A stretch of DNA of 64,000 nt. It comes from Paenibacillus sp. RUD330 (GTDB lineage Bacteria; Bacillota; Bacilli; Paenibacillales; Paenibacillaceae). The stretch covers positions 1,676,501-1,740,500 of the forward strand of contig NZ_CP022655.2 of the NCBI RefSeq assembly GCF_002243345.2, written 5' to 3'. Below, in pieces: positions 1 to 64,000 of the stretch (positions within the stretch are counted from its first letter, which is position 1; each line of letters starts with the position of its first letter). The notes below the pieces were generated by a model that was given only the letters and a program-made list of their open reading frames with translations, did no database searches and was not told the origin of the DNA. Position numbers and translations under genes: made by a program.

Positions 1-215
1 CTGCCATCGCCCGTCCATGCGGTCAGGCTGATTTGGATATCGGCGGCTGTATAGAAATAGTCCAGCAGCTCCTCGTCCCGGATTCCGTTCACATCGACAT
101 ACCAAAGGCGGGATCCAGCCTCCGTCACGACGATCAAGTCAGCCGACTCCATGTTCAGGCGGCGTGTCCACTCCCCATGTTCAATCTCAAGCGACAGCAG
201 TCGGTAGGTTTCCAT
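1..215 (-). CDS. Partial hypothetical protein, 3' end beyond window
   Basis: An open frame reads leftward from ATG at 213-215 off the window edge (71 codons visible). A TAGGAGAG ribosome site lies 8 bases before the ATG, which makes the start convincing. The visible protein starts METYRLLSLEIEHGEW and is acidic, with no membrane segment or signal peptide. I do not recognise a family. It is divergent from the VWA lipoprotein gene, with about 190 bases between them that presumably hold both promoters. Confidence 0.7.
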   Translation of the reverse strand, partial: METYRLLSLEIEHGEWTRRLNMESADLIVVTEAGSRLWYVDVNGIRDEELLDYFYTAADIQISLTAWTGDG

Positions 216-408
216 AACGCGTTCTCTCCTAGGAATGGATTCAGGTTCAGGCTTGCTTCTTCAAGAATGGATCCGCGATCCGATCTGTTTCCGATTGTAA
301 GGACGGACCGTCCGCATTGCAACCTTTTGGCTGCCCGGGGCGTCTGGACGAAAACAGCGGATATGGATGGCGAATCCAATTGTTTGCTGAGCTTCGGGGG
401 GATTCACG

Positions 409-1862
409 ATGCGGCTGAAGAGAGAAAAAAGCGCGAAAGGCAGCATGGCGGCAGGGCTTGCCGTCCTGATCCTGCTGGCCGGATGCTCTGCGGAGGCCGG
501 CAGGAACGGGGCGGGATATCCGCAGATACCGGCTCCCATAGCCGTGCGCCTGCGGCAGTAAGCGGTGATGCAGCCTCTCAGGCAATGGTCTCTTCAGCCG
601 AAGAGGGAGCCATGGACAACGAGCCTTTGACGAAATCTAAAGTTTCCAAGGACATAAGCATCGCTCAGTCGGAGATGGGCGAAAGCCTTCCGGCAGAGAA
701 CAAAAAAAGCAATCCCGAGCCTCAGCCGGGCATGCTGACAGCCGGCGAATGGAATGATCATGCGGCTTGGAGCAAGTGGAAGGACCTGAGCAGCGGCGGA
801 GAAGGGAGCGGATACATCCGGCTCTGGGGATTCGATACCCGCTATCGGATGGTCGTCAGCGTCACACGGGACGGCTCGCCGGCCGTCGATGTTCCGGTCA
901 GGCTCCAATGCGGACAGGATGACGGCTGGTCGGCCCGGACGGACAATAGGGGCCAAGCGTATCTGTTCGCTGCGCTGGCTTCTTCGGGAGACTTGATCGG
1001 GCGGGAGGGCTTCGGGGATGAGCCGGCCGTTCCGCAAGGCACAGGCGAACGGGAAGACAATGGCCAGTCCAATGGCGGCTTCTCGCCGGATGCTTCCTCC
1101 TGCCGGGTCGAGGCTGCTCCGGTTGGCGGCAGTCCGGCGTCCCGGACGCTGGAGCAATCGGACTGGAAAGCCGGGACGGCGGCGATCAGCCTGGACGGAA
1201 GCGGCACGCAGCCGTCCGAGGTGCTCGATCTCATGCTTATGGTCGATGCGACCGGCTCGATGGCCGACGAGCTGAAGTATTTGTCGGAAGAGCTGAGCAA
1301 CGTCGTCCGTCAGGTGAAAAAGAAAAACGGGCAAACCCTCGAAATCAGGGTAAGCCCGAATTTTTACCGGGACCGGCATGATGAATACGTCGTGAGGCCG
1401 TTCCCGTTCACGACCGATATCGTCGAGGCTCAGGGACGCATCGCGGCCCAGGAAGCGGACGGCGGCCAGGACTACCCGGAGGCTGTGGACGCGGCGCTGG
1501 AGAATGCCGTCTCCGGCCACGATTGGAGCAAGAGCGCGAGGGCGCGCCTGCTACTGCTCGTGCTCGACGCTCCGCCGCATCGGGAGCAAGCGGCGGCGGA
1601 GCGAATCCGCCTGATGGCGGCCGAGGCGGCGAAGCAAGGCATCCGCATCATTCCGGTCGCCGCCAGCGGGGCGGATCTGGAGACGGAGATGCTCATGCGC
1701 ACGCTTGCCGTCGCGACCGGAGGAACCTATGTGTTCCTGACGGACGACAGCGGCATCGGCGGCAGCCACAAGAAGCCGGAGGGCGTCACCTCGCAGATCA
1801 TGCCGCTCAACGAGCTGCTTGCGGATCTGATCGGCCGTTACGTCAGCGCCTCGATCGGATGA
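409..1862 (+). CDS. von Willebrand factor A domain lipoprotein, apparently frameshifted near its N-terminus
   Basis: ATG at 409 (GGGGGG upstream) opens a lipoprotein signal peptide, MRLKREKSAKG then a hydrophobic run and lipobox LLAGC (Cys near 484), but this frame stops at 559. The body, in the -1 frame, is open to 1862. It has a beta-rich segment with a GFDTRYRMVVSV stretch, then a VWA domain with MIDAS-like VDATGSMAD near 1243, a GQDYPEAVDAAL metal-loop segment and strand LLLLVLDAPPH. A surface-attached metal-dependent adhesion or chaperone role is typical of such domains. A one-base loss between about 490 and 558 (for example in the GGGGCGGG tract, 508-515) would explain the split. An alternative is that the body starts at ATG 612, but its ribosome site is too close. 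Its stop overlaps the convergent ABC gene by 20 bases. Confidence 0.65.
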
Positions 1863-2685
1863 AATACGCATCCTCCAGAGTCGGCTCCATGGGCTCGAAC
1901 TCCGGTCCGGGGGATTCCGCGGACATGATGCGGACCCGGCGGAAATTCCCTTCGGGGCGTACCTGAAGCATCGATTCCGCAGGCAGCGAGGCATAGCGGG
2001 AGGCATCGACCGTGCCTTGCCAGACCGAGAGGGGAAGCCCACCGGTCCATTCGCGGGCGGAGCCGAGAAATCCCGGCTTGCCTTCATGAAGCCACAGCAC
2101 GCGGGTAGCCCAGGCTTCCCATTCGTTCAGCTCATGCGAGGAGACGACGACCGTTCTCTTGCGGGCATACAAGGCAAGAAAACGAATGAAGCGCAGCCTC
2201 TCCAGCGAGTCCAGCGCATTGAGCGGCTCGTCCAGAAACAGATAATTCGGGGAGCCGATGACGGACTGGGCGAGCGCGATCCGCTGGCGGATGCCTTGCG
2301 GCAGCGTCTTGATGGCGCGGCGCCGGTAAGGCTCCAGCTGGAACTGGGCGATCACTTTGTCCGTCTCCGCCATTCCGGCTTCTCCCTTGAGCTCGGACAA
2401 ATATTTGAGCAGACGCTCGGTTTTCATATCCTCGTACAGCTCCAGGCCGGTAGGCACATAGCCGATCGAAGCCCGGATGGAGGCAAGGTCCCTGTCCGGA
2501 GTCATCGTCCCGTAGCGGATGGAGCCCCGGTCGGGGAATTCGGCCGTCGCCAGCAGCTGGAGCAGGGAGGACTTGCCCGAACCGTTGGAGCCCGACAGCA
2601 CGGTAATGCCCTCCTTCAGCACGAGACGCGGAACTTGAAGGACGAAGCTCCTCCTTTGCCAACGGATGCCGCTCAGTTCGATCAT
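1843..2685 (-). CDS. ABC transporter ATP-binding protein (last gene of sigma/ABC operon)
   Basis: 280 residues, a single ABC ATPase domain. Walker A is GSNGSGKSS (about 32-40), a Q-loop-like IGYVPTG follows, a degenerate signature LPQGIRQR replaces LSGGQ, Walker B is YLFLDEP with D-loop LNALD, and the H-loop is VVSSHEL. The type is the drug/bacteriocin-export class of ATPase, which normally pairs with a separate permease. Here the likely partner is the polytopic protein immediately upstream (18-base gap) or the large permease of the same operon. The C-terminal 60 residues after the H-loop are an accessory region. It is convergent with the VWA gene and overlaps its end, so no terminator fits between the two. 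Confidence 0.9.
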   Translation of the reverse strand: MIELSGIRWQRRSFVLQVPRLVLKEGITVLSGSNGSGKSSLLQLLATAEFPDRGSIRYGTMTPDRDLASIRASIGYVPTGLELYEDMKTERLLKYLSELKGEAGMAETDKVIAQFQLEPYRRRAIKTLPQGIRQRIALAQSVIGSPNYLFLDEPLNALDSLERLRFIRFLALYARKRTVVVSSHELNEWEAWATRVLWLHEGKPGFLGSAREWTGGLPLSVWQGTVDASRYASLPAESMLQVRPEGNFRRVRIMSAESPGPEFEPMEPTLEDAYFIRSRR

Positions 2686-2703
2686 GGCGAAGTCACGGCC
2701 TCC

Positions 2704-3549
2704 CTATACGACCCTTTTGATGACGAGGCTGCGTCTGTAGGACAGCAGCGTCATGAGCGCTCCGGCTCCCAGGCAGCTCCAGTAGATGGCGTTGCGGATG
2801 ACATCCGGAGCCGCTTCGCCGGAGACGGGGGAGCGCAGCACATACTCCATCACATTCCAAGCCATCCAGAACACCGATCCCATGACAAACGCCATCTTGA
2901 CGCCTGCGCGCAGCATGACGTAGGAAGCTCCTCCCGCGATGAGCAGAATCAGAGACATCCATTGCAGCATGAACGGAAGGACGGGAAAGCTGTCCATTCT
3001 GGACGCCATGTACAGCGAGGCCGCGATTCCGAAGAGAACGTTCAATCCGCCGACGATCATGACTCTGGCCATGAGCAGCAGAGCCGGCGGGTAGGGAGTG
3101 ATGCTCTCGACCGTGCGCATTTCCTTGTTCCAGCTGCGGAAGCTGTACAGCAGTCCGGAGAGGAACATCATCGGCAGGAACAGCGACAGCTTGCTGCTGA
3201 TGTCCGCCAGGCCCGACCAGCCTTCCTCTTCCATGCCTGCCGGGAGCACATACAGCAGCATCAGGAATACGCCGAGGCTCGCCAGCCAGTATGCCCTCGA
3301 GTAGGCGCTCAGCTGCGTGCGAAGCAGCTTGGCCAGAGACGGGCGCTTATGCGCCGAGGAGGCTTCCGACCGCCAATCGGCAGCGGAGCCTCCGCCGAGC
3401 GCCGGCTTCAGCCCGTCGAAGGCCGGCTGCAGCGCCGCGAGCAGGCGGGTCGTCTCCTGGGCCGTCACGGGACGGACCGTCAGGGAAGACAGAGGCTCCC
3501 GCATTTCCTTCTCCAGCTCCATCCATTCCTTGTCATTCGGCAATTCCAT
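2704..3549 (-). CDS. Polytopic membrane protein co-encoded with ECF sigma factor
   Basis: 281 residues. The first ~95 are cytoplasmic and charged (MELPNDKEWMELEKEM...), followed by about six hydrophobic segments from SRAYWLASLGVFLML to the C-terminus. It begins 17 bases inside the sigma gene, behind a GGAGGG site, so the two are translationally coupled. This is the classic position of an anti-sigma factor. The soluble N-terminus plus membrane part would fit that, but I see no zinc-finger anti-sigma motif, and it could equally be the permease for the following ATPase. I do not recognise a named family. Confidence 0.8.
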   Translation of the reverse strand: MELPNDKEWMELEKEMREPLSSLTVRPVTAQETTRLLAALQPAFDGLKPALGGGSAADWRSEASSAHKRPSLAKLLRTQLSAYSRAYWLASLGVFLMLLYVLPAGMEEEGWSGLADISSKLSLFLPMMFLSGLLYSFRSWNKEMRTVESITPYPPALLLMARVMIVGGLNVLFGIAASLYMASRMDSFPVLPFMLQWMSLILLIAGGASYVMLRAGVKMAFVMGSVFWMAWNVMEYVLRSPVSGEAAPDVIRNAIYWSCLGAGALMTLLSYRRSLVIKRVV

Positions 3550-4120
3550 CTTGCTTCCCTCCCTCTGCGCGCACCCGCGCGTTCTTGTCGCCCGCCAGCC
3601 TTGTCTTCAGCCTGCGAAGCGCTTTGTACAAATGGGTCTTGACCGATCCGAGCGGCAATTGAAGCACGTCGGCAATATCCTGCAGCTTCAAATCCTGATA
3701 AAAGCGCAGCATGACGACCTCCCGCTGCACCTGCGGCAGCTCCTCGAGCGATTGGCTGATCTCGCGGCGCGTTTCCTGCCGTTCGGCCAGCTCCACGACC
3801 GAAGGCCGCTCGTCCTTGCGTTCCGGAGGCTCTCCGAAACGGTTGCGGTCGGTCTGGTATGCGGAGCTCTTCCAATAGTCGCGGCATTGGTTCATCGCCA
3901 CCCGATACAGCCAGGCTTGCACATTCTCGGGATTTCTCCGGTCCTTGAGCTGCCGGATCAGCTTGAGAAACGTTTCCTGCACGACATCCTCCGCCCTCCC
4001 GGGATCCTTCAGCTGCCGCTGCAGGAACCCGGACAAAGGGGCGTGGTAGCGGTGCACCAAAGCTTCGAAACAGGCCTGGTCTCCGTCCATCATTCCCTGA
4101 ACCAGCTCTTCGTCCGTCAC
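3533..4120 (-). CDS. ECF-type RNA polymerase sigma factor
   Basis: 195 residues with the sigma-70 region 2 and region 4 layout of ECF factors and no region 3. Region 2 (about 20-90) has DVVQETFLKLIRQL and AWLYRVAMNQCRDYW. Region 4 (about 125-180) has LPQVQREVVMLRFYQD and the helix-turn-helix LQDIADVLQLPLGSVKTHL. The start is GTG at 4118-4120 with AAGGAGG eight bases before it, three bases after the permease stop. It overlaps the following membrane protein by 17 bases. Lying inside a transporter operon, it probably directs transcription of that operon, but no target promoter can be identified from this window alone. Confidence 0.93.
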   Translation of the reverse strand: MTDEELVQGMMDGDQACFEALVHRYHAPLSGFLQRQLKDPGRAEDVVQETFLKLIRQLKDRRNPENVQAWLYRVAMNQCRDYWKSSAYQTDRNRFGEPPERKDERPSVVELAERQETRREISQSLEELPQVQREVVMLRFYQDLKLQDIADVLQLPLGSVKTHLYKALRRLKTRLAGDKNARVRAEGGKQDGIAE

Positions 4121-4123
4121 GGT

Positions 4124-6388
4124 TCATTCCTCCTTGCCGGCGTGATCGATTATGGTCGGCAGGGTGTCCTCCGGCATGAGCCGGTTCCATTCCTGCATGA
4201 ATTCCTTCAATGTAATCCGGGGCGCGTACGATGCCGCGGAACGTTCTCCCGCCGGCGTCCGAGCCGGCTCGGGCAAGGCGAGTCCGCGTTCGCGGAGACG
4301 GGAGAGCGTCTCACGGATCAGCGAGGCATGGCCTCGTTCGTATGCGGCGTCGATCAGCTTGCGGATGGCTTCCCAGTAAGGCGTGCCGGCCGCTTCCAGG
4401 CGGTAGGCGGGAGCCGAGCCTCGTTCCCGGTTGTACAGATAAGCATAAGCGGTCCGGATCTCAAGCGCCATGGATTCCTTTTCCTGCGGGACGCTGCCGC
4501 GCTTGTCGCGCACGGGCTCCGCTCCGCGGCCCGTATCGCCGAAGAGGAGCAGGGAGCTCATCGCGTCCTCCGCATAGCTGTCGAGATTGCGATGCTCCGT
4601 CTCGGGGATGAAGAAGGTGTCGTTCTCCGCATACCAAGAGCGCGTCTTGATGGCGGATTCGGCGGGGGAGCCGATCAGATCCATCGGGAAGAAAAAGACT
4701 TGGCGCAGCGGCGTCAAGCTGCCGGCTGTCTCGGCCAAGCCTTCCCGCCTCTGGCGGAAGCGATCCAGGAACTTCTCCGCTTCCCGGATATTGCCGGGAG
4801 TCGTGACGATGGACAGCGCGGCTTCCGGATCCTGCACGACGGAGAAGCGGCCTCCGATGACGGTGACGCCGTCCCGGGCGCTTCCCTGGAACTGAAGCTC
4901 GCCGCCGATGTCGCTGCCGCCGGCTGGCGGAATCGTCGCGAACAGGGAGCTCCGGAAGCCCTCCATCGTCAGCTCGTAGGCAATCGGCTCGGCGAGCGAG
5001 GAGCCCGGCCGATCCATCAGGGAGCCGTCGGCATCCTTCGCAAGCAGGCTGTCGCCGCCGGGAAGCGGATACCATCCGATGCTTGCCGGCAGGTAGAGCC
5101 CGTCTCCCCGGGAGAAGGCGAGGAAGCTTTCGCTGCCGCTGCTGCCGATCAGCCATTCGTTCCAATCCCCTTCGTAGCCGACTTCCACGCTTTGAACGGA
5201 CAGAGCCGGGTCAAGCAGGCTTTCGCGGATTCGGAGCTGGTCCCCGGCGCGCTCCCATGAGACGGGATTGCCGTTGATCCGGACCGACCGCACTGACATC
5301 GAAGGATACAGCAGAAGCGTCATTTCGCCCGGATGCTTGTATTGAAGCCTGCTTCGGCCGTCGGCCGCCGCGAGCCGGCCCCGGGGCGTCGGGACGGAGA
5401 GCTCCGCATCGGCCTCCACGCTTCCCCCTGCACGGCGCACGACATGAAGCTTCATGCTGTCCAGCTTGAACCGGTAGGCGTTCTGATCCTTCACCTGGCC
5501 GAGAGCGGGAGCGGCTGCTGCCAGCGATTCCATATGCTCCGTCCGATCGGACACAAGCGAGGCATAGGGAATGAAGGCGGCTCCGGCCGCAAGCAGCATG
5601 GCGATGGAGACGAGCCATGGCTTTCTTGGGCGAAGGGGCGGCTTGGCTCTGCCGAGCAAAGCGCTTGCCGCCGTCAGCAGGACCAGGGCGGAAAACACCA
5701 TGAACGGGGCCAGGCGCCGAAGCTCGGGTCCTGCCAGCACGGACGACCATACCTCATGTCCGGCCAGATCGGAATCCAGCAGCGGCTGGAGGTAGAACGC
5801 CTTCAGCCATACCCACTGATATACCTTCACGACATAGGCTTGAAGGAACAGCGAGCCGAATACCCATGCGCAGAACGCGGCGGGAAGCGAGAACCGAAGC
5901 GGCAGCAGGGAACCGAGGAACAGCCCGAGGGCAAGCGATATTCCGTAGGACTGCACATACAGCAGGGCGAACCTTCCCATCTCCGATGCCATGGATCCGA
6001 GCGGCAAGCCGTGGCGGAGTCCCGAAGCGGCGTATGCCGCGTTGATCGCGGCGACATAGAGAGACATGTAGAGGAAGCCGCCGATCCACTTGGCGCACAT
6101 CCAGCCCCATGCGCTGAGCGGAAGCCGGAACAGCCACTCGCCGGAAGGATGCAGCAGGTCTCTGCGGACGAGCAGCACGCCGAGCAGCAGCGGAATCGCG
6201 GTGGTCAGCGTCAGCAGCATCGCATGCGTGGAGGAGGCGTACAGATTGACGTCCTGCGACGACAGCGGATTGGGCGAATACGTATGCAGGAGCATCCATA
6301 TGCCGGCTCCGAACGGAAGCAGCAGCGTCCAGCGCAGCAGCAGCAGAGACTTCAATTCCAATGCGGCTTGCCTGAGAATCACAGCCAT
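4124..6388 (-). CDS. ABC-2 type permease with C-terminal M1-peptidase-like region
   Basis: 754 residues from ATG at 6386-6388, which overlaps the ATPase stop by 10 bases. The frame is open further upstream, but that part has no ribosome site. Residues 1-270 carry six or so membrane segments typical of ABC-2 permeases, and a seventh lies near 290. The remainder (about 310-750) is extracytoplasmic and beta-rich, with PTPRGRL, MTLLLYPSMSVRSVRIN and SIGWYPLPGG segments like the N-terminal beta domain of M1 aminopeptidases. It has no HExxH zinc site, so it is unlikely to be a peptidase. Permease fusions of this kind are known, and their substrates are generally unknown. Confidence 0.8.
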   Translation of the reverse strand: MAVILRQAALELKSLLLLRWTLLLPFGAGIWMLLHTYSPNPLSSQDVNLYASSTHAMLLTLTTAIPLLLGVLLVRRDLLHPSGEWLFRLPLSAWGWMCAKWIGGFLYMSLYVAAINAAYAASGLRHGLPLGSMASEMGRFALLYVQSYGISLALGLFLGSLLPLRFSLPAAFCAWVFGSLFLQAYVVKVYQWVWLKAFYLQPLLDSDLAGHEVWSSVLAGPELRRLAPFMVFSALVLLTAASALLGRAKPPLRPRKPWLVSIAMLLAAGAAFIPYASLVSDRTEHMESLAAAAPALGQVKDQNAYRFKLDSMKLHVVRRAGGSVEADAELSVPTPRGRLAAADGRSRLQYKHPGEMTLLLYPSMSVRSVRINGNPVSWERAGDQLRIRESLLDPALSVQSVEVGYEGDWNEWLIGSSGSESFLAFSRGDGLYLPASIGWYPLPGGDSLLAKDADGSLMDRPGSSLAEPIAYELTMEGFRSSLFATIPPAGGSDIGGELQFQGSARDGVTVIGGRFSVVQDPEAALSIVTTPGNIREAEKFLDRFRQRREGLAETAGSLTPLRQVFFFPMDLIGSPAESAIKTRSWYAENDTFFIPETEHRNLDSYAEDAMSSLLLFGDTGRGAEPVRDKRGSVPQEKESMALEIRTAYAYLYNRERGSAPAYRLEAAGTPYWEAIRKLIDAAYERGHASLIRETLSRLRERGLALPEPARTPAGERSAASYAPRITLKEFMQEWNRLMPEDTLPTIIDHAGKEE

Positions 6389-7260
6389 GAGGCGTCCGCG
6401 TCCTCCTTGCTGCGGCTGACAAGCGCAAGATAGCCTTCCTCCAGCGTCGGCGCCACCCGCTCCGCGAACGGAGACGGAGGGCGGTCGCTGAGCGCCCTGC
6501 AGCGGATGCCTTCCTCGGTGCGTCTCGCGGACAACAGGCCTTCCAGCGGCATCCGGCGCCATTCCGTCTCGGATGCTTCCCAGGACCAGGTCCGGTCCTC
6601 CGCGAACCCGGCCAGCCCTTCCGTGCTTCCGTGATGCAGGAGCTTGCCCTCGCCGAGCACGATGACCTCGCGGCAGCTTGCCCCGATGTCGCCGAGGACA
6701 TGGGTGGAGAGCAGCACGACCCGGGTCGCGGCCGCATCGGCCAGCACCCGTCTGAGCCGGATCCGCTCCTCGGGATCGAGACCCGCCGTCGGTTCGTCCA
6801 CGATCAGCAGATCCTTAGAGCCGAGCAGCGCCTGGGCGACTCCCAGCCGCTTGATCATTCCGTACGAATAGGAGCGCGCCGGCTCGTCGGCTTCCTGGCG
6901 GAGGTTGACCTGCTCCAGCACCTCTTCCACCCGCCTCGTCCGCTCGGAGCGGCTGCCTCCCTGAAGAGAGGCGGCATGGGCGAGCCACCTGCGGGCGGAG
7001 AACTGAGGGAGCATCCGCACCGTCTGCGGCAAATAGCCGATCCTGTTTCCGTTGACCTTGAAATCGCGGACGGAGCTTCCTCCGAGCATCGCGTCGCCGG
7101 TCGTCGGCGGCAGCAGTCCCGCAAGCAGGCGCATCAGCGTGGACTTGCCGGCGCCATTCGGTCCGAGCAGGCCGTGCATGCCTTTGCCGAGCTCAAGGGA
7201 CAGGGGGCGGAGAGCCCACCGGTCTTTATATTGTTTTCCAAGCGTATGGACGGAAAGCAT
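6379..7260 (-). CDS. ABC transporter ATP-binding protein (first gene of operon)
   Basis: 293 residues. Walker A is GPNGAGKST, followed by Q-loop IGYLPQTV, a signature region YSYGMIKRLGVAQALL (SYGM in place of LSGG), Walker B DLLIVDEPTAGLDPEE and H-loop VVLLSTH. The C-terminal ~80 residues follow the usual export-ATPase pattern. The start is ATG at 7258-7260, chosen over one seven codons upstream because AGGAGG sits nine bases before it. It overlaps the large permease by 10 bases, so the two form a transporter pair. Confidence 0.92.
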   Translation of the reverse strand: MLSVHTLGKQYKDRWALRPLSLELGKGMHGLLGPNGAGKSTLMRLLAGLLPPTTGDAMLGGSSVRDFKVNGNRIGYLPQTVRMLPQFSARRWLAHAASLQGGSRSERTRRVEEVLEQVNLRQEADEPARSYSYGMIKRLGVAQALLGSKDLLIVDEPTAGLDPEERIRLRRVLADAAATRVVLLSTHVLGDIGASCREVIVLGEGKLLHHGSTEGLAGFAEDRTWSWEASETEWRRMPLEGLLSARRTEEGIRCRALSDRPPSPFAERVAPTLEEGYLALVSRSKEDADASWL

Positions 7261-7844
7261 AGTGTTGATCCTCCTGCGCAAATGACGACTGTCCGTGCCA
7301 AAAAGTTTCTTCTTTGTCCTCCATTATACCATTCCGCCGCCTGCCAGTGGGGAGGGAGCGGCCGGCCGGCGGTGAGAGGCCGTCTGCGGGCGCAGCGCGC
7401 CTGGCGGACCTTGCAGCCGCCAGTCATGCGAAGACGGCGGCGACCCCGATGCGGACGGGGATGGCATGCCGATGCCGGTTGGGGATGAGGATGGCATGGC
7501 GATGCCCGATGCCCCGATGCGGATCCCATGCCGATGATGATGCTGCCATGCCGATGATGCTGCCATGCCGGTGCTTATGGATTCGGCCGTCATTAAAGAA
7601 ATACGGGGTGACCTATCCTGCCTTTGCAGGCACCCGGCCTCCGGCACACGCTCCCGCCCCGATGCCGGCGTGGACGAAGGTCATGTCCAGCATCTCTACG
7701 GGCGCCGGCCGTTCCGGATGAAGGATTTGGCCAGGACAACGATTAATATAGTCAGGAGAGGATGGGATGCGTCGAGGCATCCGGCGAGGATCGACATTGC
7801 AAGGGGAACGGAAGGATGGCCAGAAGCTGCGGGGAGGACAGAAA
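7261..7844. other. Intergenic region, 584 bases, with GATGCC/CATGCC-rich degenerate repeat
   Basis: Apart from the minus-strand promoter near 7323 I see no gene. Open frames here have no ribosome site and no recognisable protein. Positions about 7445-7575 are a degenerate run of ATGCC, GATGC and GATGATG words, unlike the rest of the window. The right end (about 7740-7844) must hold the promoter of pxpB, but I see no clear consensus. Confidence 0.5.
7320..7331 (-). promoter_or_regulatory. Extended -10 promoter of the ABC/sigma operon
   Basis: On the minus strand the sequence reads TGGTATAAT, a consensus -10 (7323-7328) preceded by the TGn extension. It lies about 63 bases before the first start codon at 7260. 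No good -35 is visible at the right spacing, as expected for extended -10 promoters. Confidence 0.55.
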
Positions 7845-8603
7845 ATGGATGAAAAACAGAAGAGGAGCCGAATCGGCAAGCGAAGTCCGGCTCCTTGCGC
7901 TTATAGGGTCGAGCCTGCGGGCGACCGCGCGATGATGATCAGCCTCGATCAGGCAGAACTGGCTGGAGCGCCGCTGCAGGACCGTCTGGCCGCCGCCGCC
8001 CGCTGGCTGGAGGAGGCGCGATGGAGCTGGCTGCTCGACGCCGTTCCTGCCTACGATACTCTGCTTGCCGTGTACGATCCCGTCCGGCTCATGAAAAGCA
8101 TGAAGCCCGGCGCGGAATATCCGGGCACGGGCTTGCTTCTCCCTTATGAGCTTGCCGGCGAGATGATGAGGCAACGATTGGAGGCGCAGCCCTCGAGGGT
8201 GGATCAGGAGGAAGCCGCCGTCGTCCGGATTCCGGTCCGCTACGGCGGCGCAGCCGGTCCCGATCTGGAGGAGGCGGCGTTCCGCAGCGGCCTCGGGGCG
8301 GAGGAATTCATCCGTCTTCACTCCGCTCCTCTTTACCGGGTCGTCATGATCGGCTTCCTGCCGGGCTTCGCTTATTTGGACGGGCTGCCGCCGGAGCTGT
8401 CCCAGCCGCGCAGAAGCTCGCCCCGCCCGCTGGTGCCGGCAGGATCGGTCGGCATCGGCGGCGGGCAGACAGGCGTGTACCCGTCGGCATCTCCCGGCGG
8501 CTGGCGGCTGATCGGACGCACAGATGCCGAGCTTGCGGATTTTGGAAGGGAAAGGCCTTCGCTTCTGCAAGCGGGCGACCACGTGCGGTTCGTCCCGGAA
8601 TAA
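7845..8603 (+). CDS. pxpB: 5-oxoprolinase subunit PxpB
   Basis: 252 residues from ATG 7845, chosen because GGGGAGG sits seven bases before it; the longer open frame upstream has no site. It belongs to the PxpB/KipI (allophanate-hydrolase subunit 1-like) family. Typical segments are MIGFLPGFAYLDGLP, VPAGSVGIGGGQTGVYP and GGWRLIGRT near the C-terminus. With PxpA and PxpC it catalyses ATP-dependent opening of 5-oxo-L-proline to L-glutamate. In Bacillus subtilis the homologue KipI also inhibits the sporulation kinase KinA. It is separated from pxpC here by a divergent fabF/regulator pair, which is unusual. Confidence 0.9.
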   Translation: MDEKQKRSRIGKRSPAPCAYRVEPAGDRAMMISLDQAELAGAPLQDRLAAAARWLEEARWSWLLDAVPAYDTLLAVYDPVRLMKSMKPGAEYPGTGLLLPYELAGEMMRQRLEAQPSRVDQEEAAVVRIPVRYGGAAGPDLEEAAFRSGLGAEEFIRLHSAPLYRVVMIGFLPGFAYLDGLPPELSQPRRSSPRPLVPAGSVGIGGGQTGVYPSASPGGWRLIGRTDAELADFGRERPSLLQAGDHVRFVPE

Positions 8604-8749
8604 GCTGCAGGCGCGGAGGCGGGCCATCCGCCTCGTTATGCTGTGCTTATGACGGTGTAATGCTCACAGAAGCGGGGGCAGCCCTGGACCGGCGGATTGC
8701 GATGGCTCAGACCCGCGTCCCAGGCTTGCGGCCGATATCGGACAAGCGG

Positions 8750-10075
8750 TTACTCCTCGTAACGGGACAGGGCGATGACCGCATTATGTCCGCCGAAGCC
8801 GAAGGAATTGGACAGTCCGGCATGAAGCTCCGCCTTGCGGGCATGCAGAGGCACATAGTCGAGATCGCATTGGGGATCGGGGCGGGTCCGGTTCGCGGTG
8901 GGCGTGATGAGGCCTTGGCGCAGCATCTGGACCAGGGCGATGGCCTCGACGCCGCCTGCCGCTCCGAGCATATGCCCGGTCATCGATTTGTTGGCCGTGA
9001 CGGGAATCCGGTAAGCATCGTCTCCGAAGACGCTCTTGATGGCCGCGGTCTCGGACAGATCGCCGACGCCGGTGCCGGTGGCATGGGCGCTGATGACGCC
9101 GACATCCCCAGGCGCCAGGCCGGCTTCGGCCATGGCCAGCCTCATCGCGGCGGCGGCTCCGCGGCCGGCGGGCTCCGTAGCCACGATGTGATAGGCATCG
9201 GAGGTGGCTCCGTATCCGATGACCTCGGCCAGCGGCTCCGCTCCGCGCGCCAACGCATGCTCCAGCGGCTCCAAGACGACGATGCCGGCTCCTTCGGCCA
9301 TGACGAAGCCGGTGCGGAGCGCGTCGAAGGGGCGGCTGGCCGCGGCCGGATTCCCTTCAGGAGAGGCGAGGGCAGTCGCGTTGCCGAAGCTGGCGAGCGC
9401 GACGGGCGTCAGCGCCGCTTCGGCGCCGCCGGCAAGCACGATGTCCGCTCCGCCGTAGCGGATCAGACGGAAGGCCTCGCCGATCGCCGTATTGCCGATC
9501 GAGCAGGCGGTTACGGGAGCGAGCGACGGGCCGAGCGTCCCGTAGCGGATGCTGATCATGGCCGCAGCCATATTGGCGATCATCATCGGAACGAGCGTCG
9601 GGCTGACGCGGCCGGGACCTCTCTCCCCCAGGATGCGGGCCTGCTCGATCAGCGTGCCGATGCCGCCGATGCCCGAGCCGACGTATACCCCTGCCCGCTC
9701 CGATGACAGCTGCTCCGCCGACAGGCCTGCCTGGTTGACCGCTTCTTCGGCTGCGGCTATGGCGAACTGGACGAACCGGTCCATTTTCCGGGCTTCCTTG
9801 CGGCCGAAGCGGGCTTCGCCGTCCCAATCCGGGATGATTCCGGCAATGGCATCGCGTCCCGTCTCAGACGGGAATGCATCGATACGGCGAATGCCGGAGC
9901 TTCCGGCGGCCAAGCCTTCCCAGAGCGCCGGCACGCTGCAGCCGAGCGGGCTCACCGCTCCCATGCCGGTAATGACGACGCGGCGGCCCAGCGCCGTACC
10001 GCGCTGATTCTCCGAGGCTCGGGATGGCGATTCGGCAACACCCTGTTGACGGTTTTCGGTTGTAGCTGGCTTCAT
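8750..10075 (-). CDS. fabF: Beta-ketoacyl-ACP synthase II (FabF) paralogue
   Basis: 441 residues. The full thiolase-fold condensing enzyme is present with the Cys-His-His set: nucleophile in VTACSIGNTA, SAHATGTGVGD, and NKSMTGHMLGAAGG, plus the GFGGHNA C-terminal loop. The enzyme elongates acyl-ACP with malonyl-ACP in fatty-acid synthesis. The start is ATG at 10073-10075 with GAGGAGG eight bases upstream. The N-terminus is about 25 residues longer than usual. No fabH, acpP or fabD is nearby. It is divergent from an MmyB-type regulator, so it looks like a separately controlled second FabF rather than part of the core fab operon. Confidence 0.92.
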   Translation of the reverse strand: MKPATTENRQQGVAESPSRASENQRGTALGRRVVITGMGAVSPLGCSVPALWEGLAAGSSGIRRIDAFPSETGRDAIAGIIPDWDGEARFGRKEARKMDRFVQFAIAAAEEAVNQAGLSAEQLSSERAGVYVGSGIGGIGTLIEQARILGERGPGRVSPTLVPMMIANMAAAMISIRYGTLGPSLAPVTACSIGNTAIGEAFRLIRYGGADIVLAGGAEAALTPVALASFGNATALASPEGNPAAASRPFDALRTGFVMAEGAGIVVLEPLEHALARGAEPLAEVIGYGATSDAYHIVATEPAGRGAAAAMRLAMAEAGLAPGDVGVISAHATGTGVGDLSETAAIKSVFGDDAYRIPVTANKSMTGHMLGAAGGVEAIALVQMLRQGLITPTANRTRPDPQCDLDYVPLHARKAELHAGLSNSFGFGGHNAVIALSRYEE

Positions 10076-10098
10076 GTGAAATTCCTCCTCGGCTGTGC

Positions 10099-10160
10099 TT
10101 GACATGAAGTTTGGCATAGCTGTTATCCTAGTACAAGTTGTCGTTTATACTAGAATAAAC
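10099..10160. promoter_or_regulatory. fabF/regulator divergent promoter region with palindromic operator candidate
   Basis: TTGACA at 10099-10104 could be the -35 of the regulator gene, although the -10 (GTTATC or TATCCT) is poor. At 10143-10160 lies GTTTAT, six bases, ATAAAC, an 18-base near-perfect palindrome in the 127-base space between the two divergent genes. This is a reasonable binding site for the adjacent helix-turn-helix protein. Confidence 0.4.
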
Positions 10161-10202
10161 AGTACCCGGATAAGACGCTTGGATGGCGAAAGGAGATCGC
10201 AT

Positions 10203-11099
10203 ATGAACCGGAAAGCAAGGCTGGAGGCCTTATCGGCTTTTTTGAAATCGCGGCGGATGGCGGTCTCGCCCGAGGCGGCAGGACTTCCGGCAGGCGGCCG
10301 CAGGCGCACGCCTGGATTGAGAAGGGAAGAGGTGGCCCAATTGGCGGATGTCAGCGCGACCTGGTACACCTGGCTCGAGCAAGGTCGCGATATCCGCGTG
10401 TCGGCTTCGGTGCTGGATGCGGTCGCCAAGGCGCTGCGCCTGAATGCCGACGAACGGCGGTATCTGGCGGCGCTGGCGATGGAGGGAGCGGCGGAGGGCG
10501 AAGAGCTGGCTCCCGAATCCCGTCCGCAGGAGCTGTCGCCTCCGCTGCGGCTGATCGCGGACCAGCTCGTCAGCTGCCCGGCTGTCTTTTCGGACCGGAG
10601 ATGCCGGATCGTCGGCTGGAACGAAGCCGCCTCCAAAGTATTTCTCGATTTCGGCATCATCCCGCCCGGCGAGAGGAACATGATCCAGCTGCTGTTCACC
10701 CGTCCGGAGCTGCAGCGGCTCGCCGTCAACTGGGATGAATTCGTGCGCGGATACTTGGCTATCTTCCGTTCCTACTACGGGCAGTACGCGGATGACGACT
10801 GGTATGAGGGCTTCATTCGCGAAATGGAGGCCAGGCATCCCCGGTTCGGGGAGCTGTGGGAGGAGGGCCGGGTCAGCACCGCGCCGGAGGTCATCCTGGA
10901 ATTCCGGCATGCCAAGGCCGGACGGATGCAGTTCCAGCTGACGAGCCTGCGCGTTCAAGGCGAGCAGGATCTCCGCTGCAGCATTTATACGCCGGCTCCG
11001 GATACGGGGGCGGACCGCAAGATGGCCCGGCTGATGGAGGCGGGCAGGGACATGGCGAGCGGGGGGACGGGACGGCCTGCCTCCGATGGAGAGGCATGA
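10203..11099 (+). CDS. MmyB-type helix-turn-helix transcriptional regulator
   Basis: 298 residues from ATG 10203 with AAGGAGA seven bases upstream. Residues about 10-85 are an XRE-type helix-turn-helix with the family hallmark RRTPGLRREEVAQLADVS and TWYTWLEQGRDI. Residues about 105-270 match the MmyB-like ligand-binding (PAS-like) domain: CRIVGWNEAASKVF, ERNMIQLLFTRPELQ, FEI-like strands and the final LRCSIYTPAPDT. A structurally studied member of this family carried a bound fatty acid, so an acyl ligand is plausible next to fabF. It probably controls the divergent fabF gene and itself. Confidence 0.88.
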   Translation: MNRKARLEALSAFLKSRRMAVSPEAAGLPAGGRRRTPGLRREEVAQLADVSATWYTWLEQGRDIRVSASVLDAVAKALRLNADERRYLAALAMEGAAEGEELAPESRPQELSPPLRLIADQLVSCPAVFSDRRCRIVGWNEAASKVFLDFGIIPPGERNMIQLLFTRPELQRLAVNWDEFVRGYLAIFRSYYGQYADDDWYEGFIREMEARHPRFGELWEEGRVSTAPEVILEFRHAKAGRMQFQLTSLRVQGEQDLRCSIYTPAPDTGADRKMARLMEAGRDMASGGTGRPASDGEA

Positions 11100-11393
11100 T
11101 CGCTGCCGGGAGTGGCGCAGCTTCCGGAACAGCAGACCGGGAACGGGCTGCGGGCAGCCGCACAGGCGATCGGCCGCAGCCTTGGATAGCTTATCCGAAG
11201 GAGCTGAGCTACACTGGAAAGGAGGAAACGATTGCCATCAAAGACTGCAGGTCGCAGGGAAGCGATAAGCTGTCCGCTGACGCAGCCGCCTGGTCCGCCG
11301 AGCGCGGAGCGGATGCCGGCGAACGGGACAGCCGGCGGAGCTTCCGGGGCCGGGGCTGCCATGGCGGTCGAACAATCGCGGGAGGTGGGGGCT

Positions 11394-12425
11394 GTGCGGA
11401 CGGAGCTTGAAATCGTCAAGGCGGGCATGCTGCTCGAAGTCCAGGATCGGGGAAGGCCGGGCTGGCGTTCTCAGGGAGTGCCGGCTGGAGGCGCGATGGA
11501 TGGCTGGTCGCTGCAGGTCGCCAATCTGCTGGCCGGCAACCGGAGGGATGCCGCGGCGCTCGAGATGACGATGTCGGGACCTTCTCTCCGGGCAGGCAAG
11601 GACGGCCTGCTCTGCGCTCTTGCCGGCGCCGGGATGGAGGCCGTCGTGGACGGCGTACCGCTGCCGCCGTGGCGAACCGTCTATGTTATGCCCGGGCGGC
11701 TCCTGGAGATCGGCCGGGCGTCCCGCGGCTGCCGCGCCTATCTCGCCGTCGCCGGAGGCATCGCCGAGCCGCCGGTGCTCGGCAGCCGGAGCGCCGATGC
11801 GCGCGCCGGCATCGGCCGCCGGCTTGGCGCCGGCGACGCCCTTGCTTGCGGGGCGATGCCGCCGCAAGCGGCCGCCTGGGCGGCTGCGCTGGCGCGCCGC
11901 GCCGCCGCCGCAGGCTCCGCCGGCGGAGCTCCGCTCGCCGCGGCGCCATGGTTCGCGCGCCCGCTGCCGGGCGCGGCGGCCGCCTCCGGCACCGTGCTGC
12001 GCGCGGTGCCGGGCTCCGCATACGGGCAGCTCACGGAGGCTGCCCGCGCGCGGCTGTGGCGGGAGCGCTTCCGCGCAGCTCCCGCCAGCGACCGGATGGG
12101 CGTCCGCTTGCAGCCGGAAGCCCATCCGGTCGAGCTGATCCGCCATGCGGAGATCCGCTCGCATGGCGTCACGCCCGGCGCGGTGCAGCTGCCGCCCGGA
12201 GGCGCGCCGGTCGTTCTCGGCGCCGGCTGCGGCACGACCGGCGGTTACCCGGTCATCCTGCATGTCGCCTCGGCGGACCTGCCCTTGCTGGCCCAGCTCC
12301 GTCCCGGCGACAGCGTATCCTTCTCCGAGATCGGGCTGGAGGAGGCGCAGCTGCTGGATCTCGGCCAGGAGCTGGAGTTGGCTGTGCTGGACCATGCTCT
12401 CCGGCTCAAAACCCTTTCCCGATAA
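11394..12425 (+). CDS. pxpC: 5-oxoprolinase subunit PxpC (biotin-dependent carboxyltransferase family)
   Basis: 343 residues from GTG 11394 behind GGGAGGTGGGG. This length fits the family (about 335). A longer start, TTG at 11232 with an excellent AAAGGAGG, would add 54 Ala/Gly/Pro-rich residues without homologous character, so the true start is uncertain. Family segments are VQDRGRPGWRSQGVPAGGAMD, the ANLLAGN segment, CRAYLAVAGGI, SDRMGVRLQ and PVVLGAGCGTTGGYP. The middle (residues about 150-210) is an Ala-rich expansion. It acts with PxpA and PxpB in 5-oxoproline hydrolysis. Confidence 0.85.
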   Translation: MRTELEIVKAGMLLEVQDRGRPGWRSQGVPAGGAMDGWSLQVANLLAGNRRDAAALEMTMSGPSLRAGKDGLLCALAGAGMEAVVDGVPLPPWRTVYVMPGRLLEIGRASRGCRAYLAVAGGIAEPPVLGSRSADARAGIGRRLGAGDALACGAMPPQAAAWAAALARRAAAAGSAGGAPLAAAPWFARPLPGAAAASGTVLRAVPGSAYGQLTEAARARLWRERFRAAPASDRMGVRLQPEAHPVELIRHAEIRSHGVTPGAVQLPPGGAPVVLGAGCGTTGGYPVILHVASADLPLLAQLRPGDSVSFSEIGLEEAQLLDLGQELELAVLDHALRLKTLSR

Positions 12426-12454
12426 TTACAAGCGAAAGAAGGCTATGACCGAAC

Positions 12455-13018
12455 ATGTCCTCTACCAGAACTAACAGCCGCACAGCCCGGGTTGTCGGCT
12501 TATATACCGCAGATGCGCCGAATTCGTTCGTCTCCCGACCTCTCGCCGAAGCCGAGCTGGAATTCGGAGGCATCCGCGGCGACCGCCACTTTGGCCTGAC
12601 GGCCAAGGCGGATGCCCGCCAGCCGATGTACCCGAGGGGCACCGAGATATTGAACCGCCGCCAGATCAGCCTGTTGTCCGCTGAGGAAATGGAGGCTGTG
12701 CGCGCCGATATGGCGGTAGAGGCGCTGGAGCCGGAATGGATCGGCGCCAATCTCATGCTTGCCGGCTTGCCGGAGCTTACGAAGCTGCCTCCAGGCACGC
12801 GCCTTCTGTTTCCAAGCGGAGCCGGTCTCGTATGTCAAGGGGAGAACCATCCCTGCATGCAGGCAGGCAAGGAAGTCCAGAACCACGTCGCGCCAAGGGA
12901 AAGGCTGCCGCAAAGCTTCGTCAAGGCGGCTGCCGGACGGCGGGGAATCGTCTGCTCCGTCGAACGTCCCGGACGGGTATGCCACGGCGACGAAATCCGG
13001 ATTCTGGATCCTATCTGA
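12455..13018 (+). CDS. MOSC domain-containing protein
   Basis: 187 residues. The MOSC (molybdenum cofactor sulfurase C-terminal) fold is suggested by GGIRGDRHFGLT, the RQISLLSAEEM strand, EWIGANLMLAGLP, LLFPSGAGL and the conserved Cys in ENHPCMQAGK, ending in GIVCSVERPGRVCHGDEI. Such proteins are thought to handle sulfur or pyranopterin ligands, and stand-alone members often protect against base-analogue or oxidised substrates. It lies between pxpC (29-base gap) and pxpA (125-base gap) on the same strand. No metabolic link to 5-oxoproline is evident. Confidence 0.8.
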   Translation: MSSTRTNSRTARVVGLYTADAPNSFVSRPLAEAELEFGGIRGDRHFGLTAKADARQPMYPRGTEILNRRQISLLSAEEMEAVRADMAVEALEPEWIGANLMLAGLPELTKLPPGTRLLFPSGAGLVCQGENHPCMQAGKEVQNHVAPRERLPQSFVKAAAGRRGIVCSVERPGRVCHGDEIRILDPI

Positions 13019-13143
13019 CAAGCTCCGCCTCGCCCTTCGCCGCGAGATGCGCCATGACGGCCGCTGTCATGATGGCCGTATAGGCGGCTGATGGAGATCG
13101 AGCGGCAATCGTTGGAATCATATTCGTTCGGGGAGGTTTGGCC

Positions 13144-13962
13144 ATGGCAAGCATCGATCTCAACGCCGATCTGGGCGAAGGCTACGGAGCCTGGTCGTTC
13201 GGGCAGGACGAAGCCCTGATGCGCAGCATTACGAGCGCCAACATCGCCTGCGGATGGCATGCGGGAGATCCCGCCACGATGCGGGCTTCCGTCCTCGGCT
13301 GCCTGAAAGCCGGCGTCGCCATCGGGGCGCATCCGGGCCTGCCGGACCGGCTCGGCTTCGGACGCCGGGAAATGGCGCTGAGCCCGGATGAAATCTACGA
13401 CGGAGTCTTGTACCAGCTCGGGGCGTTGGAGGCGTTTGTCCGCGCAAGCGGCGGACGGCTGCGCCACATGAAGCCTCACGGGGCGCTGTACCATATGTGC
13501 AATCAAAGCGAAGCGGCCGCCGAAGCCGTCGCGCGGGCGGCTGCGGATCTCCGCTGCGGCCTGGCCGTGTTCGCGCAGGCGGGAAGCCGGCTGCTCGAGG
13601 CGGCAGCCGGACATGGCTTGCCGGCAATCGCCGAAGCTTTTGCCGACCGCGCCTATACCGCATCCGGCAAGCTGGCCGAGCGCTCGCTGCCTGGAGCGGT
13701 GCTGCATGATCCGGATGCCGTGCTCGCGCAGGCTCTGCGGATCGCTTCCCGCGGCGAAGCCGGAACGCTGGAAGGAACGGTGCTGTCTCTATCCGCTGCC
13801 ACGCTATGCCTGCACGGGGACCGTCCCGGAGCCGCCGAAGCGGCGCAGCTGCTGCGCCGGGGGCTGGAGGAAGCCGGCGTGCGCGTTGCGGCTCCGGATA
13901 TCGGCGAGATCGCTGGAGACGTCCTTCCTGGCGGGGGGACGGGATATCTCCATGAAGGATGA
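13144..13962 (+). CDS. pxpA: 5-oxoprolinase subunit PxpA (LamB/YcsF family)
   Basis: 272 residues. ATG 13144 is chosen because GGGAGG is seven bases upstream; an in-frame TTG two codons earlier is too close to it. Diagnostic segments are IDLNADLGEGYG, ITSANIACGWHAGDP, VAIGAHPGLPDRLGFGRR and RHMKPHGALYH, with CLHGDRPGA near the end. This is the 5-oxoproline-binding subunit of the ATP-dependent PxpABC enzyme. Its stop lies 11 bases inside the following gamma-glutamylcyclotransferase-like gene, so the two are coupled. Confidence 0.93.
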   Translation: MASIDLNADLGEGYGAWSFGQDEALMRSITSANIACGWHAGDPATMRASVLGCLKAGVAIGAHPGLPDRLGFGRREMALSPDEIYDGVLYQLGALEAFVRASGGRLRHMKPHGALYHMCNQSEAAAEAVARAAADLRCGLAVFAQAGSRLLEAAAGHGLPAIAEAFADRAYTASGKLAERSLPGAVLHDPDAVLAQALRIASRGEAGTLEGTVLSLSAATLCLHGDRPGAAEAAQLLRRGLEEAGVRVAAPDIGEIAGDVLPGGGTGYLHEG

Positions 13963-14440
13963 GGCCTGGCTGTTCGTCTACGGGACTCTGCAGCCGGGGA
14001 TGTCCAATTACGGGGTCATCCAGACATGGGTACGGGAAGCGGAGATGGGCCGGATAAGAGGCTTCCTGGTCGATGCGGGCGCAGGGCTGTACCCGGCTCT
14101 GGCCATGGACAAGGCAGGCAGGCCTGACATTCAGGCGGTCTTCCCGGCAGCTGCGGCCGCCCGTCCTGACAGCAAGCCCGTCTTCCCTGAAGCCTCGGCC
14201 AACGGCTGCATCGCGGAAAGCGACTCCGCATCCGGCTGGTGGCTGCGGATCGGCATCGGCGGCCTTGCCGAAACCGACAGGCTGGAAGAGTACTTCGGAC
14301 CGGAGGAAAGCAACGACTACGAGCGGATCTGGACGGCCGATCTCGATGTTCCTTCCAGGCAAGGCTGGGTATATGTCTGGCCGACCAGACGAGGCTGCCC
14401 GCCGATCGGAAGCAGCAAATGGCCGCCTTCACCGGATTGA
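13952..14440 (+). CDS. Gamma-glutamylcyclotransferase-like (GGCT/AIG2) protein
   Basis: 162 residues from ATG 13952, overlapping pxpA. The N-terminus has the family signature FVYGTLQPGMSN. MGRIRGFLVDAGAGLYPA and LEEYFGPEESNDYER match the usual gating and substrate strands (the glutamate in LEEYFG is the likely catalytic acid), and VYVW follows near the C-terminus. GGCT enzymes release 5-oxoproline from gamma-glutamyl compounds. Coupling to PxpA makes a direct producer-consumer pair likely. A stretch at residues about 65-90 is an insertion relative to compact GGCT proteins. The substrate amine is unknown. Confidence 0.78.
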   Translation: MKDEAWLFVYGTLQPGMSNYGVIQTWVREAEMGRIRGFLVDAGAGLYPALAMDKAGRPDIQAVFPAAAAARPDSKPVFPEASANGCIAESDSASGWWLRIGIGGLAETDRLEEYFGPEESNDYERIWTADLDVPSRQGWVYVWPTRRGCPPIGSSKWPPSPD

Positions 14441-14489
14441 CGGGGAAAGCGGCCTTTTTGGCCTTGCAGCGTTTTCGCTGGCAGGGGCT

Positions 14490-14648
14490 TTATCGGTCTT
14501 CTTCAGACGTTTCCGGCTGAAAAGCGATGAGCGTGACGGGAACGCCCCGCTGCCGGGTAAGCTGCCGCTCCAGTTCCCGGATCTGCTGCACGGCATCATC
14601 CGACCCGCTCAGATCGGCGAACCGGTAAGGCTCGAACGGCTGCTGCAT
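14490..14648 (-). CDS. Small hypothetical protein (52 residues)
   Basis: ATG at 14646-14648 follows GGAGGTGG at good spacing. The protein, starting MQQPFEPYRFADLSG and ending QPETSEEDR, is acidic with one predicted helix (DDAVQQIRELERQLT) and a short strand (VPVTLIAFQ). It was found by reading the minus strand directly. It lies 98 bases downstream of the ComJ-like gene on the same strand and may share its transcript. No family recognised. Confidence 0.6.
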   Translation of the reverse strand: MQQPFEPYRFADLSGSDDAVQQIRELERQLTRQRGVPVTLIAFQPETSEEDR

Positions 14649-14746
14649 GATATCCACCTCCATAGGTAGCGTGGTCTGCCCGGCGCAGCGTTATGCATGA
14701 AGGCCTTCGACTGTCCATTTTACATTCCGGCTTTCTACAGTCCGCT

Positions 14747-15238
14747 TTACATTCCGGCCAGCACGAGCGGGGAAGGGGGATCCAGCTCCTCATCCCGGAC
14801 GAGGATCGCCGCCTTGCCTTCATATCCGGGATACAAGGCGAAAATATAGGTCCATGGCTGGTCCGCCGCATCGCCGTCGGCGCCCGGCATAGCATTGAAG
14901 ACGAGTCCGCAGCTGCCGGGCGGAACGTCTGCCTCGACCGTGTCCGACAGGATGCTGGCAATGCTCAGTTTCCCGTCTGCGGGCACCTCGAAAGGAACCA
15001 ATATGGACCGCGCGGCGCCCGCGGCGGCTCCAGGCTCGCCTTCCTCGACCGCTACCGCCACGATGCAGCGGGAATCCTCCATCGCTTCGAAGCTTGAGAT
15101 GCTTTTGTTTTTCCAGGCAAAGCCCTGCTCGACTTCTTCATCCGTCCAATCCGGGAACGGTTCCTTGGTCCCTGACGGATAGACGCATAGCTGAGAATAG
15201 GAGACGACGATTTCCTTCGATCGGGCAACGATGTTCAT
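14747..15238 (-). CDS. ComJ-like protein (competence nuclease inhibitor family)
   Basis: 163 residues from ATG at 15236-15238 behind AAGGAAGG; longer frames upstream lack a site. The N-terminal third resembles Bacillus ComJ, the inhibitor of the DNA-entry nuclease NucA: SKEIVVSYSQLCVYPSG, PDWTDEEVEQGFAW, SISSFEAM. The C-terminal half has paired beta strands (ILVPFEVPADGKLSIAS, GSCGLVFNAMPG, TYIFALYPGYEG). This is recognition by eye of a weakly conserved family, so moderate confidence. No nucA-like gene is in the window, so if the assignment holds it is an orphan inhibitor. Confidence 0.55.
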   Translation of the reverse strand: MNIVARSKEIVVSYSQLCVYPSGTKEPFPDWTDEEVEQGFAWKNKSISSFEAMEDSRCIVAVAVEEGEPGAAAGAARSILVPFEVPADGKLSIASILSDTVEADVPPGSCGLVFNAMPGADGDAADQPWTYIFALYPGYEGKAAILVRDEELDPPSPLVLAGM

Positions 15239-15360
15239 GCACGCAGCACCTTCCTTTTCATCCGTATCCCTACGCATTCGCTGCGAGCCGTCGTTCGTCC
15301 TGCTTGATGCCGTGCTGCTTCCACGCTTGAAAAGAGCTTCCAGCCCGAGTGTTGGACAAC

Positions 15361-15370
15361 GTTCACACTT
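15361..15370 (+). promoter_or_regulatory. GTTCACACTT element upstream of the CopC-CopD gene
   Basis: GTTCACACTT followed by CCGCTTGG, 79 bases before the copCD start. A similar block, GTTCACATTC then GCGGCTGG, lies at 18799 before ycnI. These are the only two leaders in the copper module, and the cluster encodes a response regulator, so a shared operator is plausible. Confidence 0.35.
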
Positions 15371-15439
15371 CCGCTTGGTCAGTCCGGCCTCCTTCTTGTA
15401 AACTAAAGCTGACATACGGAAAGGACGTGTTCAGGCATC

Positions 15440-17116
15440 ATGCATGTAAATTCTGATCTTCGGCCGTCGCGGCGGCGCCCGCAGCCGATCCATATGAGCT
15501 TCCGCTGCCTGATGGCGCTGGCGGCGGCCGCGGCGATCTGGCTCAGCCTGCTGCCCGGCCTCGCCTCGGCGCACGCCTCGCTGCAGGAGGCGTCTCCGGC
15601 CGCCGGCACCCGCGTGGAGGAGGCTCCGTCCGAAGTGAAGCTCGTCTTCAACGAGAGGATCGAGGAGGCGGTAGGAGCGCTCCAGGTGCTGGACGGCAAG
15701 TCGGCCAGCGTCACATCCGGCAAGGCCGTCCTCAGCAGCGATCACCGGGCGCTCACGCTCGCGCTGCCGAAGCTGGACGAGGGCGTCTACACCGTTTCTT
15801 ACCGGATCATATCCGAGGACGGCCATCCGGTGGGGGGCTCTTACGTATTCGTAGTGGGAAATCCTCCCGCAGCCAAGGACGCCTCGGCCTTCGATCTGCA
15901 CGCGCAGCTCGGCCATGCCGGGCATGAAGCGGAAGGGGCGCTCACGACCTCTGCCTTGCTGCTCTATGCGGTGAGGTTCCTCTATTACGCCGCCTTGATG
16001 TTCGCGGCGGGAACGGCGATCTGGTTCCTCCTGTACCGGCCTCTTGCAGGGTTGGCCGATCCGCTGCGCTCCCGGCTGGAGAGGCTGCCGGGCCAAGGGC
16101 TGATGCTGGCTGGGCTGCTCTATGTGTTCATGGAATCGACGCAGCTGATGGAAGGCCAGGCCGGATCCGAATGGATCAAGCTGTTCACCCGGACATCGGT
16201 CGGCATCACATGGCTGTCTCTGCTCGTCCTGGCGGCTGCCGGACTGATGGTGCCGGCCCGCCTGGCGAAGACGCGGGCTCTATTGGCGCTGCTGCTGCTC
16301 GCCCAGGAGGCGTGGAGCGGGCATGCGGCCGCGCTGGAGCCGAAGGCGGTCAATCTGGCACTCGATTATGTCCATCTGGCCGGCGCCGCATTGTGGGCTG
16401 GCGGTCTCATGCTGCTGCTGTCGCTGTGGGCGGGAGACCGCAAGGAAGCCGGGCGCTTCGCCGCCAGCTTCACGAGAGCGGCCTGGATCAGCATCGCGGT
16501 GCTGACTCTTTCCGGCATCGCCATGACGCTGCTGTGGCTGACGGATCTCTCCTATCTGTTCATCACGCCATGGGGAATCATGCTGCTCGTCAAGACCGGC
16601 CTCGTCGTGCTCGTCGCCGTCACGGGAGCCTTCATCCGCCGCCGGATGAAGCGTTCCGGCTTCCCGTCCGGAGCCATGCTCAAAGCCGACGGCATCCTCA
16701 TGAGCCTGATCTTGATCGTCGTCGGCGCCTTCACGTATCTGAGCCCGCTGCCCGCCAACGAGCCGGTGGCTTGGCATCAGATGGGCAGCGCCCTCCACGT
16801 GTCGATCCGCATCGCACCGAACGTGCCGGGAGACAATGAATTCACGACGAGGGTGTGGATGTTCAACAAGCTCGGAGCGCCCAAGTCGGTGAAGCTGCGG
16901 CTGATCTCCGAGGACAAGCCTGACTTGGGCCCGATCGAGGTGCCGGTGGAGCCGTTCAAGGATGACGAGATCAGCTCGTTTGACGGATATACGAAGTTCG
17001 CATACAAGGTGAAAGGCCCTTATCTTCCGTTCGCCGGGAAATGGACGGCCGAGGTCAGGGTGCTGGATTCCAACGACGACGAGCATGTCGAGCGGACCAG
17101 CTTCCGCAATTATTGA
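15440..17116 (+). CDS. ycnJ: CopC-CopD fusion copper protein (YcnJ type)
   Basis: 558 residues. A signal peptide ends SLLPGLASA, so the mature protein starts with His (residue 45), the Cu(II)-binding N-terminal histidine of CopC proteins. The CopC domain (45-140) includes ASLQEASPAAGTRVEEAP, VKLVFNERIE and the second ligand region SEDGHPVGGSYVF. A His-rich linker and about eight membrane helices of a CopD domain follow (185-445). A C-terminal extracellular beta region (455-558, with FTTRVWMFNKLGAPKSVKLRL) matches the YcnJ tail. It is thought to import copper. It is first in a module with a two-component system and YcnI. Confidence 0.9.
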   Translation: MHVNSDLRPSRRRPQPIHMSFRCLMALAAAAAIWLSLLPGLASAHASLQEASPAAGTRVEEAPSEVKLVFNERIEEAVGALQVLDGKSASVTSGKAVLSSDHRALTLALPKLDEGVYTVSYRIISEDGHPVGGSYVFVVGNPPAAKDASAFDLHAQLGHAGHEAEGALTTSALLLYAVRFLYYAALMFAAGTAIWFLLYRPLAGLADPLRSRLERLPGQGLMLAGLLYVFMESTQLMEGQAGSEWIKLFTRTSVGITWLSLLVLAAAGLMVPARLAKTRALLALLLLAQEAWSGHAAALEPKAVNLALDYVHLAGAALWAGGLMLLLSLWAGDRKEAGRFAASFTRAAWISIAVLTLSGIAMTLLWLTDLSYLFITPWGIMLLVKTGLVVLVAVTGAFIRRRMKRSGFPSGAMLKADGILMSLILIVVGAFTYLSPLPANEPVAWHQMGSALHVSIRIAPNVPGDNEFTTRVWMFNKLGAPKSVKLRLISEDKPDLGPIEVPVEPFKDDEISSFDGYTKFAYKVKGPYLPFAGKWTAEVRVLDSNDDEHVERTSFRNY

Positions 17117-17135
17117 CGGAGGGCGGAATGGACGG

Positions 17136-18002
17136 ATGAAGGCTGTTACGATCAAGCGCCTGATCCTATGGACGCCGACTGTGGTCACGGCCGCATGGGA
17201 ATACTCCAGGCATACGTTCCTGCTTCCCTATTTGTCCATGGATACCGGCAATCTGATCAGTCCGGTGCTTGTTTTTCTCGTCACGGTCACTCTACTGTAC
17301 CGGCTCTTCGAGATGCTGGAAAATGCCCAGGAGCAGCTGAGGCGGGAGCAGGCGGTCAAAGCCGCCTTTCAGGAGCGGGATCAGCTGGCGCGCGAGCTTC
17401 ATGACGGCATCTCCCAGTCGCTGTTCCTGCTGTCGGTCAAGCTGGACCGGCTCGAGCGGTCGGCCGGCGCAGGGGATGTGAAGGAGGCGACCGACGAGAT
17501 CCGCCGCACGGTGCGGCATGTCTATGACGACGTGAGGGAATCGATCGCCAATCTGCGCAGCGCGCCCGAGCCCGAGGAGATTCCGTGGCTGAAGTCGCTG
17601 AAGGATGCGGCTTCGGAGCTGGAAGCGTCCGGCACCCGCGTCGCGATCGACTGGCGCATCCCCGATGTCCAGCTGACGAGCCGGGAAAAGGTGGAGCTGC
17701 TCGCGATCATCCGCGAGGCGCTGATGAACGTGCGCAAGCACGCTTCGGCTTCGCTTGTGGAAGTGAGCGGGCGCACGGAAGGGGCGGGCGGATTCCGCTG
17801 CCGCATCGTGGACGACGGGGACGGAGCCGCTCCAGGCGCCGCCGAAGCCAAGGACCGGTACGGCGTGCGCATGATGAAGGACCGGGCTGCCGGCGCGGGC
17901 TGGACCTTCCGCTTCGCCAGTCCGGCGGATTGCCGGGACGGCGGAGGGACGGCCGTAGAGGTGGCGCGGATGCCGTCTGCGGCGAAGGAAGCTGATGACT
18001 GA
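17136..18002 (+). CDS. NarL-family sensor histidine kinase
   Basis: 288 residues from ATG 17136, 20 bases after the CopCD stop. Two membrane helices (about 10-65) flank a very short external loop, so there is hardly any extracellular sensor. The phospho-acceptor helix is ELHDGISQSLFLLSVKLDRL-like (HisKA_3). The ATPase domain has the N-box REALMNVRKHA, G-box IVDDGDGAAPG and YGVRMMKDRA. It phosphorylates the adjacent response regulator. A signal in the membrane or from the neighbouring copper proteins is inferred only from position. Confidence 0.9.
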   Translation: MKAVTIKRLILWTPTVVTAAWEYSRHTFLLPYLSMDTGNLISPVLVFLVTVTLLYRLFEMLENAQEQLRREQAVKAAFQERDQLARELHDGISQSLFLLSVKLDRLERSAGAGDVKEATDEIRRTVRHVYDDVRESIANLRSAPEPEEIPWLKSLKDAASELEASGTRVAIDWRIPDVQLTSREKVELLAIIREALMNVRKHASASLVEVSGRTEGAGGFRCRIVDDGDGAAPGAAEAKDRYGVRMMKDRAAGAGWTFRFASPADCRDGGGTAVEVARMPSAAKEADD

Positions 18003-18047
18003 GCGGATTCCAGGCCCGATGGCCGGAATCGGAAAGGAAGTGTCCAT

Positions 18048-18785
18048 ATGGAAGAGCTTCATAGCGAGGAAGAGATTCAAGGCGCAGGAGCGGACCGGTG
18101 CAGGGTGCTGCTGGTCGACGATCATCCGCATGGACGCGAAGGCATGCGGATCATCCTTTCGGAGGATGGCTACTTTCAGATCGCGGGAGAAGCATCCGGC
18201 GGCGAAGAAGCGGTGCGGCTCGCCGGAGAGCTTGAGCCCGATCTGATCCTGATGGATATCCGGATGCCGGATCTCGGAGGACTGGAAGCCACCTCGCGGA
18301 TCAAGGCGGCGCAGCCCGGAATCAAGATCGTCATGGTGACTGTATCGGATGATATTGCCGATCTGTTCGAGGCGATCAAGCGCGGGGCTCAAGGATATTT
18401 GCTCAAAAACCTTTCTCCATCGGCTTGGCTGGATTATTTGCGGGCCGTGTCGCTGGATCAGGCGCCGATGAGCAGGGAGCTCGCCACCCGCATCCTGCAT
18501 GAATTCCTGCCTGCCGGCGGCGGATCGCCAGCCCCGTCCGCCTATCGGGCCAAGCCGGCCAAGCGGGCGGCGTCCTCGTCCCTCACTCCGCTCACCGAGC
18601 GGGAAAAAGGAATTCTGGAGCGGGTAGCGCATGGCGAGTCCAACAAAGAAATCGGGGCGGTGCTCGGCATTTCGGAGCATACGGTGAAAAACCATCTCAA
18701 AAATATTTTGCAGAAGCTGCATCTGGACAACCGGGTCCAGCTGACAAGGTACGCCTTCGAGCAGGGAATGATGGACCGGGGCTGA
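18048..18785 (+). CDS. NarL/LuxR-family response regulator
   Basis: 245 residues. The receiver domain (about 18-135) has acidic pocket LLVDDHP, phosphorylated Asp in LILMDIRMPD, and the Thr/Lys switch (MVTVSDD, YLLKNLS). The C-terminal LuxR-type helix-turn-helix (about 180-240) reads LTEREKGILERVAHGESN and IGAVLGISEHTVKNHLKNIL. It lies 45 bases after the kinase gene. It probably controls the copper module, where two similar upstream elements (15361, 18799) are the candidate sites. Confidence 0.92.
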   Translation: MEELHSEEEIQGAGADRCRVLLVDDHPHGREGMRIILSEDGYFQIAGEASGGEEAVRLAGELEPDLILMDIRMPDLGGLEATSRIKAAQPGIKIVMVTVSDDIADLFEAIKRGAQGYLLKNLSPSAWLDYLRAVSLDQAPMSRELATRILHEFLPAGGGSPAPSAYRAKPAKRAASSSLTPLTEREKGILERVAHGESNKEIGAVLGISEHTVKNHLKNILQKLHLDNRVQLTRYAFEQGMMDRG

Positions 18786-18798
18786 ACGTTCGGAGGAT

Positions 18799-18808
18799 GT
18801 TCACATTC
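18799..18808 (+). promoter_or_regulatory. GTTCACATTC element upstream of ycnI
   Basis: GTTCACATTC followed eight bases later by GCGGCTGG, paralleling the block before copCD at 15361. It is preceded by the palindrome GAACGTTC (18784-18791). A -10 like TATACT occurs at 18859-18864, with no good -35 visible. Confidence 0.35.
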
Positions 18809-18905
18809 TTTTGCGGCTGGTAGCCCTTTGGAGTCATGTCCTTTCCCAGGAGCAGGATTATACTTTGAAGCAGAGTTATTCAGACCATAAGGAATGGGCG
18901 GGTGC

Positions 18906-19592
18906 ATGATGAGAGCAAAAGGCATGAAAAAGCTGTTCCCTGCGGCGGGAGCCGCGATCCTGATGATGCTCCTGATGAGCAGCATCGCGAGCGCGCATGT
19001 GACGGTATGGCCGAAGGCGACGACACAGGGCTCCTACGAGGTATTCACGGTCCGCGTGCCGAGCGAGAAGGCGGATGTCACGACGACGGCGGTCAAGGTC
19101 CGCGTTCCGGACGGGGTGGAAGTATCCCGCACGCAGCCGCTTCCGGGCTGGAAGACGACGCTCGGGACGACGGCGGACGGCAGGATCGAGTCCATCACCT
19201 GGACGGCGGATGAAGGAAAAGGCCTTACGCAGCAGGAGTTCAATGAATTCAAGGTTTCGGGCAAAGTCGCCGCCGATGCGAAGGAGCTGAACTGGAAGGC
19301 TTACCAGACGTACAGCGACAGCAGCGTCGTGGAGTGGGTCGGAGCAGCCGACTCGGAATATCCCGCTTCCGTCACCACGGTAGCTGCGGGAACCGGCGAA
19401 GGCGACGGCCATGGCCACGGCGCCGCGGCAGGCACAGAGCCTGCGGCTTCGCCGGCGCCGGCCGACGCCGACCATGCGGCTGCTCCGGCCGAGAAGGACA
19501 GCAGCTTGCCGCTCTACCTCTCGATCGCCGCTCTCGTTCTCGGCGCGGTTGCGGTCATTGCCGCCTTTGCACGCCGGGGCTCGAAAGGGTAA
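18906..19592 (+). CDS. ycnI: YcnI-family copper-binding membrane-anchored protein
   Basis: 228 residues from ATG 18906 (other ATGs at 18894 and 18909). The signal peptide ends SSIASA, so the mature N-terminus is HVTVWPKATTQGSYE, with the His, Glu and Trp residues that bind Cu(II) in YcnI (DUF1775) proteins. The DUF1775 beta domain runs to about residue 155. A low-complexity Ala/Pro/His linker with GDGHGHG follows, and one C-terminal membrane helix LYLSIAALVLGAVAVIAAF. It partners with YcnJ in copper handling outside the membrane. Confidence 0.9.
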   Translation: MMRAKGMKKLFPAAGAAILMMLLMSSIASAHVTVWPKATTQGSYEVFTVRVPSEKADVTTTAVKVRVPDGVEVSRTQPLPGWKTTLGTTADGRIESITWTADEGKGLTQQEFNEFKVSGKVAADAKELNWKAYQTYSDSSVVEWVGAADSEYPASVTTVAAGTGEGDGHGHGAAAGTEPAASPAPADADHAAAPAEKDSSLPLYLSIAALVLGAVAVIAAFARRGSKG

Positions 19593-19646
19593 GAGCCGGA
19601 ATCGGGCATCGCCGCTTGCGGCTGTGCCCGATGGCCAGACTCAGAA

Positions 19647-19684
19647 AACCGCGGGCCGGATTTCCATCCGGCCCGCGGTTTTTT
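19647..19684. terminator. Bidirectional intrinsic terminator
   Basis: Perfect 14-bp stem AACCGCGGGCCGGA with its complement at 19667-19680, six-base loop, Ts after and As before. It ends ycnI and, from the other strand, the mraY-like gene. Confidence 0.9.
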
Positions 19685-19716
19685 CGCTTCATTTTTCCAG
19701 TTGCAATAAAGGGAGC

Positions 19717-20667
19717 CTATAGAACGAATTTCCACAGCAGCCAGCCGGCCAGAGCCGACAGCCAGGAGATCAAGCCGAACACGATGACGATCCGGTTCTC
19801 GCTCCAGCCGTATTTCAGGCTGAAGTGGTAGTGGATCGGGGTCATGCGGAACAGCCGGAGCCTGGTGCGCTTGTAATACCATACCTGCAGGATGACGGAG
19901 AGCTGCTCGGCCAGGTAGACCGAGAACAGGAGCGGAATGAGGATTTCGACTTTTTCGAGGACGGCCAGAAACGACAGCGAGCCGCCGATCGCGAGCGATC
20001 CCGTATCCCCCATGAACGCTCTGGCCGGGTGGATGTTGTAGAGAAGCAGCCCGAGCAGGCAGGCGATCATGATGAGGGAGAAAGCCTGGACTTCCGGCCG
20101 ATCGGATATGGCGAAGAAGAAAAAATACGTCGGGATCGCGGCATTGATCAGCAGACCGTCCAGTCCGTCCGTAAAATTGATCGCGTTGGCCGATCCCACG
20201 ATGAAGAGCAGCATGACGGCGATATATGCGGCAGCGGGCAAATGCAGGGCGAAGCCTTGGAACAGCGAGATCTCGCTTGTCTGGGAAAAATAACGGAACA
20301 GGACAAACAGCAGCAGCCCGGCGAAAGCGAATTGCAGCGCGAGCTTGGCGCGGCCGGAAATGCCTCCGGGATCCTGGTAAGCCGCCTTGCGGTAATCGTC
20401 CATGAAGCCGATGGAGCTGAACAGCAGGAAGGTCGAGCAGAGGAACAGCATCAGCGGCGTCGCCTTGAACTGCATGGACATGACGATGCCGATGAGCAGG
20501 ATGAGGCCTGCCATCAGCGGAGTCCCGCGCTTGACCTGATGATCCGGGGGCAGCTCCGCCCGGATCGGCTGCGTGAGCTTCAGGCTCTGCAGCATCCAGA
20601 TGAGGAGCGGAGAGCCTGCCGCGACCAGCAGGAACGACAATCCCGAAACTCCAAGCATTCCATTCAT
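19717..20667 (-). CDS. MraY-family phospho-sugar transferase, stand-alone
   Basis: 316 residues from ATG at 20665-20667 (GTG three codons earlier and ATG at 20658 are also possible). About ten membrane helices. MraY/WecA motifs are KRGTPLMAGLI, GFMDDYRK (DDxxK), ANAINFTDGLDGL, and ARAFMGDTGSLAIGG. The late motif reads PIHYHFSLKYGWSEN where MraY normally has a HHHFE core, so one conserved His and the Glu are changed. Such enzymes transfer phospho-MurNAc-pentapeptide or a related sugar to undecaprenyl phosphate. No mur genes adjoin, so it is probably a paralogue with a different or conditional role. Confidence 0.85.
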   Translation of the reverse strand: MNGMLGVSGLSFLLVAAGSPLLIWMLQSLKLTQPIRAELPPDHQVKRGTPLMAGLILLIGIVMSMQFKATPLMLFLCSTFLLFSSIGFMDDYRKAAYQDPGGISGRAKLALQFAFAGLLLFVLFRYFSQTSEISLFQGFALHLPAAAYIAVMLLFIVGSANAINFTDGLDGLLINAAIPTYFFFFAISDRPEVQAFSLIMIACLLGLLLYNIHPARAFMGDTGSLAIGGSLSFLAVLEKVEILIPLLFSVYLAEQLSVILQVWYYKRTRLRLFRMTPIHYHFSLKYGWSENRIVIVFGLISWLSALAGWLLWKFVL

Positions 20668-20988
20668 TCTCCGCACGCTCTTTCATCCGGCGAACGTTTC
20701 GCCTTTATGATCAACCTCCGGCTGGCTGGACAACTATTCCTATGTATGCCGCCACGGCGGGGGATATGCCCGCAATCCCTGTTCTTGACGCTCTGCCGCC
20801 GCCGCTTGTTGCACGGACTGCGCCCATATTTCCTTCTTTATAGAGGGGATGTCGCGAAAACGGCGGCAAGCAACAAGGAGATGCCGGCCTCGACGAAAGC
20901 GGCGCCGCTGGAGGAGAGCCCGCCAGCGGACGGAGGTCGCGAGCCGCGTTCCAGCCGCCATCCTGAGCGGAGGAAGCGGGAGCCCCGG

Positions 20989-21017
20989 TTGCAACAGGGG
21001 CTGAACCCGGATATAAT
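20989..21017 (+). promoter_or_regulatory. SigA-type promoter of pheST
   Basis: TTGCAA at 20989-20994, a 17-base spacer and a perfect TATAAT at 21012-21017. Transcription would start near 21024, just before the T-box leader. Confidence 0.85.
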
Positions 21018-21054
21018 GGGACATAATTGTCTTAATCAACCACAATGCAATGAT

Positions 21055-21345
21055 GGAGACCAGTAAGCCAGGCCTGATCCACAGGGAGGGAACGCCGCAG
21101 ATTGAGAGCGTCCCCGGGTTGTCAGCTTGGCCGAATTCACTCCGGAGCGGAGCTCTGAACGCACGGCTACGGCCGCGCCTGTAGGAGGCTACGGTCAGCC
21201 GGCCGTTATCCGGCAAGAGCAGCCGGGCGCATGACGCGCCGGGGCGGCATGGCTTGTATCCTCGGATAGGGTGGCCATTTCGTCCAGCAGGCTGGAATCA
21301 GGGTGGTACCACGGTCCTTTCGTCCCTTTGCGGAGAGAGGGCCTT
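21055..21345 (+). promoter_or_regulatory. T-box riboswitch (phenylalanine) controlling pheST
   Basis: The T-box sequence AGGGTGGTACCACGG is at 21300-21314. It is followed by a terminator whose 9-bp stem (GGTCCTTTC with GAGAGAGGGCC) runs into TTTTT. Stem I contains the specifier region GAATTCAC with Phe codon TTC at 21136-21138. Uncharged tRNA-Phe pairing with TTC and with the T-box bulge would form the antiterminator and allow pheST transcription. The gene identity and the codon agree. Outer limits are approximate. Confidence 0.92.
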
Positions 21346-21403
21346 TTTGTATTGTTCTCAGTAGTGTTTTTACGAGGAGTTTAATCAGGGAGGCATGTGA
21401 GCC

Positions 21404-22438
21404 ATGAAGGAACGGTTGGAGGCGCTGCGCGCCGAAGCTCTGCAGGAGCTGGAGAAGGTAGCCGGCCCGCAGGAGCTGGGAGATCTCAGAATCAAGTATT
21501 TGGGCAAAAAAGGCGCGCTGACGGAAATTCTGCGCGGGATGGGCGCGCTGAGCGCCGAGGAGCGTCCGGTCATCGGCGAGCTCGCGAACAATGTGCGCGG
21601 CGCGATCGAGGCGGTGCTGGAAGAGAAGGGCGCCGCTTACCGCCGCGCCGAGACGGATGCTCGGCTGCGCACGGAGACGATCGACGTATCGCTGCCGGGC
21701 AGCCCGCTGCCGACGGGAGCGATCCATCCGCTCGTGAAGGTGCAGCAGGAGATCGAGGACATTTTCATCGGCCTCGGTTATTCCATCGCGGAAGGGCCCG
21801 AAGTGGAAACCGACTACTACAACTTCGAGGCGCTCAACCTGCCGAAAAACCATCCGGCGCGCGATATGCAGGACTCTTTCTACGTGACCGAAGACATTCT
21901 GATGCGCACGCAGACATCCCCTGTGCAGATCCGCGCGATGAAGGCCAGCGGCGGCAAGACTCCGCTCAAGGTCATCTGCCCGGGCAAGGTGTACCGCCGC
22001 GACGACGACGACGCGACGCACAGCTTCCAGTTCAACCAGGTCGAAGGCCTCGTCGTCGCCAAAGGCATCCGCATGAGCGATCTGAAGGGAACGCTGCTCC
22101 AGTTCGTGCAGGAGATGTTCGGCCGCCAGGCCCGCATCCGTCTGCGCCCGAGCTTCTTCCCGTTCACCGAGCCGAGCGCCGAGGTCGACGTCACCTGCTC
22201 GCAGTGCGGCGGCAGCGGCTGCCGGATGTGCAAGCAGACGGGCTGGCTCGAGATTCTCGGCTGCGGCATGGTGCATCCGAAGGTGCTTGAAGCCGGCGGC
22301 TACGATCCGGAGGAAGTCAGCGGCTTCGCTTTCGGCATGGGCATCGAGCGCATCGCGCTGCTGAAGTACGGCATTGACGACATCCGTCATTTCTATACCA
22401 ATGATCTGCGCTTCCTGAGCCAGTTCGCGAGAATGTAA
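21404..22438 (+). CDS. pheS: Phenylalanine-tRNA ligase alpha subunit
   Basis: 344 residues, the usual length. An N-terminal coiled-coil arm (1-90) contains [19 protein letters not shown]. The class II catalytic core has motif 2 region [23 protein letters not shown] and motif 3 [19 protein letters not shown] cysteine pair-rich segment ([19 protein letters not shown]) is typical of the bacterial alpha subunit. It forms an alpha2-beta2 enzyme with PheT, charging tRNA-Phe. The start ATG follows GGGAGG, and the gene lies downstream of the Phe T-box. Confidence 0.98.
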
Positions 22439-22451
22439 GGGGGAACGAGCG

Positions 22452-24893
22452 ATGAAAGTATCTACGAGCTGGCTGAAGGATTACGTCGACCTCAGCGGCA
22501 TCACGCCGCAGGAGCTCGCCGAGAAGATGACGGGCGGCGGCATCGAGATCGATGCGGTCGAACCGATGGACCAAGGCGTGGCCGGCGTCGTCGTCGGTTA
22601 TATCAAGGAAAAGACGAAACATCCCGATGCCGACAAGCTGAATGTATGCAAGGTCGACGTCGGCACCGGCGAGGATCTGCAGATCGTCTGCGGCGCCTCG
22701 AATGTCGACGCCGGCCAGCATGTGCCGGTCGCTACGGTCGGAGCCAAGCTCCCGGGCGGATTGAACATCAAGCGGGCGAAGCTGCGCGGAGTCGAATCGC
22801 AGGGCATGATCTGCTCCGCCCGCGAGCTCGGCCTGAACGACAAGCTGCTGCCCAAGGAGCTGCAGGAAGGCATTCTCGTGCTGCCGGAGCTGGAGCTGGG
22901 CCGCCCGATCGGCGAAGTTCTCGGCCTCGACACGCATGTGCTTGAGCTTGACCTGACGCCCAACCGCTCCGATGCGCTGAGCATGCTCGGCGTCGCCTAC
23001 GAGGTCGGCGCGCTGACCGGCCGTCCGGTCAAGCTGCCTGAGCAGGATGTCTTCGCCGCGGCTGAGAAAGCCGCCGACCATCTGTCCGTCAGCGTCGAGG
23101 CTGCGGAGCTGTGCTCCCACTACAGCGCGCGCTATATCAAGGGCATCAAGGTCGCTCCGTCTCCGCTCTGGCTGCAGAACCGCCTCATGGCGGCCGGCGT
23201 GCGGCCGATCAACAACATCGTCGACGTGACGAACTACGTCATGCTGGAATACGGCCAGCCGCTGCATGCCTTCGACGCGGACCAAGTGGCGGGCGGCAGC
23301 ATCGTCGTGCGTCTGGCCCGCGAAGGAGAGTCGCTGGAAACGCTGGACGGCCAGCAGCGGACGCTGCAGCCCCATATGCTCGTCATCGCGGACCGCGACA
23401 AGCCGGTCGCGCTTGCCGGCGTCATGGGCGGCGCGAACTCCGAAGTGACGGACGATACGGTCAACATCGTGCTGGAATCGGCGAAGTTCGACGGCTCGAC
23501 GGTGCGCCGCACATCCCGACAGCTCGGCCTGCGCTCCGAATCCAGCCTGCGCTTCGAGAAGGAAGTGGATCCGGCCCGAGTCGTCCCGGCGCTTGACCGG
23601 GCGGCGTCGCTGATCGCCCGCCTCGGCCAGGGACTCGTAACGGACGGCATCGTGCAGGAAGTTTCCAAGGCTGCGGAGCCGGCTGTCATAACGGTCGGCC
23701 TGGAGCGGATCAACACCTACCTCGGGACGGAGCTGGCGAAGCTGGAAATCCAGACGATCTTCGGCCGCCTCGGCTTCGGCTCCGAAATTTCGGCGGACGG
23801 CTCCGCCGTCAAGGTGGAAGTGCCGACCCGCCGCGGCGATATTTCCCGCGATGTGGACCTGATCGAGGAAGTGGCGCGCCTGTACGGCTACGACAACATT
23901 CCGACGACGCCGATCCACGGCGACACGACGCCGGGCGCATTGACGGCTTCCCAGGCGATCCGCCGCGAGCTGCGGCGCCGGCTATCCGATGCAGGACTGA
24001 GCGAGGTGATCAACTATTCGTTCACATCCCCGTCCCGCACGGAGCTGTTCCCTGCGCTTGGAGGGGGCTCGCGTCCGATCCGGCTGGCGATGCCGATGAG
24101 CGAGGAGCGGAGCGTCCTGCGCACCTCGCTGCTGCCTCAGCTGCTGGAGACGGCGACATACAACCGGAACCGCAAAAACCCGGATCTCGCCGTATTCGAA
24201 ATCGGCACGGTATTCCATACCGACGAAGAGGCGCTGACGACTCTTCCTCACGAGAAGCACCGTCTGGCCGTGCTGCTTACAGGAGCCCTGCGCGGAGCTT
24301 CCTGGAACCGCAAAGCGGAAAAGGTCGGCTTCTACGATGCTAAAGGCGTGCTGGAAGCGGTATTCGCCGCGCTCGGCCTGAGCGGTTCCGTCACCTACGA
24401 GGCGGACGCTCCGGAGCATCTGCATCCGGGCCGGACAGCTGCCGTCAAGCTGCATACCGAACTCGGCGAGCAGACGATCGGATACGTCGGCCAGCTTCAT
24501 CCGGAAGCCCAGCAGGCGGAGGATCTGGACGACACCTTCGTCGCCGAGATCGATCTCGACGTTCTGTACGACGCCGCGGACCGCTCCATCGTCTACCGCA
24601 CGCTGCCGAGGTATCCGGCCGCGGAGCGCGACATCGCCGTCACGGTAGATGCGGGCGTGGCTGCGGCAGCTCTCACGGCGGCCGTGAAGGAAGCGGCCGG
24701 CGAGCTGCTTGAGTCCGTACGTGTCTTCGATGTCTATACGGGCGAGAAGCTCGGCGCCGGACGCAAGAGCGTCGCGCTGTCGCTCGTCTACCGCCATCCG
24801 GAGCGCACGATGACGGACGAAGAGATCGCCGGCCTTCATGCCAAGGCCGTCGCCGAATTGGAACAATCTTTCTCCGCTGAATTGCGGAAATAG
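22452..24893 (+). CDS. pheT: Phenylalanine-tRNA ligase beta subunit
   Basis: 813 residues, full length. Domains in order: an N-terminal tRNA-binding EMAP-like domain (about 40-150, KHPDADKLNVCKVDVG), B3/B4 editing domain (about 210-385, NIVDVTNYVMLEYGQPLHAFD), B5 (about 405-475), a catalytic-like core (ISRDVDLIEEVARLYGYDNIP onward), and the C-terminal FDX-ACB anticodon-binding domain (about 715-810, LPRYPAAERDIAVTVD). It starts 13 bases after pheS, and a terminator follows the stop. Confidence 0.98.
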   Translation: MKVSTSWLKDYVDLSGITPQELAEKMTGGGIEIDAVEPMDQGVAGVVVGYIKEKTKHPDADKLNVCKVDVGTGEDLQIVCGASNVDAGQHVPVATVGAKLPGGLNIKRAKLRGVESQGMICSARELGLNDKLLPKELQEGILVLPELELGRPIGEVLGLDTHVLELDLTPNRSDALSMLGVAYEVGALTGRPVKLPEQDVFAAAEKAADHLSVSVEAAELCSHYSARYIKGIKVAPSPLWLQNRLMAAGVRPINNIVDVTNYVMLEYGQPLHAFDADQVAGGSIVVRLAREGESLETLDGQQRTLQPHMLVIADRDKPVALAGVMGGANSEVTDDTVNIVLESAKFDGSTVRRTSRQLGLRSESSLRFEKEVDPARVVPALDRAASLIARLGQGLVTDGIVQEVSKAAEPAVITVGLERINTYLGTELAKLEIQTIFGRLGFGSEISADGSAVKVEVPTRRGDISRDVDLIEEVARLYGYDNIPTTPIHGDTTPGALTASQAIRRELRRRLSDAGLSEVINYSFTSPSRTELFPALGGGSRPIRLAMPMSEERSVLRTSLLPQLLETATYNRNRKNPDLAVFEIGTVFHTDEEALTTLPHEKHRLAVLLTGALRGASWNRKAEKVGFYDAKGVLEAVFAALGLSGSVTYEADAPEHLHPGRTAAVKLHTELGEQTIGYVGQLHPEAQQAEDLDDTFVAEIDLDVLYDAADRSIVYRTLPRYPAAERDIAVTVDAGVAAAALTAAVKEAAGELLESVRVFDVYTGEKLGAGRKSVALSLVYRHPERTMTDEEIAGLHAKAVAELEQSFSAELRK

Positions 24894-25267
24894 GCAGGAA
24901 ACGCGTAAAGCCGCATCGAAGTAGTCCCCAAAGAGGACTGCGGATGCGGTTTTTCCTTTTGAGTGCCGGATTCCGAAGCCTTTTGGGGCGTTTGCTCGTC
25001 GTAAGGAAATAGGTTTTTTTCGATAGGGATATATGCATTCGGCAATCGCTACATAACGAGCAGCACGGAACGGCTCGCCACCTGAATGACAGGAACCACA
25101 TGAACACATCAACATGCGAACCATCGCCCGTCACCGGGCCTTAATATAGAGGCTTGCACCGATGCCCGGCACCGCCGAAGACAGGAATCGCCTGTTCCTC
25201 GGGAGCGCTTTCGCCGCCGCTGGCAGACATCGGGAGCACAGCCGTACAACAACGGGAGGATACCGCC
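24894..25267. other. Intergenic region between pheT and the ZapA fusion gene
   Basis: After the pheT terminator there is a stretch with no supported gene. Minus-strand frames here (for example 24836-25045) have no ribosome site. No convincing -35/-10 pair is seen for the following gene. Confidence 0.5.
24911..24955 (+). terminator. Intrinsic terminator of pheST
   Basis: CCGCATC paired with GATGCGG, enclosing AGTCC/GGACT, followed by TTTTT, 17 bases after the pheT stop. Confidence 0.85.
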
Positions 25268-28200
25268 TTGAAGGAAGCCGATCGCTTGAAAGTAACGGTG
25301 GATATATACGGACATCAATACAAACTCACAGGCCACTCCAGCATCGACTATATCCGCCGGGTGGCGGCTCTCGTCGACGAGAACATGCATAAGCTGGCGA
25401 AAGGCTATCCGAGACTCGACATGCCGAGGCTGGCTGTGCTGGCGGCGGTGCATATGGCGGAGGACGTGTTCCGGCTGCGCAGCGACAGCGACCTGCTGAA
25501 GGAAGAGCAGAGCCTGCGCAAGACGCTTGTCGGAGAGCTCGAGAAAGCCCAGGCTTCGGTCGAGGGCATGCAGGAGGAGATGAAGCGGCGCGAGGAGGAG
25601 TCCAGGGCACGCCTCGATCAGCTGCTGAGCGAACGGGAACAAGCCGAGCGGGCCATGCGCAGCGAAGCGGAGGAAAGGCTTGGAGCGGTACAGGCCGCCG
25701 TAAAGGAAGAGACGCTGCGCCTGGAACGCGAAGGCTCCGAAGCCGCCGCTCGGCTAGAGGAGCGTTGGCTGGCTGAGCGCGAGGAGCTCGTAAGGGCGCA
25801 TCGCGGCGAGATCGAGGAGCGCGAGCGGCAGCATGAGAGCGAGCGCGGCGCATCGGCCCGCTTGCTGGAGTCGGAGCGCAAGGAATGGGAGCGGATGTAC
25901 GAGGAGTCCCAGGAGCGCGAGGAAGCTCACGCTGCGGCGCTGGAGCAGTCGGCGAGCCGGTATGCGGCGGAAAGCTCGGCGCTGAAGGATGCCTTGGAGC
26001 GCGAGCGCAAGCTTCTTCAGACGCAGCTTGAGGAGTCCAGGCGAGAGCTTGAGGAGCTGCTGGAGGGCGAGCGGGCAGCGGCTGCGGCACGCTTCGAGGA
26101 GCAGCGCTGCGAGCTCGACGAGGCTCACGCGGCACAGATCGAGGAGCGGGAGGCCAGGTTCGCCTCCGAGATGAAGAACCTCGAAAGCTCCTTGCAGCAG
26201 AAAGTCGCGGAGCTGCAGGAGCTGTACGACCGCGAGGCGGATGCCCGCGCCGTGGAGCGCGCCGAGCTTGAACAGCTCTATGAAGCGGAGTGCCGCGAGC
26301 GCGAGCAGGAGAGGGAAGCTTTGCTGCAGCAGCATCAGGAGGAGCTTGCTGCCCGCGAGAAGCTGTATCGCGAGCAGGTGAGCGCTCTGGAGGAGAAGCT
26401 GCTCGCCGAGCGCAAGGGCAAGGAAAGCGAGCTGGAGCAGCTGCGCGCTCGTCTGAGAGCGGAGATGGAAGGCGCGCTTGCCGGCCGGGAGGCCGATTGG
26501 CGCAGCGAGGCTGCGAAGCTGGAGGAGCGCCATGAGGCGCTTCTCGCAGAAGCGGCGGCCGCAGCGGAAGCGGCTATGGAGGAACGCGAGGCGAAGCTGC
26601 GGCTGGAGCTTGAGAGCCGGCAAAGCGAGGCGGCAGCCGCTGCCGAGGCGGCGCATCGCGAGCGCGAGGAGCAATTGCGCAAGCGGCATGATAGCGAGCT
26701 TGGCGAGGCGGCGGCTGCGGCGCAAGCGGCCTTGCTGGCGCGCGAGGCGGAGCTGCGCAAGCAGCAGGAGAGCGAGCTTGGCGAGGCGGCGGCTGCGGCG
26801 CAAGCGGCCTTGCTGGCGCGCGAGGCGGAGCTGCGCAAGCAGCAGGAGAGCGAGCTTGGCGAGGCGGCGGCTGCGGCGCAAGCGGCCTTGCTGGCGCGCG
26901 AGGCGGAGCTGCGCAAGCGGCATGAGAGCGAGCTTGGCGAGGCTGCGGCTGCGGCGCAAGCGGCGTTGCAGGAGCGCGAGGCAGAGCTGCGCAAGCAGCA
27001 GGAGAGCGAGCTTTCCGAGGCGCTGGCCGCTGCCGAGGCTTTGCTGCAGGAGGCGGAGCAGTCCCGGATCGACGCTGAAGCGCGTCTGCGCGAGCGGACG
27101 GCCTCTCTCGAGGCCGAGCTGGAACGTCTGCGTCTGGCGTCTTCGGCCGAGCGGGAAGCTGCGGCAAGCGAGCTCAGGGAGTCGCTGGAGCGTGCGGCGC
27201 GGGAAATCGAGCATGTGAAGGAAGCCGCAGAGCGCAGGGAGCTGGAGCGCTCGAAGGACGCCGAGGCGGAGCTGGAGCGTGCGAGAGCAGAAGCGGCAGC
27301 CGAGACGGAGCGGATCCGCGAGGAGCTGAGGCTGTCGGCCGCTGCTGCGGAAGCGAAGCTTGCCGCGGCGGAAGCGGCAGCCGCGCGTGCGGGAGAAGAG
27401 GCCGTCAAGGCGGAAGCCAAGGCCGCGAAGCTGGAGGAGAGCAATTCCCGAAACCGCGACCAATGGCAGTCTGAGCTCAAGAAGCTGGAGGATGCCCATC
27501 AAGGGGAGCTTCTTCGCAGCGCAGACGGCTGGGCGGAGGAGCGGAGCGAGCTGGAAAAGCGGCTTGGCGAGGCGGCGGCCTCCAATGCCGCGCTGCAGGA
27601 GGAGTGGAGCAAGCGGATAAGCGACGCCGAGGAGCATCTCTACTCCGTGCTGGAGCAGGAGGAGGCGCGCGGCCGTCTGCTCGAGGCGTCGCAAGCGCAG
27701 CTTCGCGGCACCCAGCAGGATCTGGATCTCGCCCGCGGTCGGCTGGAGGAGCTGCAAGCCAAGCTGGCCGCTGCCGAAGATCGCCTTGCGCAAGTCGAGC
27801 AAGGCCATCAGGGCCGCGTAAGCGGATTGCTGGAGGAGCTCCGGAGCGCCCAAGCGCGCGCCGAATCCCTGGAGCGGCAGGCCGCGGAACGGTCGGCCCA
27901 GGCGGAAGCGGAGCGGGAGGCTTCCGAGCGGGCAGCCGGGGAGCGTATGCTCCAGCTGGAGGAGAAGCTGCGGGAGCTGAAGCAGCTTGCGGCTCAGCGC
28001 GAAGATCAGCTTAGACAGCTGGCGGAGGAGCAGGAGGAGCAATCCGGCACGGAAGCCGAGCTGCGGCGGGAGATGGAGCGTGCCCGCCAGGAGGCTGCGG
28101 CATCGGGATCGGCCCTTGAGCGGCTGGAGAGCGTCCTGCAGGAGCTGGAAGCGGAGCGTTCGGACAATCGCGACGGCATCAGCCATCTCCATACGGAGAA

Positions 28201-28318
28201 CGAGCGGCTGGCCGAATCCCATGAACGGCTTAAGATCGAGCATGAAAAGCTCCGCAGCGAATATTCCAAGCTGCAGACAGAGTACAACGAATGGATCGAG
28301 CTGATCGAACAGAGCTGA
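25268..28318 (+). CDS. zapA: ZapA-domain protein with giant coiled-coil extension
   Basis: 1016 residues from TTG 25268 behind GGGAGG. The in-frame extension upstream has no site. Residues 1-95 are a ZapA domain: LKVTVDIYGHQYKL, STIDY-like HSSIDYIRRVAALVDENM, and PRLAVLAAVHMAEDVFRL. ZapA normally ends there (85-110 residues) and bundles FtsZ. Here about 900 residues of Glu/Ala/Arg/Leu-rich coiled coil follow, almost without Pro or Gly breaks, including five 26-residue tandem repeats at about 471-600. The gene order pheT-zapA-mutS2 matches the ordinary Bacillales zapA locus, so this is the resident ZapA, enlarged. A Z-ring bundler with a long spacer arm is my inference. Confidence 0.85.
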   Translation: MKEADRLKVTVDIYGHQYKLTGHSSIDYIRRVAALVDENMHKLAKGYPRLDMPRLAVLAAVHMAEDVFRLRSDSDLLKEEQSLRKTLVGELEKAQASVEGMQEEMKRREEESRARLDQLLSEREQAERAMRSEAEERLGAVQAAVKEETLRLEREGSEAAARLEERWLAEREELVRAHRGEIEERERQHESERGASARLLESERKEWERMYEESQEREEAHAAALEQSASRYAAESSALKDALERERKLLQTQLEESRRELEELLEGERAAAAARFEEQRCELDEAHAAQIEEREARFASEMKNLESSLQQKVAELQELYDREADARAVERAELEQLYEAECREREQEREALLQQHQEELAAREKLYREQVSALEEKLLAERKGKESELEQLRARLRAEMEGALAGREADWRSEAAKLEERHEALLAEAAAAAEAAMEEREAKLRLELESRQSEAAAAAEAAHREREEQLRKRHDSELGEAAAAAQAALLAREAELRKQQESELGEAAAAAQAALLAREAELRKQQESELGEAAAAAQAALLAREAELRKRHESELGEAAAAAQAALQEREAELRKQQESELSEALAAAEALLQEAEQSRIDAEARLRERTASLEAELERLRLASSAEREAAASELRESLERAAREIEHVKEAAERRELERSKDAEAELERARAEAAAETERIREELRLSAAAAEAKLAAAEAAAARAGEEAVKAEAKAAKLEESNSRNRDQWQSELKKLEDAHQGELLRSADGWAEERSELEKRLGEAAASNAALQEEWSKRISDAEEHLYSVLEQEEARGRLLEASQAQLRGTQQDLDLARGRLEELQAKLAAAEDRLAQVEQGHQGRVSGLLEELRSAQARAESLERQAAERSAQAEAEREASERAAGERMLQLEEKLRELKQLAAQREDQLRQLAEEQEEQSGTEAELRREMERARQEAAASGSALERLESVLQELEAERSDNRDGISHLHTENERLAESHERLKIEHEKLRSEYSKLQTEYNEWIELIEQS
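26678..27067 (+). repeat. 78-bp tandem repeat inside the ZapA fusion gene
   Basis: Units begin at 26678, 26756, 26834, 26912 and 26990. Each encodes 26 residues of the type RKQQESELGEAAAAAQAALL plus AREAEL. The first three are almost identical in DNA, the fourth diverges slightly and the fifth more. In-frame unit length preserves a heptad-like register only approximately (26 residues). Confidence 0.9.
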
Positions 28319-28354
28319 CAGGCTCTGCGGCGTCCGAGCTCGTCACCGCAGCTC

Positions 28355-28402
28355 AAAAAAACCGTCTCCTTGCCGCTTGCGGCAGCCGAGACGGTTTTTT
28401 TT
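28355..28402. terminator. Bidirectional terminator between convergent genes
   Basis: AAAAAACCGTCTC pairs with GAGACGGTTTTTT around an inner CTTGCCGC/GCGGCAG hairpin. It ends both the ZapA fusion gene and the cupredoxin gene. Confidence 0.9.
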
Positions 28403-28467
28403 GCATGCCGGCACAATTCAAGCCGGCTGCGTAAACAGGGAACGATGCCCCCTTGATGAGCGGAATC

Positions 28468-28851
28468 CTACTGGACCTTGAGAACCGCGCGCATTTTTTC
28501 ATGGCCGGGTCCGCATGGGATGCTGCAGACAATTTCATATTCGCCGGCATCGTTGATGGTGTAAACCTTCGATTGTCCTGCTTTCAAGGCAATATCCGTG
28601 TTGGCGACCTTGATGCCGTGGATGCCGTCGGTTTCGACCTTGATCCGTACCGGCTCGCCTTTTTTCACTTCGTATGTCTGCTGGTCGAACTTGTAATTGG
28701 TGGCTTTGACGACGACCTCCTGGGAGGCCGGAGCCGAATCCTCCGTCGTGGAGGCGGAATTGCTGGCGCCGGAGCCGCATGCGGTGAGCGCAACGAGAAG
28801 TACGGCCATGGCGGCCGCGAGCGGCAGCTTTCTTCCCCATTTATGCAACAT
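28468..28851 (-). CDS. CuA-type cupredoxin lipoprotein
   Basis: 127 residues. A signal peptide with lipobox LTAC (Cys 25) gives an anchored extracellular protein. A Ser/Thr linker is followed by a cupredoxin domain from about 44. The copper site reads H in DGIHGIK and CSIPCGPGHEKM, which is the CxxxCxxxHxxM arrangement of the binuclear CuA centre in cytochrome oxidase subunit II. No membrane helices or oxidase genes adjoin, so it is a soluble-domain electron carrier or copper-delivery protein rather than an oxidase subunit. Confidence 0.85.
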   Translation of the reverse strand: MLHKWGRKLPLAAAMAVLLVALTACGSGASNSASTTEDSAPASQEVVVKATNYKFDQQTYEVKKGEPVRIKVETDGIHGIKVANTDIALKAGQSKVYTINDAGEYEIVCSIPCGPGHEKMRAVLKVQ

Positions 28852-29002
28852 GACTGTGTTTGTCCCCTTTCGGATTGTCTTCTATCTATCATAACGAATT
28901 TGGATATGGGATGAAACGAGTATGCCGGACAGGGTTTGAACAAAAAATGACATATGTAGAGGCACGAAAGGAGCGGTTGCCGGCTCCGTTCCGTGCCTGC
29001 GG

Positions 29003-29362
29003 TCAATGATGCTCTTTCTTGCTGCGGCCGGCATCGAAAGGCGTCGGAATGAAGAGATCGATGATCCCGATGACGAGCGCGGCCAGAATGGCGCCGAGCC
29101 AGGTCACGGTTACTCCTCCGACGATGAATTGGGCCAGCCAGATGACGACGACGCTCGCGATGAAGCCGACGATGCCGCGTCCGAAAGGGGTCACTCTTTT
29201 GCCGAAGATGCCTTCGACGACCCATCCAAGCAGAGCGATGACCAGAGCCAGCATCAACGCGCTCCAGAATCCACCTACGGCAAACTGGGGAACGATGTAA
29301 CCCACCAGCATCAGAACGATGGCCGCGACGATGAAACGAACGACATGTCCTAAAAAGCTCAT
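29003..29362 (-). CDS. YvlD-like (phage holin family 4) membrane protein
   Basis: 119 residues with four hydrophobic helices (FIVAAIVLMLVGYIV, ALMLALVIALLGWVVEGI, GIVGFIASVVVIWLAQFIV, WLGAILAALVIGIIDLFI) and a short basic/His tail SKKEHH. This is the pattern of the YvlD/DUF360 family, which is envelope-stress linked in Bacillus. An excellent AAGGAGGT precedes the start. It is divergent from mutS2. A GC-rich hairpin at about 28959-28998 follows its stop and may be its terminator, though the T run is displaced. Confidence 0.8.
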   Translation of the reverse strand: MSFLGHVVRFIVAAIVLMLVGYIVPQFAVGGFWSALMLALVIALLGWVVEGIFGKRVTPFGRGIVGFIASVVVIWLAQFIVGGVTVTWLGAILAALVIGIIDLFIPTPFDAGRSKKEHH

Positions 29363-29504
29363 GCGGGTACCTCCTTAGTGAATTGAAGTTTGAACTCAGC
29401 CTTCGCTCCTAGTGTGGATGTTTTCGGGCTATTTCATGTATAGCCGATTTGACCTGCGTGCGCGGATCCGCCGCTTCCGGTATAATGACGTTGAAAGGAG
29501 CTGC

Positions 29505-31877
<2,373 letters not shown>

Positions 31878-31948
31878 CCGCCGCGGCTACGGCGAGCCGA
31901 GGACCGGAGGCTGAATGAAACCAAGGCAAGCAGGCAGGAGGTGCGGGA

Positions 31949-32365
31949 ATGGACAGGATTGTCGATGGTCTGCTGCGCAACGAGTACTTTTCCTCCCTGA
32001 TTTATGTATCCATTGCCATCATGGCTTTGATCCTGTTCTTATCCTTGTTCGAATGGGTCGCGAAGTACAAATGCTGGGATGAAATCCGCAAAGGCAATAT
32101 GGCGGTTGCGTTCGCGACCGGCGGCAAAATATTCGGCATCTGCAACATTTTCCGTTTTTCCGCCAATGCCGGGGATTCCATCTATGCGGGCTTGCTTTGG
32201 GGCGCATACGGGTTTATCATATTGCTTCTCGCCTACTTTCTGTTCGAGTTTCTGACTCCGGTATTCCGGATCGACGAGGAAATCAGGAAGGATAACCGTG
32301 CGGTCGGATTCATCGCGATGGTCATATCCGTCTCCATTTCCTTCGTGATCGGAGGAACGATATAG
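31949..32365 (+). CDS. DUF350 family membrane protein
   Basis: 138 residues, four hydrophobic helices in two similar pairs. The repeated motif EIRKGNMAVAFATGGKIFGI and EEIRKDNRAVGFIAMVISVS is the DUF350 duplication (YjfL family). Function is unknown; the family often sits with stress or membrane-maintenance genes. ATG 31949 follows GCAGGAGGTGCGGGA. It is probably cotranscribed with the next two small genes. Confidence 0.8.
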   Translation: MDRIVDGLLRNEYFSSLIYVSIAIMALILFLSLFEWVAKYKCWDEIRKGNMAVAFATGGKIFGICNIFRFSANAGDSIYAGLLWGAYGFIILLLAYFLFEFLTPVFRIDEEIRKDNRAVGFIAMVISVSISFVIGGTI

Positions 32366-32403
32366 AAGCCGACTTGCGAGGCATAAGCAGCGGAGGGCTT
32401 GGG

Positions 32404-32478
32404 ATGAAATACTTATGGGGCACGCTTGCCGTGCTTGCGGTATTGTTTTTTGTTTTGGGAATCATCTATTTGAACTGA
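32404..32478 (+). CDS. 24-residue single-pass membrane peptide
   Basis: MKYLWGTLAVLAVLFFVLGIIYLN encodes one short hydrophobic helix with a basic start (sequence given here in parts: MKYLWGT, then LAVLAVLFFVLGIIYLN). GGAGGG lies eight bases before the ATG. It sits between the DUF350 gene and the zinc-knuckle gene, with gaps of 38 and 18 bases, as one would expect for a genuine small operon member. No family known to me. Confidence 0.6.
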   Translation: MKYLWGTLAVLAVLFFVLGIIYLN

Positions 32479-32496
32479 CGGAAGGAGACGGAGCCG

Positions 32497-33027
32497 ATGA
32501 GCAAAGAAATGCAGGAAACAGGCTTGATCTGCCCTTGGTGCTCGACTGAAATCGTATGGGATGAGGAGATCGGTCCGGAAGAGTACTGCCCTCATTGCGA
32601 GAACGAGCTGACCGGATACCGGACGTTGAAGCTGGGCGAGAACGATGCGGACGCCCCGGAAGCGGCAGAGGCCGAGGACGGCGAGGCTGCGGACTGGGAT
32701 GCCGACGAGCAGGCCGGCGACGACACGGGCTGGGCCGGAGGAGGCAGGCCTCGTTCCTGGCTGCTCGCCGACGAGAAGATCCAGCGGATCATGGACGATC
32801 AGGAGGAAATGCCGGAATGTCCGTCCTGCAGGGAGTACATGCTGTTCGGCGGCACCCAGCAGCTGGCTCCATTCGAGCCGGCCGCGCCACCGGCGCTGAA
32901 GAAGCCGCTCCTCCCGCCATCGCCGGGCCTGCAGGTCTACGTCTGCCCGGCTTGCCATGAGGTGTCGCTCAAGCTTGACCGCGATGCCAGGGGCTTCCTG
33001 ACTTCCGCGCTCGGCGCGGAAAGCTGA
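32497..33027 (+). CDS. Four-CPxC zinc-ribbon protein, unknown function
   Basis: 176 residues, no membrane segment. Four knuckles form two candidate zinc ribbons: CPWC (about 12) with CPHC (about 31), then CPSC (about 108) with CPAC (about 149). An acidic Glu/Asp/Ala linker (about 50-75) separates the first pair from the second, and a Pro-rich loop lies within the second. GGAAGGAG precedes the ATG. The zinc ribbons suggest nucleic-acid or protein binding. I do not recognise a named family. Confidence 0.75.
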   Translation: MSKEMQETGLICPWCSTEIVWDEEIGPEEYCPHCENELTGYRTLKLGENDADAPEAAEAEDGEAADWDADEQAGDDTGWAGGGRPRSWLLADEKIQRIMDDQEEMPECPSCREYMLFGGTQQLAPFEPAAPPALKKPLLPPSPGLQVYVCPACHEVSLKLDRDARGFLTSALGAES

Positions 33028-33237
33028 TCATCTGTTTTTGGCAACCAGCGGCTGAACAAAAAGCCGGGGCTGTCCTTCAAGTCATGAACATGACTGGGGG
33101 CGGCCCTTTTCGTTTTTTCAGCTGTCATGCCCCAGCATGAAAGACGCAAGACCAATGCCTGCCCGCTGAACCAAATAAAGGCATGCAGATGAACTCGGCA
33201 GCCGGGGAATGCTGTCACGATGGAGGTGGTTGCTGAT

Positions 33238-34647
33238 ATGGGCACACGCAAACATCGCAGGCGGCGGCAGTCCGCTCCGGCAGACCGGCCTGTTTCCGGA
33301 CAAGGAGCGATACCGGACAGAGGGGATGTCGAAGCGGCTGCAATGGCGGGAGAAATGCCGATCGGAGGGGACGCCGGCTCTTCGGCGCCGCACGGGCAGA
33401 AGGCCGCAAGCCGGGGCGCGGCTGCCATCGACGGCCAAGCCGCCATGCTGCTCGCCGTGCTGACCTTGTTCAATGCGGCGAATGCCTTTTCAGGGACGTT
33501 CGTACCGGTCTACCTGTTCAAGGCAGGCCACAACTACAGCCTGGTCGGCATGTATTCCCTGCTTCAATACTTATGCGGAGGAATAATCGTATGGCTCGCC
33601 GGGGCTTGGGTGAAGCAGAGGGGGCTGGTGCTGTCGCTGAGAACAGGCGTCGCTTTATCCGGCATCTTTTATTTGAGCGTGCTGCTGCTGGGGGGAGCCG
33701 CCCGGAGCTATGCCGCGCCGCTCGGCATGCTGAACGGCATCGCAGGCGGATTTTTTTGGCTCGCCTACAATGTCCTCTATTTTGAAATCACCGAAAGGGA
33801 CAACCGGGACCGGTTCAACGGATGGGCCGGCTTGCTTGCTTCGGGGGTCGGCATGTTCGCGCCATGGCTGTCCGGAATCATCATCGCCGCCCGTGGAGGC
33901 GATGCCGGATACGCGGTCATTTTCGGCTTGTCGCTTGTGCTGTTCGTATTAGCCGCAGTCATCAGCGCCAAGCTGAAAAAAAGACCTCCGCAAGGACGGT
34001 ACGAATGGCTCATGGCCATCCGCGAGCTGAAGGATCCGTCAAGCCCATGGCGCCGCTTCGTGCCGGCCATTCTGTTCCAGGGGCTCCGGGACGGGGTCTT
34101 CATGTTCCTGATCGGCTTGACCGTATATGCGGCGACACAGCAGGAAAAGCAGCTCGGCACCTTTTATCTCGTCACCTCGCTTGTCGCCCTCGTAAGCTTC
34201 TGGATCTGCGGCAAGCTGCTGCGGCCGTCCAGACGGAGCGCGGCTATGCTGGCGGGCACGCTGGCCATGACGGCGGTCGTCGTTCCGCTGCTGGCCGGGG
34301 TGAAATATTCCACGCTGCTGCTGCTTGGGATCGGAACGTCTTTGTTCGCTCCGTTGTATATGATTCCCATGACCTCCGCCGTGTTCGATCTGATCGGAAG
34401 AAGCGAGGATTCGGTACGGAGAAGGGTGGAGTATACGGTGCTTAGAGAAGCCTCGCTCACAGTCGGGCGCGTGGCGGGAGTAGCGGCGTTCCTCGTCGTG
34501 GCTGCCGGAGGAAACCCGAGTCCGGATCGGCTGGCTTGGCTTCTGCTTGTTCTGGGCTCCGCTCCGATTGCCGGCTGGTGGTTCATCAGGCGTTCCCTGA
34601 AGCCGCGGGAGCAGCCGGCGTCGGCCGCGCCGGGGAGCCAGCCATGA
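33238..34647 (+). CDS. Major facilitator superfamily transporter
   Basis: 469 residues. ATG 33238 is chosen because GGAGGTGG lies inside the alternative start region at 33222. The first ~65 residues are hydrophilic and basic-acidic, unusual for the superfamily. Twelve helices follow, from AAMLLAVLTLFNAANAF to LAWLLLVLGSAPIAGWWF. The loop 2-3 motif is weak (AGAWVKQRG). It resembles the YfkF-like permeases of Bacillales, but the substrate cannot be inferred. Its 3' end runs into direct repeats (34652-34739). Confidence 0.85.
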   Translation: MGTRKHRRRRQSAPADRPVSGQGAIPDRGDVEAAAMAGEMPIGGDAGSSAPHGQKAASRGAAAIDGQAAMLLAVLTLFNAANAFSGTFVPVYLFKAGHNYSLVGMYSLLQYLCGGIIVWLAGAWVKQRGLVLSLRTGVALSGIFYLSVLLLGGAARSYAAPLGMLNGIAGGFFWLAYNVLYFEITERDNRDRFNGWAGLLASGVGMFAPWLSGIIIAARGGDAGYAVIFGLSLVLFVLAAVISAKLKKRPPQGRYEWLMAIRELKDPSSPWRRFVPAILFQGLRDGVFMFLIGLTVYAATQQEKQLGTFYLVTSLVALVSFWICGKLLRPSRRSAAMLAGTLAMTAVVVPLLAGVKYSTLLLLGIGTSLFAPLYMIPMTSAVFDLIGRSEDSVRRRVEYTVLREASLTVGRVAGVAAFLVVAAGGNPSPDRLAWLLLVLGSAPIAGWWFIRRSLKPREQPASAAPGSQP

Positions 34648-34651
34648 AGGT

Positions 34652-34739
34652 GCCGGCCCGGTCCTGGGCTCCGCCCGCCAAGCTCAGCTGCCCGCCGCCG
34701 ACTGCCGGCCCGGTTCTGGGACCCGCCCGCGAAGCTCAG
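34652..34739. repeat. Two copies of a 36-base GC-rich direct repeat
   Basis: GCCGGCCCGGT...CTGGG...CCGCCCGC.AAGCTCAG occurs at about 34652-34688 and again at 34703-34739, with a partial third copy (GACCCGCCCGCCAACTGCCGG region) beyond. The array fills the gap between the convergent MFS and cotH genes and enters the end of cotH. Confidence 0.7.
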
Positions 34740-35854
34740 TCTGAGGACCCGCCCGCCAACTGCCGGCGAGGCAAGCTTGCGCCACTCCCCAGCCAGCGTC
34801 TCAGCTCCGCCTTGACGAACCGGCGGCGCTTGCCGATGTAGGCGAGGATGAAGGCCTTTTCTCCGCCGAACGCCTTCAGCGTCGCAGCGCGCGCAGGATC
34901 GAGCTTGACGGCAGCAGCGATCCTCTCCAGCATGCCGCCCGCGACGGGACCGATCCGCTCTTCCGTGAACTCCGTCTCCATGATGCGCTCCAGCTCTTCG
35001 GCATATCGCCTTCTCCATTCCGGGAACTGGAAGACGCGGCGCGTCAAGCCGTTGTAGCCCTGGATCCGCACGAGATCGGCCGAGCAGGGCTTGCCGAAGC
35101 AATTGCGGCCCCATGAGCCTTCGTAATCCCAGGGAAGGATGCCGTAGCGGCCGGAAGCTTCATCCTCGTACAAGGCGTAGTTCTGCTCGAAGCCATCGTA
35201 GTTGCCGGTGAGCACGGCGCCGGCCAGCCATTTGAAATACAGGTCCAGATCGAGCCGCTCCTCGATGGCCTCCTGCAGGCGGGAGTCTTTGAGCCGGTGG
35301 AGGCCGCCGATGAAGTCGGATAAGCGGACAAGCGTGCCTCCGTCTCCTTCGACGAACTCATACCCGTCGGCAAGAGACCGCTTGCGGCGCCGGGACTCGG
35401 GATCCTTGAGCTCGAAGTTGGCGCTGTCGTTGGCCGCATACAGAAGCGACCGGTAGCGGATTCCGCGCATGGAAAAAAAGCGGGAATTGACGGCTTCGAT
35501 CTCCAGATAAACGCCGTCCGGCCTGCCGCTGACCGACAGCCATACCGGACGCGTGCGCGGGGACGGGACCCCGATCTGCTCCATGAAATGAAAGCTGAGC
35601 GCGTTGCGGATCATGGAAGGGTCATCCGATTCCGCATTCCAATGAAGGACCAGCCCGCTGTCCAATTGGATCTCGTAGGATTTCTTCGCGTATTCCCGCG
35701 TATGTCCGCCTCTGTAGCGGATTCTCGCGCCTGATATCCGTCCGCCGATGCCGAGCTTCGCAGGCACATATCTGCGGCTCCATATATCCCGGTCAAGCTC
35801 CGACCTCTGATCCGGTCCCATCCACACCGACCGCTCCGGAATTCCTGTCCGCAT
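34736..35854 (-). CDS. cotH: CotH-family spore coat protein kinase
   Basis: 372 residues from ATG at 35852-35854 with GAGGAGG before it. CotH kinase-fold motifs are RGGHTREYAKKSYEIQLDSG, an equivalent of the HKSWK-like start, RPVWLSVSGRPDGVYLEIEAV, NYDGFEQNYALYEDE and the metal/catalytic segment GILPWDYEGSWG. CotH phosphorylates coat proteins (CotB, CotG) in Bacillus. The C-terminal tail is Arg/Ser/Gly-rich. The genes that follow on the other strand are also coat-like, so this is a small spore-coat region. Confidence 0.9.
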   Translation of the reverse strand: MRTGIPERSVWMGPDQRSELDRDIWSRRYVPAKLGIGGRISGARIRYRGGHTREYAKKSYEIQLDSGLVLHWNAESDDPSMIRNALSFHFMEQIGVPSPRTRPVWLSVSGRPDGVYLEIEAVNSRFFSMRGIRYRSLLYAANDSANFELKDPESRRRKRSLADGYEFVEGDGGTLVRLSDFIGGLHRLKDSRLQEAIEERLDLDLYFKWLAGAVLTGNYDGFEQNYALYEDEASGRYGILPWDYEGSWGRNCFGKPCSADLVRIQGYNGLTRRVFQFPEWRRRYAEELERIMETEFTEERIGPVAGGMLERIAAAVKLDPARAATLKAFGGEKAFILAYIGKRRRFVKAELRRWLGSGASLPRRQLAGGSSD

Positions 35855-36068
35855 ATGCCCATCCTCCTCTTGCCGCCTTCGGCCTGAGGCGTATCCGCCC
35901 ATGCGTTACCCTATTCGGAATACGGCAGGATGGTTCGGCCGGCGGCGGCTCTCCCGCTCCGCCAACCTCCCTGTCGCCGGGAAGACAGGCCGCATATACT
36001 GGGGACAGGAAGAGCGGCTATCCCACGAGAGCTCCTTCCTTCAAGCAGGAGGCGATCCAACAGCATCC

Positions 36069-36740
36069 ATGAAATCCGAACATCCCTGGCAGAACCGCTT
36101 CGTAACCGTCATTCTGGAAGGAGGCGGCAGGCTGGAGGGACTTTTATGCGAGATGGGCGAAGACATGCTCTCCATGTTCATCCTCCCATCCCGGCGCTAC
36201 GGCTATATCCCGCTGGTGCAAGTCAAGGAGCTGTCCCTCTCCCCCGTGCCCGCCCCCGAAGGCTCCCCGATCGCCGAAGACCATCCTTACCGCACCCCGT
36301 CCGAGCGCATGACCTACCGCAAGATCCTGCTGGCCTCCAAAGGCTCGTTCTCCGAAATCAAGCTTTCCTCCAACCGGCAGCTTCACGGCTATCTGGCCGG
36401 AGTCATGAACGATTTCCTGATCTTCTGCGCGCCGATGAACGGGGCTGTGCTTGTCCCGCTCGGCAGCCTGCGCTGCCTATCGCCCTATCCTTCCGGGCTG
36501 GCGCCGTACCATCTCACGCCGGAACAGTTCCCGCTGCGCCCGCTGTCGCTGGGCCTGGCGCGGAGCTTCTCCCAGCAGCTGGCCAAGCTGCAGGGGGAGT
36601 TCATCGTTGCGGGAAGAGGCGAATTGCCGGATCTGTCCGGCGTTCTAGCCTCGATCGACGGTCAGCTCGTCACGCTGACGGACGCGTCCGGCAGCAGCGT
36701 CTGCCTGCATTTCTCCGCTATCGAAGCGCTGCATCTCTAA
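36069..36740 (+). CDS. Protein of three Sm-like (DUF2642-type) beta repeats
   Basis: 223 residues from ATG 36069. GGAGG is 17 bases upstream, so the start is uncertain, and the frame is open to 35901. Three similar blocks can be aligned: NRFVTVILEGGGRLEGLLCE to VQVKELSL; FSEIKLSSNRQLHGYLAG to LGSLRCLSP; and EFIVAGRGELPDLSGVLAS to FSAIEALHL. Each has the pattern of a small five-stranded barrel ending in an I/L-x-x-L strand. Position between cotH and CotF-type genes suggests a spore protein. A GCATATACT element at about 35992 resembles a mother-cell sigma -10. Confidence 0.65.
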   Translation: MKSEHPWQNRFVTVILEGGGRLEGLLCEMGEDMLSMFILPSRRYGYIPLVQVKELSLSPVPAPEGSPIAEDHPYRTPSERMTYRKILLASKGSFSEIKLSSNRQLHGYLAGVMNDFLIFCAPMNGAVLVPLGSLRCLSPYPSGLAPYHLTPEQFPLRPLSLGLARSFSQQLAKLQGEFIVAGRGELPDLSGVLASIDGQLVTLTDASGSSVCLHFSAIEALHL

Positions 36741-36855
36741 CCTCGGAATACCGCCATCCGCACTCATGCCGCAGCCGGCGCCGAGGGTACATATTGACAG
36801 TCCGTCGGGGCATCCTACAGCTTGGAAGCAATTCAAAACCAAGGGAGTGGGCACC

Positions 36856-37080
36856 ATGCTGCAACCGTTGACCGGCAAGGAAATTCAGTACATCTCGGAT
36901 TCCATGACCAATGAGGACCTGCTGATGAAGCAATGCGCCTGCATGGCGACCAGCGTGAGCAATCCCGGCGTCAGCCAGCTCGCCTCGAGAATGGTCATGA
37001 CCCACCAGCAAAATTACGCAACGCTCTTGAACAGCCTGTACCAGCACCAGACGATGGCTCCGTCCTCGCCGCAAAGCTGA
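36856..37080 (+). CDS. CotF-like small spore coat protein
   Basis: 74 residues from ATG 36856 (AAGGGAG nine bases before). Segments LTGKEIQYISDSMTNEDLLMKQC, split by a helix turn from ATSVSNPGVSQLASRMVMTH, then NYATLLNSLYQ, follow the helical-hairpin pattern of CotF-type coat proteins. It is followed 27 bases later by a second family member, so the two are cotranscribed. Confidence 0.75.
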   Translation: MLQPLTGKEIQYISDSMTNEDLLMKQCACMATSVSNPGVSQLASRMVMTHQQNYATLLNSLYQHQTMAPSSPQS

Positions 37081-37107
37081 CAACCATTCCAACAAGGAGG
37101 CCAATAC

Positions 37108-37578
37108 ATGTATCAGCAGCAAAATCAGAACGCCATGCAGACTCCGTTCCCGGAAGACGCTTGGGCCAATACGGTCCTGTGCGACCTGAAGCGGGTCGTG
37201 CGCGAATATGCGACGGCCGCGACGGAGAGCTCCTGTCCCGAAGTGCGCAAGATGTTCACGTCTCTGACGAACAGCACCCTGCAGCTGCAGGGAGAGCTGT
37301 TCAACGCCATGCAGCAGGCGAATATGTACACGGCGCCTTCGCCTGCGCTGCGCCAGGACATCCAGAAGAATATTGCCTCGTTCCAGCAGAAGCAGCAGCA
37401 GACCCAGCAATTTCTCCATCAGCGGATGAGCGGCCAGGCGGCGCAGCCGCCTGTGCAGCCTCAGACGCAATCGCAGCAGCCTTATATGCAGCCGCAGCTG
37501 CACTCTCCGCAGCAGTACGTGCAGCCTCAGATTCCGCAGCCCGTGCAGGACCATCAGCGCCAGCATTTCTATAGTTGA
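37108..37578 (+). CDS. CotF-family spore coat protein with Gln/Pro-rich tail
   Basis: 156 residues. Residues 15-75 match the CotF domain (DAWANTVLCDLKRVVREYA, ATESSCPEVRKMFTSL, LQGELFNAMQQANMY). The last 70 residues are a Gln/Pro-rich, low-complexity tail of the kind found in coat proteins that become cross-linked. AAGGAGG precedes the ATG. It follows the shorter CotF-like gene and ends at a terminator. Confidence 0.85.
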   Translation: MYQQQNQNAMQTPFPEDAWANTVLCDLKRVVREYATAATESSCPEVRKMFTSLTNSTLQLQGELFNAMQQANMYTAPSPALRQDIQKNIASFQQKQQQTQQFLHQRMSGQAAQPPVQPQTQSQQPYMQPQLHSPQQYVQPQIPQPVQDHQRQHFYS

Positions 37579-37595
37579 ACAGCCGGAAGAAGGCG

Positions 37596-37628
37596 GGCGG
37601 GGACAGGTTCCCCGCCTGTCTTTTTTTT
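37596..37628 (+). terminator. Intrinsic terminator after the cotF-type genes
   Basis: Stem GGCGGGGA with TCCCCGCC (37596-37616), then TGTC and eight Ts. Confidence 0.8.
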
Positions 37629-37797
37629 GTGCCGGAGCCTGCTTCGGGATCCGACCCCGGCGTACGGCTCTGTCATCGGCCGGGAAGTCTGCCGCGAAGG
37701 CGGAGTCCGTTTGGAATTGGAAGCGGGGACGGAGCTGGAGAGCCGGACGAGCGGCGGGGGAATGATTTACATCTGGCGGCCAAGCTTGCGATTTCAC

Positions 37798-37827
37798 TTT
37801 CCAAATAGCTTGTTAACGGTGTAAAAT
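37798..37827 (+). promoter_or_regulatory. Candidate SigA promoter of alaR-alaT
   Basis: TTTCCA (37798-37803), 18-base spacer, TAAAAT (37822-37827), ending 36 bases before the alaR start. The -10 overlaps the region after GTTAAC, a short palindrome that could be a self-binding site. Confidence 0.5.
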
Positions 37828-37863
37828 GTTCTTTATAACGCTTCAGGAAGGGAGTCAAAGACG

Positions 37864-38355
37864 ATGAACGAAATGAAATTCAAGGTGCTCGAGCTGCTCA
37901 AGGAAGACGCTCGCAGGAGCCCCGAACTGATCGCCACGATGCTTGATAAGCCACAGGAAGAGGTGGAGCAGGCGATCGCGGAAATGGAGCAGGATCACGT
38001 CATCGTCAAATATGCGCCCGTAATCAACTGGAGCAAGGTGGACGACCAGAAAGTGACGGCTCTGATCGAGGTTCAGATTACGCCCGAGCGCGGCCGCGGC
38101 TTCGAAGGCATCGCGGAGCGGATCTACCTGTATCCGGAAGTGAAGACGGTCTACCTGATGTCCGGAGCGTACGATCTGCTCGTCGAGGTGGAGGGCCGCA
38201 CGCTGAACGAAGTGGCCTCGTTCGTCTCCAGCAAGCTGTCGACGATCGATTCGGTGCTTTCGACCAAGACATTCTTCATCTTGAAGAAATACAAGCAGGA
38301 CGGCATCATTTTCGAAGAAAAAGAAGGCGATCAGCGGCTGCTGGTCACTCCGTGA
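37864..38355 (+). CDS. alaR: Lrp/AsnC-family regulator (AlaR type)
   Basis: 163 residues. An N-terminal winged helix-turn-helix (ELLKEDARRSPELIATMLDKP, EEVEQAIAEMEQ) and a C-terminal RAM ligand-binding domain (KVTALIEVQITPERGRGFEG, VYLMSGAYDLLVEVEG) are followed by a short tail. It is followed 12 bases later by an aminotransferase. The same pair in Bacillus subtilis is alaR-alaT (yugG-yugH), where AlaR controls alanine transaminase synthesis. That synteny supports the assignment. Confidence 0.88.
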   Translation: MNEMKFKVLELLKEDARRSPELIATMLDKPQEEVEQAIAEMEQDHVIVKYAPVINWSKVDDQKVTALIEVQITPERGRGFEGIAERIYLYPEVKTVYLMSGAYDLLVEVEGRTLNEVASFVSSKLSTIDSVLSTKTFFILKKYKQDGIIFEEKEGDQRLLVTP

Positions 38356-38367
38356 GGCTGAGAGACC

Positions 38368-39582
38368 ATGACCATCTCCAGCAAGACGCCTAGTCCCTCC
38401 GAACCTTCTGTCCGCCGTTCCATGTCCGACTACCTGTCCCCGGGCGCCAGGGCGATCAAGCCATCCGGAATCCGCCGGTTCTTCGATCTGGCGAACAGCC
38501 GCAAGGATGTGATCACGCTCGGCGTAGGCGAACCGGACTTCGTCACTCCGTGGCATGTCCGCGACGCCTGCGTGGCCTCGCTGGAAGCGGGCAAGACGCA
38601 ATATACGTCCAATGCCGGCACGCCGGAGCTCAGAGGAGCGATCGGCCAATACCTGAGCGACTCGTTCGGCGTCGCGTACGACCCGGCCAAGGAAATTCTC
38701 GTGACGGTCGGAGGCAGCGAAGCGATCGACCTCGCTCTGCGGGCTCTGATCAGTCCCGGCGACGAGATTCTCGTGCCGGAGCCGAGCTACATTTCGTATT
38801 CGCCGATCACGACGCTCTCCGGCGGGGTTGCCGTCGGGGTGGAGACATTCGCGGAGCATGCCTTCAAGCTGCAGGCCGACACGCTGCGGGCGGCCATCAC
38901 GCCCCGCTCCAAGATTCTGATCCTCAGCTATCCGAGCAATCCGACCGGCGGCATCATGACCTACGAGGACTGGCTGCCCATCGCCAAGGTCGTGGAGGAG
39001 CATGATCTGGTCGTCATATCCGATGAGATCTATGCCGAGCTGACCTATGGGAGCAAGCATGTCAGCTTCGCCTCCATGCCGGGAATGAAGGACCGCACGA
39101 TTCTGGTCAGCGGCTTCTCCAAGGCGTTCGCCATGACGGGCTGGAGGATCGGCTACGCATGCGGCCATCCCGAGCTGATCGGCACGATGCTCAAGATCCA
39201 CCAGTACACGGTCATGTGCGCCTCCAATATGGCGCAGGTCGCCGCGCTGGAGGCGCTGACGAACGGCATGGAAGAGATGTACCGCATGATGGAGTCGTAC
39301 AACCAGCGCCGCCGCCTCGTCGTCAAAGGGCTGCGCGACATCGGCCTGCAGTGCCACGAGCCGCAGGGAGCCTTCTATGCCTTCCCGTCGATCGCCTCGA
39401 CTGGGCTGAGCTCGGAGGAATTCGCGGAACGGCTCGTTCAGGAGCATGGCGTAGCGGCTGTTCCGGGAAGCGTGTTCGGACTGGGAGGAGAGGGGCATCT
39501 GAGATGCTCCTACGCGACTTCCGTAACGCAGCTCAATGAAGCGTTGGATCGAATGGGAGCGTTCGTCCACAAAATCAGGTAG
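38368..39582 (+). CDS. alaT: Alanine transaminase (AlaT type, class I/II aminotransferase)
   Basis: 404 residues. Fold-type I aminotransferase with GVGEPDFVTPWHV, ILVTVGGSEAIDLALRAL, the Asn of SYPSNPTGG, the Asp of VISDEIYAEL and the PLP-binding Lys in SGFSKAFAMTGWRIGY, plus C-terminal Arg in LRCSYA. It matches YugH/PatA type enzymes. It is directly behind the Lrp-family regulator, supporting alanine-pyruvate transamination. The first ~25 residues are a variable extension. Confidence 0.88.
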   Translation: MTISSKTPSPSEPSVRRSMSDYLSPGARAIKPSGIRRFFDLANSRKDVITLGVGEPDFVTPWHVRDACVASLEAGKTQYTSNAGTPELRGAIGQYLSDSFGVAYDPAKEILVTVGGSEAIDLALRALISPGDEILVPEPSYISYSPITTLSGGVAVGVETFAEHAFKLQADTLRAAITPRSKILILSYPSNPTGGIMTYEDWLPIAKVVEEHDLVVISDEIYAELTYGSKHVSFASMPGMKDRTILVSGFSKAFAMTGWRIGYACGHPELIGTMLKIHQYTVMCASNMAQVAALEALTNGMEEMYRMMESYNQRRRLVVKGLRDIGLQCHEPQGAFYAFPSIASTGLSSEEFAERLVQEHGVAAVPGSVFGLGGEGHLRCSYATSVTQLNEALDRMGAFVHKIR

Positions 39583-39704
39583 GCATCGGGAAGATGATTT
39601 GCTATAATCAGGACTAATCAAAATTCAATTTTTTTACATCCTGTCGAATGAAGGGCATTTCGGATTGAAAAAGATTGCAATTGCAAGCGGGGAGGGATGT
39701 CAGC

Positions 39705-39935
39705 ATGGCGGCAGGCATGGATTGTCTATCAGCGGCAGAAGCGAAGCCAAGAGTACGGAATGTTCCCGACTGGTCCCCGCTTTTGAGAAGTCTCTCCGAA
39801 GAAATCGATGCGCTTCGCAAAGAGATGGAGACCATCTATGAGGATATTTCAGGCTTTCAGTCCGAGGAGCTGTTGGCCGCGAGCCAAAGGCTGGACTTGA
39901 AGATCAACGAGTTTCTCCATTTCCAGCTGAGCTGA
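39705..39935 (+). CDS. Spo0E-family aspartyl-phosphate phosphatase
   Basis: 76 residues from ATG 39705 behind GGGGAGGG. A helical hairpin: IDALRKEMETIYEDI and the family signature ASQRLDLKINEFLHF (SxxxD with hydrophobic flanks). Spo0E proteins dephosphorylate Spo0A-P and so restrain sporulation. The N-terminal 25 residues are not part of the domain. A terminator follows immediately. Confidence 0.85.
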   Translation: MAAGMDCLSAAEAKPRVRNVPDWSPLLRSLSEEIDALRKEMETIYEDISGFQSEELLAASQRLDLKINEFLHFQLS

Positions 39936-39947
39936 TCCCACCGACCC

Positions 39948-39979
39948 ACCCGCCCCGGCGCTGCCGGAGCGGGTTTTTT
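39948..39979 (+). terminator. Intrinsic terminator after the Spo0E-like gene
   Basis: ACCCGC and CCGGC paired with GCCGG and GCGGGT around a GCT loop with one bulge on each side, then six Ts. Confidence 0.9.
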
Positions 39980-40101
39980 GCATGCATCCGTCTCTTCTTC
40001 CCTGTGCGGACAGTAGAAGCCGGGCCTCCAAAAGAAGCTTCGAGGCCGCCTCCCGTCCTGAAGCTGGAAGCAGCTGCAGAATGAGAGGAAGCCGTTCGAT
40101 A

Positions 40102-40110
40102 TGGTATAAT
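40102..40110 (+). promoter_or_regulatory. Extended -10 promoter of the pduO-rluA cluster
   Basis: TGGTATAAT, a consensus -10 (40105-40110) with the TGn extension, 33 bases before the first start codon. No -35 is visible. Confidence 0.6.
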
Positions 40111-40143
40111 GGAACCTATCCCAATAAGTGCAGGAGGCTGGCG

Positions 40144-40716
40144 ATGAAGCTCTATACAAGAACCGGCGATTCCGGTCAGACCTCGCTGATCGGAGGCAGA
40201 GCCGACAAGCATGACGCCCGCGTGGAGGCGTACGGAACGATCGACGAGCTCAATGCCTTCACGGGGGCGGCCCGGGCGGAGACGGCTCGCGATCCGAGGC
40301 TGGACGATCTGACGGGGCAGCTCGAGGAGATCCAGCATGAGCTGTTCGACTGCGGCTCCGATCTGAGTTATGCCGATCCCAAGCCGGAGCAGCTCAAGGT
40401 GTCCGAGACGATGGCGCTGAAGCTGGAAGGCTGGATCGACGCGCTGAGCGCCGAGACGCCTCCGCTGAGAAGGTTCATCCTGCCGGGCGGGACGGCGGCG
40501 GCATCGGCGCTGCATGTATGCCGGACCGTATGCCGCAGGGCGGAGAGACGGACAGCGGCGCTGGCTGCGGCAAAGGAAATCAATCCGGGCGTCCTGCAAT
40601 ACTTGAACAGGCTTTCGGATTATTTCTTCGCGGCTTCGCGGGCGTCGAACTTCCGGACGGGAACGGCCGACACCGAATATGTGCGGGGGGCGGATGTATT
40701 TCGTGGTGACCGCTAG
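40144..40716 (+). CDS. PduO-type cob(I)alamin adenosyltransferase
   Basis: 190 residues from ATG 40144 behind GCAGGAGG. Signature segments are KLYTRTGDSGQTSLIGG (ATP-binding), YGTIDELNAFTG and FILPGGTAAASALHVCRTVCRRAERR, with LNRLSDYFFAASRA near the end. It makes adenosylcobalamin from cob(I)alamin and ATP. First in a run of five overlapping or abutting genes. It overlaps the pseudouridine synthase by 23 bases. No other B12 genes are in view. Confidence 0.93.
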   Translation: MKLYTRTGDSGQTSLIGGRADKHDARVEAYGTIDELNAFTGAARAETARDPRLDDLTGQLEEIQHELFDCGSDLSYADPKPEQLKVSETMALKLEGWIDALSAETPPLRRFILPGGTAAASALHVCRTVCRRAERRTAALAAAKEINPGVLQYLNRLSDYFFAASRASNFRTGTADTEYVRGADVFRGDR

Positions 40717-41728
40717 AACTTCGGAACGGTATGCGCAAGGAATCGCCCCGCCGTTCGGTTATTACGAGCCGATCCGGATCGAGGCCGGAGAGCGGGAGGA
40801 CGGCTGGAGGCTGAGCAAGCTGCTTGAGCGGCGGCTCGGCGTCTCCCGCAAGCTTCTCTCCCGGCTCAAGCTGACCGAGCAGGGACTTATGATCAACGGC
40901 GTCCGCGCCTACTCCGGCGACCCGGTCCGATCCGGGGATATCGCGGAAATCCGGATGGAGCAGGAGCGTTCCGAGGATATCCTCCCGCAGGATCTTCCCC
41001 TGGAGATCGTGTTCGAGGACAAATGGGTGCTGCTCGCAAGCAAGCCGGCCGGCATGGTCGTGCATCCTACCCACGGACATTATACGAATACGCTGGCCAA
41101 TGCGGCCGTTCACCACTGGCAGCAGGCCGGCGAGAACGTAAGGTTCAGGCCGGTGCACCGTCTCGACGAGGATACGTCGGGGCTCGTGCTGCTCGCCAAA
41201 AACCCATATGTGCATCAGCAGCTGTCCGAGCAGCACGGGGACGGGCGCATCCGCAAGCAGTATGCGGCCTATACGTACGGAGCGCCGGAGATTCCGGCCG
41301 CACGCATCGACGCGCCGATCGACCGGAATCCGGACTCGCCCCATCACCGGATCGTGACCCCGTCCGGGTACGCTTCCGCTACCCGTTACGAAACGCTGGC
41401 CGTCTACGGCGGCCGAGCCTCCAAAGTCCGGCTCCGGCTCGAGACCGGAAGGACGCATCAGATCCGGGTCCATATGGACTGGATCGGCTGTCCGCTGATC
41501 GGAGACCTCATGTACGGCCCGGCCGCGGCTGGAGGGGGCATCGGCAGCTGGGAGGAAGCCGCCGGACGGCAGGCGCTGCATGCGGAGATGCTCTCCTTCG
41601 AGCATCCCATGACAAGGGAAGAGATGACATTCACGGCGCCGCTGCCGCCGGATCTGAAGCGGCTGGAGCTGCTGCTGCGGCAGGACAGCGGGCAAAGACA
41701 CGATGAAGGAGAAGGGCGGACAAGATGA
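40694..41728 (+). CDS. RluA-family RNA pseudouridine synthase
   Basis: 344 residues from ATG 40694 behind GGGGGCGG. An S4-like N-terminal region (DGWRLSKLLERRLGVSRKLL) precedes the catalytic domain, with LASKPAGMVVHPTHGH, the catalytic Asp in HRLDEDTSGLVLLAK, RKQYAAYTYG, LETGRTHQIRVHM and CPLIGDLMYG. It converts specific uridines in rRNA or tRNA to pseudouridine; the target cannot be told from sequence alone. Its stop overlaps the next start by four bases. Confidence 0.92.
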   Translation: MYFVVTARTSERYAQGIAPPFGYYEPIRIEAGEREDGWRLSKLLERRLGVSRKLLSRLKLTEQGLMINGVRAYSGDPVRSGDIAEIRMEQERSEDILPQDLPLEIVFEDKWVLLASKPAGMVVHPTHGHYTNTLANAAVHHWQQAGENVRFRPVHRLDEDTSGLVLLAKNPYVHQQLSEQHGDGRIRKQYAAYTYGAPEIPAARIDAPIDRNPDSPHHRIVTPSGYASATRYETLAVYGGRASKVRLRLETGRTHQIRVHMDWIGCPLIGDLMYGPAAAGGGIGSWEEAAGRQALHAEMLSFEHPMTREEMTFTAPLPPDLKRLELLLRQDSGQRHDEGEGRTR

Positions 41729-42096
41729 GCGACAAAAAGGAAATGATCCTGTATGAATACAGCAAATGCGGCACCTGCCGCTCGGCCTTCAAGGACCTGG
41801 AGGCCGCCGGCCGCAGCGTGAGGCGGATTCCCCTCTTCGAGACGCCGCCCTCGAAGGAGGAGCTCCGCTCCCTCGTCAAGAAGAGCGGGCTCGAGCTGAA
41901 AAAGTTCTTCAACACCTCCGGCGAAGTCTACAAGGAGCTTGGGCTCAAGGACAAGCTCGGGACGATGAGCGAGGAGGAGCAGCTGGAGCTGCTGTCCTCG
42001 AACGGCAGGCTCATCAAGCGGCCGATCGCCACGGATGGGGTGAGGGTCACCGTAGGCTTCAAGCCGGAGTCGTACAAGGCTGCCTGGCATGGCTAG
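41725..42096 (+). CDS. ArsC/Spx-fold protein (YusI/YffB type)
   Basis: 123 residues. A thioredoxin-like ArsC-family fold with active-site CGTC in YEYSKCGTCRSAFKDL, ETPPSKEELRSLVKKSG, FNTSGEVYKELGL and the conserved Arg region RLIKRPIATDG. Family members are glutathione- or thiol-dependent reductases or, if Spx-like, RNA polymerase-binding regulators. This one lacks strong Spx features. ATGA overlap upstream, and an overlap of eight bases with the aminotransferase downstream. Confidence 0.82.
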   Translation: MSDKKEMILYEYSKCGTCRSAFKDLEAAGRSVRRIPLFETPPSKEELRSLVKKSGLELKKFFNTSGEVYKELGLKDKLGTMSEEEQLELLSSNGRLIKRPIATDGVRVTVGFKPESYKAAWHG

Positions 42097-43306
42097 CTCC
42101 TGGCGCTCGGACAAGCTGGACCGGCTCGGCTCGTCGATCTTCAGCGAAGTGGCCCGGTGGAGGCAGGAAGCCTCCGAAGCCGGGCTCGACGTGATCGACC
42201 TCAGCATCGGCAGCCCGGATCTGCCTCCGAGCGCTGCGGTGCGCCAAGCTCTCAGCGAGGCGGCGCTGCGGCCGGAGGCGTACCGGTATCCGTCGTCCGA
42301 GGGGAGCATCGAATTCCGCCGGACGGCGGCGGAGTGGCTGCGCCATCGGTTCGGGACGGAGGTGGATCCGGAGACGGAGGTCGTGACGCTGATGGGGTCC
42401 CAGGACGGACTGGCGCATCTGGCGACGGCGATCTGCAATCCCGGCGACACGGCGATCGTCCCGGATCCCGGCTATCCTATCTACGCCGCTTCGCTTGCGG
42501 TGGCGGGAGTGGAGGCCGCCTTCCTGCCGCTGCGGGCGGAGGGAGGATTCCTCCCTGATCCCGATTCCCTTCCGGACAGCATCTGGGACAAGGCGCGCTT
42601 CGTGCTTGTCGGCCTGCCGGGCAACCCGATCGGGACCGCGGCAGGGCTGGACGTGCTGGAGCGGCTCGTGGACAAGGCGCGCAGGCATCGGACGCTGCTC
42701 GTCCTCGATCTGGCCTATTCGGAAATGGGTTACGGCGGTTACCGCCCCTTCAGCGTCCTGACGATTCCGGGCGCGAAGGACATCGCCGTCGAGTTCCATT
42801 CGATGTCCAAGAGCTTCCATATGGCCGGCTGCCGCATCGGCTTCATGGCGGGCAACGCCGCTGCCGTGGGAGCTCTCAAGGAGCTCAAGGCGAACATCGA
42901 CTACGGCGTTTTTCCCGCCGTGCAGGAGGCGGCTGCGGCAGCTCTGCGCGAAGCGATGGACGCTCCCGGTTATGCCGGATTCCGCGGCGTCTACGAAGAG
43001 CGCCGCGACCGGTTCGCCGAGGCGCTGTCAAGGGCGGGCTGGAGCGTGCCGAAGCCGGATGCGACGATGTTTCTGTGGGCGGCTGTGCCTCGGCCGCCGG
43101 CAGGCGCTGCGGCTTGGAGCAGCCGCCGGTTTGCCCGGCAGCTGCTGCAGGATGCGGGCGTAGCCGTCGTGCCCGGCGATGCGTTCGGCAGCGAGGGAGA
43201 GGGTTATGTTCGGATCGCGCTTGTCGAGAGCGCGGACCGTCTGGCAGAGGCGGCGGAGAGAATCGGAGTCTGGCTGAAGAAGCAGGGGTTGGGAGAGGGG
43301 AGATAG
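42089..43306 (+). CDS. Class I/II aminotransferase, LL-diaminopimelate-aminotransferase-like
   Basis: 405 residues. IDLSIGSPDLPPS, MGSQDGLAHLATAICNPGD, VPDPGYPIYAAS, LDLAYSEMGYGGYRPFSVL and the PLP-binding Lys in EFHSMSKSFHMAGCRIGF are all typical of the DapL/YugH-like branch. The usual YPNNPTG loop reads LPGNPIGTAAG, an atypical version with the Asn retained. The substrate is unknown. It is translationally coupled to the upstream ArsC-like gene and followed after five bases by the exonuclease. Confidence 0.87.
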   Translation: MASSWRSDKLDRLGSSIFSEVARWRQEASEAGLDVIDLSIGSPDLPPSAAVRQALSEAALRPEAYRYPSSEGSIEFRRTAAEWLRHRFGTEVDPETEVVTLMGSQDGLAHLATAICNPGDTAIVPDPGYPIYAASLAVAGVEAAFLPLRAEGGFLPDPDSLPDSIWDKARFVLVGLPGNPIGTAAGLDVLERLVDKARRHRTLLVLDLAYSEMGYGGYRPFSVLTIPGAKDIAVEFHSMSKSFHMAGCRIGFMAGNAAAVGALKELKANIDYGVFPAVQEAAAAALREAMDAPGYAGFRGVYEERRDRFAEALSRAGWSVPKPDATMFLWAAVPRPPAGAAAWSSRRFARQLLQDAGVAVVPGDAFGSEGEGYVRIALVESADRLAEAAERIGVWLKKQGLGEGR

Positions 43307-43310
43307 GGAA

Positions 43311-44222
43311 ATGGATTTATTCACATGGAATGAGGAACCGCCCGTTCTGCAGGAGGAGGCGGGTTCGCGGCTGCTGCTCGTCGACGGCATGGCCATTTTA
43401 TTCCGGGCTTATTTTGCCACCGCATACGGCGGCAGCGTCCGGCGCACGAGTTCCGGCCTGCCGGTCAACGCGGTGCATGGCTTCGTGCGTTACTTCATGG
43501 ATGCCGTGCGCAAGTTCCAGCCTACCCATGTCGCTTGCTGCTGGGATCTGGGGAGCACGACGTTCCGCACGGGAGAGTTCGCGCTGTACAAGGCCAACCG
43601 GCCGGATGCGCCGGATGACCTGATTCCCCAGTTCGATCTCGTCAAGGAGGTCGTGGCGAGCTTCGGCGTGCCGAACATCGGCGCGCCCGGCTTCGAGGCG
43701 GATGATTGCATCGGGACGCTGGCCAAGCTGCACGGCCGGGAGCACGAGGTGTTCGTGCTGACCGGGGACCACGACATGCTGCAGCTGGTGGACGAGAAGG
43801 TGTCGGTCGTCATCATGAAGAAGGGCCACGGCAATTATATGGTTTATACGCCTCAGACGCTGCTGGAGGAGCGCGGGCTGACGCCTGCGCAGATCATCGA
43901 TGTGAAGGGGCTCATGGGCGATGCAAGCGACAACTATCCCGGTGTGAAGGGCATCGGCGAGAAGACCGCCCACAAGCTCGTTCAGGAGCACGGTTCGGTA
44001 GACGGCATCCTCGCCAGCCTCGAGCTGCTGTCCAAGACGGTGCGGGCCAAGATCGAGGCCGACCTGGACATGCTCCATCTATCCCGGAGGCTCGCGACGA
44101 TCCACTGCGAGGCGCCCGTCGCCCTGGCGATGGACGATTGCTGCTGGTCCGTCAATCGCGCTCTCGTGGAGAAGAAGTTCGAAGAGCTGGAATTCAGAAG
44201 CTTGATCAGCCTGATCAGTTGA
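43311..44222 (+). CDS. 5'-3' exonuclease (YpcP/XNI type)
   Basis: 303 residues, the stand-alone form of the DNA polymerase I 5'-nuclease domain. Acidic metal-binding motifs are LLLVDGMAILFRAYFA, GFEADDCIGTLAK and FVLTGDHDMLQLVDEK. A helix-hairpin-helix region follows, with DVKGLMGDASDNYPGVKGIGEKTA. It removes RNA primers or flaps. The first 15 residues precede the domain. Last gene of the pduO-rluA-arsC-like-aminotransferase run; a terminator follows. Confidence 0.95.
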   Translation: MDLFTWNEEPPVLQEEAGSRLLLVDGMAILFRAYFATAYGGSVRRTSSGLPVNAVHGFVRYFMDAVRKFQPTHVACCWDLGSTTFRTGEFALYKANRPDAPDDLIPQFDLVKEVVASFGVPNIGAPGFEADDCIGTLAKLHGREHEVFVLTGDHDMLQLVDEKVSVVIMKKGHGNYMVYTPQTLLEERGLTPAQIIDVKGLMGDASDNYPGVKGIGEKTAHKLVQEHGSVDGILASLELLSKTVRAKIEADLDMLHLSRRLATIHCEAPVALAMDDCCWSVNRALVEKKFEELEFRSLISLIS

Positions 44223-44240
44223 TCGGAAGAACGATCGATT

Positions 44241-44265
44241 GGACGCCTATCGGGCGTCCTTTTTT
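44241..44265 (+). terminator. Intrinsic terminator after the exonuclease gene
   Basis: GGACGCC, loop TATC, GGGCGTCC, six Ts. Confidence 0.92.
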
Positions 44266-44295
44266 AATTTCTCGCAAAGAAGATAATGAAAAATA

Positions 44296-44324
44296 TTGAC
44301 ATATTATTCCATAATTTATATTCT
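44296..44324 (+). promoter_or_regulatory. SigA-type promoter of the GNAT gene
   Basis: Consensus TTGACA (44296-44301), 17-base spacer, TATTCT (44319-44324). It lies in an AT-rich island (about 44270-44340) that stands out from the GC-rich surroundings. Confidence 0.75.
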
Positions 44325-44365
44325 TATACGATAGAATAGGCTCATCGGATGAAAGGGATGGTCAA

Positions 44366-44920
44366 ATGAAGACGGAAGCTTCCTCCTTTGCAGAACTCGA
44401 AACCCCAAGGCTTGCCCTTCGCAGGCTGCGTTCGTCGGATGCAGAGGATATGTACGCCTATTTCTCGCTCGATGAAGTGACGAAGTATTACAATCTGGAA
44501 TCGTTCACGGAGCTGGGCCAGGCGGAGGCGCTGATCAGCCGCTTCAATGAGAGGATCGACAGCGGCGCCGCCCTTCGCTGGGCTGTCACCCTCAAAGGCG
44601 AGGACCGGCTCATGGGAACATGCGGTTACCATAACTGGAGGCGGGATCACTGCCGCGCCGAGATCGGCTATGAGCTGCATCCCCGCTATTGGCAGCAGGG
44701 TTATATGACAGAGGCTGTGTCCGCCATGCTGGACTTCGGCTTCGGCGCGATGGGCTTGAACCGCGCGGAGGCGTTCATTGATCCGGACAATGCCGGCTCC
44801 CGCAGGCTGCTGGAGAAATGCGGCCTCAAGGAAGAAGGCTTGCTCAGAGATTATTTCTTCGAAAAAGGAATGTTTGTCGACGCGGCCGTCTTCTCCATGC
44901 TGAAGCGGGACCGCGCTTGA
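44366..44920 (+). CDS. GNAT N-acetyltransferase (RimJ/RimL type)
   Basis: 184 residues. LETPRLALRRLRSSDAEDMY, the acetyl-CoA binding strand and loop EIGYELHPRYWQQGYMTEA, and GLNRAEAFIDPDNAGSRRLLEKCGLKEEG are hallmarks of the RimJ/RimL-like acetyltransferase family. The acceptor could be a ribosomal protein N-terminus or a small molecule. It has its own promoter in an AT-rich gap after the exonuclease terminator. Confidence 0.9.
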   Translation: MKTEASSFAELETPRLALRRLRSSDAEDMYAYFSLDEVTKYYNLESFTELGQAEALISRFNERIDSGAALRWAVTLKGEDRLMGTCGYHNWRRDHCRAEIGYELHPRYWQQGYMTEAVSAMLDFGFGAMGLNRAEAFIDPDNAGSRRLLEKCGLKEEGLLRDYFFEKGMFVDAAVFSMLKRDRA

Positions 44921-45033
44921 ATGGAGCTTGGCGCCATGCATGAGCCGGCCAGGAGAAGTCTGGAGCAGGACAGGAACGAACCGGAAGAGCAGCGCAGAAC
45001 ATCGGCTAGGGATATGGAGGGAGGTGTCTGCAA

Positions 45034-45432
45034 GTGGGAGGACAGTTCGGTCCCAATCCGACTTTCACTTTCATGGACTCGTTCGGGCCTGTATTTATCG
45101 TCATCGTTTTTGTCATCTTAATCGGAAGCTTCGTCCTTGCCATCGGCAGGGGGCTGTTCACGTGGGGCAGCAACAACGCAGTCGAGATGCTCACGAACAG
45201 CTGCAAAGTCGTCGACAAGAGGACGAGAGCATCGGGCGGAGGCGTGGACTGCAGCGCGGACACCGCCTATTATGCTACCTTCGAATTCGCAGACGGCAGC
45301 CGTGTGGAGCTGAGAATGCCTGCGGACGAATACGGACTGGCCGTCGTCGGAGACGTCGGAGAGCTGACTTACCAGGGAACGAGGTACAAAGGCTTTGAAC
45401 GGCATGTCCGGGCTCCCGGCACGGGGAGCTGA
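45034..45432 (+). CDS. DUF2500-like membrane protein
   Basis: 132 residues from GTG 45034, chosen for GGAGGGAGGTG eight bases before it. One N-terminal membrane helix (VFIVIVFVILIGSFVLAI) and a soluble beta domain (CKVVDKRTRASGGG, YYATFEFADGSRVELRMP, GDVGELTYQGTRYKGFER) match DUF2500 proteins as I know them. Function unknown. It is convergent with the HD-fusion gene across a long hairpin. Confidence 0.72.
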   Translation: MGGQFGPNPTFTFMDSFGPVFIVIVFVILIGSFVLAIGRGLFTWGSNNAVEMLTNSCKVVDKRTRASGGGVDCSADTAYYATFEFADGSRVELRMPADEYGLAVVGDVGELTYQGTRYKGFERHVRAPGTGS

Positions 45433-45475
45433 TCTGCGGACCCGGTCGGGAAGGAAGCTTCCGGCCGATGCGCAA

Positions 45476-45524
45476 GCAGCCTGAATAGAGCAGCCGGGAA
45501 GTCCGGCGGCTCTATTCAGGCTGC
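45476..45524. terminator. Long hairpin between convergent genes
   Basis: GCAGCCTGAATAG at 45476-45488 pairs with its complement at 45512-45524, continuing inward through AGC/GCT and GCCGG/CCGGC with minor bulges. T runs are weak on both sides, so termination is likely but not certain. Confidence 0.6.
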
Positions 45525-45534
45525 GCATGTTCTC

Positions 45535-46770
45535 TTAACGACGGCCGTCCCATTCCCCGTAGAACTGCTCCAGGTAAGCCAGCATGAAGGCATGGCGCTC
45601 TGCGGCCAAGCGGCGGCCTGCCGCCGTGTTCATGCCGTCCTTCAGCTTCAGCAGCTTCTCATAAAAATGCGCGATCGCCGTTCCGTCGCGGCCGCGGTAT
45701 TCCTCGGGCGTCAGGGCAGCCCGCGGAGAGAAGCCGGGATCATGGATGGGCCTGCCTACGGCGCCGGAATAGGCGAACACGCGGGCGATGCCGACGGCTC
45801 CGATCGCGTCCAGCCTGTCCGCATCCTGGACAACCTGCCCCTCGAGGGTCGCCATGGGCGGCCTTCCGCCCCCCTTGTAGGATATCGTCGAAATGATTTC
45901 CAGGGTGGCGGCGACCGTACCTTCGTCGGCATGGATGCGTTCCAGCCATTCTTCGACCTCCCGTAGCCCGGCTTCCTCTCCGTCCCGCAGCTTGTCGTCC
46001 GCCAAGTCATGGAGCAGCGCCGCCAGCCGGCAGACGAAGCGGTTGGCTTGCTCCTCCAGTCCGATGACATCGGCCGTCCTGGCGACCCGGCTGATATGGA
46101 ACCAGTCGTGGCCGCTGAAGTCATGCTTCAGCTGCTCCCGCACATACGCCTCGGTCTTCTTCACCATTTTCTGCTTCTCAAGGCTTCCTTCAAGCCCCCA
46201 ATCCATCCCTGCCTCGACAATCGCCCGCAGCTCCCCGTCGCCTGCATCCGCCAGCTCCAGCAGCCGGGCATAAGGATCGCCGCTGAGACGGAAATGGCAA
46301 GCGAATGCCGGCTCCGTTTTCATGCCCTGCTCCTTGAGCCTTCGGATGGCCGAGCGCGCTTCGGCTCCGGACAGCTCCAGAAGCCTGGCTTCCGCGGCCA
46401 TATGGCGGCAGGCGTTTTGCCGGGCAGCCTCGCGAGGCTGCGCGAACAGCTCGACCGTCCAATCCTTCCAGCGGAAGGAAACGGCGACGGACGGCAGCTC
46501 TTGGGAGAGATGCCTCCGTGAAGAGTATCCGTCCATATGAGCGAAATTCGCTTCCGTGTCTCGAAGAAAACGATCCAGGTCGCCTGCTTCGCAGATGACA
46601 TCGAGATCGCTCGAGGGGATGTCCACGTCGATGGGAACCGTGCCGGCAAGCACGGGAGTATATGCCTCCAGAATGGCGAATAGATTCAGCTCGCGCAGCG
46701 CGGCAGCCGCCGAGCGCTGTGCCGGCGTTCCCGACGCCAGCCTGTCCAGGCTGTAATCGCTGATGTTCAT
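45535..46770 (-). CDS. DUF4269 (nucleotidyltransferase-like)-HD domain fusion protein
   Basis: 411 residues from ATG at 46768-46770 (GAGAGGGGAG before it). Residues 1-180 resemble DUF4269: LAGTVPIDVDIPSSDLDVICE has the G..P...D.D.S.D layout of nucleotidyltransferase folds, with VSFRWKDWTVELFAQ. Residues about 205-400 are an HD phosphohydrolase: HDWFHISRVAR, LAALLHDLADDK, and QDADRLDAIGAVGIARVF (YpgQ/YedJ type). The parts are usually separate proteins. A fused enzyme could add and remove or sense nucleotides, but the substrate is unknown. Confidence 0.82.
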   Translation of the reverse strand: MNISDYSLDRLASGTPAQRSAAAALRELNLFAILEAYTPVLAGTVPIDVDIPSSDLDVICEAGDLDRFLRDTEANFAHMDGYSSRRHLSQELPSVAVSFRWKDWTVELFAQPREAARQNACRHMAAEARLLELSGAEARSAIRRLKEQGMKTEPAFACHFRLSGDPYARLLELADAGDGELRAIVEAGMDWGLEGSLEKQKMVKKTEAYVREQLKHDFSGHDWFHISRVARTADVIGLEEQANRFVCRLAALLHDLADDKLRDGEEAGLREVEEWLERIHADEGTVAATLEIISTISYKGGGRPPMATLEGQVVQDADRLDAIGAVGIARVFAYSGAVGRPIHDPGFSPRAALTPEEYRGRDGTAIAHFYEKLLKLKDGMNTAAGRRLAAERHAFMLAYLEQFYGEWDGRR

Positions 46771-46903
46771 TGTCGCTCCCCTCTCCTGGCCTGCTGTAGA
46801 CGACGGTTCGAATGCCGAGACCGTCCCATTCAGCGGCAACATTCCATTCTATCACGGACACGGCGCTTCGGACAGGCTTGCAAGGCCGGCAGCCGGCATC
46901 TTA

Positions 46904-46912
46904 TGCTATAAT
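46904..46912 (+). promoter_or_regulatory. Extended -10 promoter
   Basis: TGCTATAAT, a consensus -10 with TGn extension, 33 bases before the start of the 165-residue gene. TTGCAA at 46878 is too far away to be its -35. Confidence 0.6.
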
Positions 46913-46944
46913 GCACAGTACAATCCCATTACCGGAGGTTTCAC

Positions 46945-47442
46945 ATGTTATCGTTCCAAGAAAAGCTAGACATCCTATCCTCGTTCCCGGAGCTGACGCG
47001 CAACGACGTGTCGATGGGACGGGTCAACTTCCACTTTGAAGGAAGCCAGCATGAGAAGAAAACCGTCGGATACCGGCTGCATCCGAACGGAAGCGGATAT
47101 ATATATGCCGGCCTGCTGAAGGGATACGATACCGACGACAAAGGGTATGCAAGCATCCGCGACCTGAACGAAGAGCAGCTGCGGGAGCTTGCGGCCGCTT
47201 CGATTGAGTCCTTGTCGGCGCCGCCGTCCGGACCTGCGCGCGAGCCCGGCCAAAGCAGGGCCGCCCGCAAGCGGCGCATGGCGAGAACGGCCTGGGTAAG
47301 CCCGGAGGGCGATGAGCTGGAGCTGAGGTGCGAGGACGATCTCTGGTATTTGTATGCCGGCCTGAGCCTGGAGATGGCCTTCGAGACGTTCGAGGAAGCC
47401 GAGGAATATTTGCAGGAAGAGGGCTTCCAGCCGAAGGCGTAG
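46945..47442 (+). CDS. Hypothetical protein with two-part basic-linked layout
   Basis: 165 residues, soluble. The N-terminal half (LTRNDVSMGRVNFHFEGS, KTVGYRLHPNGSGYIYAG, GYASIRDLNEEQLREL) and the C-terminal half (ARTAWVSPEGDELELRCED, LWYLYAGLSLEMAFETFEE) each contain a beta sheet with a YIYAG/LYAG strand, joined by a Pro/Arg-rich linker (about 90-112). An internal duplication is possible. TTACCGGAGG lies just before the ATG. No family recognised. Confidence 0.7.
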   Translation: MLSFQEKLDILSSFPELTRNDVSMGRVNFHFEGSQHEKKTVGYRLHPNGSGYIYAGLLKGYDTDDKGYASIRDLNEEQLRELAAASIESLSAPPSGPAREPGQSRAARKRRMARTAWVSPEGDELELRCEDDLWYLYAGLSLEMAFETFEEAEEYLQEEGFQPKA

Positions 47443-47535
47443 CATCAAAAGTCCAAATTCTTGTCGCCTGCCTCCATGGCTGTCAGTGCTCAGACGCCTT
47501 ATAGTTGGGAAAACGCTTCTGGAGGCGGAACCAAG

Positions 47536-48000
47536 ATGAATAGGACAAGCGATTCCATTACGGTCAGCCGATGCGATGCAGCCCATGCCGTCGCTCCGCT
47601 GTTCGACCAGTACCGGATCTTTTACGGCCAGCCTTCCGATGAGGAAGGGGCGCGCCTGTTCCTGCAGGCAAGGCTCGAGCGGGGAGAATCGGTCCTGTTC
47701 GCCGCAGCGGCGGAAGGCGTTCCGATCGGGTTCGCCCAGCTGTATCCGGTGTTTTCGTCGGTATCCATGAGGAGAGTGTGGATTCTGAACGACTTGTACG
47801 TGCATGCGGAATGGCGCGGGCGGGGGGCTGCCAAGCTGCTGCTGCAGGCGGTTCGGGACTACGCGGCTGCGGGAGAGGCCAGATCGGTCCAGCTCTCGAC
47901 CGCTGCGGACAATTCGGCGGCAAGATCTCTTTACGAACAGGCAGGGTATGAGCTCGACACGGTTTTTTTGACGTACGAGCTGTTGCTGGAGAAAGCTTAG
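47536..48000 (+). CDS. GNAT N-acetyltransferase
   Basis: 154 residues from ATG 47536 with GGAGG ten bases before it; the frame is open upstream but has no site. Typical GNAT elements are AEGVPIGFAQLYPVFS, the acetyl-CoA loop VHAEWRGRGAAKLLL, and ADNSAARSLYEQAGYELD. The substrate is unknown. A strong bidirectional terminator follows. Confidence 0.88.
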   Translation: MNRTSDSITVSRCDAAHAVAPLFDQYRIFYGQPSDEEGARLFLQARLERGESVLFAAAAEGVPIGFAQLYPVFSSVSMRRVWILNDLYVHAEWRGRGAAKLLLQAVRDYAAAGEARSVQLSTAADNSAARSLYEQAGYELDTVFLTYELLLEKA

Positions 48001-48047
48001 CTTGATTCAGATGCGAAATCGATGCTCCGTGCGGCAGGGCGGAGTCG

Positions 48048-48085
48048 AAAAAGGGAATCCGTGGACATCTCGGATTCCCTTTTTT
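48048..48085. terminator. Bidirectional intrinsic terminator
   Basis: AAAAAGGGAATCCG, nine-base loop, CGGATTCCCTTTTTT. Confidence 0.92.
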
Positions 48086-48345
48086 GCTTTATGCGGGTTC
48101 AGCCGCGATAAAGCCGGCTTCGCCGCCGGGTCGGGTTGAACGGACCGGAATATCCTGCAGGCATCCGCATTCAGGCATGCTGCGAGCTCCTTGATCATGA
48201 GAGCCGCATCGCTCGAGGAAGCGCCGGATTTTGCCGAGGCCTGCCTATTTTTTTGCGATCAGCTGTCCCATATGGAGTCAAAAGCCCAAGCATTCTGCAT
48301 ATAGTAGCGATAATGAAGCCGGGCAACAAGGAGTGGACAGAGGTT
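48086..48345 (+). promoter_or_regulatory. Leader of the giant repeat gene with mother-cell sigma -10-like box
   Basis: No gene seen here. GCATATAGTA (48297-48306) fits the CATANNNTA -10 of sigma-K/E promoters, 40 bases before the chosen ATG. No clear -35 is visible. AAGGAG at about 48328 is the ribosome site. Confidence 0.35.
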
Positions 48346-51300
48346 ATGGCGAACAGCAGAAAAGCGAAAAGGCCGAAGGCCAGAAAAGTGTTCTTCGTGG
48401 AAGATTCCTCGATATCGGAAATCAACTGGCTCGATGAGGCGGAGGAAGGCGAAGGCGAAAGCGGGGATACGGCGCAGATCAGCGGAAACAGCGGGCTCAT
48501 TCAGGAAGAAAAGGCTCAGAAAAGCGAGGGGGAGATCAGGGACAGCTCCGAAACGGCGGCGGTCAGCAGCGTCGAGGCTCCTCCTGCACCAGCTGATTCC
48601 ACGGAGGCTCTTCACTCGGAAGCGCTGGAGAAGCCGGAGACGGATCTGCCGGAGCAGGCGGGCCATCCGGAAGCGACGGAGAAGAGCGGGCATTCGGAGA
48701 AGGCAGGCCATCCGGAAATAACGGAGAAGAACGGGCAGTCGGAGAAGGCGGCGATCCCGGAGAAGGCCGATCTTTTGGAGAGCGCGCGCAAGCCCGGGGG
48801 CCCGGAGGGGACGGAACAGCCGGAGGCTCGGGCACAGACGAAGGAGGGGGCGCCCGCTCCTGCCGCCAGCGAGGAAACGGCCGCCTCAGCGGAGCGGCGG
48901 CTGGCCGAGCGGCGGAGAAGCGGAAGCTCGGCGCCGATCGTCTATGCCTCCGATCTGGCCGACGGTTCCGTGAGCGAAGCCAAGCTGGCGTCGGCGTCAG
49001 TGTCACGCAGCAAGCTGCAGCCGGGATCGGTAAGCTCGGAGGCTCTCGCGGACGGCGCCGTAGACAACGCCAAGCTCCGGGACGGAGCCGTCACATCGGA
49101 TAAAATCGCGGATAAGACGGTGCTGCGCGAGCATCTCGCTGATGGAGCCGTCTCCGGAGCGATCATCGCGGACGGAGGCATCTCCGGAGCCAAGCTCCGC
49201 TCCGGCAGCATCGGTTCCGACAAGCTGGCGAACCGCTCCATCATTGGCGACAAGATCGCCGAAGGAAGCCTGGAGGCGCGGCATTTGAAGGCGGGAGCCT
49301 TCTCTGGAGAGCTGCTGGCGGAATCGTCGATCCAGTCGATCCATTTTGCCTTGGAGTCCGTCGATACGCCCGCGCTGGCGAATGAAGCCGTGGACAACGC
49401 CAAGCTTGCGGCCGAATCCGTCACGGAGTCGAAGCTTCGAGACGGGGCGGTGACTTCAGCCAAGCTGGCTGAGGAGGCGGTGAACGCCTCCCATATCGCC
49501 CCTTCTTCCATCGAGGGCAGCCATCTGGCTCCGCAGAGCGTGGAGGGAGCCCATGTCGCCGACGCATCTCTGGAAGGAAGGCATCTGGCAGCGGGAGCCG
49601 TCGGCTCCAGGGAATTGGCGGATGAAGCGGTCGGCTCCAATGCGCTGGAGCCGAATGCGGTCGGTCCCGAGCATATCCAGCCTTTCGCCGTTGCCGGAGA
49701 CCATATCTCGCCGGGAGCGGTGTCGTCCGTTCATTTGGCGGATGCAGGCGTCGGCTCCGTGAACTTGCAGCCGGACTCGGTCACGACGATCAAGCTTGCC
49801 GACCACGCCGTCACGTCGTCCAAACTGGCGGACCAGAGCGTAAGCAAGGCCAAGATCGCGGATCAGGCGGTGTCCAGGAAACATCTGGCAGCCGATGCCG
49901 TGGACGGCTCCAAGCTTGCTTCCGGAAGCGTGTCGGAACGCCATCTGGCCGCTGAATCGGTCGCTTCTTTCCATGTGAAGGACGGCTCGATCCTCGAGGA
50001 GCATCTGGCGGACGATGCGGTGACGGAAGAGAAGATCGCCGGAAACAGCGTCGGAACCGGGCATCTGAAGGACGGCTCCGTAACGGCGAAGCAGCTCGGG
50101 AATGCTTCTGTCGTCCGGTCCAAGCTGGCCGAGGATTCCGTCGGATCGGAGCATCTGGCCGCGGAGAGCGTGCAAAGCCGCCATGTCTCCGACGACAGCA
50201 TCGGATTCAGCCATCTTGCGCCGGGCTCCGTCCGCGCCCGTCAGATCGGACCGTCGGCGGTGACGTCGGAGGCGGTTGGCGAAGCCCAGATCGCGGGAAG
50301 ACATCTGGCGGACCGAAGCGTCGACGCCAGGCATATCGCGCAAGGCTCGATCCGGACTGCGTCCCTTGCGGACGGCTCCGTGAGCCAGGCGAAGCTGGCC
50401 GACAGCTCGGTGAGCGGCCGTGCGCTGGCCGAAGGAGCCGTGACCGCAAGGCATTTGGCCGATTATATGGTGAACTCGCTGAAGCTGTCTCCGGAGTCGG
50501 TAACATCCGACAAGCTGACGGAGTTTTCCGTAACCGAATCCAAAATCGCGCCGGGAAGCGTGACCGAGTCGAAGCTGGCCGACAGCTCCGTAGGAAGCAG
50601 CCATTTGAAGACCTCCTCCGTCGGAGCCGACCATATCCAGGACGCATCCGTCGGCAGCGCTCACCTTCGCGCCGGGGCGGTAACATCCATTCATCTCGCA
50701 GGCGGCCTTATCGATTCGGATGCTCTGGCCGACCAGGCCGTGAAGGAAAGGCATTTGGAGTCGAACAGCGTCCATGCCAAAGCGATCGCCCCGGAAGCGG
50801 TGCAAAGCGTCCACATCGCCCAGGAAAGCATCCTCGGGCTGCACCTGACGCCGCAGCTCATCCGTCCTGTGCATCTGGCCCCGGAATCCATCCGCCAGGA
50901 GCATCTGGCTGCAGGAACGGTAGGGGAGGAACAGCTCCAGGCAGGAGCTGTCAGCTCCAGGGAGCTCAGGGAGCAGGCGGTCGAGTCGGCCCATATTTCC
51001 CCTGGCGCCGTCGCCTCCGAGCATTTGGAGCCGGGCAGCGTCAGACAGGAGCATCTTGCCCGACACTCGGCAGGAGAGCAGCAGATCGCTCCGGCAAGCA
51101 TCGACGCTTCCCATGTGAAGGAGGGCGCAATTCAGTCCGATCATATCAAAGGCGGCGCCGTGAGCGGCTTCCACGTCGGGCTGGAGACGCTGGCGGGCAA
51201 GCATCTCAAGCCGGCTTCGCTGCTCGGCTACCACATTTCGGCGGGAGCGATCGGAGCGGAGCAGCTGCATGAAGGCAGCGTGGAAGCCAGGCATCTTCGA

Positions 51301-54300
51301 GCCCGTTCCATCGGCTCCGCGCACTTGGCGGCAAGCAGCGTCGGCGGCGAGCATATCGCGCCTTCGAGCATCGGCAGCGGCCATCTGGCCACCGGCAGCG
51401 TGGGAAGCGGGCATATCGCGCCTTCGAGCATCGGCAGCGGCCAGCTGGCCGCAGACAGCGTAGGAAGCGAGCATATCGCGCCATCAAGCGTCGGCAGCGG
51501 GCAATTGGCAGCAGGCAGCGTCAATGGCGGGCATATCGCGCCTTCGAGCATCGAGAGCAGCCATTTGGCTGCGGACAGCGTGGAGAGCAGGCATATCGCC
51601 CGAGCCAGCGTGGACGGCGAGCATCTGGTCCAGGAGAGCATTACCGGAAACCTGATTGCGCGGCAAAGCATCACCGGCCGCAACTTGGCGCCGGGCAGCG
51701 TGGATTCGCTTCAGCTGGCGGAAAACAGCGTGACCGGCTTGCATTTGGCTTCCGGGAGCGTAAGCAGCGAGCATATCTCGCTGTCGAGCGTGGGCAGCGG
51801 GCAGCTTGCTGCCGGCAGCGTCGCCGGCGAGCATATCGCGCCGTCAAGCATCGGCAGCGAGCATATCGCGCCGCTCAGCATTGCGGGCAGCCAGCTTGCG
51901 CATCAAAGCGTCGCCGGCCGCCATTTGCTGCCGGGCAGCGTAAGCTCGGCTCAGCTGTCTGCGGGCAGCGTGAAGAGCGAGCATATCGCGGAGTCGAGTG
52001 TAGGAAGCCAGCAGCTGGCTGCAGAGAGCGTGAACAGCGAGCATATCGCGCTGTCGAGCGTAGGAAGCGAGCAGTTGGCCGCAGAGAGCGTGACGGCCGT
52101 GCATATCGCGCCGTCGAGCGTGGGAAGCAGGCAGCTGGCCGAAGGCAGCGTGAAGGGCGAGCATATCGCGCCGTCGAGCGTGAGCAGCGAGCAGATGGCC
52201 GAAGGCAGCGTGAAGGGCGAGCATATTGCGCCGTCGAGCGTGAGCAGCGAGCAGCTGGCTAAAGGCAGCGTGAAGGGCGAGCATATTGCGCCGTCGAGCG
52301 TGAGCAGCGAGCAGTTGGCTGAAGGCAGCGTGAAGGGCGAACATATCGCGCCGTCGAGCGTGAGCAGCGAGCAGCTGGCCGCAAGCAGCGTGAAGGGCGA
52401 GCATATCGCGCCGTCGAGCGTGAGCAGCGAGCAGCTGGCTGCAGGCAGTGTGAAGGGCGAGCATATCGCGCCATCAAGCGTGGGCAGCGAGCAGCTGGCC
52501 GAAGGCAGCGTGAAGGGCGGGCATATCGCGCCGTCGAGCGTGAGCAGCGAGCAGCTGGCCGAAGGCAGCGTGAAGGGCGAGCATATCGCGCCGTCGAGCG
52601 TGAGCAGCGAGCAGCTGGCCGAAGGCAGCGTGAAGGGCGAGCATATCGCGGCGTCAAGCGTGGGAAGTCAGCAGCTGGCCGAAGGCAGCGTGAAGGGCGA
52701 GCATATCGCGCCGTCGAGCGTGGGCAGCGAGCAGCTGGCCGCAGGCAGCGTGAAGGGCGAGCATATCGCGGCGTCGAGCGTGAGCAGCGAGCAGCTGGCC
52801 GCAGGCAGCGTGAAGGGCGAGCATATCGCGGCATCGAGCGTGAGCAGCGAGCAGCTGGCCGAAGGCAGCGTGACGGGCGAGCATATCGCGCCGTCGAGCG
52901 TGAGCAGCGAGCAGCTGGCTGCAGGCAGTGTGAAGGGCGAGCATATCGCGCCATCAAGCGTGGGCAGCGAGCAGCTGGCCGAAGGCAGCGTGAAGGGCGA
53001 GCATATCGCGGCATCGAGCGTGAGCAGCGAGCAGCTGGCCGAAGGCAGCGTGAAGGGCGGGCATATCGCGGCATCGAGCGTGAGCAGCGAGCAGCTGGCC
53101 GCAGGCAGCGTGAAGGGCGAGCATATCGCGCCGTCGAGCGTGAGCAGCGAGCAGCTGGCCGAAGGCAGCGTGAAGGGCGAGCATATCGCGCCATCGAGCA
53201 TATCGGGCAGCATGCTCTTGGAACAAAGCGTTGCCGGCCGCCACTTGGCTCCGAACAGCGTGAACTCGGTCCAGCTGGCGGAAGAGAGCGTGACCAGCGC
53301 GCATTTGGCTGCCGGCAGCGTGAGCGGAGACCATATTTTGCCGTCAAGCGTGGGAAGCGAGCATTTGGCGCCGGCCAGCATAACGAGCGAGCATATTGCG
53401 CCATCGGGCATAACCGGTCTTTTGCTCGCAGAGCAAAGCATAACAAGCCGTTTGCTGGCGCCTGGCAGTGTGAACTCCATTCAATTGGCGGAAGAGAGCG
53501 TGACCAGCGCGCATTTGGCTGCCGGCAGCGTGAGCGGAGACCACATTTTGCCTTCAAGCATAGGAAGCGGGCATTTGGCGCCGGCCAGCATAACGAGCGA
53601 GCATATTGCGCCATCGAGCATAACCGGCCTTTTGCTCGCAGAGCAAAGCATAACAAGCCGTCTGCTGGCGCCTGGCAGTGTGAATTCCATTCAATTGGCG
53701 GAAAAGAGCGTGACCCGCTCGCATTTGGCCTCAGGCAGTGTAGGCGGCGAGCAGCTCGCGGCAGGCAGTGTGACGAGCGAGCATTTTGCCCTTTCGAGCA
53801 TAAATGGAAGCTTGGTCCAGGAGCAAAGCATAACCGGCCGTCAATTGGCGCCAGGCAGCGTAAACGCCGTCCAATTGGCTGAGGAGAGCGTAACAAGCTT
53901 GCATTTGGCCGCCTGGAGCGTGAGCGGCGAGCATATTGCGCCGTCGAGCATAGGAAGTCAGCAGCTGGCCGCAGGCAGCGTGACGACGGAGCATATCGCG
54001 CGCTCTAGCGTAAGCGGCGAGCAATTGGCCGCAAGCAGCGTTACGAGCGACCACATCGCGCCGGCGAGCATCGGAAGCGGGCAGCTGGCCGCAGGCAGCG
54101 TGACGCTCGCGCATCTTGCGGCGGAAGTCCTCCGGCAGCTGACGCTTCCGGCTGTGCCGATTCCGGAGCCGGCTCCGTCGCATAGAAGCAGCGATCTCAA
54201 CCAGCAATTCGGGCTGACGGCCTTCGCTTTCGACGACCGGGACGATCAGCTTGAACTTGAAGTGGCCTTCAGCGAGCCGTTCGAGGATGCCTCCTATGCC

Positions 54301-54459
54301 CTTACCGCGAACGCGGACCATCCGTACTGCTACGCGGCGATCAAGGCCAAGGATCGGGACCGCGCCGTCCTTACGATCGTCCGTACCCGCATAGGTCCGG
54401 TGCCGGCCGGCAGCATCAACTGGATCGCAATCGGAAAAGGCCGAGAAAGCAACGAATAA
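48346..54459 (+). CDS. Giant decapeptide-repeat protein (WIAG-tail-like)
   Basis: 2037 residues from ATG 48346 (AAGGAG 12 bases before; ATG 48313 is an alternative). Residues 1-200: basic start MANSRKAKRPKARKVFFVED, then an acidic Glu/Ala/Pro region with degenerate GHPE/EKSGHSEKA repeats. Residues about 200-1928: roughly 170 ten-residue units of consensus GSVxSxHLAx, alternating with SSVxSEQLAx, so a 20-residue period. Residues 1929-2037: a beta-rich tail with AFSEPFEDASYALTANA and final INWIAIGKG. No signal peptide, sortase motif or membrane helix. I recall an NCBI family named for a WIAG tail on repeat proteins of Paenibacillus; I could not check this. The early repeats resemble the GSVTxAKLADGAV repeats of phage tail fibres. 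A fibrous surface, perhaps spore-surface, protein is my inference. Confidence 0.8.
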   Translation: MANSRKAKRPKARKVFFVEDSSISEINWLDEAEEGEGESGDTAQISGNSGLIQEEKAQKSEGEIRDSSETAAVSSVEAPPAPADSTEALHSEALEKPETDLPEQAGHPEATEKSGHSEKAGHPEITEKNGQSEKAAIPEKADLLESARKPGGPEGTEQPEARAQTKEGAPAPAASEETAASAERRLAERRRSGSSAPIVYASDLADGSVSEAKLASASVSRSKLQPGSVSSEALADGAVDNAKLRDGAVTSDKIADKTVLREHLADGAVSGAIIADGGISGAKLRSGSIGSDKLANRSIIGDKIAEGSLEARHLKAGAFSGELLAESSIQSIHFALESVDTPALANEAVDNAKLAAESVTESKLRDGAVTSAKLAEEAVNASHIAPSSIEGSHLAPQSVEGAHVADASLEGRHLAAGAVGSRELADEAVGSNALEPNAVGPEHIQPFAVAGDHISPGAVSSVHLADAGVGSVNLQPDSVTTIKLADHAVTSSKLADQSVSKAKIADQAVSRKHLAADAVDGSKLASGSVSERHLAAESVASFHVKDGSILEEHLADDAVTEEKIAGNSVGTGHLKDGSVTAKQLGNASVVRSKLAEDSVGSEHLAAESVQSRHVSDDSIGFSHLAPGSVRARQIGPSAVTSEAVGEAQIAGRHLADRSVDARHIAQGSIRTASLADGSVSQAKLADSSVSGRALAEGAVTARHLADYMVNSLKLSPESVTSDKLTEFSVTESKIAPGSVTESKLADSSVGSSHLKTSSVGADHIQDASVGSAHLRAGAVTSIHLAGGLIDSDALADQAVKERHLESNSVHAKAIAPEAVQSVHIAQESILGLHLTPQLIRPVHLAPESIRQEHLAAGTVGEEQLQAGAVSSRELREQAVESAHISPGAVASEHLEPGSVRQEHLARHSAGEQQIAPASIDASHVKEGAIQSDHIKGGAVSGFHVGLETLAGKHLKPASLLGYHISAGAIGAEQLHEGSVEARHLRARSIGSAHLAASSVGGEHIAPSSIGSGHLATGSVGSGHIAPSSIGSGQLAADSVGSEHIAPSSVGSGQLAAGSVNGGHIAPSSIESSHLAADSVESRHIARASVDGEHLVQESITGNLIARQSITGRNLAPGSVDSLQLAENSVTGLHLASGSVSSEHISLSSVGSGQLAAGSVAGEHIAPSSIGSEHIAPLSIAGSQLAHQSVAGRHLLPGSVSSAQLSAGSVKSEHIAESSVGSQQLAAESVNSEHIALSSVGSEQLAAESVTAVHIAPSSVGSRQLAEGSVKGEHIAPSSVSSEQMAEGSVKGEHIAPSSVSSEQLAKGSVKGEHIAPSSVSSEQLAEGSVKGEHIAPSSVSSEQLAASSVKGEHIAPSSVSSEQLAAGSVKGEHIAPSSVGSEQLAEGSVKGGHIAPSSVSSEQLAEGSVKGEHIAPSSVSSEQLAEGSVKGEHIAASSVGSQQLAEGSVKGEHIAPSSVGSEQLAAGSVKGEHIAASSVSSEQLAAGSVKGEHIAASSVSSEQLAEGSVTGEHIAPSSVSSEQLAAGSVKGEHIAPSSVGSEQLAEGSVKGEHIAASSVSSEQLAEGSVKGGHIAASSVSSEQLAAGSVKGEHIAPSSVSSEQLAEGSVKGEHIAPSSISGSMLLEQSVAGRHLAPNSVNSVQLAEESVTSAHLAAGSVSGDHILPSSVGSEHLAPASITSEHIAPSGITGLLLAEQSITSRLLAPGSVNSIQLAEESVTSAHLAAGSVSGDHILPSSIGSGHLAPASITSEHIAPSSITGLLLAEQSITSRLLAPGSVNSIQLAEKSVTRSHLASGSVGGEQLAAGSVTSEHFALSSINGSLVQEQSITGRQLAPGSVNAVQLAEESVTSLHLAAWSVSGEHIAPSSIGSQQLAAGSVTTEHIARSSVSGEQLAASSVTSDHIAPASIGSGQLAAGSVTLAHLAAEVLRQLTLPAVPIPEPAPSHRSSDLNQQFGLTAFAFDDRDDQLELEVAFSEPFEDASYALTANADHPYCYAAIKAKDRDRAVLTIVRTRIGPVPAGSINWIAIGKGRESNE
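51301..53220 (+). repeat. 60-bp tandem repeat core of the giant gene
   Basis: Period exactly 60 bases (20 residues, EGSVKGEHIAP then SSVSSEQLA). From about 52141 to 53200 some 18 consecutive units are nearly identical, and several differ by only one to three bases. The changes are mostly GAAGGC/GCAGGC, CCGTCG/GCGTCG or TGAGC/TGGGC. Units before 52141 are more diverged. Confidence 0.95.
53281..53730 (+). repeat. 210-bp higher-order repeat in the giant gene
   Basis: The block starting GAAGAGAGCGTGACCAGCGC at 53281 recurs at 53491, and a diverged start recurs at 53701. Each unit is 70 residues (seven decads). Conserved parts include SGDHILPSS and GLLLAEQSITSRLLAPGS. Confidence 0.9.
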
Positions 54460-54517
54460 CCTGCAAATGAAGAGGCTGTCGCCAGGCGGCCTTTTCTTTT
54501 GCCCTGAAATAGGCAGA

Positions 54518-54546
54518 TTTTGATTACAGCCCGAATTGTTTATAAT
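54518..54546 (+). promoter_or_regulatory. Candidate SigA promoter of the DUF445 gene
   Basis: TTTTGA (54518-54523), 17-base spacer, perfect TATAAT (54541-54546), 36 bases before the ATG. Confidence 0.6.
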
Positions 54547-54582
54547 CAAGGAGAACGTTTATTGTCGATCGGAGGAACAGGC

Positions 54583-55833
54583 ATGAAAACGAAGTATGCC
54601 GCAGGCACGTCCCTCGCCATCATGGCGGGCGGCTTTATATTGACGACGATTTTCACCAGCGAGCAGCACAACGCGCTGTCGCTGCTTCAAGGCGGCTTTG
54701 AAGCGGGGCTTGTCGGGGGAATCGCGGACTGGTTCGCAGTGACGGCGCTGTTCCGCCATCCTCTCGGGCTGCGGATTCCGCATACGAACCTCATCATCCG
54801 CAACAAGGACAAAATGGTCAACGCTCTCGTGTCGGCGCTGGAAAACGAGCTGCTCAACAAGGAAAGCATCAGCGCGCGGCTTCGCCGGCTCAATCTCATC
54901 GGGGGAGCGGGCCGGTTCATCGTGAAGCAGCTGGCCAAGCGGTCCAACCGGGAAGCGGTGATCGGCGCCGCGATGGCGGTTGTGGAGCGGCTGCCGCTTG
55001 AACGGCTGTCAGCGTCTGTGCGCAGCGGGCTCGCGGGTTATGCGAGAGGCATGGACCTACGACCGGCGGTGGAAGGAGCGGCATCGGCGATCATCCGCGA
55101 CGGTCTCGACGAGAAGGCGCTGGACTACGCGCTCGACCAGGCCGTCGACTGGGTAGCCAAGCCGTCTACCGGAAAAATGCTGGGGGAGATCGCTCAGAAG
55201 AAGCTGCAGGAGCTGCAGGTGGGCGGTTTCATGGGCTTTGCCGTCCAAGCGTTCGCTGGCTTCATGAACGAGGAGAAAATGGGTGCGATGCTTCAGCACA
55301 TGCTGCTGTCCGGCATCAAGGATCTCGGCACCCCGGGAAGCAGGCAGCGCGACAACCTGCTGCTGGAATTCCGCTCGCGAGTGATCGGAATTGCCGAGGA
55401 TGAAGAGAAGCTCGCCGCTGTCAAGGGCTGGCTCGAGGGCAAGGTCGATTCGGAAGAAGCGGAGGCGTTTTTCGTCGCCCGCCTGTCCGAGCTGAAGGCT
55501 TTCGTGCTGCAATGGCTGCAAAGGGACAAGGAAGAAGGCGGGCGAAGCCTCGTCCGCATCGCCCATGCAGCCAACGAGCGGCTGAAACGCGAGGAGGAGC
55601 TGGTCCGCAGCTGGGAGGAGCGCTTGTCGGCCGTCCTGGTGAGCACGATCGAGGCCAACCATTACCGGCTCGGATTGCTTGTCCGCGAAAACCTGAACAG
55701 CCTGGACAATAAGGCTCTGGTCGAGCTTCTGGAATCCAAGGTGGGAAGCGACTTGCAGTGGATCCGGGTAAACGGGGCGGTCTGCGGTTTCCTGGTGGGC
55801 ATTCTGCTGACATTGCTCGGCTGGGTCGTCTAG
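54583..55833 (+). CDS. DUF445 family membrane protein
   Basis: 416 residues from ATG 54583 behind GGAGGAAC. One membrane helix at each end (SLAIMAGGFILTTIF and VCGFLVGILLTLLGWVV), with a long helical soluble region between. The family motif GGFEAGLVGGIADWFAVTALFRHPLGL-IPHTNLI is present early, and the late segment GSDLQWIRVNGAVCGFLVG is characteristic. DUF445 (YheB/YjiN) proteins are of unknown function; both termini appear membrane anchored. Confidence 0.9.
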   Translation: MKTKYAAGTSLAIMAGGFILTTIFTSEQHNALSLLQGGFEAGLVGGIADWFAVTALFRHPLGLRIPHTNLIIRNKDKMVNALVSALENELLNKESISARLRRLNLIGGAGRFIVKQLAKRSNREAVIGAAMAVVERLPLERLSASVRSGLAGYARGMDLRPAVEGAASAIIRDGLDEKALDYALDQAVDWVAKPSTGKMLGEIAQKKLQELQVGGFMGFAVQAFAGFMNEEKMGAMLQHMLLSGIKDLGTPGSRQRDNLLLEFRSRVIGIAEDEEKLAAVKGWLEGKVDSEEAEAFFVARLSELKAFVLQWLQRDKEEGGRSLVRIAHAANERLKREEELVRSWEERLSAVLVSTIEANHYRLGLLVRENLNSLDNKALVELLESKVGSDLQWIRVNGAVCGFLVGILLTLLGWVV

Positions 55834-55911
55834 GCGCGCGAGCAAGCGAAAGTCAACAGGCACGCGGTTGATGGAGTAGGCATGATCTGATCAAGGAAAG
55901 CAAGAAGTCAT

Positions 55912-55957
55912 GAAAAAAAAGAAGCCGCCTTCCTTGAACAGGGAGGGCGGCTTCTTG
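55912..55957 (-). terminator. Terminator of the minus-strand 102-residue gene
   Basis: GAAGCCGCCTTCC and GGGAGGGCGGCTTC pair; on the minus strand the hairpin is followed by eight Ts (As at 55912-55919). The plus strand has no T run, so it serves the leftward gene. Confidence 0.85.
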
Positions 55958-56043
55958 CGCGCTCTATCACCGAAGCCGCGACGCGATTCGGGAAAAAGCA
56001 GACTGGAGAGGATTGCGGATCCTCATAAACAGCTCGGCGGACG

Positions 56044-56352
56044 CTACTTGTCCTCTTGGACAGCCCGGCTGTCGGCTCCGCTGCGGTCGTCGCCGGGATA
56101 ATCACGTTCCTTGCTGCCGTGCAGGGCGCGGTTTTCATAGCCGAAACGGTTCGGCTGCCTCTGCTCCGGCCGCCAAGGGGTGCTTTTTACCGGCTGCTCT
56201 TCATGGAGAACAGCTCCGTAAGGGCCTTCCGGAAACTCCTCGAACGTAAGGTCGTTGCGCTGCGACTCGACCGTGGATAGATCGGTGTATTTCTCTTGCC
56301 GCGATTCTTCTGTCGCGAAGTCGGTGTCGCCGCGCCGAATGTCGTTGTCCAT
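56044..56352 (-). CDS. Hydrophilic hypothetical protein (102 residues)
   Basis: MDNDIRRGDTDFATEESRQ onward: Asp/Glu/Arg/Gln-rich, no hydrophobic core, probably disordered. It contains LTFEEFPEGPYGAVL. It is supported as a gene by the strong terminator placed 87 bases after its stop on the same strand and by GAGAGGGG/GAAGG upstream. Family unknown to me. Such acidic proline-containing proteins occur in Bacillales as sporulation or stress proteins, but nothing here shows that. Confidence 0.65.
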   Translation of the reverse strand: MDNDIRRGDTDFATEESRQEKYTDLSTVESQRNDLTFEEFPEGPYGAVLHEEQPVKSTPWRPEQRQPNRFGYENRALHGSKERDYPGDDRSGADSRAVQEDK

Positions 56353-56426
56353 CCTTCGTACAGCCCCTCTCTGCTGCCGGGGGTCATGCTCCCCTGCGTG
56401 AAGGCAGCTGTACTAGCTTTTCCCAA

Positions 56427-56723
56427 TCAGTCGGTGAAATTCACTTCGCCGACGACCAGCGACAGGAAGCCGCCAAGCTCGGACGCTTCTTCCTCGTCCA
56501 GCTTGAACGTATGCTCCAGATAGCCTTCCTCCTCCAGGTCGTCCTGGCCGATGATGGCTGTCTTGCCGCTCTGCAGATCGGTGACGAGCTTTTTGCCGTA
56601 GAAGCGGTTGGTCGTCGTGACGGCCAGGTCGAAGCGCTTGAGGCCAGGCGTGATGAAGGTGACGAAACGAGTCGAGGTCTGCTCGGTCGAATCGGACATG
56701 AAATCATAATCTTTCAGCTGCAA
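56427..56723 (-). CDS. DUF3055 family protein
   Basis: 98 residues from TTG at 56721-56723, preferred over ATG 56699 because AAGGAGGT lies ten bases before the TTG. The sequence has RFVTFITPGLKRFDLAVTTTN, FYGKKLVTDLQSGKTAII and the acidic EEEGYLEHTFKLDEEEASEL, ending in FLSLVVGEVNF, as in the DUF3055 family of Firmicutes. Function unknown. It is divergent from the HRDC gene. Confidence 0.82.
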   Translation of the reverse strand: MQLKDYDFMSDSTEQTSTRFVTFITPGLKRFDLAVTTTNRFYGKKLVTDLQSGKTAIIGQDDLEEEGYLEHTFKLDEEEASELGGFLSLVVGEVNFTD

Positions 56724-56887
56724 GTGGATCCGTACCTCCTTCTCATCCGATGTAAAACGGGTCCGATCCAGTATAGCATGGATGCTGTGCTGCCGCCGCT
56801 CGCAAGGAGGATAAATAAGGCATTGCACAGATGCCGGGCCGTATGATAGGATGAATCTACCAGAACAAGAACCGAACGACCGGGAGG

Positions 56888-56933
56888 AAGCACCTCTCTT
56901 GCCTGCATTTGCGGGCGGGAGAGGTGCTTTTTT
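56888..56933 (+). terminator. Intrinsic terminator within the leader of the HRDC gene
   Basis: AAGCACCTCTC pairs perfectly with GAGAGGTGCTT and is followed by TTTTTT. It lies about 55 bases before the HRDC gene start and 40 bases after a possible promoter (TTGCAC 56823, TAGGAT 56847, spacer 18). No gene ends just upstream on this strand, so it would act as an attenuator or end a small RNA. Confidence 0.75.
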
Positions 56934-56988
56934 GCGTTTGCAGAATAGAGGCGTCTTGATCTGGACCACAATCGGAGGTGCGCGAAAA

Positions 56989-57999
56989 ATGCAGATCGTC
57001 TTTTTGAATTCATTCGAGAAACCGCTTGGAGACGGGAGAATCGACAACGCCCAGCTGTCCATCTGCGAGCAGCAGGGAACTTGGTCCGTCGTATGGAACG
57101 GAGCCCGGCACGGCAGCGCGGAGCCCTCATCCGTATGGTATGAGGGAAGCTCCTGGGAGGAGATGATCACCGCCTTCCGTCATGGCGTCGCGGTGCGGAT
57201 GGGCGAAGGATTCACGCCGCTCATCGACGGCATGCTGGACGAGCGGCCGGCCGGCAAGGGAGGAATCATTTCCATGCAGCAATGCTACGGAGAGCTTCAT
57301 GCCGACCACGAGCTGTTCGAGGCGCTACGCGACTGGAGGCGGATCAAGGCTTCCTCCGAGAAGAAATCGGCCTATCTCGTGGCGACGAACCGCACCTTGC
57401 TCATGATCAGTTCCTTTGTCCCGCATACGCTCGAGGAGCTCGCCCAGATTCCGGGATGGGGACCGGGCAAAAGCCGCGAATATGGAAAGGAGGTGCTGGA
57501 GCTTACGGGAGCGCGCGCTCAAGCAAGGGCTTTCCCTCTAAGCTGGGTGAGCGAGGCTCTCGAGCCGAAAGCCTATATCCAGTGGCTCTACAAGCAGAAG
57601 GAGACCAAATTCAAGAACAAGATGGACAGGCAGCAGTGCGGCCGTCTCATTCTGGAAGGAATCAATCAGGAGCGGACATTGGAGCAGCTGCTGGCGGATA
57701 CCGGCCTGCAGAGAAGGGAGCTCATGGAAAGGATCGAGCAGCTGGAACAGGAAGGCTATGATCTGGAGCCCTTGATCGCCAAGGAGCTGGAAGGAATATC
57801 GCAGGAGGAGCAGCAGCGCATCTGGGAAGCGCTGAAGGAGGAAGGGGACAAGTACCTGAAGCCGATCCTCCAAAAGGTTTATGGCGCGGAGCCGGCACCC
57901 TCGGCCAAGGTCGACCTGATCTATGACCGGCTTCGCCTGGTCCGGATGCGGTTCCGCCGCAGCGCCGCCGGCGGAGGCGGCAGCCTCGAAGCAATGTGA
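56989..57999 (+). CDS. HRDC domain-containing protein
   Basis: 336 residues from ATG 56989 with GGAGGTG nine bases before it. Residues about 100-175 form an HRDC domain (LFEALRDWRRIKASSEKKSA, LEELAQIPGWGPGKSREYG), the nucleic-acid-binding module of RecQ and RNase D. No helicase or nuclease domain is attached. The C-terminal half has winged-helix-like features (RTLEQLLADTGLQRRELMER) as in RecQ C-terminal Wrpase-type regions, and a basic tail. It may be a DNA/RNA-binding accessory protein. An intrinsic terminator in its leader suggests conditional expression. Confidence 0.8.
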   Translation: MQIVFLNSFEKPLGDGRIDNAQLSICEQQGTWSVVWNGARHGSAEPSSVWYEGSSWEEMITAFRHGVAVRMGEGFTPLIDGMLDERPAGKGGIISMQQCYGELHADHELFEALRDWRRIKASSEKKSAYLVATNRTLLMISSFVPHTLEELAQIPGWGPGKSREYGKEVLELTGARAQARAFPLSWVSEALEPKAYIQWLYKQKETKFKNKMDRQQCGRLILEGINQERTLEQLLADTGLQRRELMERIEQLEQEGYDLEPLIAKELEGISQEEQQRIWEALKEEGDKYLKPILQKVYGAEPAPSAKVDLIYDRLRLVRMRFRRSAAGGGGSLEAM

Positions 58000-58069
58000 C
58001 GCAAGCGCATGTCGTCAGGCTGGCGCTTGCCAGGCAGCCAAAGGAGGCAGAGGGCCGTCCATAGCCGAT

Positions 58070-59038
58070 TCAGAGAGTGCCCGGCGGGTCCCGGAACCAT
58101 TCCTCCAAGCGGCGCACGAGCGCCGTGCGCAGCTCCGCCTCGTGCCAGCCGAAATCCTCTGCGGCGGCTGCCGATTGTCTGGCCGCGACGGACAGCGCCG
58201 CTTCGCCGCGGAACGCGGAAGCCCTCAGCCAGCGGACGACGATCGCAAGCAGGCCGGCGGCCGGATCCACAAGGCCAAGATAAGCTTCCCATGCCTGTCC
58301 GGGCTCTCCGGACGAATGCGGAGTCGATGGACCGGCCGAATGCACGGAGTCCAGCCCGTCCCTGCGGACTCGCGAATAGGCTTCCGGGGCGATGAAGCGC
58401 GAGGCGATCATGCTCCTGAGACCCCGTGGATTCTGCAGATGCCTCAAGGCGGCCAGCATCCCGCGCATGCTCTTGTTCCAGTCGTCCTTTTTCACGTAAG
58501 GAGCAAGATCCGCATGATGGACGGCGATCATGCATTCATAATTTTCGATTACGGTTTCCGGCAGAGGACCGGCGGCTGCCTGAAGCATCCAGGCGTCGAG
58601 CCTGGCTTCGGCCTCCAGGCTCTCATGCCTGTCCAGCGTCTGGTCATCGAGGTTCAAGCTGCGCCTGACGGCTTCCTCCCCGTTGGGAGAGAGGCTTCCG
58701 TCGGGCTGCATGGCGGCATCGAGCAGCAGATGGAGGATGAAGCCGAGCGTGTAGACGACGGCCTCGTCAGCATCCGAGCCATCGCGGGGACATCCGGAGA
58801 CACCGTCGAGCAGATCCAGCAGCATCGGCAAGGGATCCTGCCGGTGAAGCCGGTCGGCCAGCACGTTCATGAGAGATCGTTTGGGCCACGGCATCAGCCG
58901 GCGGCAATAAAGAAAATCCGGACCGAGGCATCCCAGGACGAAGCATCTTTCCAACTCCGGCGAAGACAGCAGGCGCTGCTCCCCGGACTGCTCAAGCACC
59001 ATTCGGCCGAATCGGATATGGGTCCATATACCAGGCAT
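58070..59038 (-). CDS. Zinc-dependent phospholipase C-like protein with altered metal site
   Basis: 322 residues. The N-terminus GIWTHIRFGRMVLEQSG, then FVLGCLGPDFLYCRR and YTLGFILHLLLDAAMQP, follow the ZnDPC/phospholipase C fold, with G(C/A)xxPDf and H...D motifs. The usual final metal His after the HxxxDxxxH segment is Gln (AMQP), so zinc binding may be incomplete. There is no signal peptide, so it is cytoplasmic, as for many Firmicute relatives of unknown activity. Divergent from cheX. Confidence 0.78.
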   Translation of the reverse strand: MPGIWTHIRFGRMVLEQSGEQRLLSSPELERCFVLGCLGPDFLYCRRLMPWPKRSLMNVLADRLHRQDPLPMLLDLLDGVSGCPRDGSDADEAVVYTLGFILHLLLDAAMQPDGSLSPNGEEAVRRSLNLDDQTLDRHESLEAEARLDAWMLQAAAGPLPETVIENYECMIAVHHADLAPYVKKDDWNKSMRGMLAALRHLQNPRGLRSMIASRFIAPEAYSRVRRDGLDSVHSAGPSTPHSSGEPGQAWEAYLGLVDPAAGLLAIVVRWLRASAFRGEAALSVAARQSAAAAEDFGWHEAELRTALVRRLEEWFRDPPGTL

Positions 59039-59111
59039 GAGCGATCCTCCGCCTTTCCAAAATTAGAACCTTGCTCACCTTGACGTTATAGGTCTTTAGT
59101 AGCGTTAATGG

Positions 59112-59163
59112 TTATATTGGTATACTTGCACTAGTTATTTTAGTATAATTGCTACCAATATAA
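59112..59163. promoter_or_regulatory. 11-bp inverted repeat flanking the cheX promoter region
   Basis: TTATATTGGTA (59112-59122) and TACCAATATAA (59153-59163) are exact complements separated by 30 bases. The space holds TATAAT (59144-59149). The block is AT-rich and lies between divergent genes. It could be an operator pair or an mRNA stem in the cheX leader. Confidence 0.55.
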
Positions 59164-59203
59164 GGTTGACGTGAAACTTGGTCTATAAGGAGCTTAAGTG
59201 CCG

Positions 59204-59665
59204 ATGAGAGCCGAATTTATCAATCCGTTCCTGGAGTCCGCAGTCATGGTATTGGAGCAGGTCGTCCAGATCAAACCCATGCCTGGGCCAATTGGCCTGA
59301 AGGTGCTGAGCGGCGCCAACGATTTTTTATGGATTCGAATTCAATTGATCGGTCAAGTAAGCGGAGACATCATGTTCGGCATGAGCGAGGTGGATGCCTT
59401 GAATATCGTTTCGGCGATGATGGGCGGTTTCCAGGTCGACGCGCTGGACGAGATCGGCCGCAGCGCCATATCGGAACTGAGCAATATGATCAGCGGCAAC
59501 GCCAGCACGAAGCTGTCGAGCCAGGGAGTGCATGTCGATATTACCCCTCCGGCGCTGCTGCAGGGAGCGGAGCTTGATTTCCTGGAAAGGCGCCAGGCGC
59601 TGTCCGTGCCTCTCATTCTCGAAGGAATCGGCCAGCTGGACATCCAGGTATTACTTGCATCGTAA
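59204..59665 (+). CDS. cheX: CheX-family chemotaxis phosphatase
   Basis: 153 residues from ATG 59204 (GTG 59198 two codons earlier is possible; AAGGAG upstream serves both). The start MRAEFINPFLESAVMVL is typical. The active-site helix has the ExxN motif in SELSNMISGNASTKLS, with DIMFGMSEVDALNIVSAMMGG before it and DITPPALLQG after. CheX dephosphorylates CheY-P or related receivers. No other chemotaxis gene is in the window. Confidence 0.9.
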   Translation: MRAEFINPFLESAVMVLEQVVQIKPMPGPIGLKVLSGANDFLWIRIQLIGQVSGDIMFGMSEVDALNIVSAMMGGFQVDALDEIGRSAISELSNMISGNASTKLSSQGVHVDITPPALLQGAELDFLERRQALSVPLILEGIGQLDIQVLLAS

Positions 59666-59755
59666 CATAAGCCTGCCGGCCGCGCCGTCTTTTTTGATGC
59701 CGGCGCGGACAAAGGGATAAAGGACGGAAGCGAAGGAACATCGTTTCTCCATGAC

Positions 59756-59785
59756 AAAAGGAAGCTCCCCGGGGAGCTTCCTTTT
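59756..59785. terminator. Perfect 30-base palindrome, probable bidirectional terminator
   Basis: AAAAGGAAGCTCCCC followed directly by its complement GGGGAGCTTCCTTTT, 91 bases after the cheX stop. Confidence 0.8.
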
Positions 59786-59913
59786 GTGGCTTCGGCGGTC
59801 GGCGAGAAGGCCGGCCCTGCCGGGCGGCCGGACGCCTTCTTCGAGATGGGGAGCAAGCCGCCCAGCTTTGCTATCATATCGCTTATAAAGTACACTTGTA
59901 GCAGGTGATAACA

Positions 59914-60687
59914 ATGATTCGCGATAAAGTAATCGTGGTTACAGGAGCGACCAGCGGCATCGGGGAGCTGATCGCCCGCAGGCTCGCCGACAAAGGCGCC
60001 GTTCCGGTGCTTTGCGGACGCAATGAACAAAGGCTTGCCGCGGCGGCTGCAGCCATTGCGGGCCGATGCGGATGCAGGCGGCTCGACGTGACGGACAACG
60101 AGGCCGTCCAGGCCGTGATGGACAGCGTGCTCCGAGAGTTCGGCCGAATCGACGTGCTGATCAACAATGCCGGCTACGGTCTGTTCAAGACGTTTGCCGA
60201 CAGTTCCGTTCAGGAATTCGAATCCATGATGGATACGAATTATATGGGCATCGTGAGATGCACCAAGGCCGTTCTTCCCTCCATGCTGGACAATCGAAGC
60301 GGACATATCATCAATATCGCTTCGCTGGCCGGCAAGCTCGCTACGCCAAAATCAAGCGGATATTCGGCCAGCAAGCATGCGGTCGTCGGCTTGACGGACG
60401 CTTTGCGGCAGGAGGTAAGGGGTCAGGGCATTTTCGTGTCCGCCGTCAATCCGGGTCCCATCGATACGCCTTTCTTCGATCAGGCCGATCCGGACGGTTC
60501 TTATGTCAAGAACGTAAGCTGGCTCATGCTGAAGCCGGAGAAGGTTGCGGACCGCATCGTGCAACTGGTCGAAAAGCCTCGTGCGGAGCTTGACCTGCCT
60601 TGGCTTGCCGCCGCCGGAGCGAGGCTGTACCGGCTGTTCCCAAGGCTGGCTGACCGGATCGCCGGACCGATGCTGAACAAGAAATAA
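59914..60687 (+). CDS. Short-chain dehydrogenase/reductase
   Basis: 257 residues from ATG 59914 (AGCAGGTG before it). The Rossmann motif is VVTGATSGIGELIARRL, NNAG is present in VLINNAGYGLF, and the catalytic Ser, Tyr and Lys are in INIASLAGKLATPKSSGYSASKHA. The VNPGPIDTPFF loop follows. Classical SDR with NAD(P) specificity not evident. The substrate is unknown. It is followed by the DEAD-box helicase gene after 57 bases. Confidence 0.92.
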   Translation: MIRDKVIVVTGATSGIGELIARRLADKGAVPVLCGRNEQRLAAAAAAIAGRCGCRRLDVTDNEAVQAVMDSVLREFGRIDVLINNAGYGLFKTFADSSVQEFESMMDTNYMGIVRCTKAVLPSMLDNRSGHIINIASLAGKLATPKSSGYSASKHAVVGLTDALRQEVRGQGIFVSAVNPGPIDTPFFDQADPDGSYVKNVSWLMLKPEKVADRIVQLVEKPRAELDLPWLAAAGARLYRLFPRLADRIAGPMLNKK

Positions 60688-60744
60688 AGCATTCGCCTTC
60701 GCCCGAGCAAGGGGAGGCGGAGCGAACAAGGAGAACTAGACAAG

Positions 60745-62367
60745 ATGTCATTAGAGACTTGGAAACAGCTTGGAATTGAAGAAGCCGCAGCAGGCAAGCT
60801 GGCGGAGAACGGCATCGGGGAGCCGACCCCCATACAGGCGCAGGCCATCCCTCTCCTGCTTGAAGGACGGGATGTGTCGGCCGGGTCGCAGACGGGAACG
60901 GGCAAAACTCTCGCCTACATGCTGCCGCTGCTGCAGCGGATCGATTCGGCGAGCAAGTCGGTGCAGGCCGTCATCCTCTCCCCTACCCAGGAGCTCGCGA
61001 TGCAGATCGTGCGTGTGGCGGAGATGTACGGCGAGGCCTATGGTGTCCGCGTGCAGCAGCTGATCGGGGGAGCCGCGGTCAAACGGCAGATCGAGAAGCT
61101 GAAGCTGAATCCGCAGCTTGTCATCGGAACGCCTGGGCGCATCCATGAGCTGCTGAAGCTGAGAAAGCTCAAGATGTCCGAAACCCGGACGATCATCGTT
61201 GACGAGGCGGACCAGGTTTTCGGGCTCGGTTCGACGAGCGAGGTGGAGACCATTTTGTGGGCGGCGCCCAAAGACAAGCAGGTCGCTTTTTTCTCCGCCA
61301 CCTATCCGCAAGTTCTGAAGACGCTGGAGAAGCGCTGGATGAAAAATCCGGAGCGCGTCGACATCGAGCCTGCCCAGCGCGTATCCGGCACGATCGAGCA
61401 TGCGTTCATCGGCTGCGAATGGCGCGACCGCCTGGATACGGCCCGCAAGCTCATCCGTCTGCTCAACCCCGCCTCGGCGCTGCTGTTCATCAACGATACG
61501 GACCAGATCGCCAACTATGAGGCCAAGCTGTCCTATGAAGGCTTCAATGTCGAGACGCTGTACGGGGATGCCAACAAGCAGCGCCGCGCCGCTACGCTGG
61601 CGAGATTCCGCGAAGGGCGCTGCCAGCTGCTGCTCGCCACGGATGTCGCGGCGAGAGGGCTCGACATTCCCGGACTTCCGCTCGTCATCAACCTGGAGCC
61701 TCCGGCGGACGCGGACCAGTATGTCCACCGCTCCGGCCGTACGGGCCGGATGGGCCGGGCAGGCCAGGTGTTCACCATCGCAGCGCCGGGCGAACGTTAT
61801 CTGATCGACAAGTACAAGCGCAAGCTGGATGTCGACATCCCGGAGCTGGCCATGTACAAAGGCAAGCTGGTCGATCCGGCGGATGTCCACCGCAGGCCGT
61901 CGCCTGCGAGAGGAGCGGCGGCTCCATCGCAGAAGGCCCGCACGACGCCGTCGCGGACGCCGCTGCTGGATCAGCTGTCGGGGTCCGGTTCCGGCCAGAA
62001 GCCGCGTGATCCGCTGGAGTTCCGTCCCGCCCAGGAGCGTCATGCTCCGCTGGAGTCCCGTCCCGTGCAAGAGGCGAGACCCGCAAGAGGCCCCGCGGCA
62101 GGGCAACAGCCGGCATCTGCCGCCAAGGCTGCCGTCTCCGGAGTCCGGGCGGCCGCCGCGGGCAGCCGGAGCAAGGCGCCGGATTCACCCGGCGGACAGC
62201 CCGCAGAAGCGGACCGCAGGCGCGAAGCTCAGCCTGCCGCAGGAGGCGTCAAGCCGAAGGCGGCGGCATCTTCCGGGCCGGGAGCCAAAGCGCGGAAAGC
62301 CAAGGCGGACAAGAACAAAGGGGCTCCCAAATGGCTGAAAGCCAAGCGGGACCAGCCCGATCAATAA
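60745..62367 (+). CDS. DEAD-box ATP-dependent RNA helicase with basic low-complexity tail
   Basis: 540 residues. All helicase motifs are present: Q-motif GEPTPIQAQAIP, Walker A AGSQTGTGKT, Ia SPTQELAMQ, Ib IGTPGRIHEL, II VDEADQV, III FFSATY, V ATDVAARGLD, VI HRSGRTGRMG. The core ends near 375. The rest (about 385-540) is an Ala/Pro/Arg/Lys-rich, probably disordered tail ending KGAPKWLKAKRDQ, a positively charged RNA-binding extension in place of an RRM. It remodels RNA structure in ribosome assembly or decay. The paralogue type (CshA, CshB or YfmL-like) is not settled. Confidence 0.93.
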   Translation: MSLETWKQLGIEEAAAGKLAENGIGEPTPIQAQAIPLLLEGRDVSAGSQTGTGKTLAYMLPLLQRIDSASKSVQAVILSPTQELAMQIVRVAEMYGEAYGVRVQQLIGGAAVKRQIEKLKLNPQLVIGTPGRIHELLKLRKLKMSETRTIIVDEADQVFGLGSTSEVETILWAAPKDKQVAFFSATYPQVLKTLEKRWMKNPERVDIEPAQRVSGTIEHAFIGCEWRDRLDTARKLIRLLNPASALLFINDTDQIANYEAKLSYEGFNVETLYGDANKQRRAATLARFREGRCQLLLATDVAARGLDIPGLPLVINLEPPADADQYVHRSGRTGRMGRAGQVFTIAAPGERYLIDKYKRKLDVDIPELAMYKGKLVDPADVHRRPSPARGAAAPSQKARTTPSRTPLLDQLSGSGSGQKPRDPLEFRPAQERHAPLESRPVQEARPARGPAAGQQPASAAKAAVSGVRAAAAGSRSKAPDSPGGQPAEADRRREAQPAAGGVKPKAAASSGPGAKARKAKADKNKGAPKWLKAKRDQPDQ

Positions 62368-62478
62368 CCGTTCCGGCGCAGCAAGCCGGGATTTCTAGCC
62401 TTCACGCAGACAGGCTTTCGCAGCGCATGATGCGGAAGCCTGTTCCTGCACATTCCGCAGGCATGGGAGGGAACGATA

Positions 62479-63255
62479 GTGGCAGAGGCATTCGCAGAGG
62501 AAAACGTGCTGCAGGTCAGTCATCTAGTAGGAGGATACAGCCCGCGCAGGCCGGTATTGCATGATCTGGACTTTACGGTCAGACGCGGGGAGATGATGGG
62601 GCTGATCGGCCTCAACGGGGCCGGCAAAAGCACGGCAGTCAAGCATATTCTGGGCTTGATGGCGCCGCAGCAGGGAGAGGTCCGGATCCGCGGCGTCAAG
62701 CTGGAGGAGCAGCCGGAACGCTATCGGGGTGCATTCGCCTATGTGCCGGAGTCGCCGGTGCTGTTCGAGGAGCTCACGGTCGAAGAGCATCTGCGGATGA
62801 CGGCGATGGCTTACGGCTTGCAGGAGGAGGATTTCCGGGAAAGATCGGAGAAGCTGATCGCGGAATTCCGAATGGGTCCCAAGCGGGGCTCGCGGGCTGC
62901 GCATCTGTCGAAAGGGATGAAGCAGAAGGTCATGCTCATGAACGCTCTGCTGGCCCGGCCGGATCTGTACATCATCGACGAGCCGTTTCTCGGTCTCGAT
63001 CCGCTCGGCATCCGTTCGCTGCTGGAGCGGCTTGTGGAAGAGAGGGAGCGCGGGGCGGCCATCCTCATGAGCACGCATATCCTCTCGACGGTCGAGGCTT
63101 ACTGCGACCGCTTCATGATCCTGCACCAAGGGCGGGTCAAGGAGCTCGGGACGCTGGCGCAGGTCAGAAGCTCGCGCGGAGCCGAAGGGCAATCGCTGGA
63201 GAGCATCTTCTACGGCATCGTGGAGGAGAGTGACGCCGATGGGCGAGACGCTTGA
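62479..63255 (+). CDS. ecsA: ABC transporter ATP-binding protein EcsA
   Basis: 258 residues from GTG 62479 behind GGGAGGG. Walker A is GLNGAGKST, Q-loop AYVPESP, signature LSKGMKQK, Walker B LYIIDEPFLGLDPLG, H-loop MSTHIL. This sequence and its partner match EcsA-EcsB of Bacillales, a transporter affecting competence, protein secretion and processing of peptide pheromones. The end overlaps ecsB by 17 bases. Confidence 0.92.
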   Translation: MAEAFAEENVLQVSHLVGGYSPRRPVLHDLDFTVRRGEMMGLIGLNGAGKSTAVKHILGLMAPQQGEVRIRGVKLEEQPERYRGAFAYVPESPVLFEELTVEEHLRMTAMAYGLQEEDFRERSEKLIAEFRMGPKRGSRAAHLSKGMKQKVMLMNALLARPDLYIIDEPFLGLDPLGIRSLLERLVEERERGAAILMSTHILSTVEAYCDRFMILHQGRVKELGTLAQVRSSRGAEGQSLESIFYGIVEESDADGRDA

Positions 63256-64000
63256 ATCGATCTGGAAAAAAAGGGCCTCGGCCTTCTACCGCGACTCCAT
63301 GCCCTATGTCGGCTATATGCTCCGGAGCGGCGTTCCGCTTGTCCTTTTTCTTGTCCTTATCGTAAGCGCCGTTTACTATACGGAATTCATCAAGCAGGTG
63401 CCGGCCGACTTTCCCGTCATCGCCGCAGGCGCCGTCCTGCTGACGCCGCTTGTCGCCTGGAGCCCTTTGCGGACTTGGCTACAGCCTGCCGATCTCGTCT
63501 TTCTCATGCCGAGGGAAGCGCATATGGGCGCTTATATCCGGAGATCGTTCCGCCATAATCTTCCGGGAGGGCTTGCGCTTGCCGCTATCGTCCTGCTGCT
63601 GTTCTGGCCGATACTCGCAGGCGCGGCCGAATCGTCCGGCGCTTGGAAGCCCGGTCTCTGGATCACGCTTGCCGCCGTGCTGGCCATGAAGGCGGCCAAC
63701 AGCGCGGCTGCCTGGCGGGAAAGGCAGGCGGCCTGGCCGTCGGCCCGCTGGGCGCTGCGGCTGCTGCGCTGGTTCCTGACCGCTTGGGCGGCTGCAGCCT
63801 GGCTTGCCTTCCTTCCTTGGAAGGCCGCAGCCTTCACGGCTGTCTCCGGAGCTCTCTGGTGGGCGGCTTCACGGCTGGCGGCCCGCCAGAGCCTTCCGTG
63901 GGAAACGCTGATCCGCGAGGAAGGCCGGACGCAGATGCGCTATTACCGGTTTTTTGGCTGGTTCACGGATGTGCCGGCGCTCGGCTCGGCCGTCAGCTCC
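63239..64000 (+). CDS. ecsB: EcsB-type ABC permease (partial, runs off the window)
   Basis: 254 codons are visible, starting at ATG 63239 inside the end of ecsA. Membrane helices include PLVLFLVLIVSAVYY, VIAAGAVLLTPLVAW, LALAAIVLLLFWPI and FLTAWAAAAWLAFLPW. EcsB-typical features are DLVFLMPREAHMGAYIRRSF and YYRFFGWFTDVP. It forms the membrane part of the Ecs exporter with EcsA. Confidence 0.9.
   Translation, partial: MGETLESIWKKRASAFYRDSMPYVGYMLRSGVPLVLFLVLIVSAVYYTEFIKQVPADFPVIAAGAVLLTPLVAWSPLRTWLQPADLVFLMPREAHMGAYIRRSFRHNLPGGLALAAIVLLLFWPILAGAAESSGAWKPGLWITLAAVLAMKAANSAAAWRERQAAWPSARWALRLLRWFLTAWAAAAWLAFLPWKAAAFTAVSGALWWAASRLAARQSLPWETLIREEGRTQMRYYRFFGWFTDVPALGSAVSS

Follow-up and report, generated by a model that had tools for sequence, protein, structure and literature searches.

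What might a protein of 2037 residues, built mostly from ten-residue repeats, do in a spore-forming bacterium? The gene lies in Paenibacillus sp. RUD330, in a stretch of 64,000 nucleotides (contig NZ_CP022655.2) that we call the window. Our data suggest that the protein is likely to be a structural fibre on the spore surface, which would be made by the mother cell and resemble a phage tail fibre with a lectin-like tip. The following features were assigned (positions in the window).

48298..48306, plus strand: promoter-like -10 element CATATAGTA, fitting CATAnnnTA, 48 nt upstream of the start codon
48346..54459, plus strand: WIAG-tail gene of the putative fibre, 2037 aa, ATG at 48346, stop codon ending at 54459
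48346..48441, plus strand: residues 1-32, basic stretch and family motif ...SEINWLDE, proposed anchor, conserved among aligned members
48400..48963, plus strand: residues 19-206, acidic variable linker by composition, including the end of the motif
48964..54153, plus strand: residues 207-1936, 173 decads, proposed fibre shaft (repeat count, models, phage-fibre similarity)
51964..53199, plus strand: 60-bp tandem array, recently expanded part of the shaft, 20.6 copies with 91% matches
54202..54438, plus strand: residues 1953-2031, WIAG-tail domain with lectin/pyocin-foot fold, proposed tip (profile and model)
54478..54517, plus strand: terminator-like hairpins 3' of the gene (54478-54490 and 54498-54517), from a consensus scan only

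Gene and N-terminal region

The reading frame agrees with the original prediction (48346..54459), which had described a 2037-residue protein with about 170 ten-residue repeats. An in-frame TTG at 48136 would give an alternative length of 2107 aa, and was rejected as start codon because the promoter-like element lies downstream of it, at 48298. Long minus-strand open reading frames within the decad array were taken as by-products. The terminator consensus scan covered the whole stretch on both strands and found three candidates versus 0.6 expected, and Rfam gave no matches within the window at gathering thresholds. As predicted, inspection by eye revealed no export signal in the 2037-aa protein.

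The N-terminus had been described as acidic. This holds for residues 19-200 (41 D/E versus 18 K/R), but the first 18 residues are basic, with seven K/R and no D/E. The linker sequence, judged by eye, diverges widely among relatives. The N-terminal motif has the consensus VDNPNxSELxWLDE in 26 aligned family members. With a profile of this anchor we obtained 20 matches with E < 1e-4 in 21 genomes, 19 of them inside WIAG reading frames; the twentieth comes from a genome in which a contig end truncates the WIAG gene, and lies there on another contig. Some WIAG genomes, e.g. G012 and G038, were missed by the profile.

Decad array and C-terminal domain

The 173 decads follow each other in a single register with no indels. 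The near-unbroken array that had been proposed is thus real, while its ends lie at residues 207 and 1936 instead of 200 and 1928. Among the first 171 units, position 3 is V, I or L in 169 and position 8 is L, I, V, F or M in all 171. We judged this regularity to be self-evident, without a chance model. The last decad, EVLRQLTLPA, is probably a cap. Given the 60-bp tandem array, decad pairs must have been duplicated recently in this part of the shaft. In 35 of the 41 family genes examined, namely those with arrays, 53 to 249 units follow one another without a gap. The dN/dS of the decads was 0.33, a value from an alignment that may not pair true counterpart repeats. Matches to HNH_5, Methyltrn_RNA_2, DotG and PipB were below the cut-offs and were rejected; they probably stem from repeat composition.

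The separate C-terminal domain expected from the sequence was recovered by profile: the last approximately 80 residues are the NCBIfam domain WIAG-tail (NF012201), with 96.4 bits against a curated cut-off of 33 bits, and 103.2 bits in a second run. The gene had been called the least explained of the window, which no longer applies, since NCBI curates its tail as a domain and the family occurs commonly among Bacilli. The NCBI model spans just the 80-residue tail; the anchor motif, the shaft, the promoter element and the gene context come from the present analysis. With pLDDT 96-98, the model of the tail is a confident one, and its fold is that of R-pyocin tips, phage tailspike tips and H-type lectins. 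The VIA list for this model contained no TNF-like fold, which excludes nothing. Judging from the model, the tip probably helps the chains to trimerise, and it may bind glycans.

We found no functional paper on WIAG-tail and a single annotation, in the tail fibre of a virus of algae (PMC12085832). No literature was found on 9EG4, and the family is not named in the titles or abstracts of the listed papers on the spore surface of Paenibacillus and Brevibacillus. CpbA was rejected as a long family member, since the GST fusion described for it has 54 kDa and is too small (PMC5335551).

Sugar-transfer genes and position in the spore

Sugar-transfer genes of three or more kinds are located at 20 of 41 Paenibacillales loci. 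This linkage is present in relatives and at a short paralogue of the same genome; the window gene itself has no sugar-transfer genes in the neighbourhood examined. GT2a and GT2b matches in the tag search came from the enzyme's own GHDVGRSIG-like segment and were left out of the count. The gene context suggests that enzymes encoded beside family genes probably glycosylate the shaft.

The protein might instead belong to the inner coat or serve as a morphogenetic scaffold of the spore, with repeats that make up a flexible or cross-linked matrix in place of an exposed filament. All spore evidence given below, i.e. the promoter element and the association with SpoIVA, fits this as well, and the His at decad position 7 (89 of 171 units) could bind metal or be cross-linked. 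However, both the lectin/phage-tip fold at the end of the protein and the linkage to sugar-transfer genes suit a surface role better, and we regard an inner position as unlikely.

Structure of the repeats

The decads resemble those of phage tail fibres both in sequence and in modelled structure, in line with the similarity originally noted, and repeats and tip together, resembling phage fibres and tailspikes in both respects, support the fibre idea itself. A globular or disordered repeat region, which the original prediction had taken to speak against a fibre, was not seen in the best AlphaFold model, which is regular (mean pLDDT 85.9, pTM 0.54), while the five repeat models disagree in confidence, with mean pLDDT from 64.8 to 85.9. 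Sequence and models make a long stiff shaft of the phage-tail-fibre kind most likely. It would probably be a homo-oligomer of three chains; all our structure models are single chains, and such models cannot reveal the oligomeric state.

Pentapeptide repeats, with A(D/N)LxX units, form a right-handed quadrilateral beta-helix, and each decad could comprise two such five-residue units of a monomeric protein. HetL gave a weak profile match to the repeats, a designed pentapeptide protein ranked first (E 0.0012) when the PDB was searched with the single sequence, and several pentapeptide proteins came immediately after the phage proteins when the family profile was used. That profile nevertheless ranks phage proteins at the top. 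Moreover, the AlphaFold models contain no strands and one short helical turn per decad, and a Foldseek search with the repeat model matched nothing in the PDB, where pentapeptide proteins are represented. A beta-helix of this type is therefore improbable, and we retain the phage-type shaft.

Transcription and distribution

The sigma-K type element CATAnnnT was found upstream of 40 of 41 Paenibacillales WIAG genes, compared to 73 of 336 neighbours. In 19 of the 41 family members a -35 'AC' lies 17 nt upstream of the -10 element; it is absent from the window gene, though the -10 element is present. Outside Paenibacillales, CATAnnnT occurs at 3 of 20 loci, which is chance level, and within 200 nt at 4 of 20 versus 4.6 expected by shuffling. 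A variant pattern fits 19 of these 20 loci, but it is post hoc, picked after inspection of the same sequences.

The family is widespread in spore-forming bacteria and unstudied. Members were found in 52 of 59 genomes, and P. humicus has the gene as well. Of the 299 Bacilli genomes sampled, 79 have WIAG, and each of these 79 also contains SpoIVA (the Fisher test ignores kinship). SpoIVA is kept in six of seven relatives without WIAG, and the protein is therefore dispensable for sporulation. The promoter element and the restriction to sporulators suggest that the mother cell transcribes the gene at a late stage of sporulation. Together with the neighbours in relatives, these observations lend indirect support to the predicted spore link, where the mother-cell-type element counts within the order.

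A vegetative surface or cytoplasmic protein whose link with sporulation only reflects shared ancestry would agree with a SpoIVA association computed without kinship correction. It is hard to reconcile with the promoter element (CATAnnnT in the order, a post hoc variant outside), with the joint absence of WIAG and SpoIVA from genus g7, and with the CgeB-like and YheC/D genes that adjoin family genes in relatives, and we give it very little weight.

Least probable of all is a prophage remnant or cargo, i.e. a tail fibre gene that stayed behind in the chromosome or serves a phage or tailocin: shaft and tip are both phage-fibre-like and the algal virus fibre is annotated with a WIAG-tail, but the window tail has no match in phage records at E 0.01 (best E 0.3 for the tail of a relative) or in viral contigs (a single-sequence search, which detects close relatives only), the family has conserved chromosomal neighbours, its own promoter element and the broad occurrence described above, and none of the ten neighbours (44366-59665) belongs to a structural PHROGs family, three matching acetyltransferase or unknown families and Pfam showing housekeeping-type domains; the neighbours in relatives were viewed by clustering and by eye.

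Proposed function and comparison with known systems

In the spore-surface fibre that we favour, the mother cell would transcribe the gene late in sporulation, and the basic N-terminal segment with its conserved SEL-WLDE motif may anchor the product to an outer spore layer. The 173 decads would form the long stiff shaft, probably glycosylated and of three chains, and the WIAG domain the exposed tip. The location of the fibre, its trimerisation and its glycosylation are what we infer.

Surface filaments decide the adhesion targets of spores. To our knowledge, few building blocks of spore filaments are known besides the collagen-like BclA proteins and the Ena fibres. Our analysis makes a curated, functionally undescribed family a direct candidate and gives it an anatomy, a promoter element and sugar-transfer partners. 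If this is true, the family would be an abundant natural source of a common phage-fibre decad for structural work, with a repeat model that has no solved relative. More tentatively, and at somewhat less than even odds in our view, such proteins may constitute a second, class-wide spore nap of the Bacilli: giant, glycosylated, probably trimeric fibres from phage modules, with their length set by decad number and lectin-fold tips binding glycans on soil, plant or insect surfaces.

The shaft and the tip fold are like those of phage and R-pyocin fibres (R1 pyocin fibre 6cxb, LKA1 gp49 4ru4, AP22 gp53 4mtm), whereas the window protein has its own N-terminal motif and its gene a chromosomal setting without phage structural genes. 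The tip model shares the beta-sandwich of H-type lectins (Helix pomatia agglutinin, SLL-2, the discoidin C-terminal domain), but Pfam H_lectin had no match in 34 family members at E 0.1.

Ena filaments each consist of many small subunit copies. F-Ena endospore appendages, which are spore filaments reported also for Paenibacillus, have DUF4183 subunits (PMC11952670), in contrast to the one giant repeat chain of the window protein.

The exosporium leader peptide (TIGR03720) had no match in the 299 genomes; the controls were equally without match. The rhamnose-type sugar genes at some WIAG loci resemble the set known for BclA. The jelly roll of BclA is TNF-like, while the tip model of the window protein has the H-type lectin/pyocin-foot fold. 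BclA of the B. cereus group has an N-terminal attachment region, a long glycosylated repetitive middle, a C-terminal beta domain described as promoting trimers, and a CATA-type SigK promoter (PMC4750369). The window protein has a proposed attachment region at its N-terminus, a repetitive, probably glycosylated middle and a C-terminal beta domain as well, and its gene a putative CATA-type -10 element, but its decads replace the Gly-X-Y collagen-like region, and collagen families are absent from its profile matches. By analogy, the fibre may thus work like BclA in the exosporium of Bacillus cereus, assembled from unrelated parts.

Anatomy of the window gene and its family

The last 80 residues of the window protein are the NCBIfam WIAG-tail domain (NF012201), and ten-residue repeats (decads) run from residue 207 to 1936.

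48346-54459, + strand: WIAG-tail gene, putative fibre protein of 2037 residues
51964-53199: 60-bp tandem array, 20.6 copies

The 173 decads keep one register with zero inserted or lost residues. Among the first 171 units, Ser fills position 2 in 134 and Ala position 9 in 130; position 3 holds Val, Ile or Leu in 169, and position 8 holds Leu, Ile, Val, Phe or Met in all 171. Ser and Thr account for 365 of the 1730 shaft residues, and the N-terminus is basic over its first 18 residues and acidic over the following 182. The 60-bp tandem array shows that the shaft grew recently by decad pairs. An ORF of 672 codons inside the decad array (49456-51474, minus strand) was taken as a by-product of the repeat codon usage. 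The nearest named relative is P. humicus (91% identity across a 96-residue query), whose contig holds only the last 373 codons of the gene. Over these, the two arrays differ by a 40-residue gap, i.e. four whole decads. The 113 tail codons compared give a dN/dS of 0.23; the value for 272 aligned decad codons, 0.33, is less certain.

The WIAG domain was found in 52 of 59 genomes, the window's own counted, and in a sample of 299 Bacilli 79 genomes gave a match (78 above the cut-off). We examined 41 of the 60 WIAG genes from the 59-genome listing; by a lenient pattern, 35 carry decad arrays in gap-free runs of 53-249 units and six have none. The window's genome (5.57 Mb) contains another WIAG gene about 46 kb away, which is short (268 aa).

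L068 9340-10146: this short paralogue, which has the tail and the anchor motif but no decads; sugar-transfer genes lie next to it

Each of the other seven genomes from the genus in this listing has two WIAG matches; the short gene was read in two of them (L069 and L070) only.

A basic stretch and a motif resembling VDNPNxSELxWLDE, the putative anchor, open most of the Paenibacillales WIAG proteins examined, short ones among them; in some members (e.g. L040, L042, L059) the motif is weak. A profile of this motif, searched in 21 genomes, gave 20 matches below E 1e-4, 19 of them inside WIAG reading frames. The remaining one (G003:C56) is probably the front half of a long WIAG gene: that gene is cut at a contig end, and the match lies on a second contig from the same genome. 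Some WIAG-carrying genomes (G012, G038) gave no match in this search. In printed starts from outside Paenibacillales, inspected by eye, the motif is altered and the first decad (about YTDDLTDxAVT) is discernible in most. Also by eye, a probable long coiled coil separates the decads from the tail in L053 (residues 800-1170), a relative from the same genus, and L056 seems to have a shorter one.

Likeness of the shaft to phage fibres

The tail-fibre group phrog_892 was matched by 28 of 34 members, with the decads covered in the window member. Among 50,697 phage records, 333 matched a 160-residue segment of the window protein, every one below 60% identity; Mycobacterium phages account for 246. The best repeat-segment model (mean pLDDT 85.9, pTM 0.54; remaining four models 64.8-77.3) has no strands and, in each decad, a single helical turn of three residues. 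It found 12 predicted viral models at E 0.001 or better, namely an iridovirus protein at the top, eight from named phages (three called tail fibre) and three without a name, and no match among solved structures. The repeat profile also matched the cyanophage fibre gp28, whose distal part was left unresolved by its authors, according to a passage of PMC10575957. In a single-sequence PDB search of the repeats, designed pentapeptide proteins ranked equally high. The shaft of the window protein may be a three-chain rod.

Upstream element and link to sporulation

In 40 of the 41 Paenibacillales WIAG genes an in-frame start codon follows CATAnnnT at a distance of 30-61 nt, compared with 73 of 336 control ORFs (other conserved ORFs from those 41 loci). 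With a preceding G these figures are 38 and 32, and with AC 17 nt upstream 19 and nine. The aligned consensus in the order reads GTGAC-N17-CATATGATG; the window gene has CATATAGTA and lacks the AC. According to passages of PMC4750369, bclA of B. thuringiensis has the SigK promoter CAC-N16-CATATGTTA; passages of PMC517825 describe a B. subtilis SigK motif in which 14-16 nt separate the -35 element (5 nt) from the -10 element (10 nt).

Outside Paenibacillales, CATAnnnT was found at only three of 20 loci. These loci (L092-L111) have a differing conserved form, mostly tgAATAT then TA, with the first base of the -10 element changed from C to A. [TC]G[AC]ATAT occurs within 100 nt upstream at 19 of the 20, where shuffling predicts 0.7, and in 13 of 235 control ORFs. 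For the longer G[AC]ATATnn(n)TA the figures are 17, 0.35 and two. Both patterns were picked post hoc, after inspection of these sequences, and for L104, whose start is uncertain, the searched stretch was extended downstream.

Among the 299 Bacilli, SpoIVA gave 211 matches, 208 of them above the cut-off: it is present in all 79 WIAG genomes and in 132 of the 220 others (Fisher p 6e-15, kinship ignored). One genus of the window's family includes two genomes that lack both. However, six of seven WIAG-less relatives retain SpoIVA, which runs counter to a strict link and means that sporulation does not require the WIAG protein.

Gene neighbourhoods

Many loci extend only about 6 kb downstream, so that the following neighbour counts for the 41 Paenibacillales loci are lower bounds. 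One or more sugar genes adjoin in at least 29, and three kinds or more in at least 20. GT4 is found in at least 18 loci, three kinds of GT2 in at least 17, 13 and 12 and a fourth in at least 13, RmlA-like nucleotidyltransferase in at least 21, RmlB-like in at least 7, GT-D in at least 10, CgeB-like in at least 6 and YheC/D ATP-grasp in at least 12. Outside the order, sugar genes occur at 6 of 20 loci and YheC/D at 11. GT2, NTP transferase, CgeB-like and GT4 genes adjoin the short paralogue of the window's genome. Within the stretch examined, the window gene has no sugar gene; its neighbours encode acetyltransferases, DUF2500, DUF4269/HD, DUF445, HRDC and CheX proteins or are unmatched, and none of ten matched a structural PHROG.

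Different glycosyltransferases of the WIAG clusters have in common a GYxxGYxxGxxxG-like N-terminal tag, often after a basic stretch. The pattern was found in 11 of 13 GT2d, 7 of 11 CgeB-like and 5 of 10 GT-D proteins, one GT-D match being probably spurious, and perhaps represents a common targeting tag. Small conserved proteins of three kinds are encoded near WIAG genes at 8, 6 and 5 of the 41 loci.

L034, L035, L041, L045, L046, L048, L060, L062: tag-bearing GT2d, GT-D and CgeB-like genes
L033 793-1826; L046 1681-2859; L045 19077-19738: genes for these small proteins

The two small proteins tested from L045 match neither NCBIfam nor Pfam; the one from L033 has no Pfam match. Two of the small-protein genes also carry the C-N17-G-CATAnnnT pattern.

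Proposed role

Overall, our data demonstrate a WIAG family with its anatomy, modelled folds, conservation and gene context, and the window protein is probably a spore-surface fibre. The gene would be expressed late in the mother cell, the N-terminal motif would anchor the fibre, and the shaft would be built from several chains, with its many Ser and Thr residues glycosylated. The fibre would be exposed on the surface, where its tip may, with less confidence, bind glycans. The WIAG-tail domain has already been named by NCBI, and no paper on its function was found in the PMC literature searched. What we propose as new is a role like that of BclA, the collagen-like exosporium glycoprotein of the Bacillus cereus group, built from the parts of a phage fibre.
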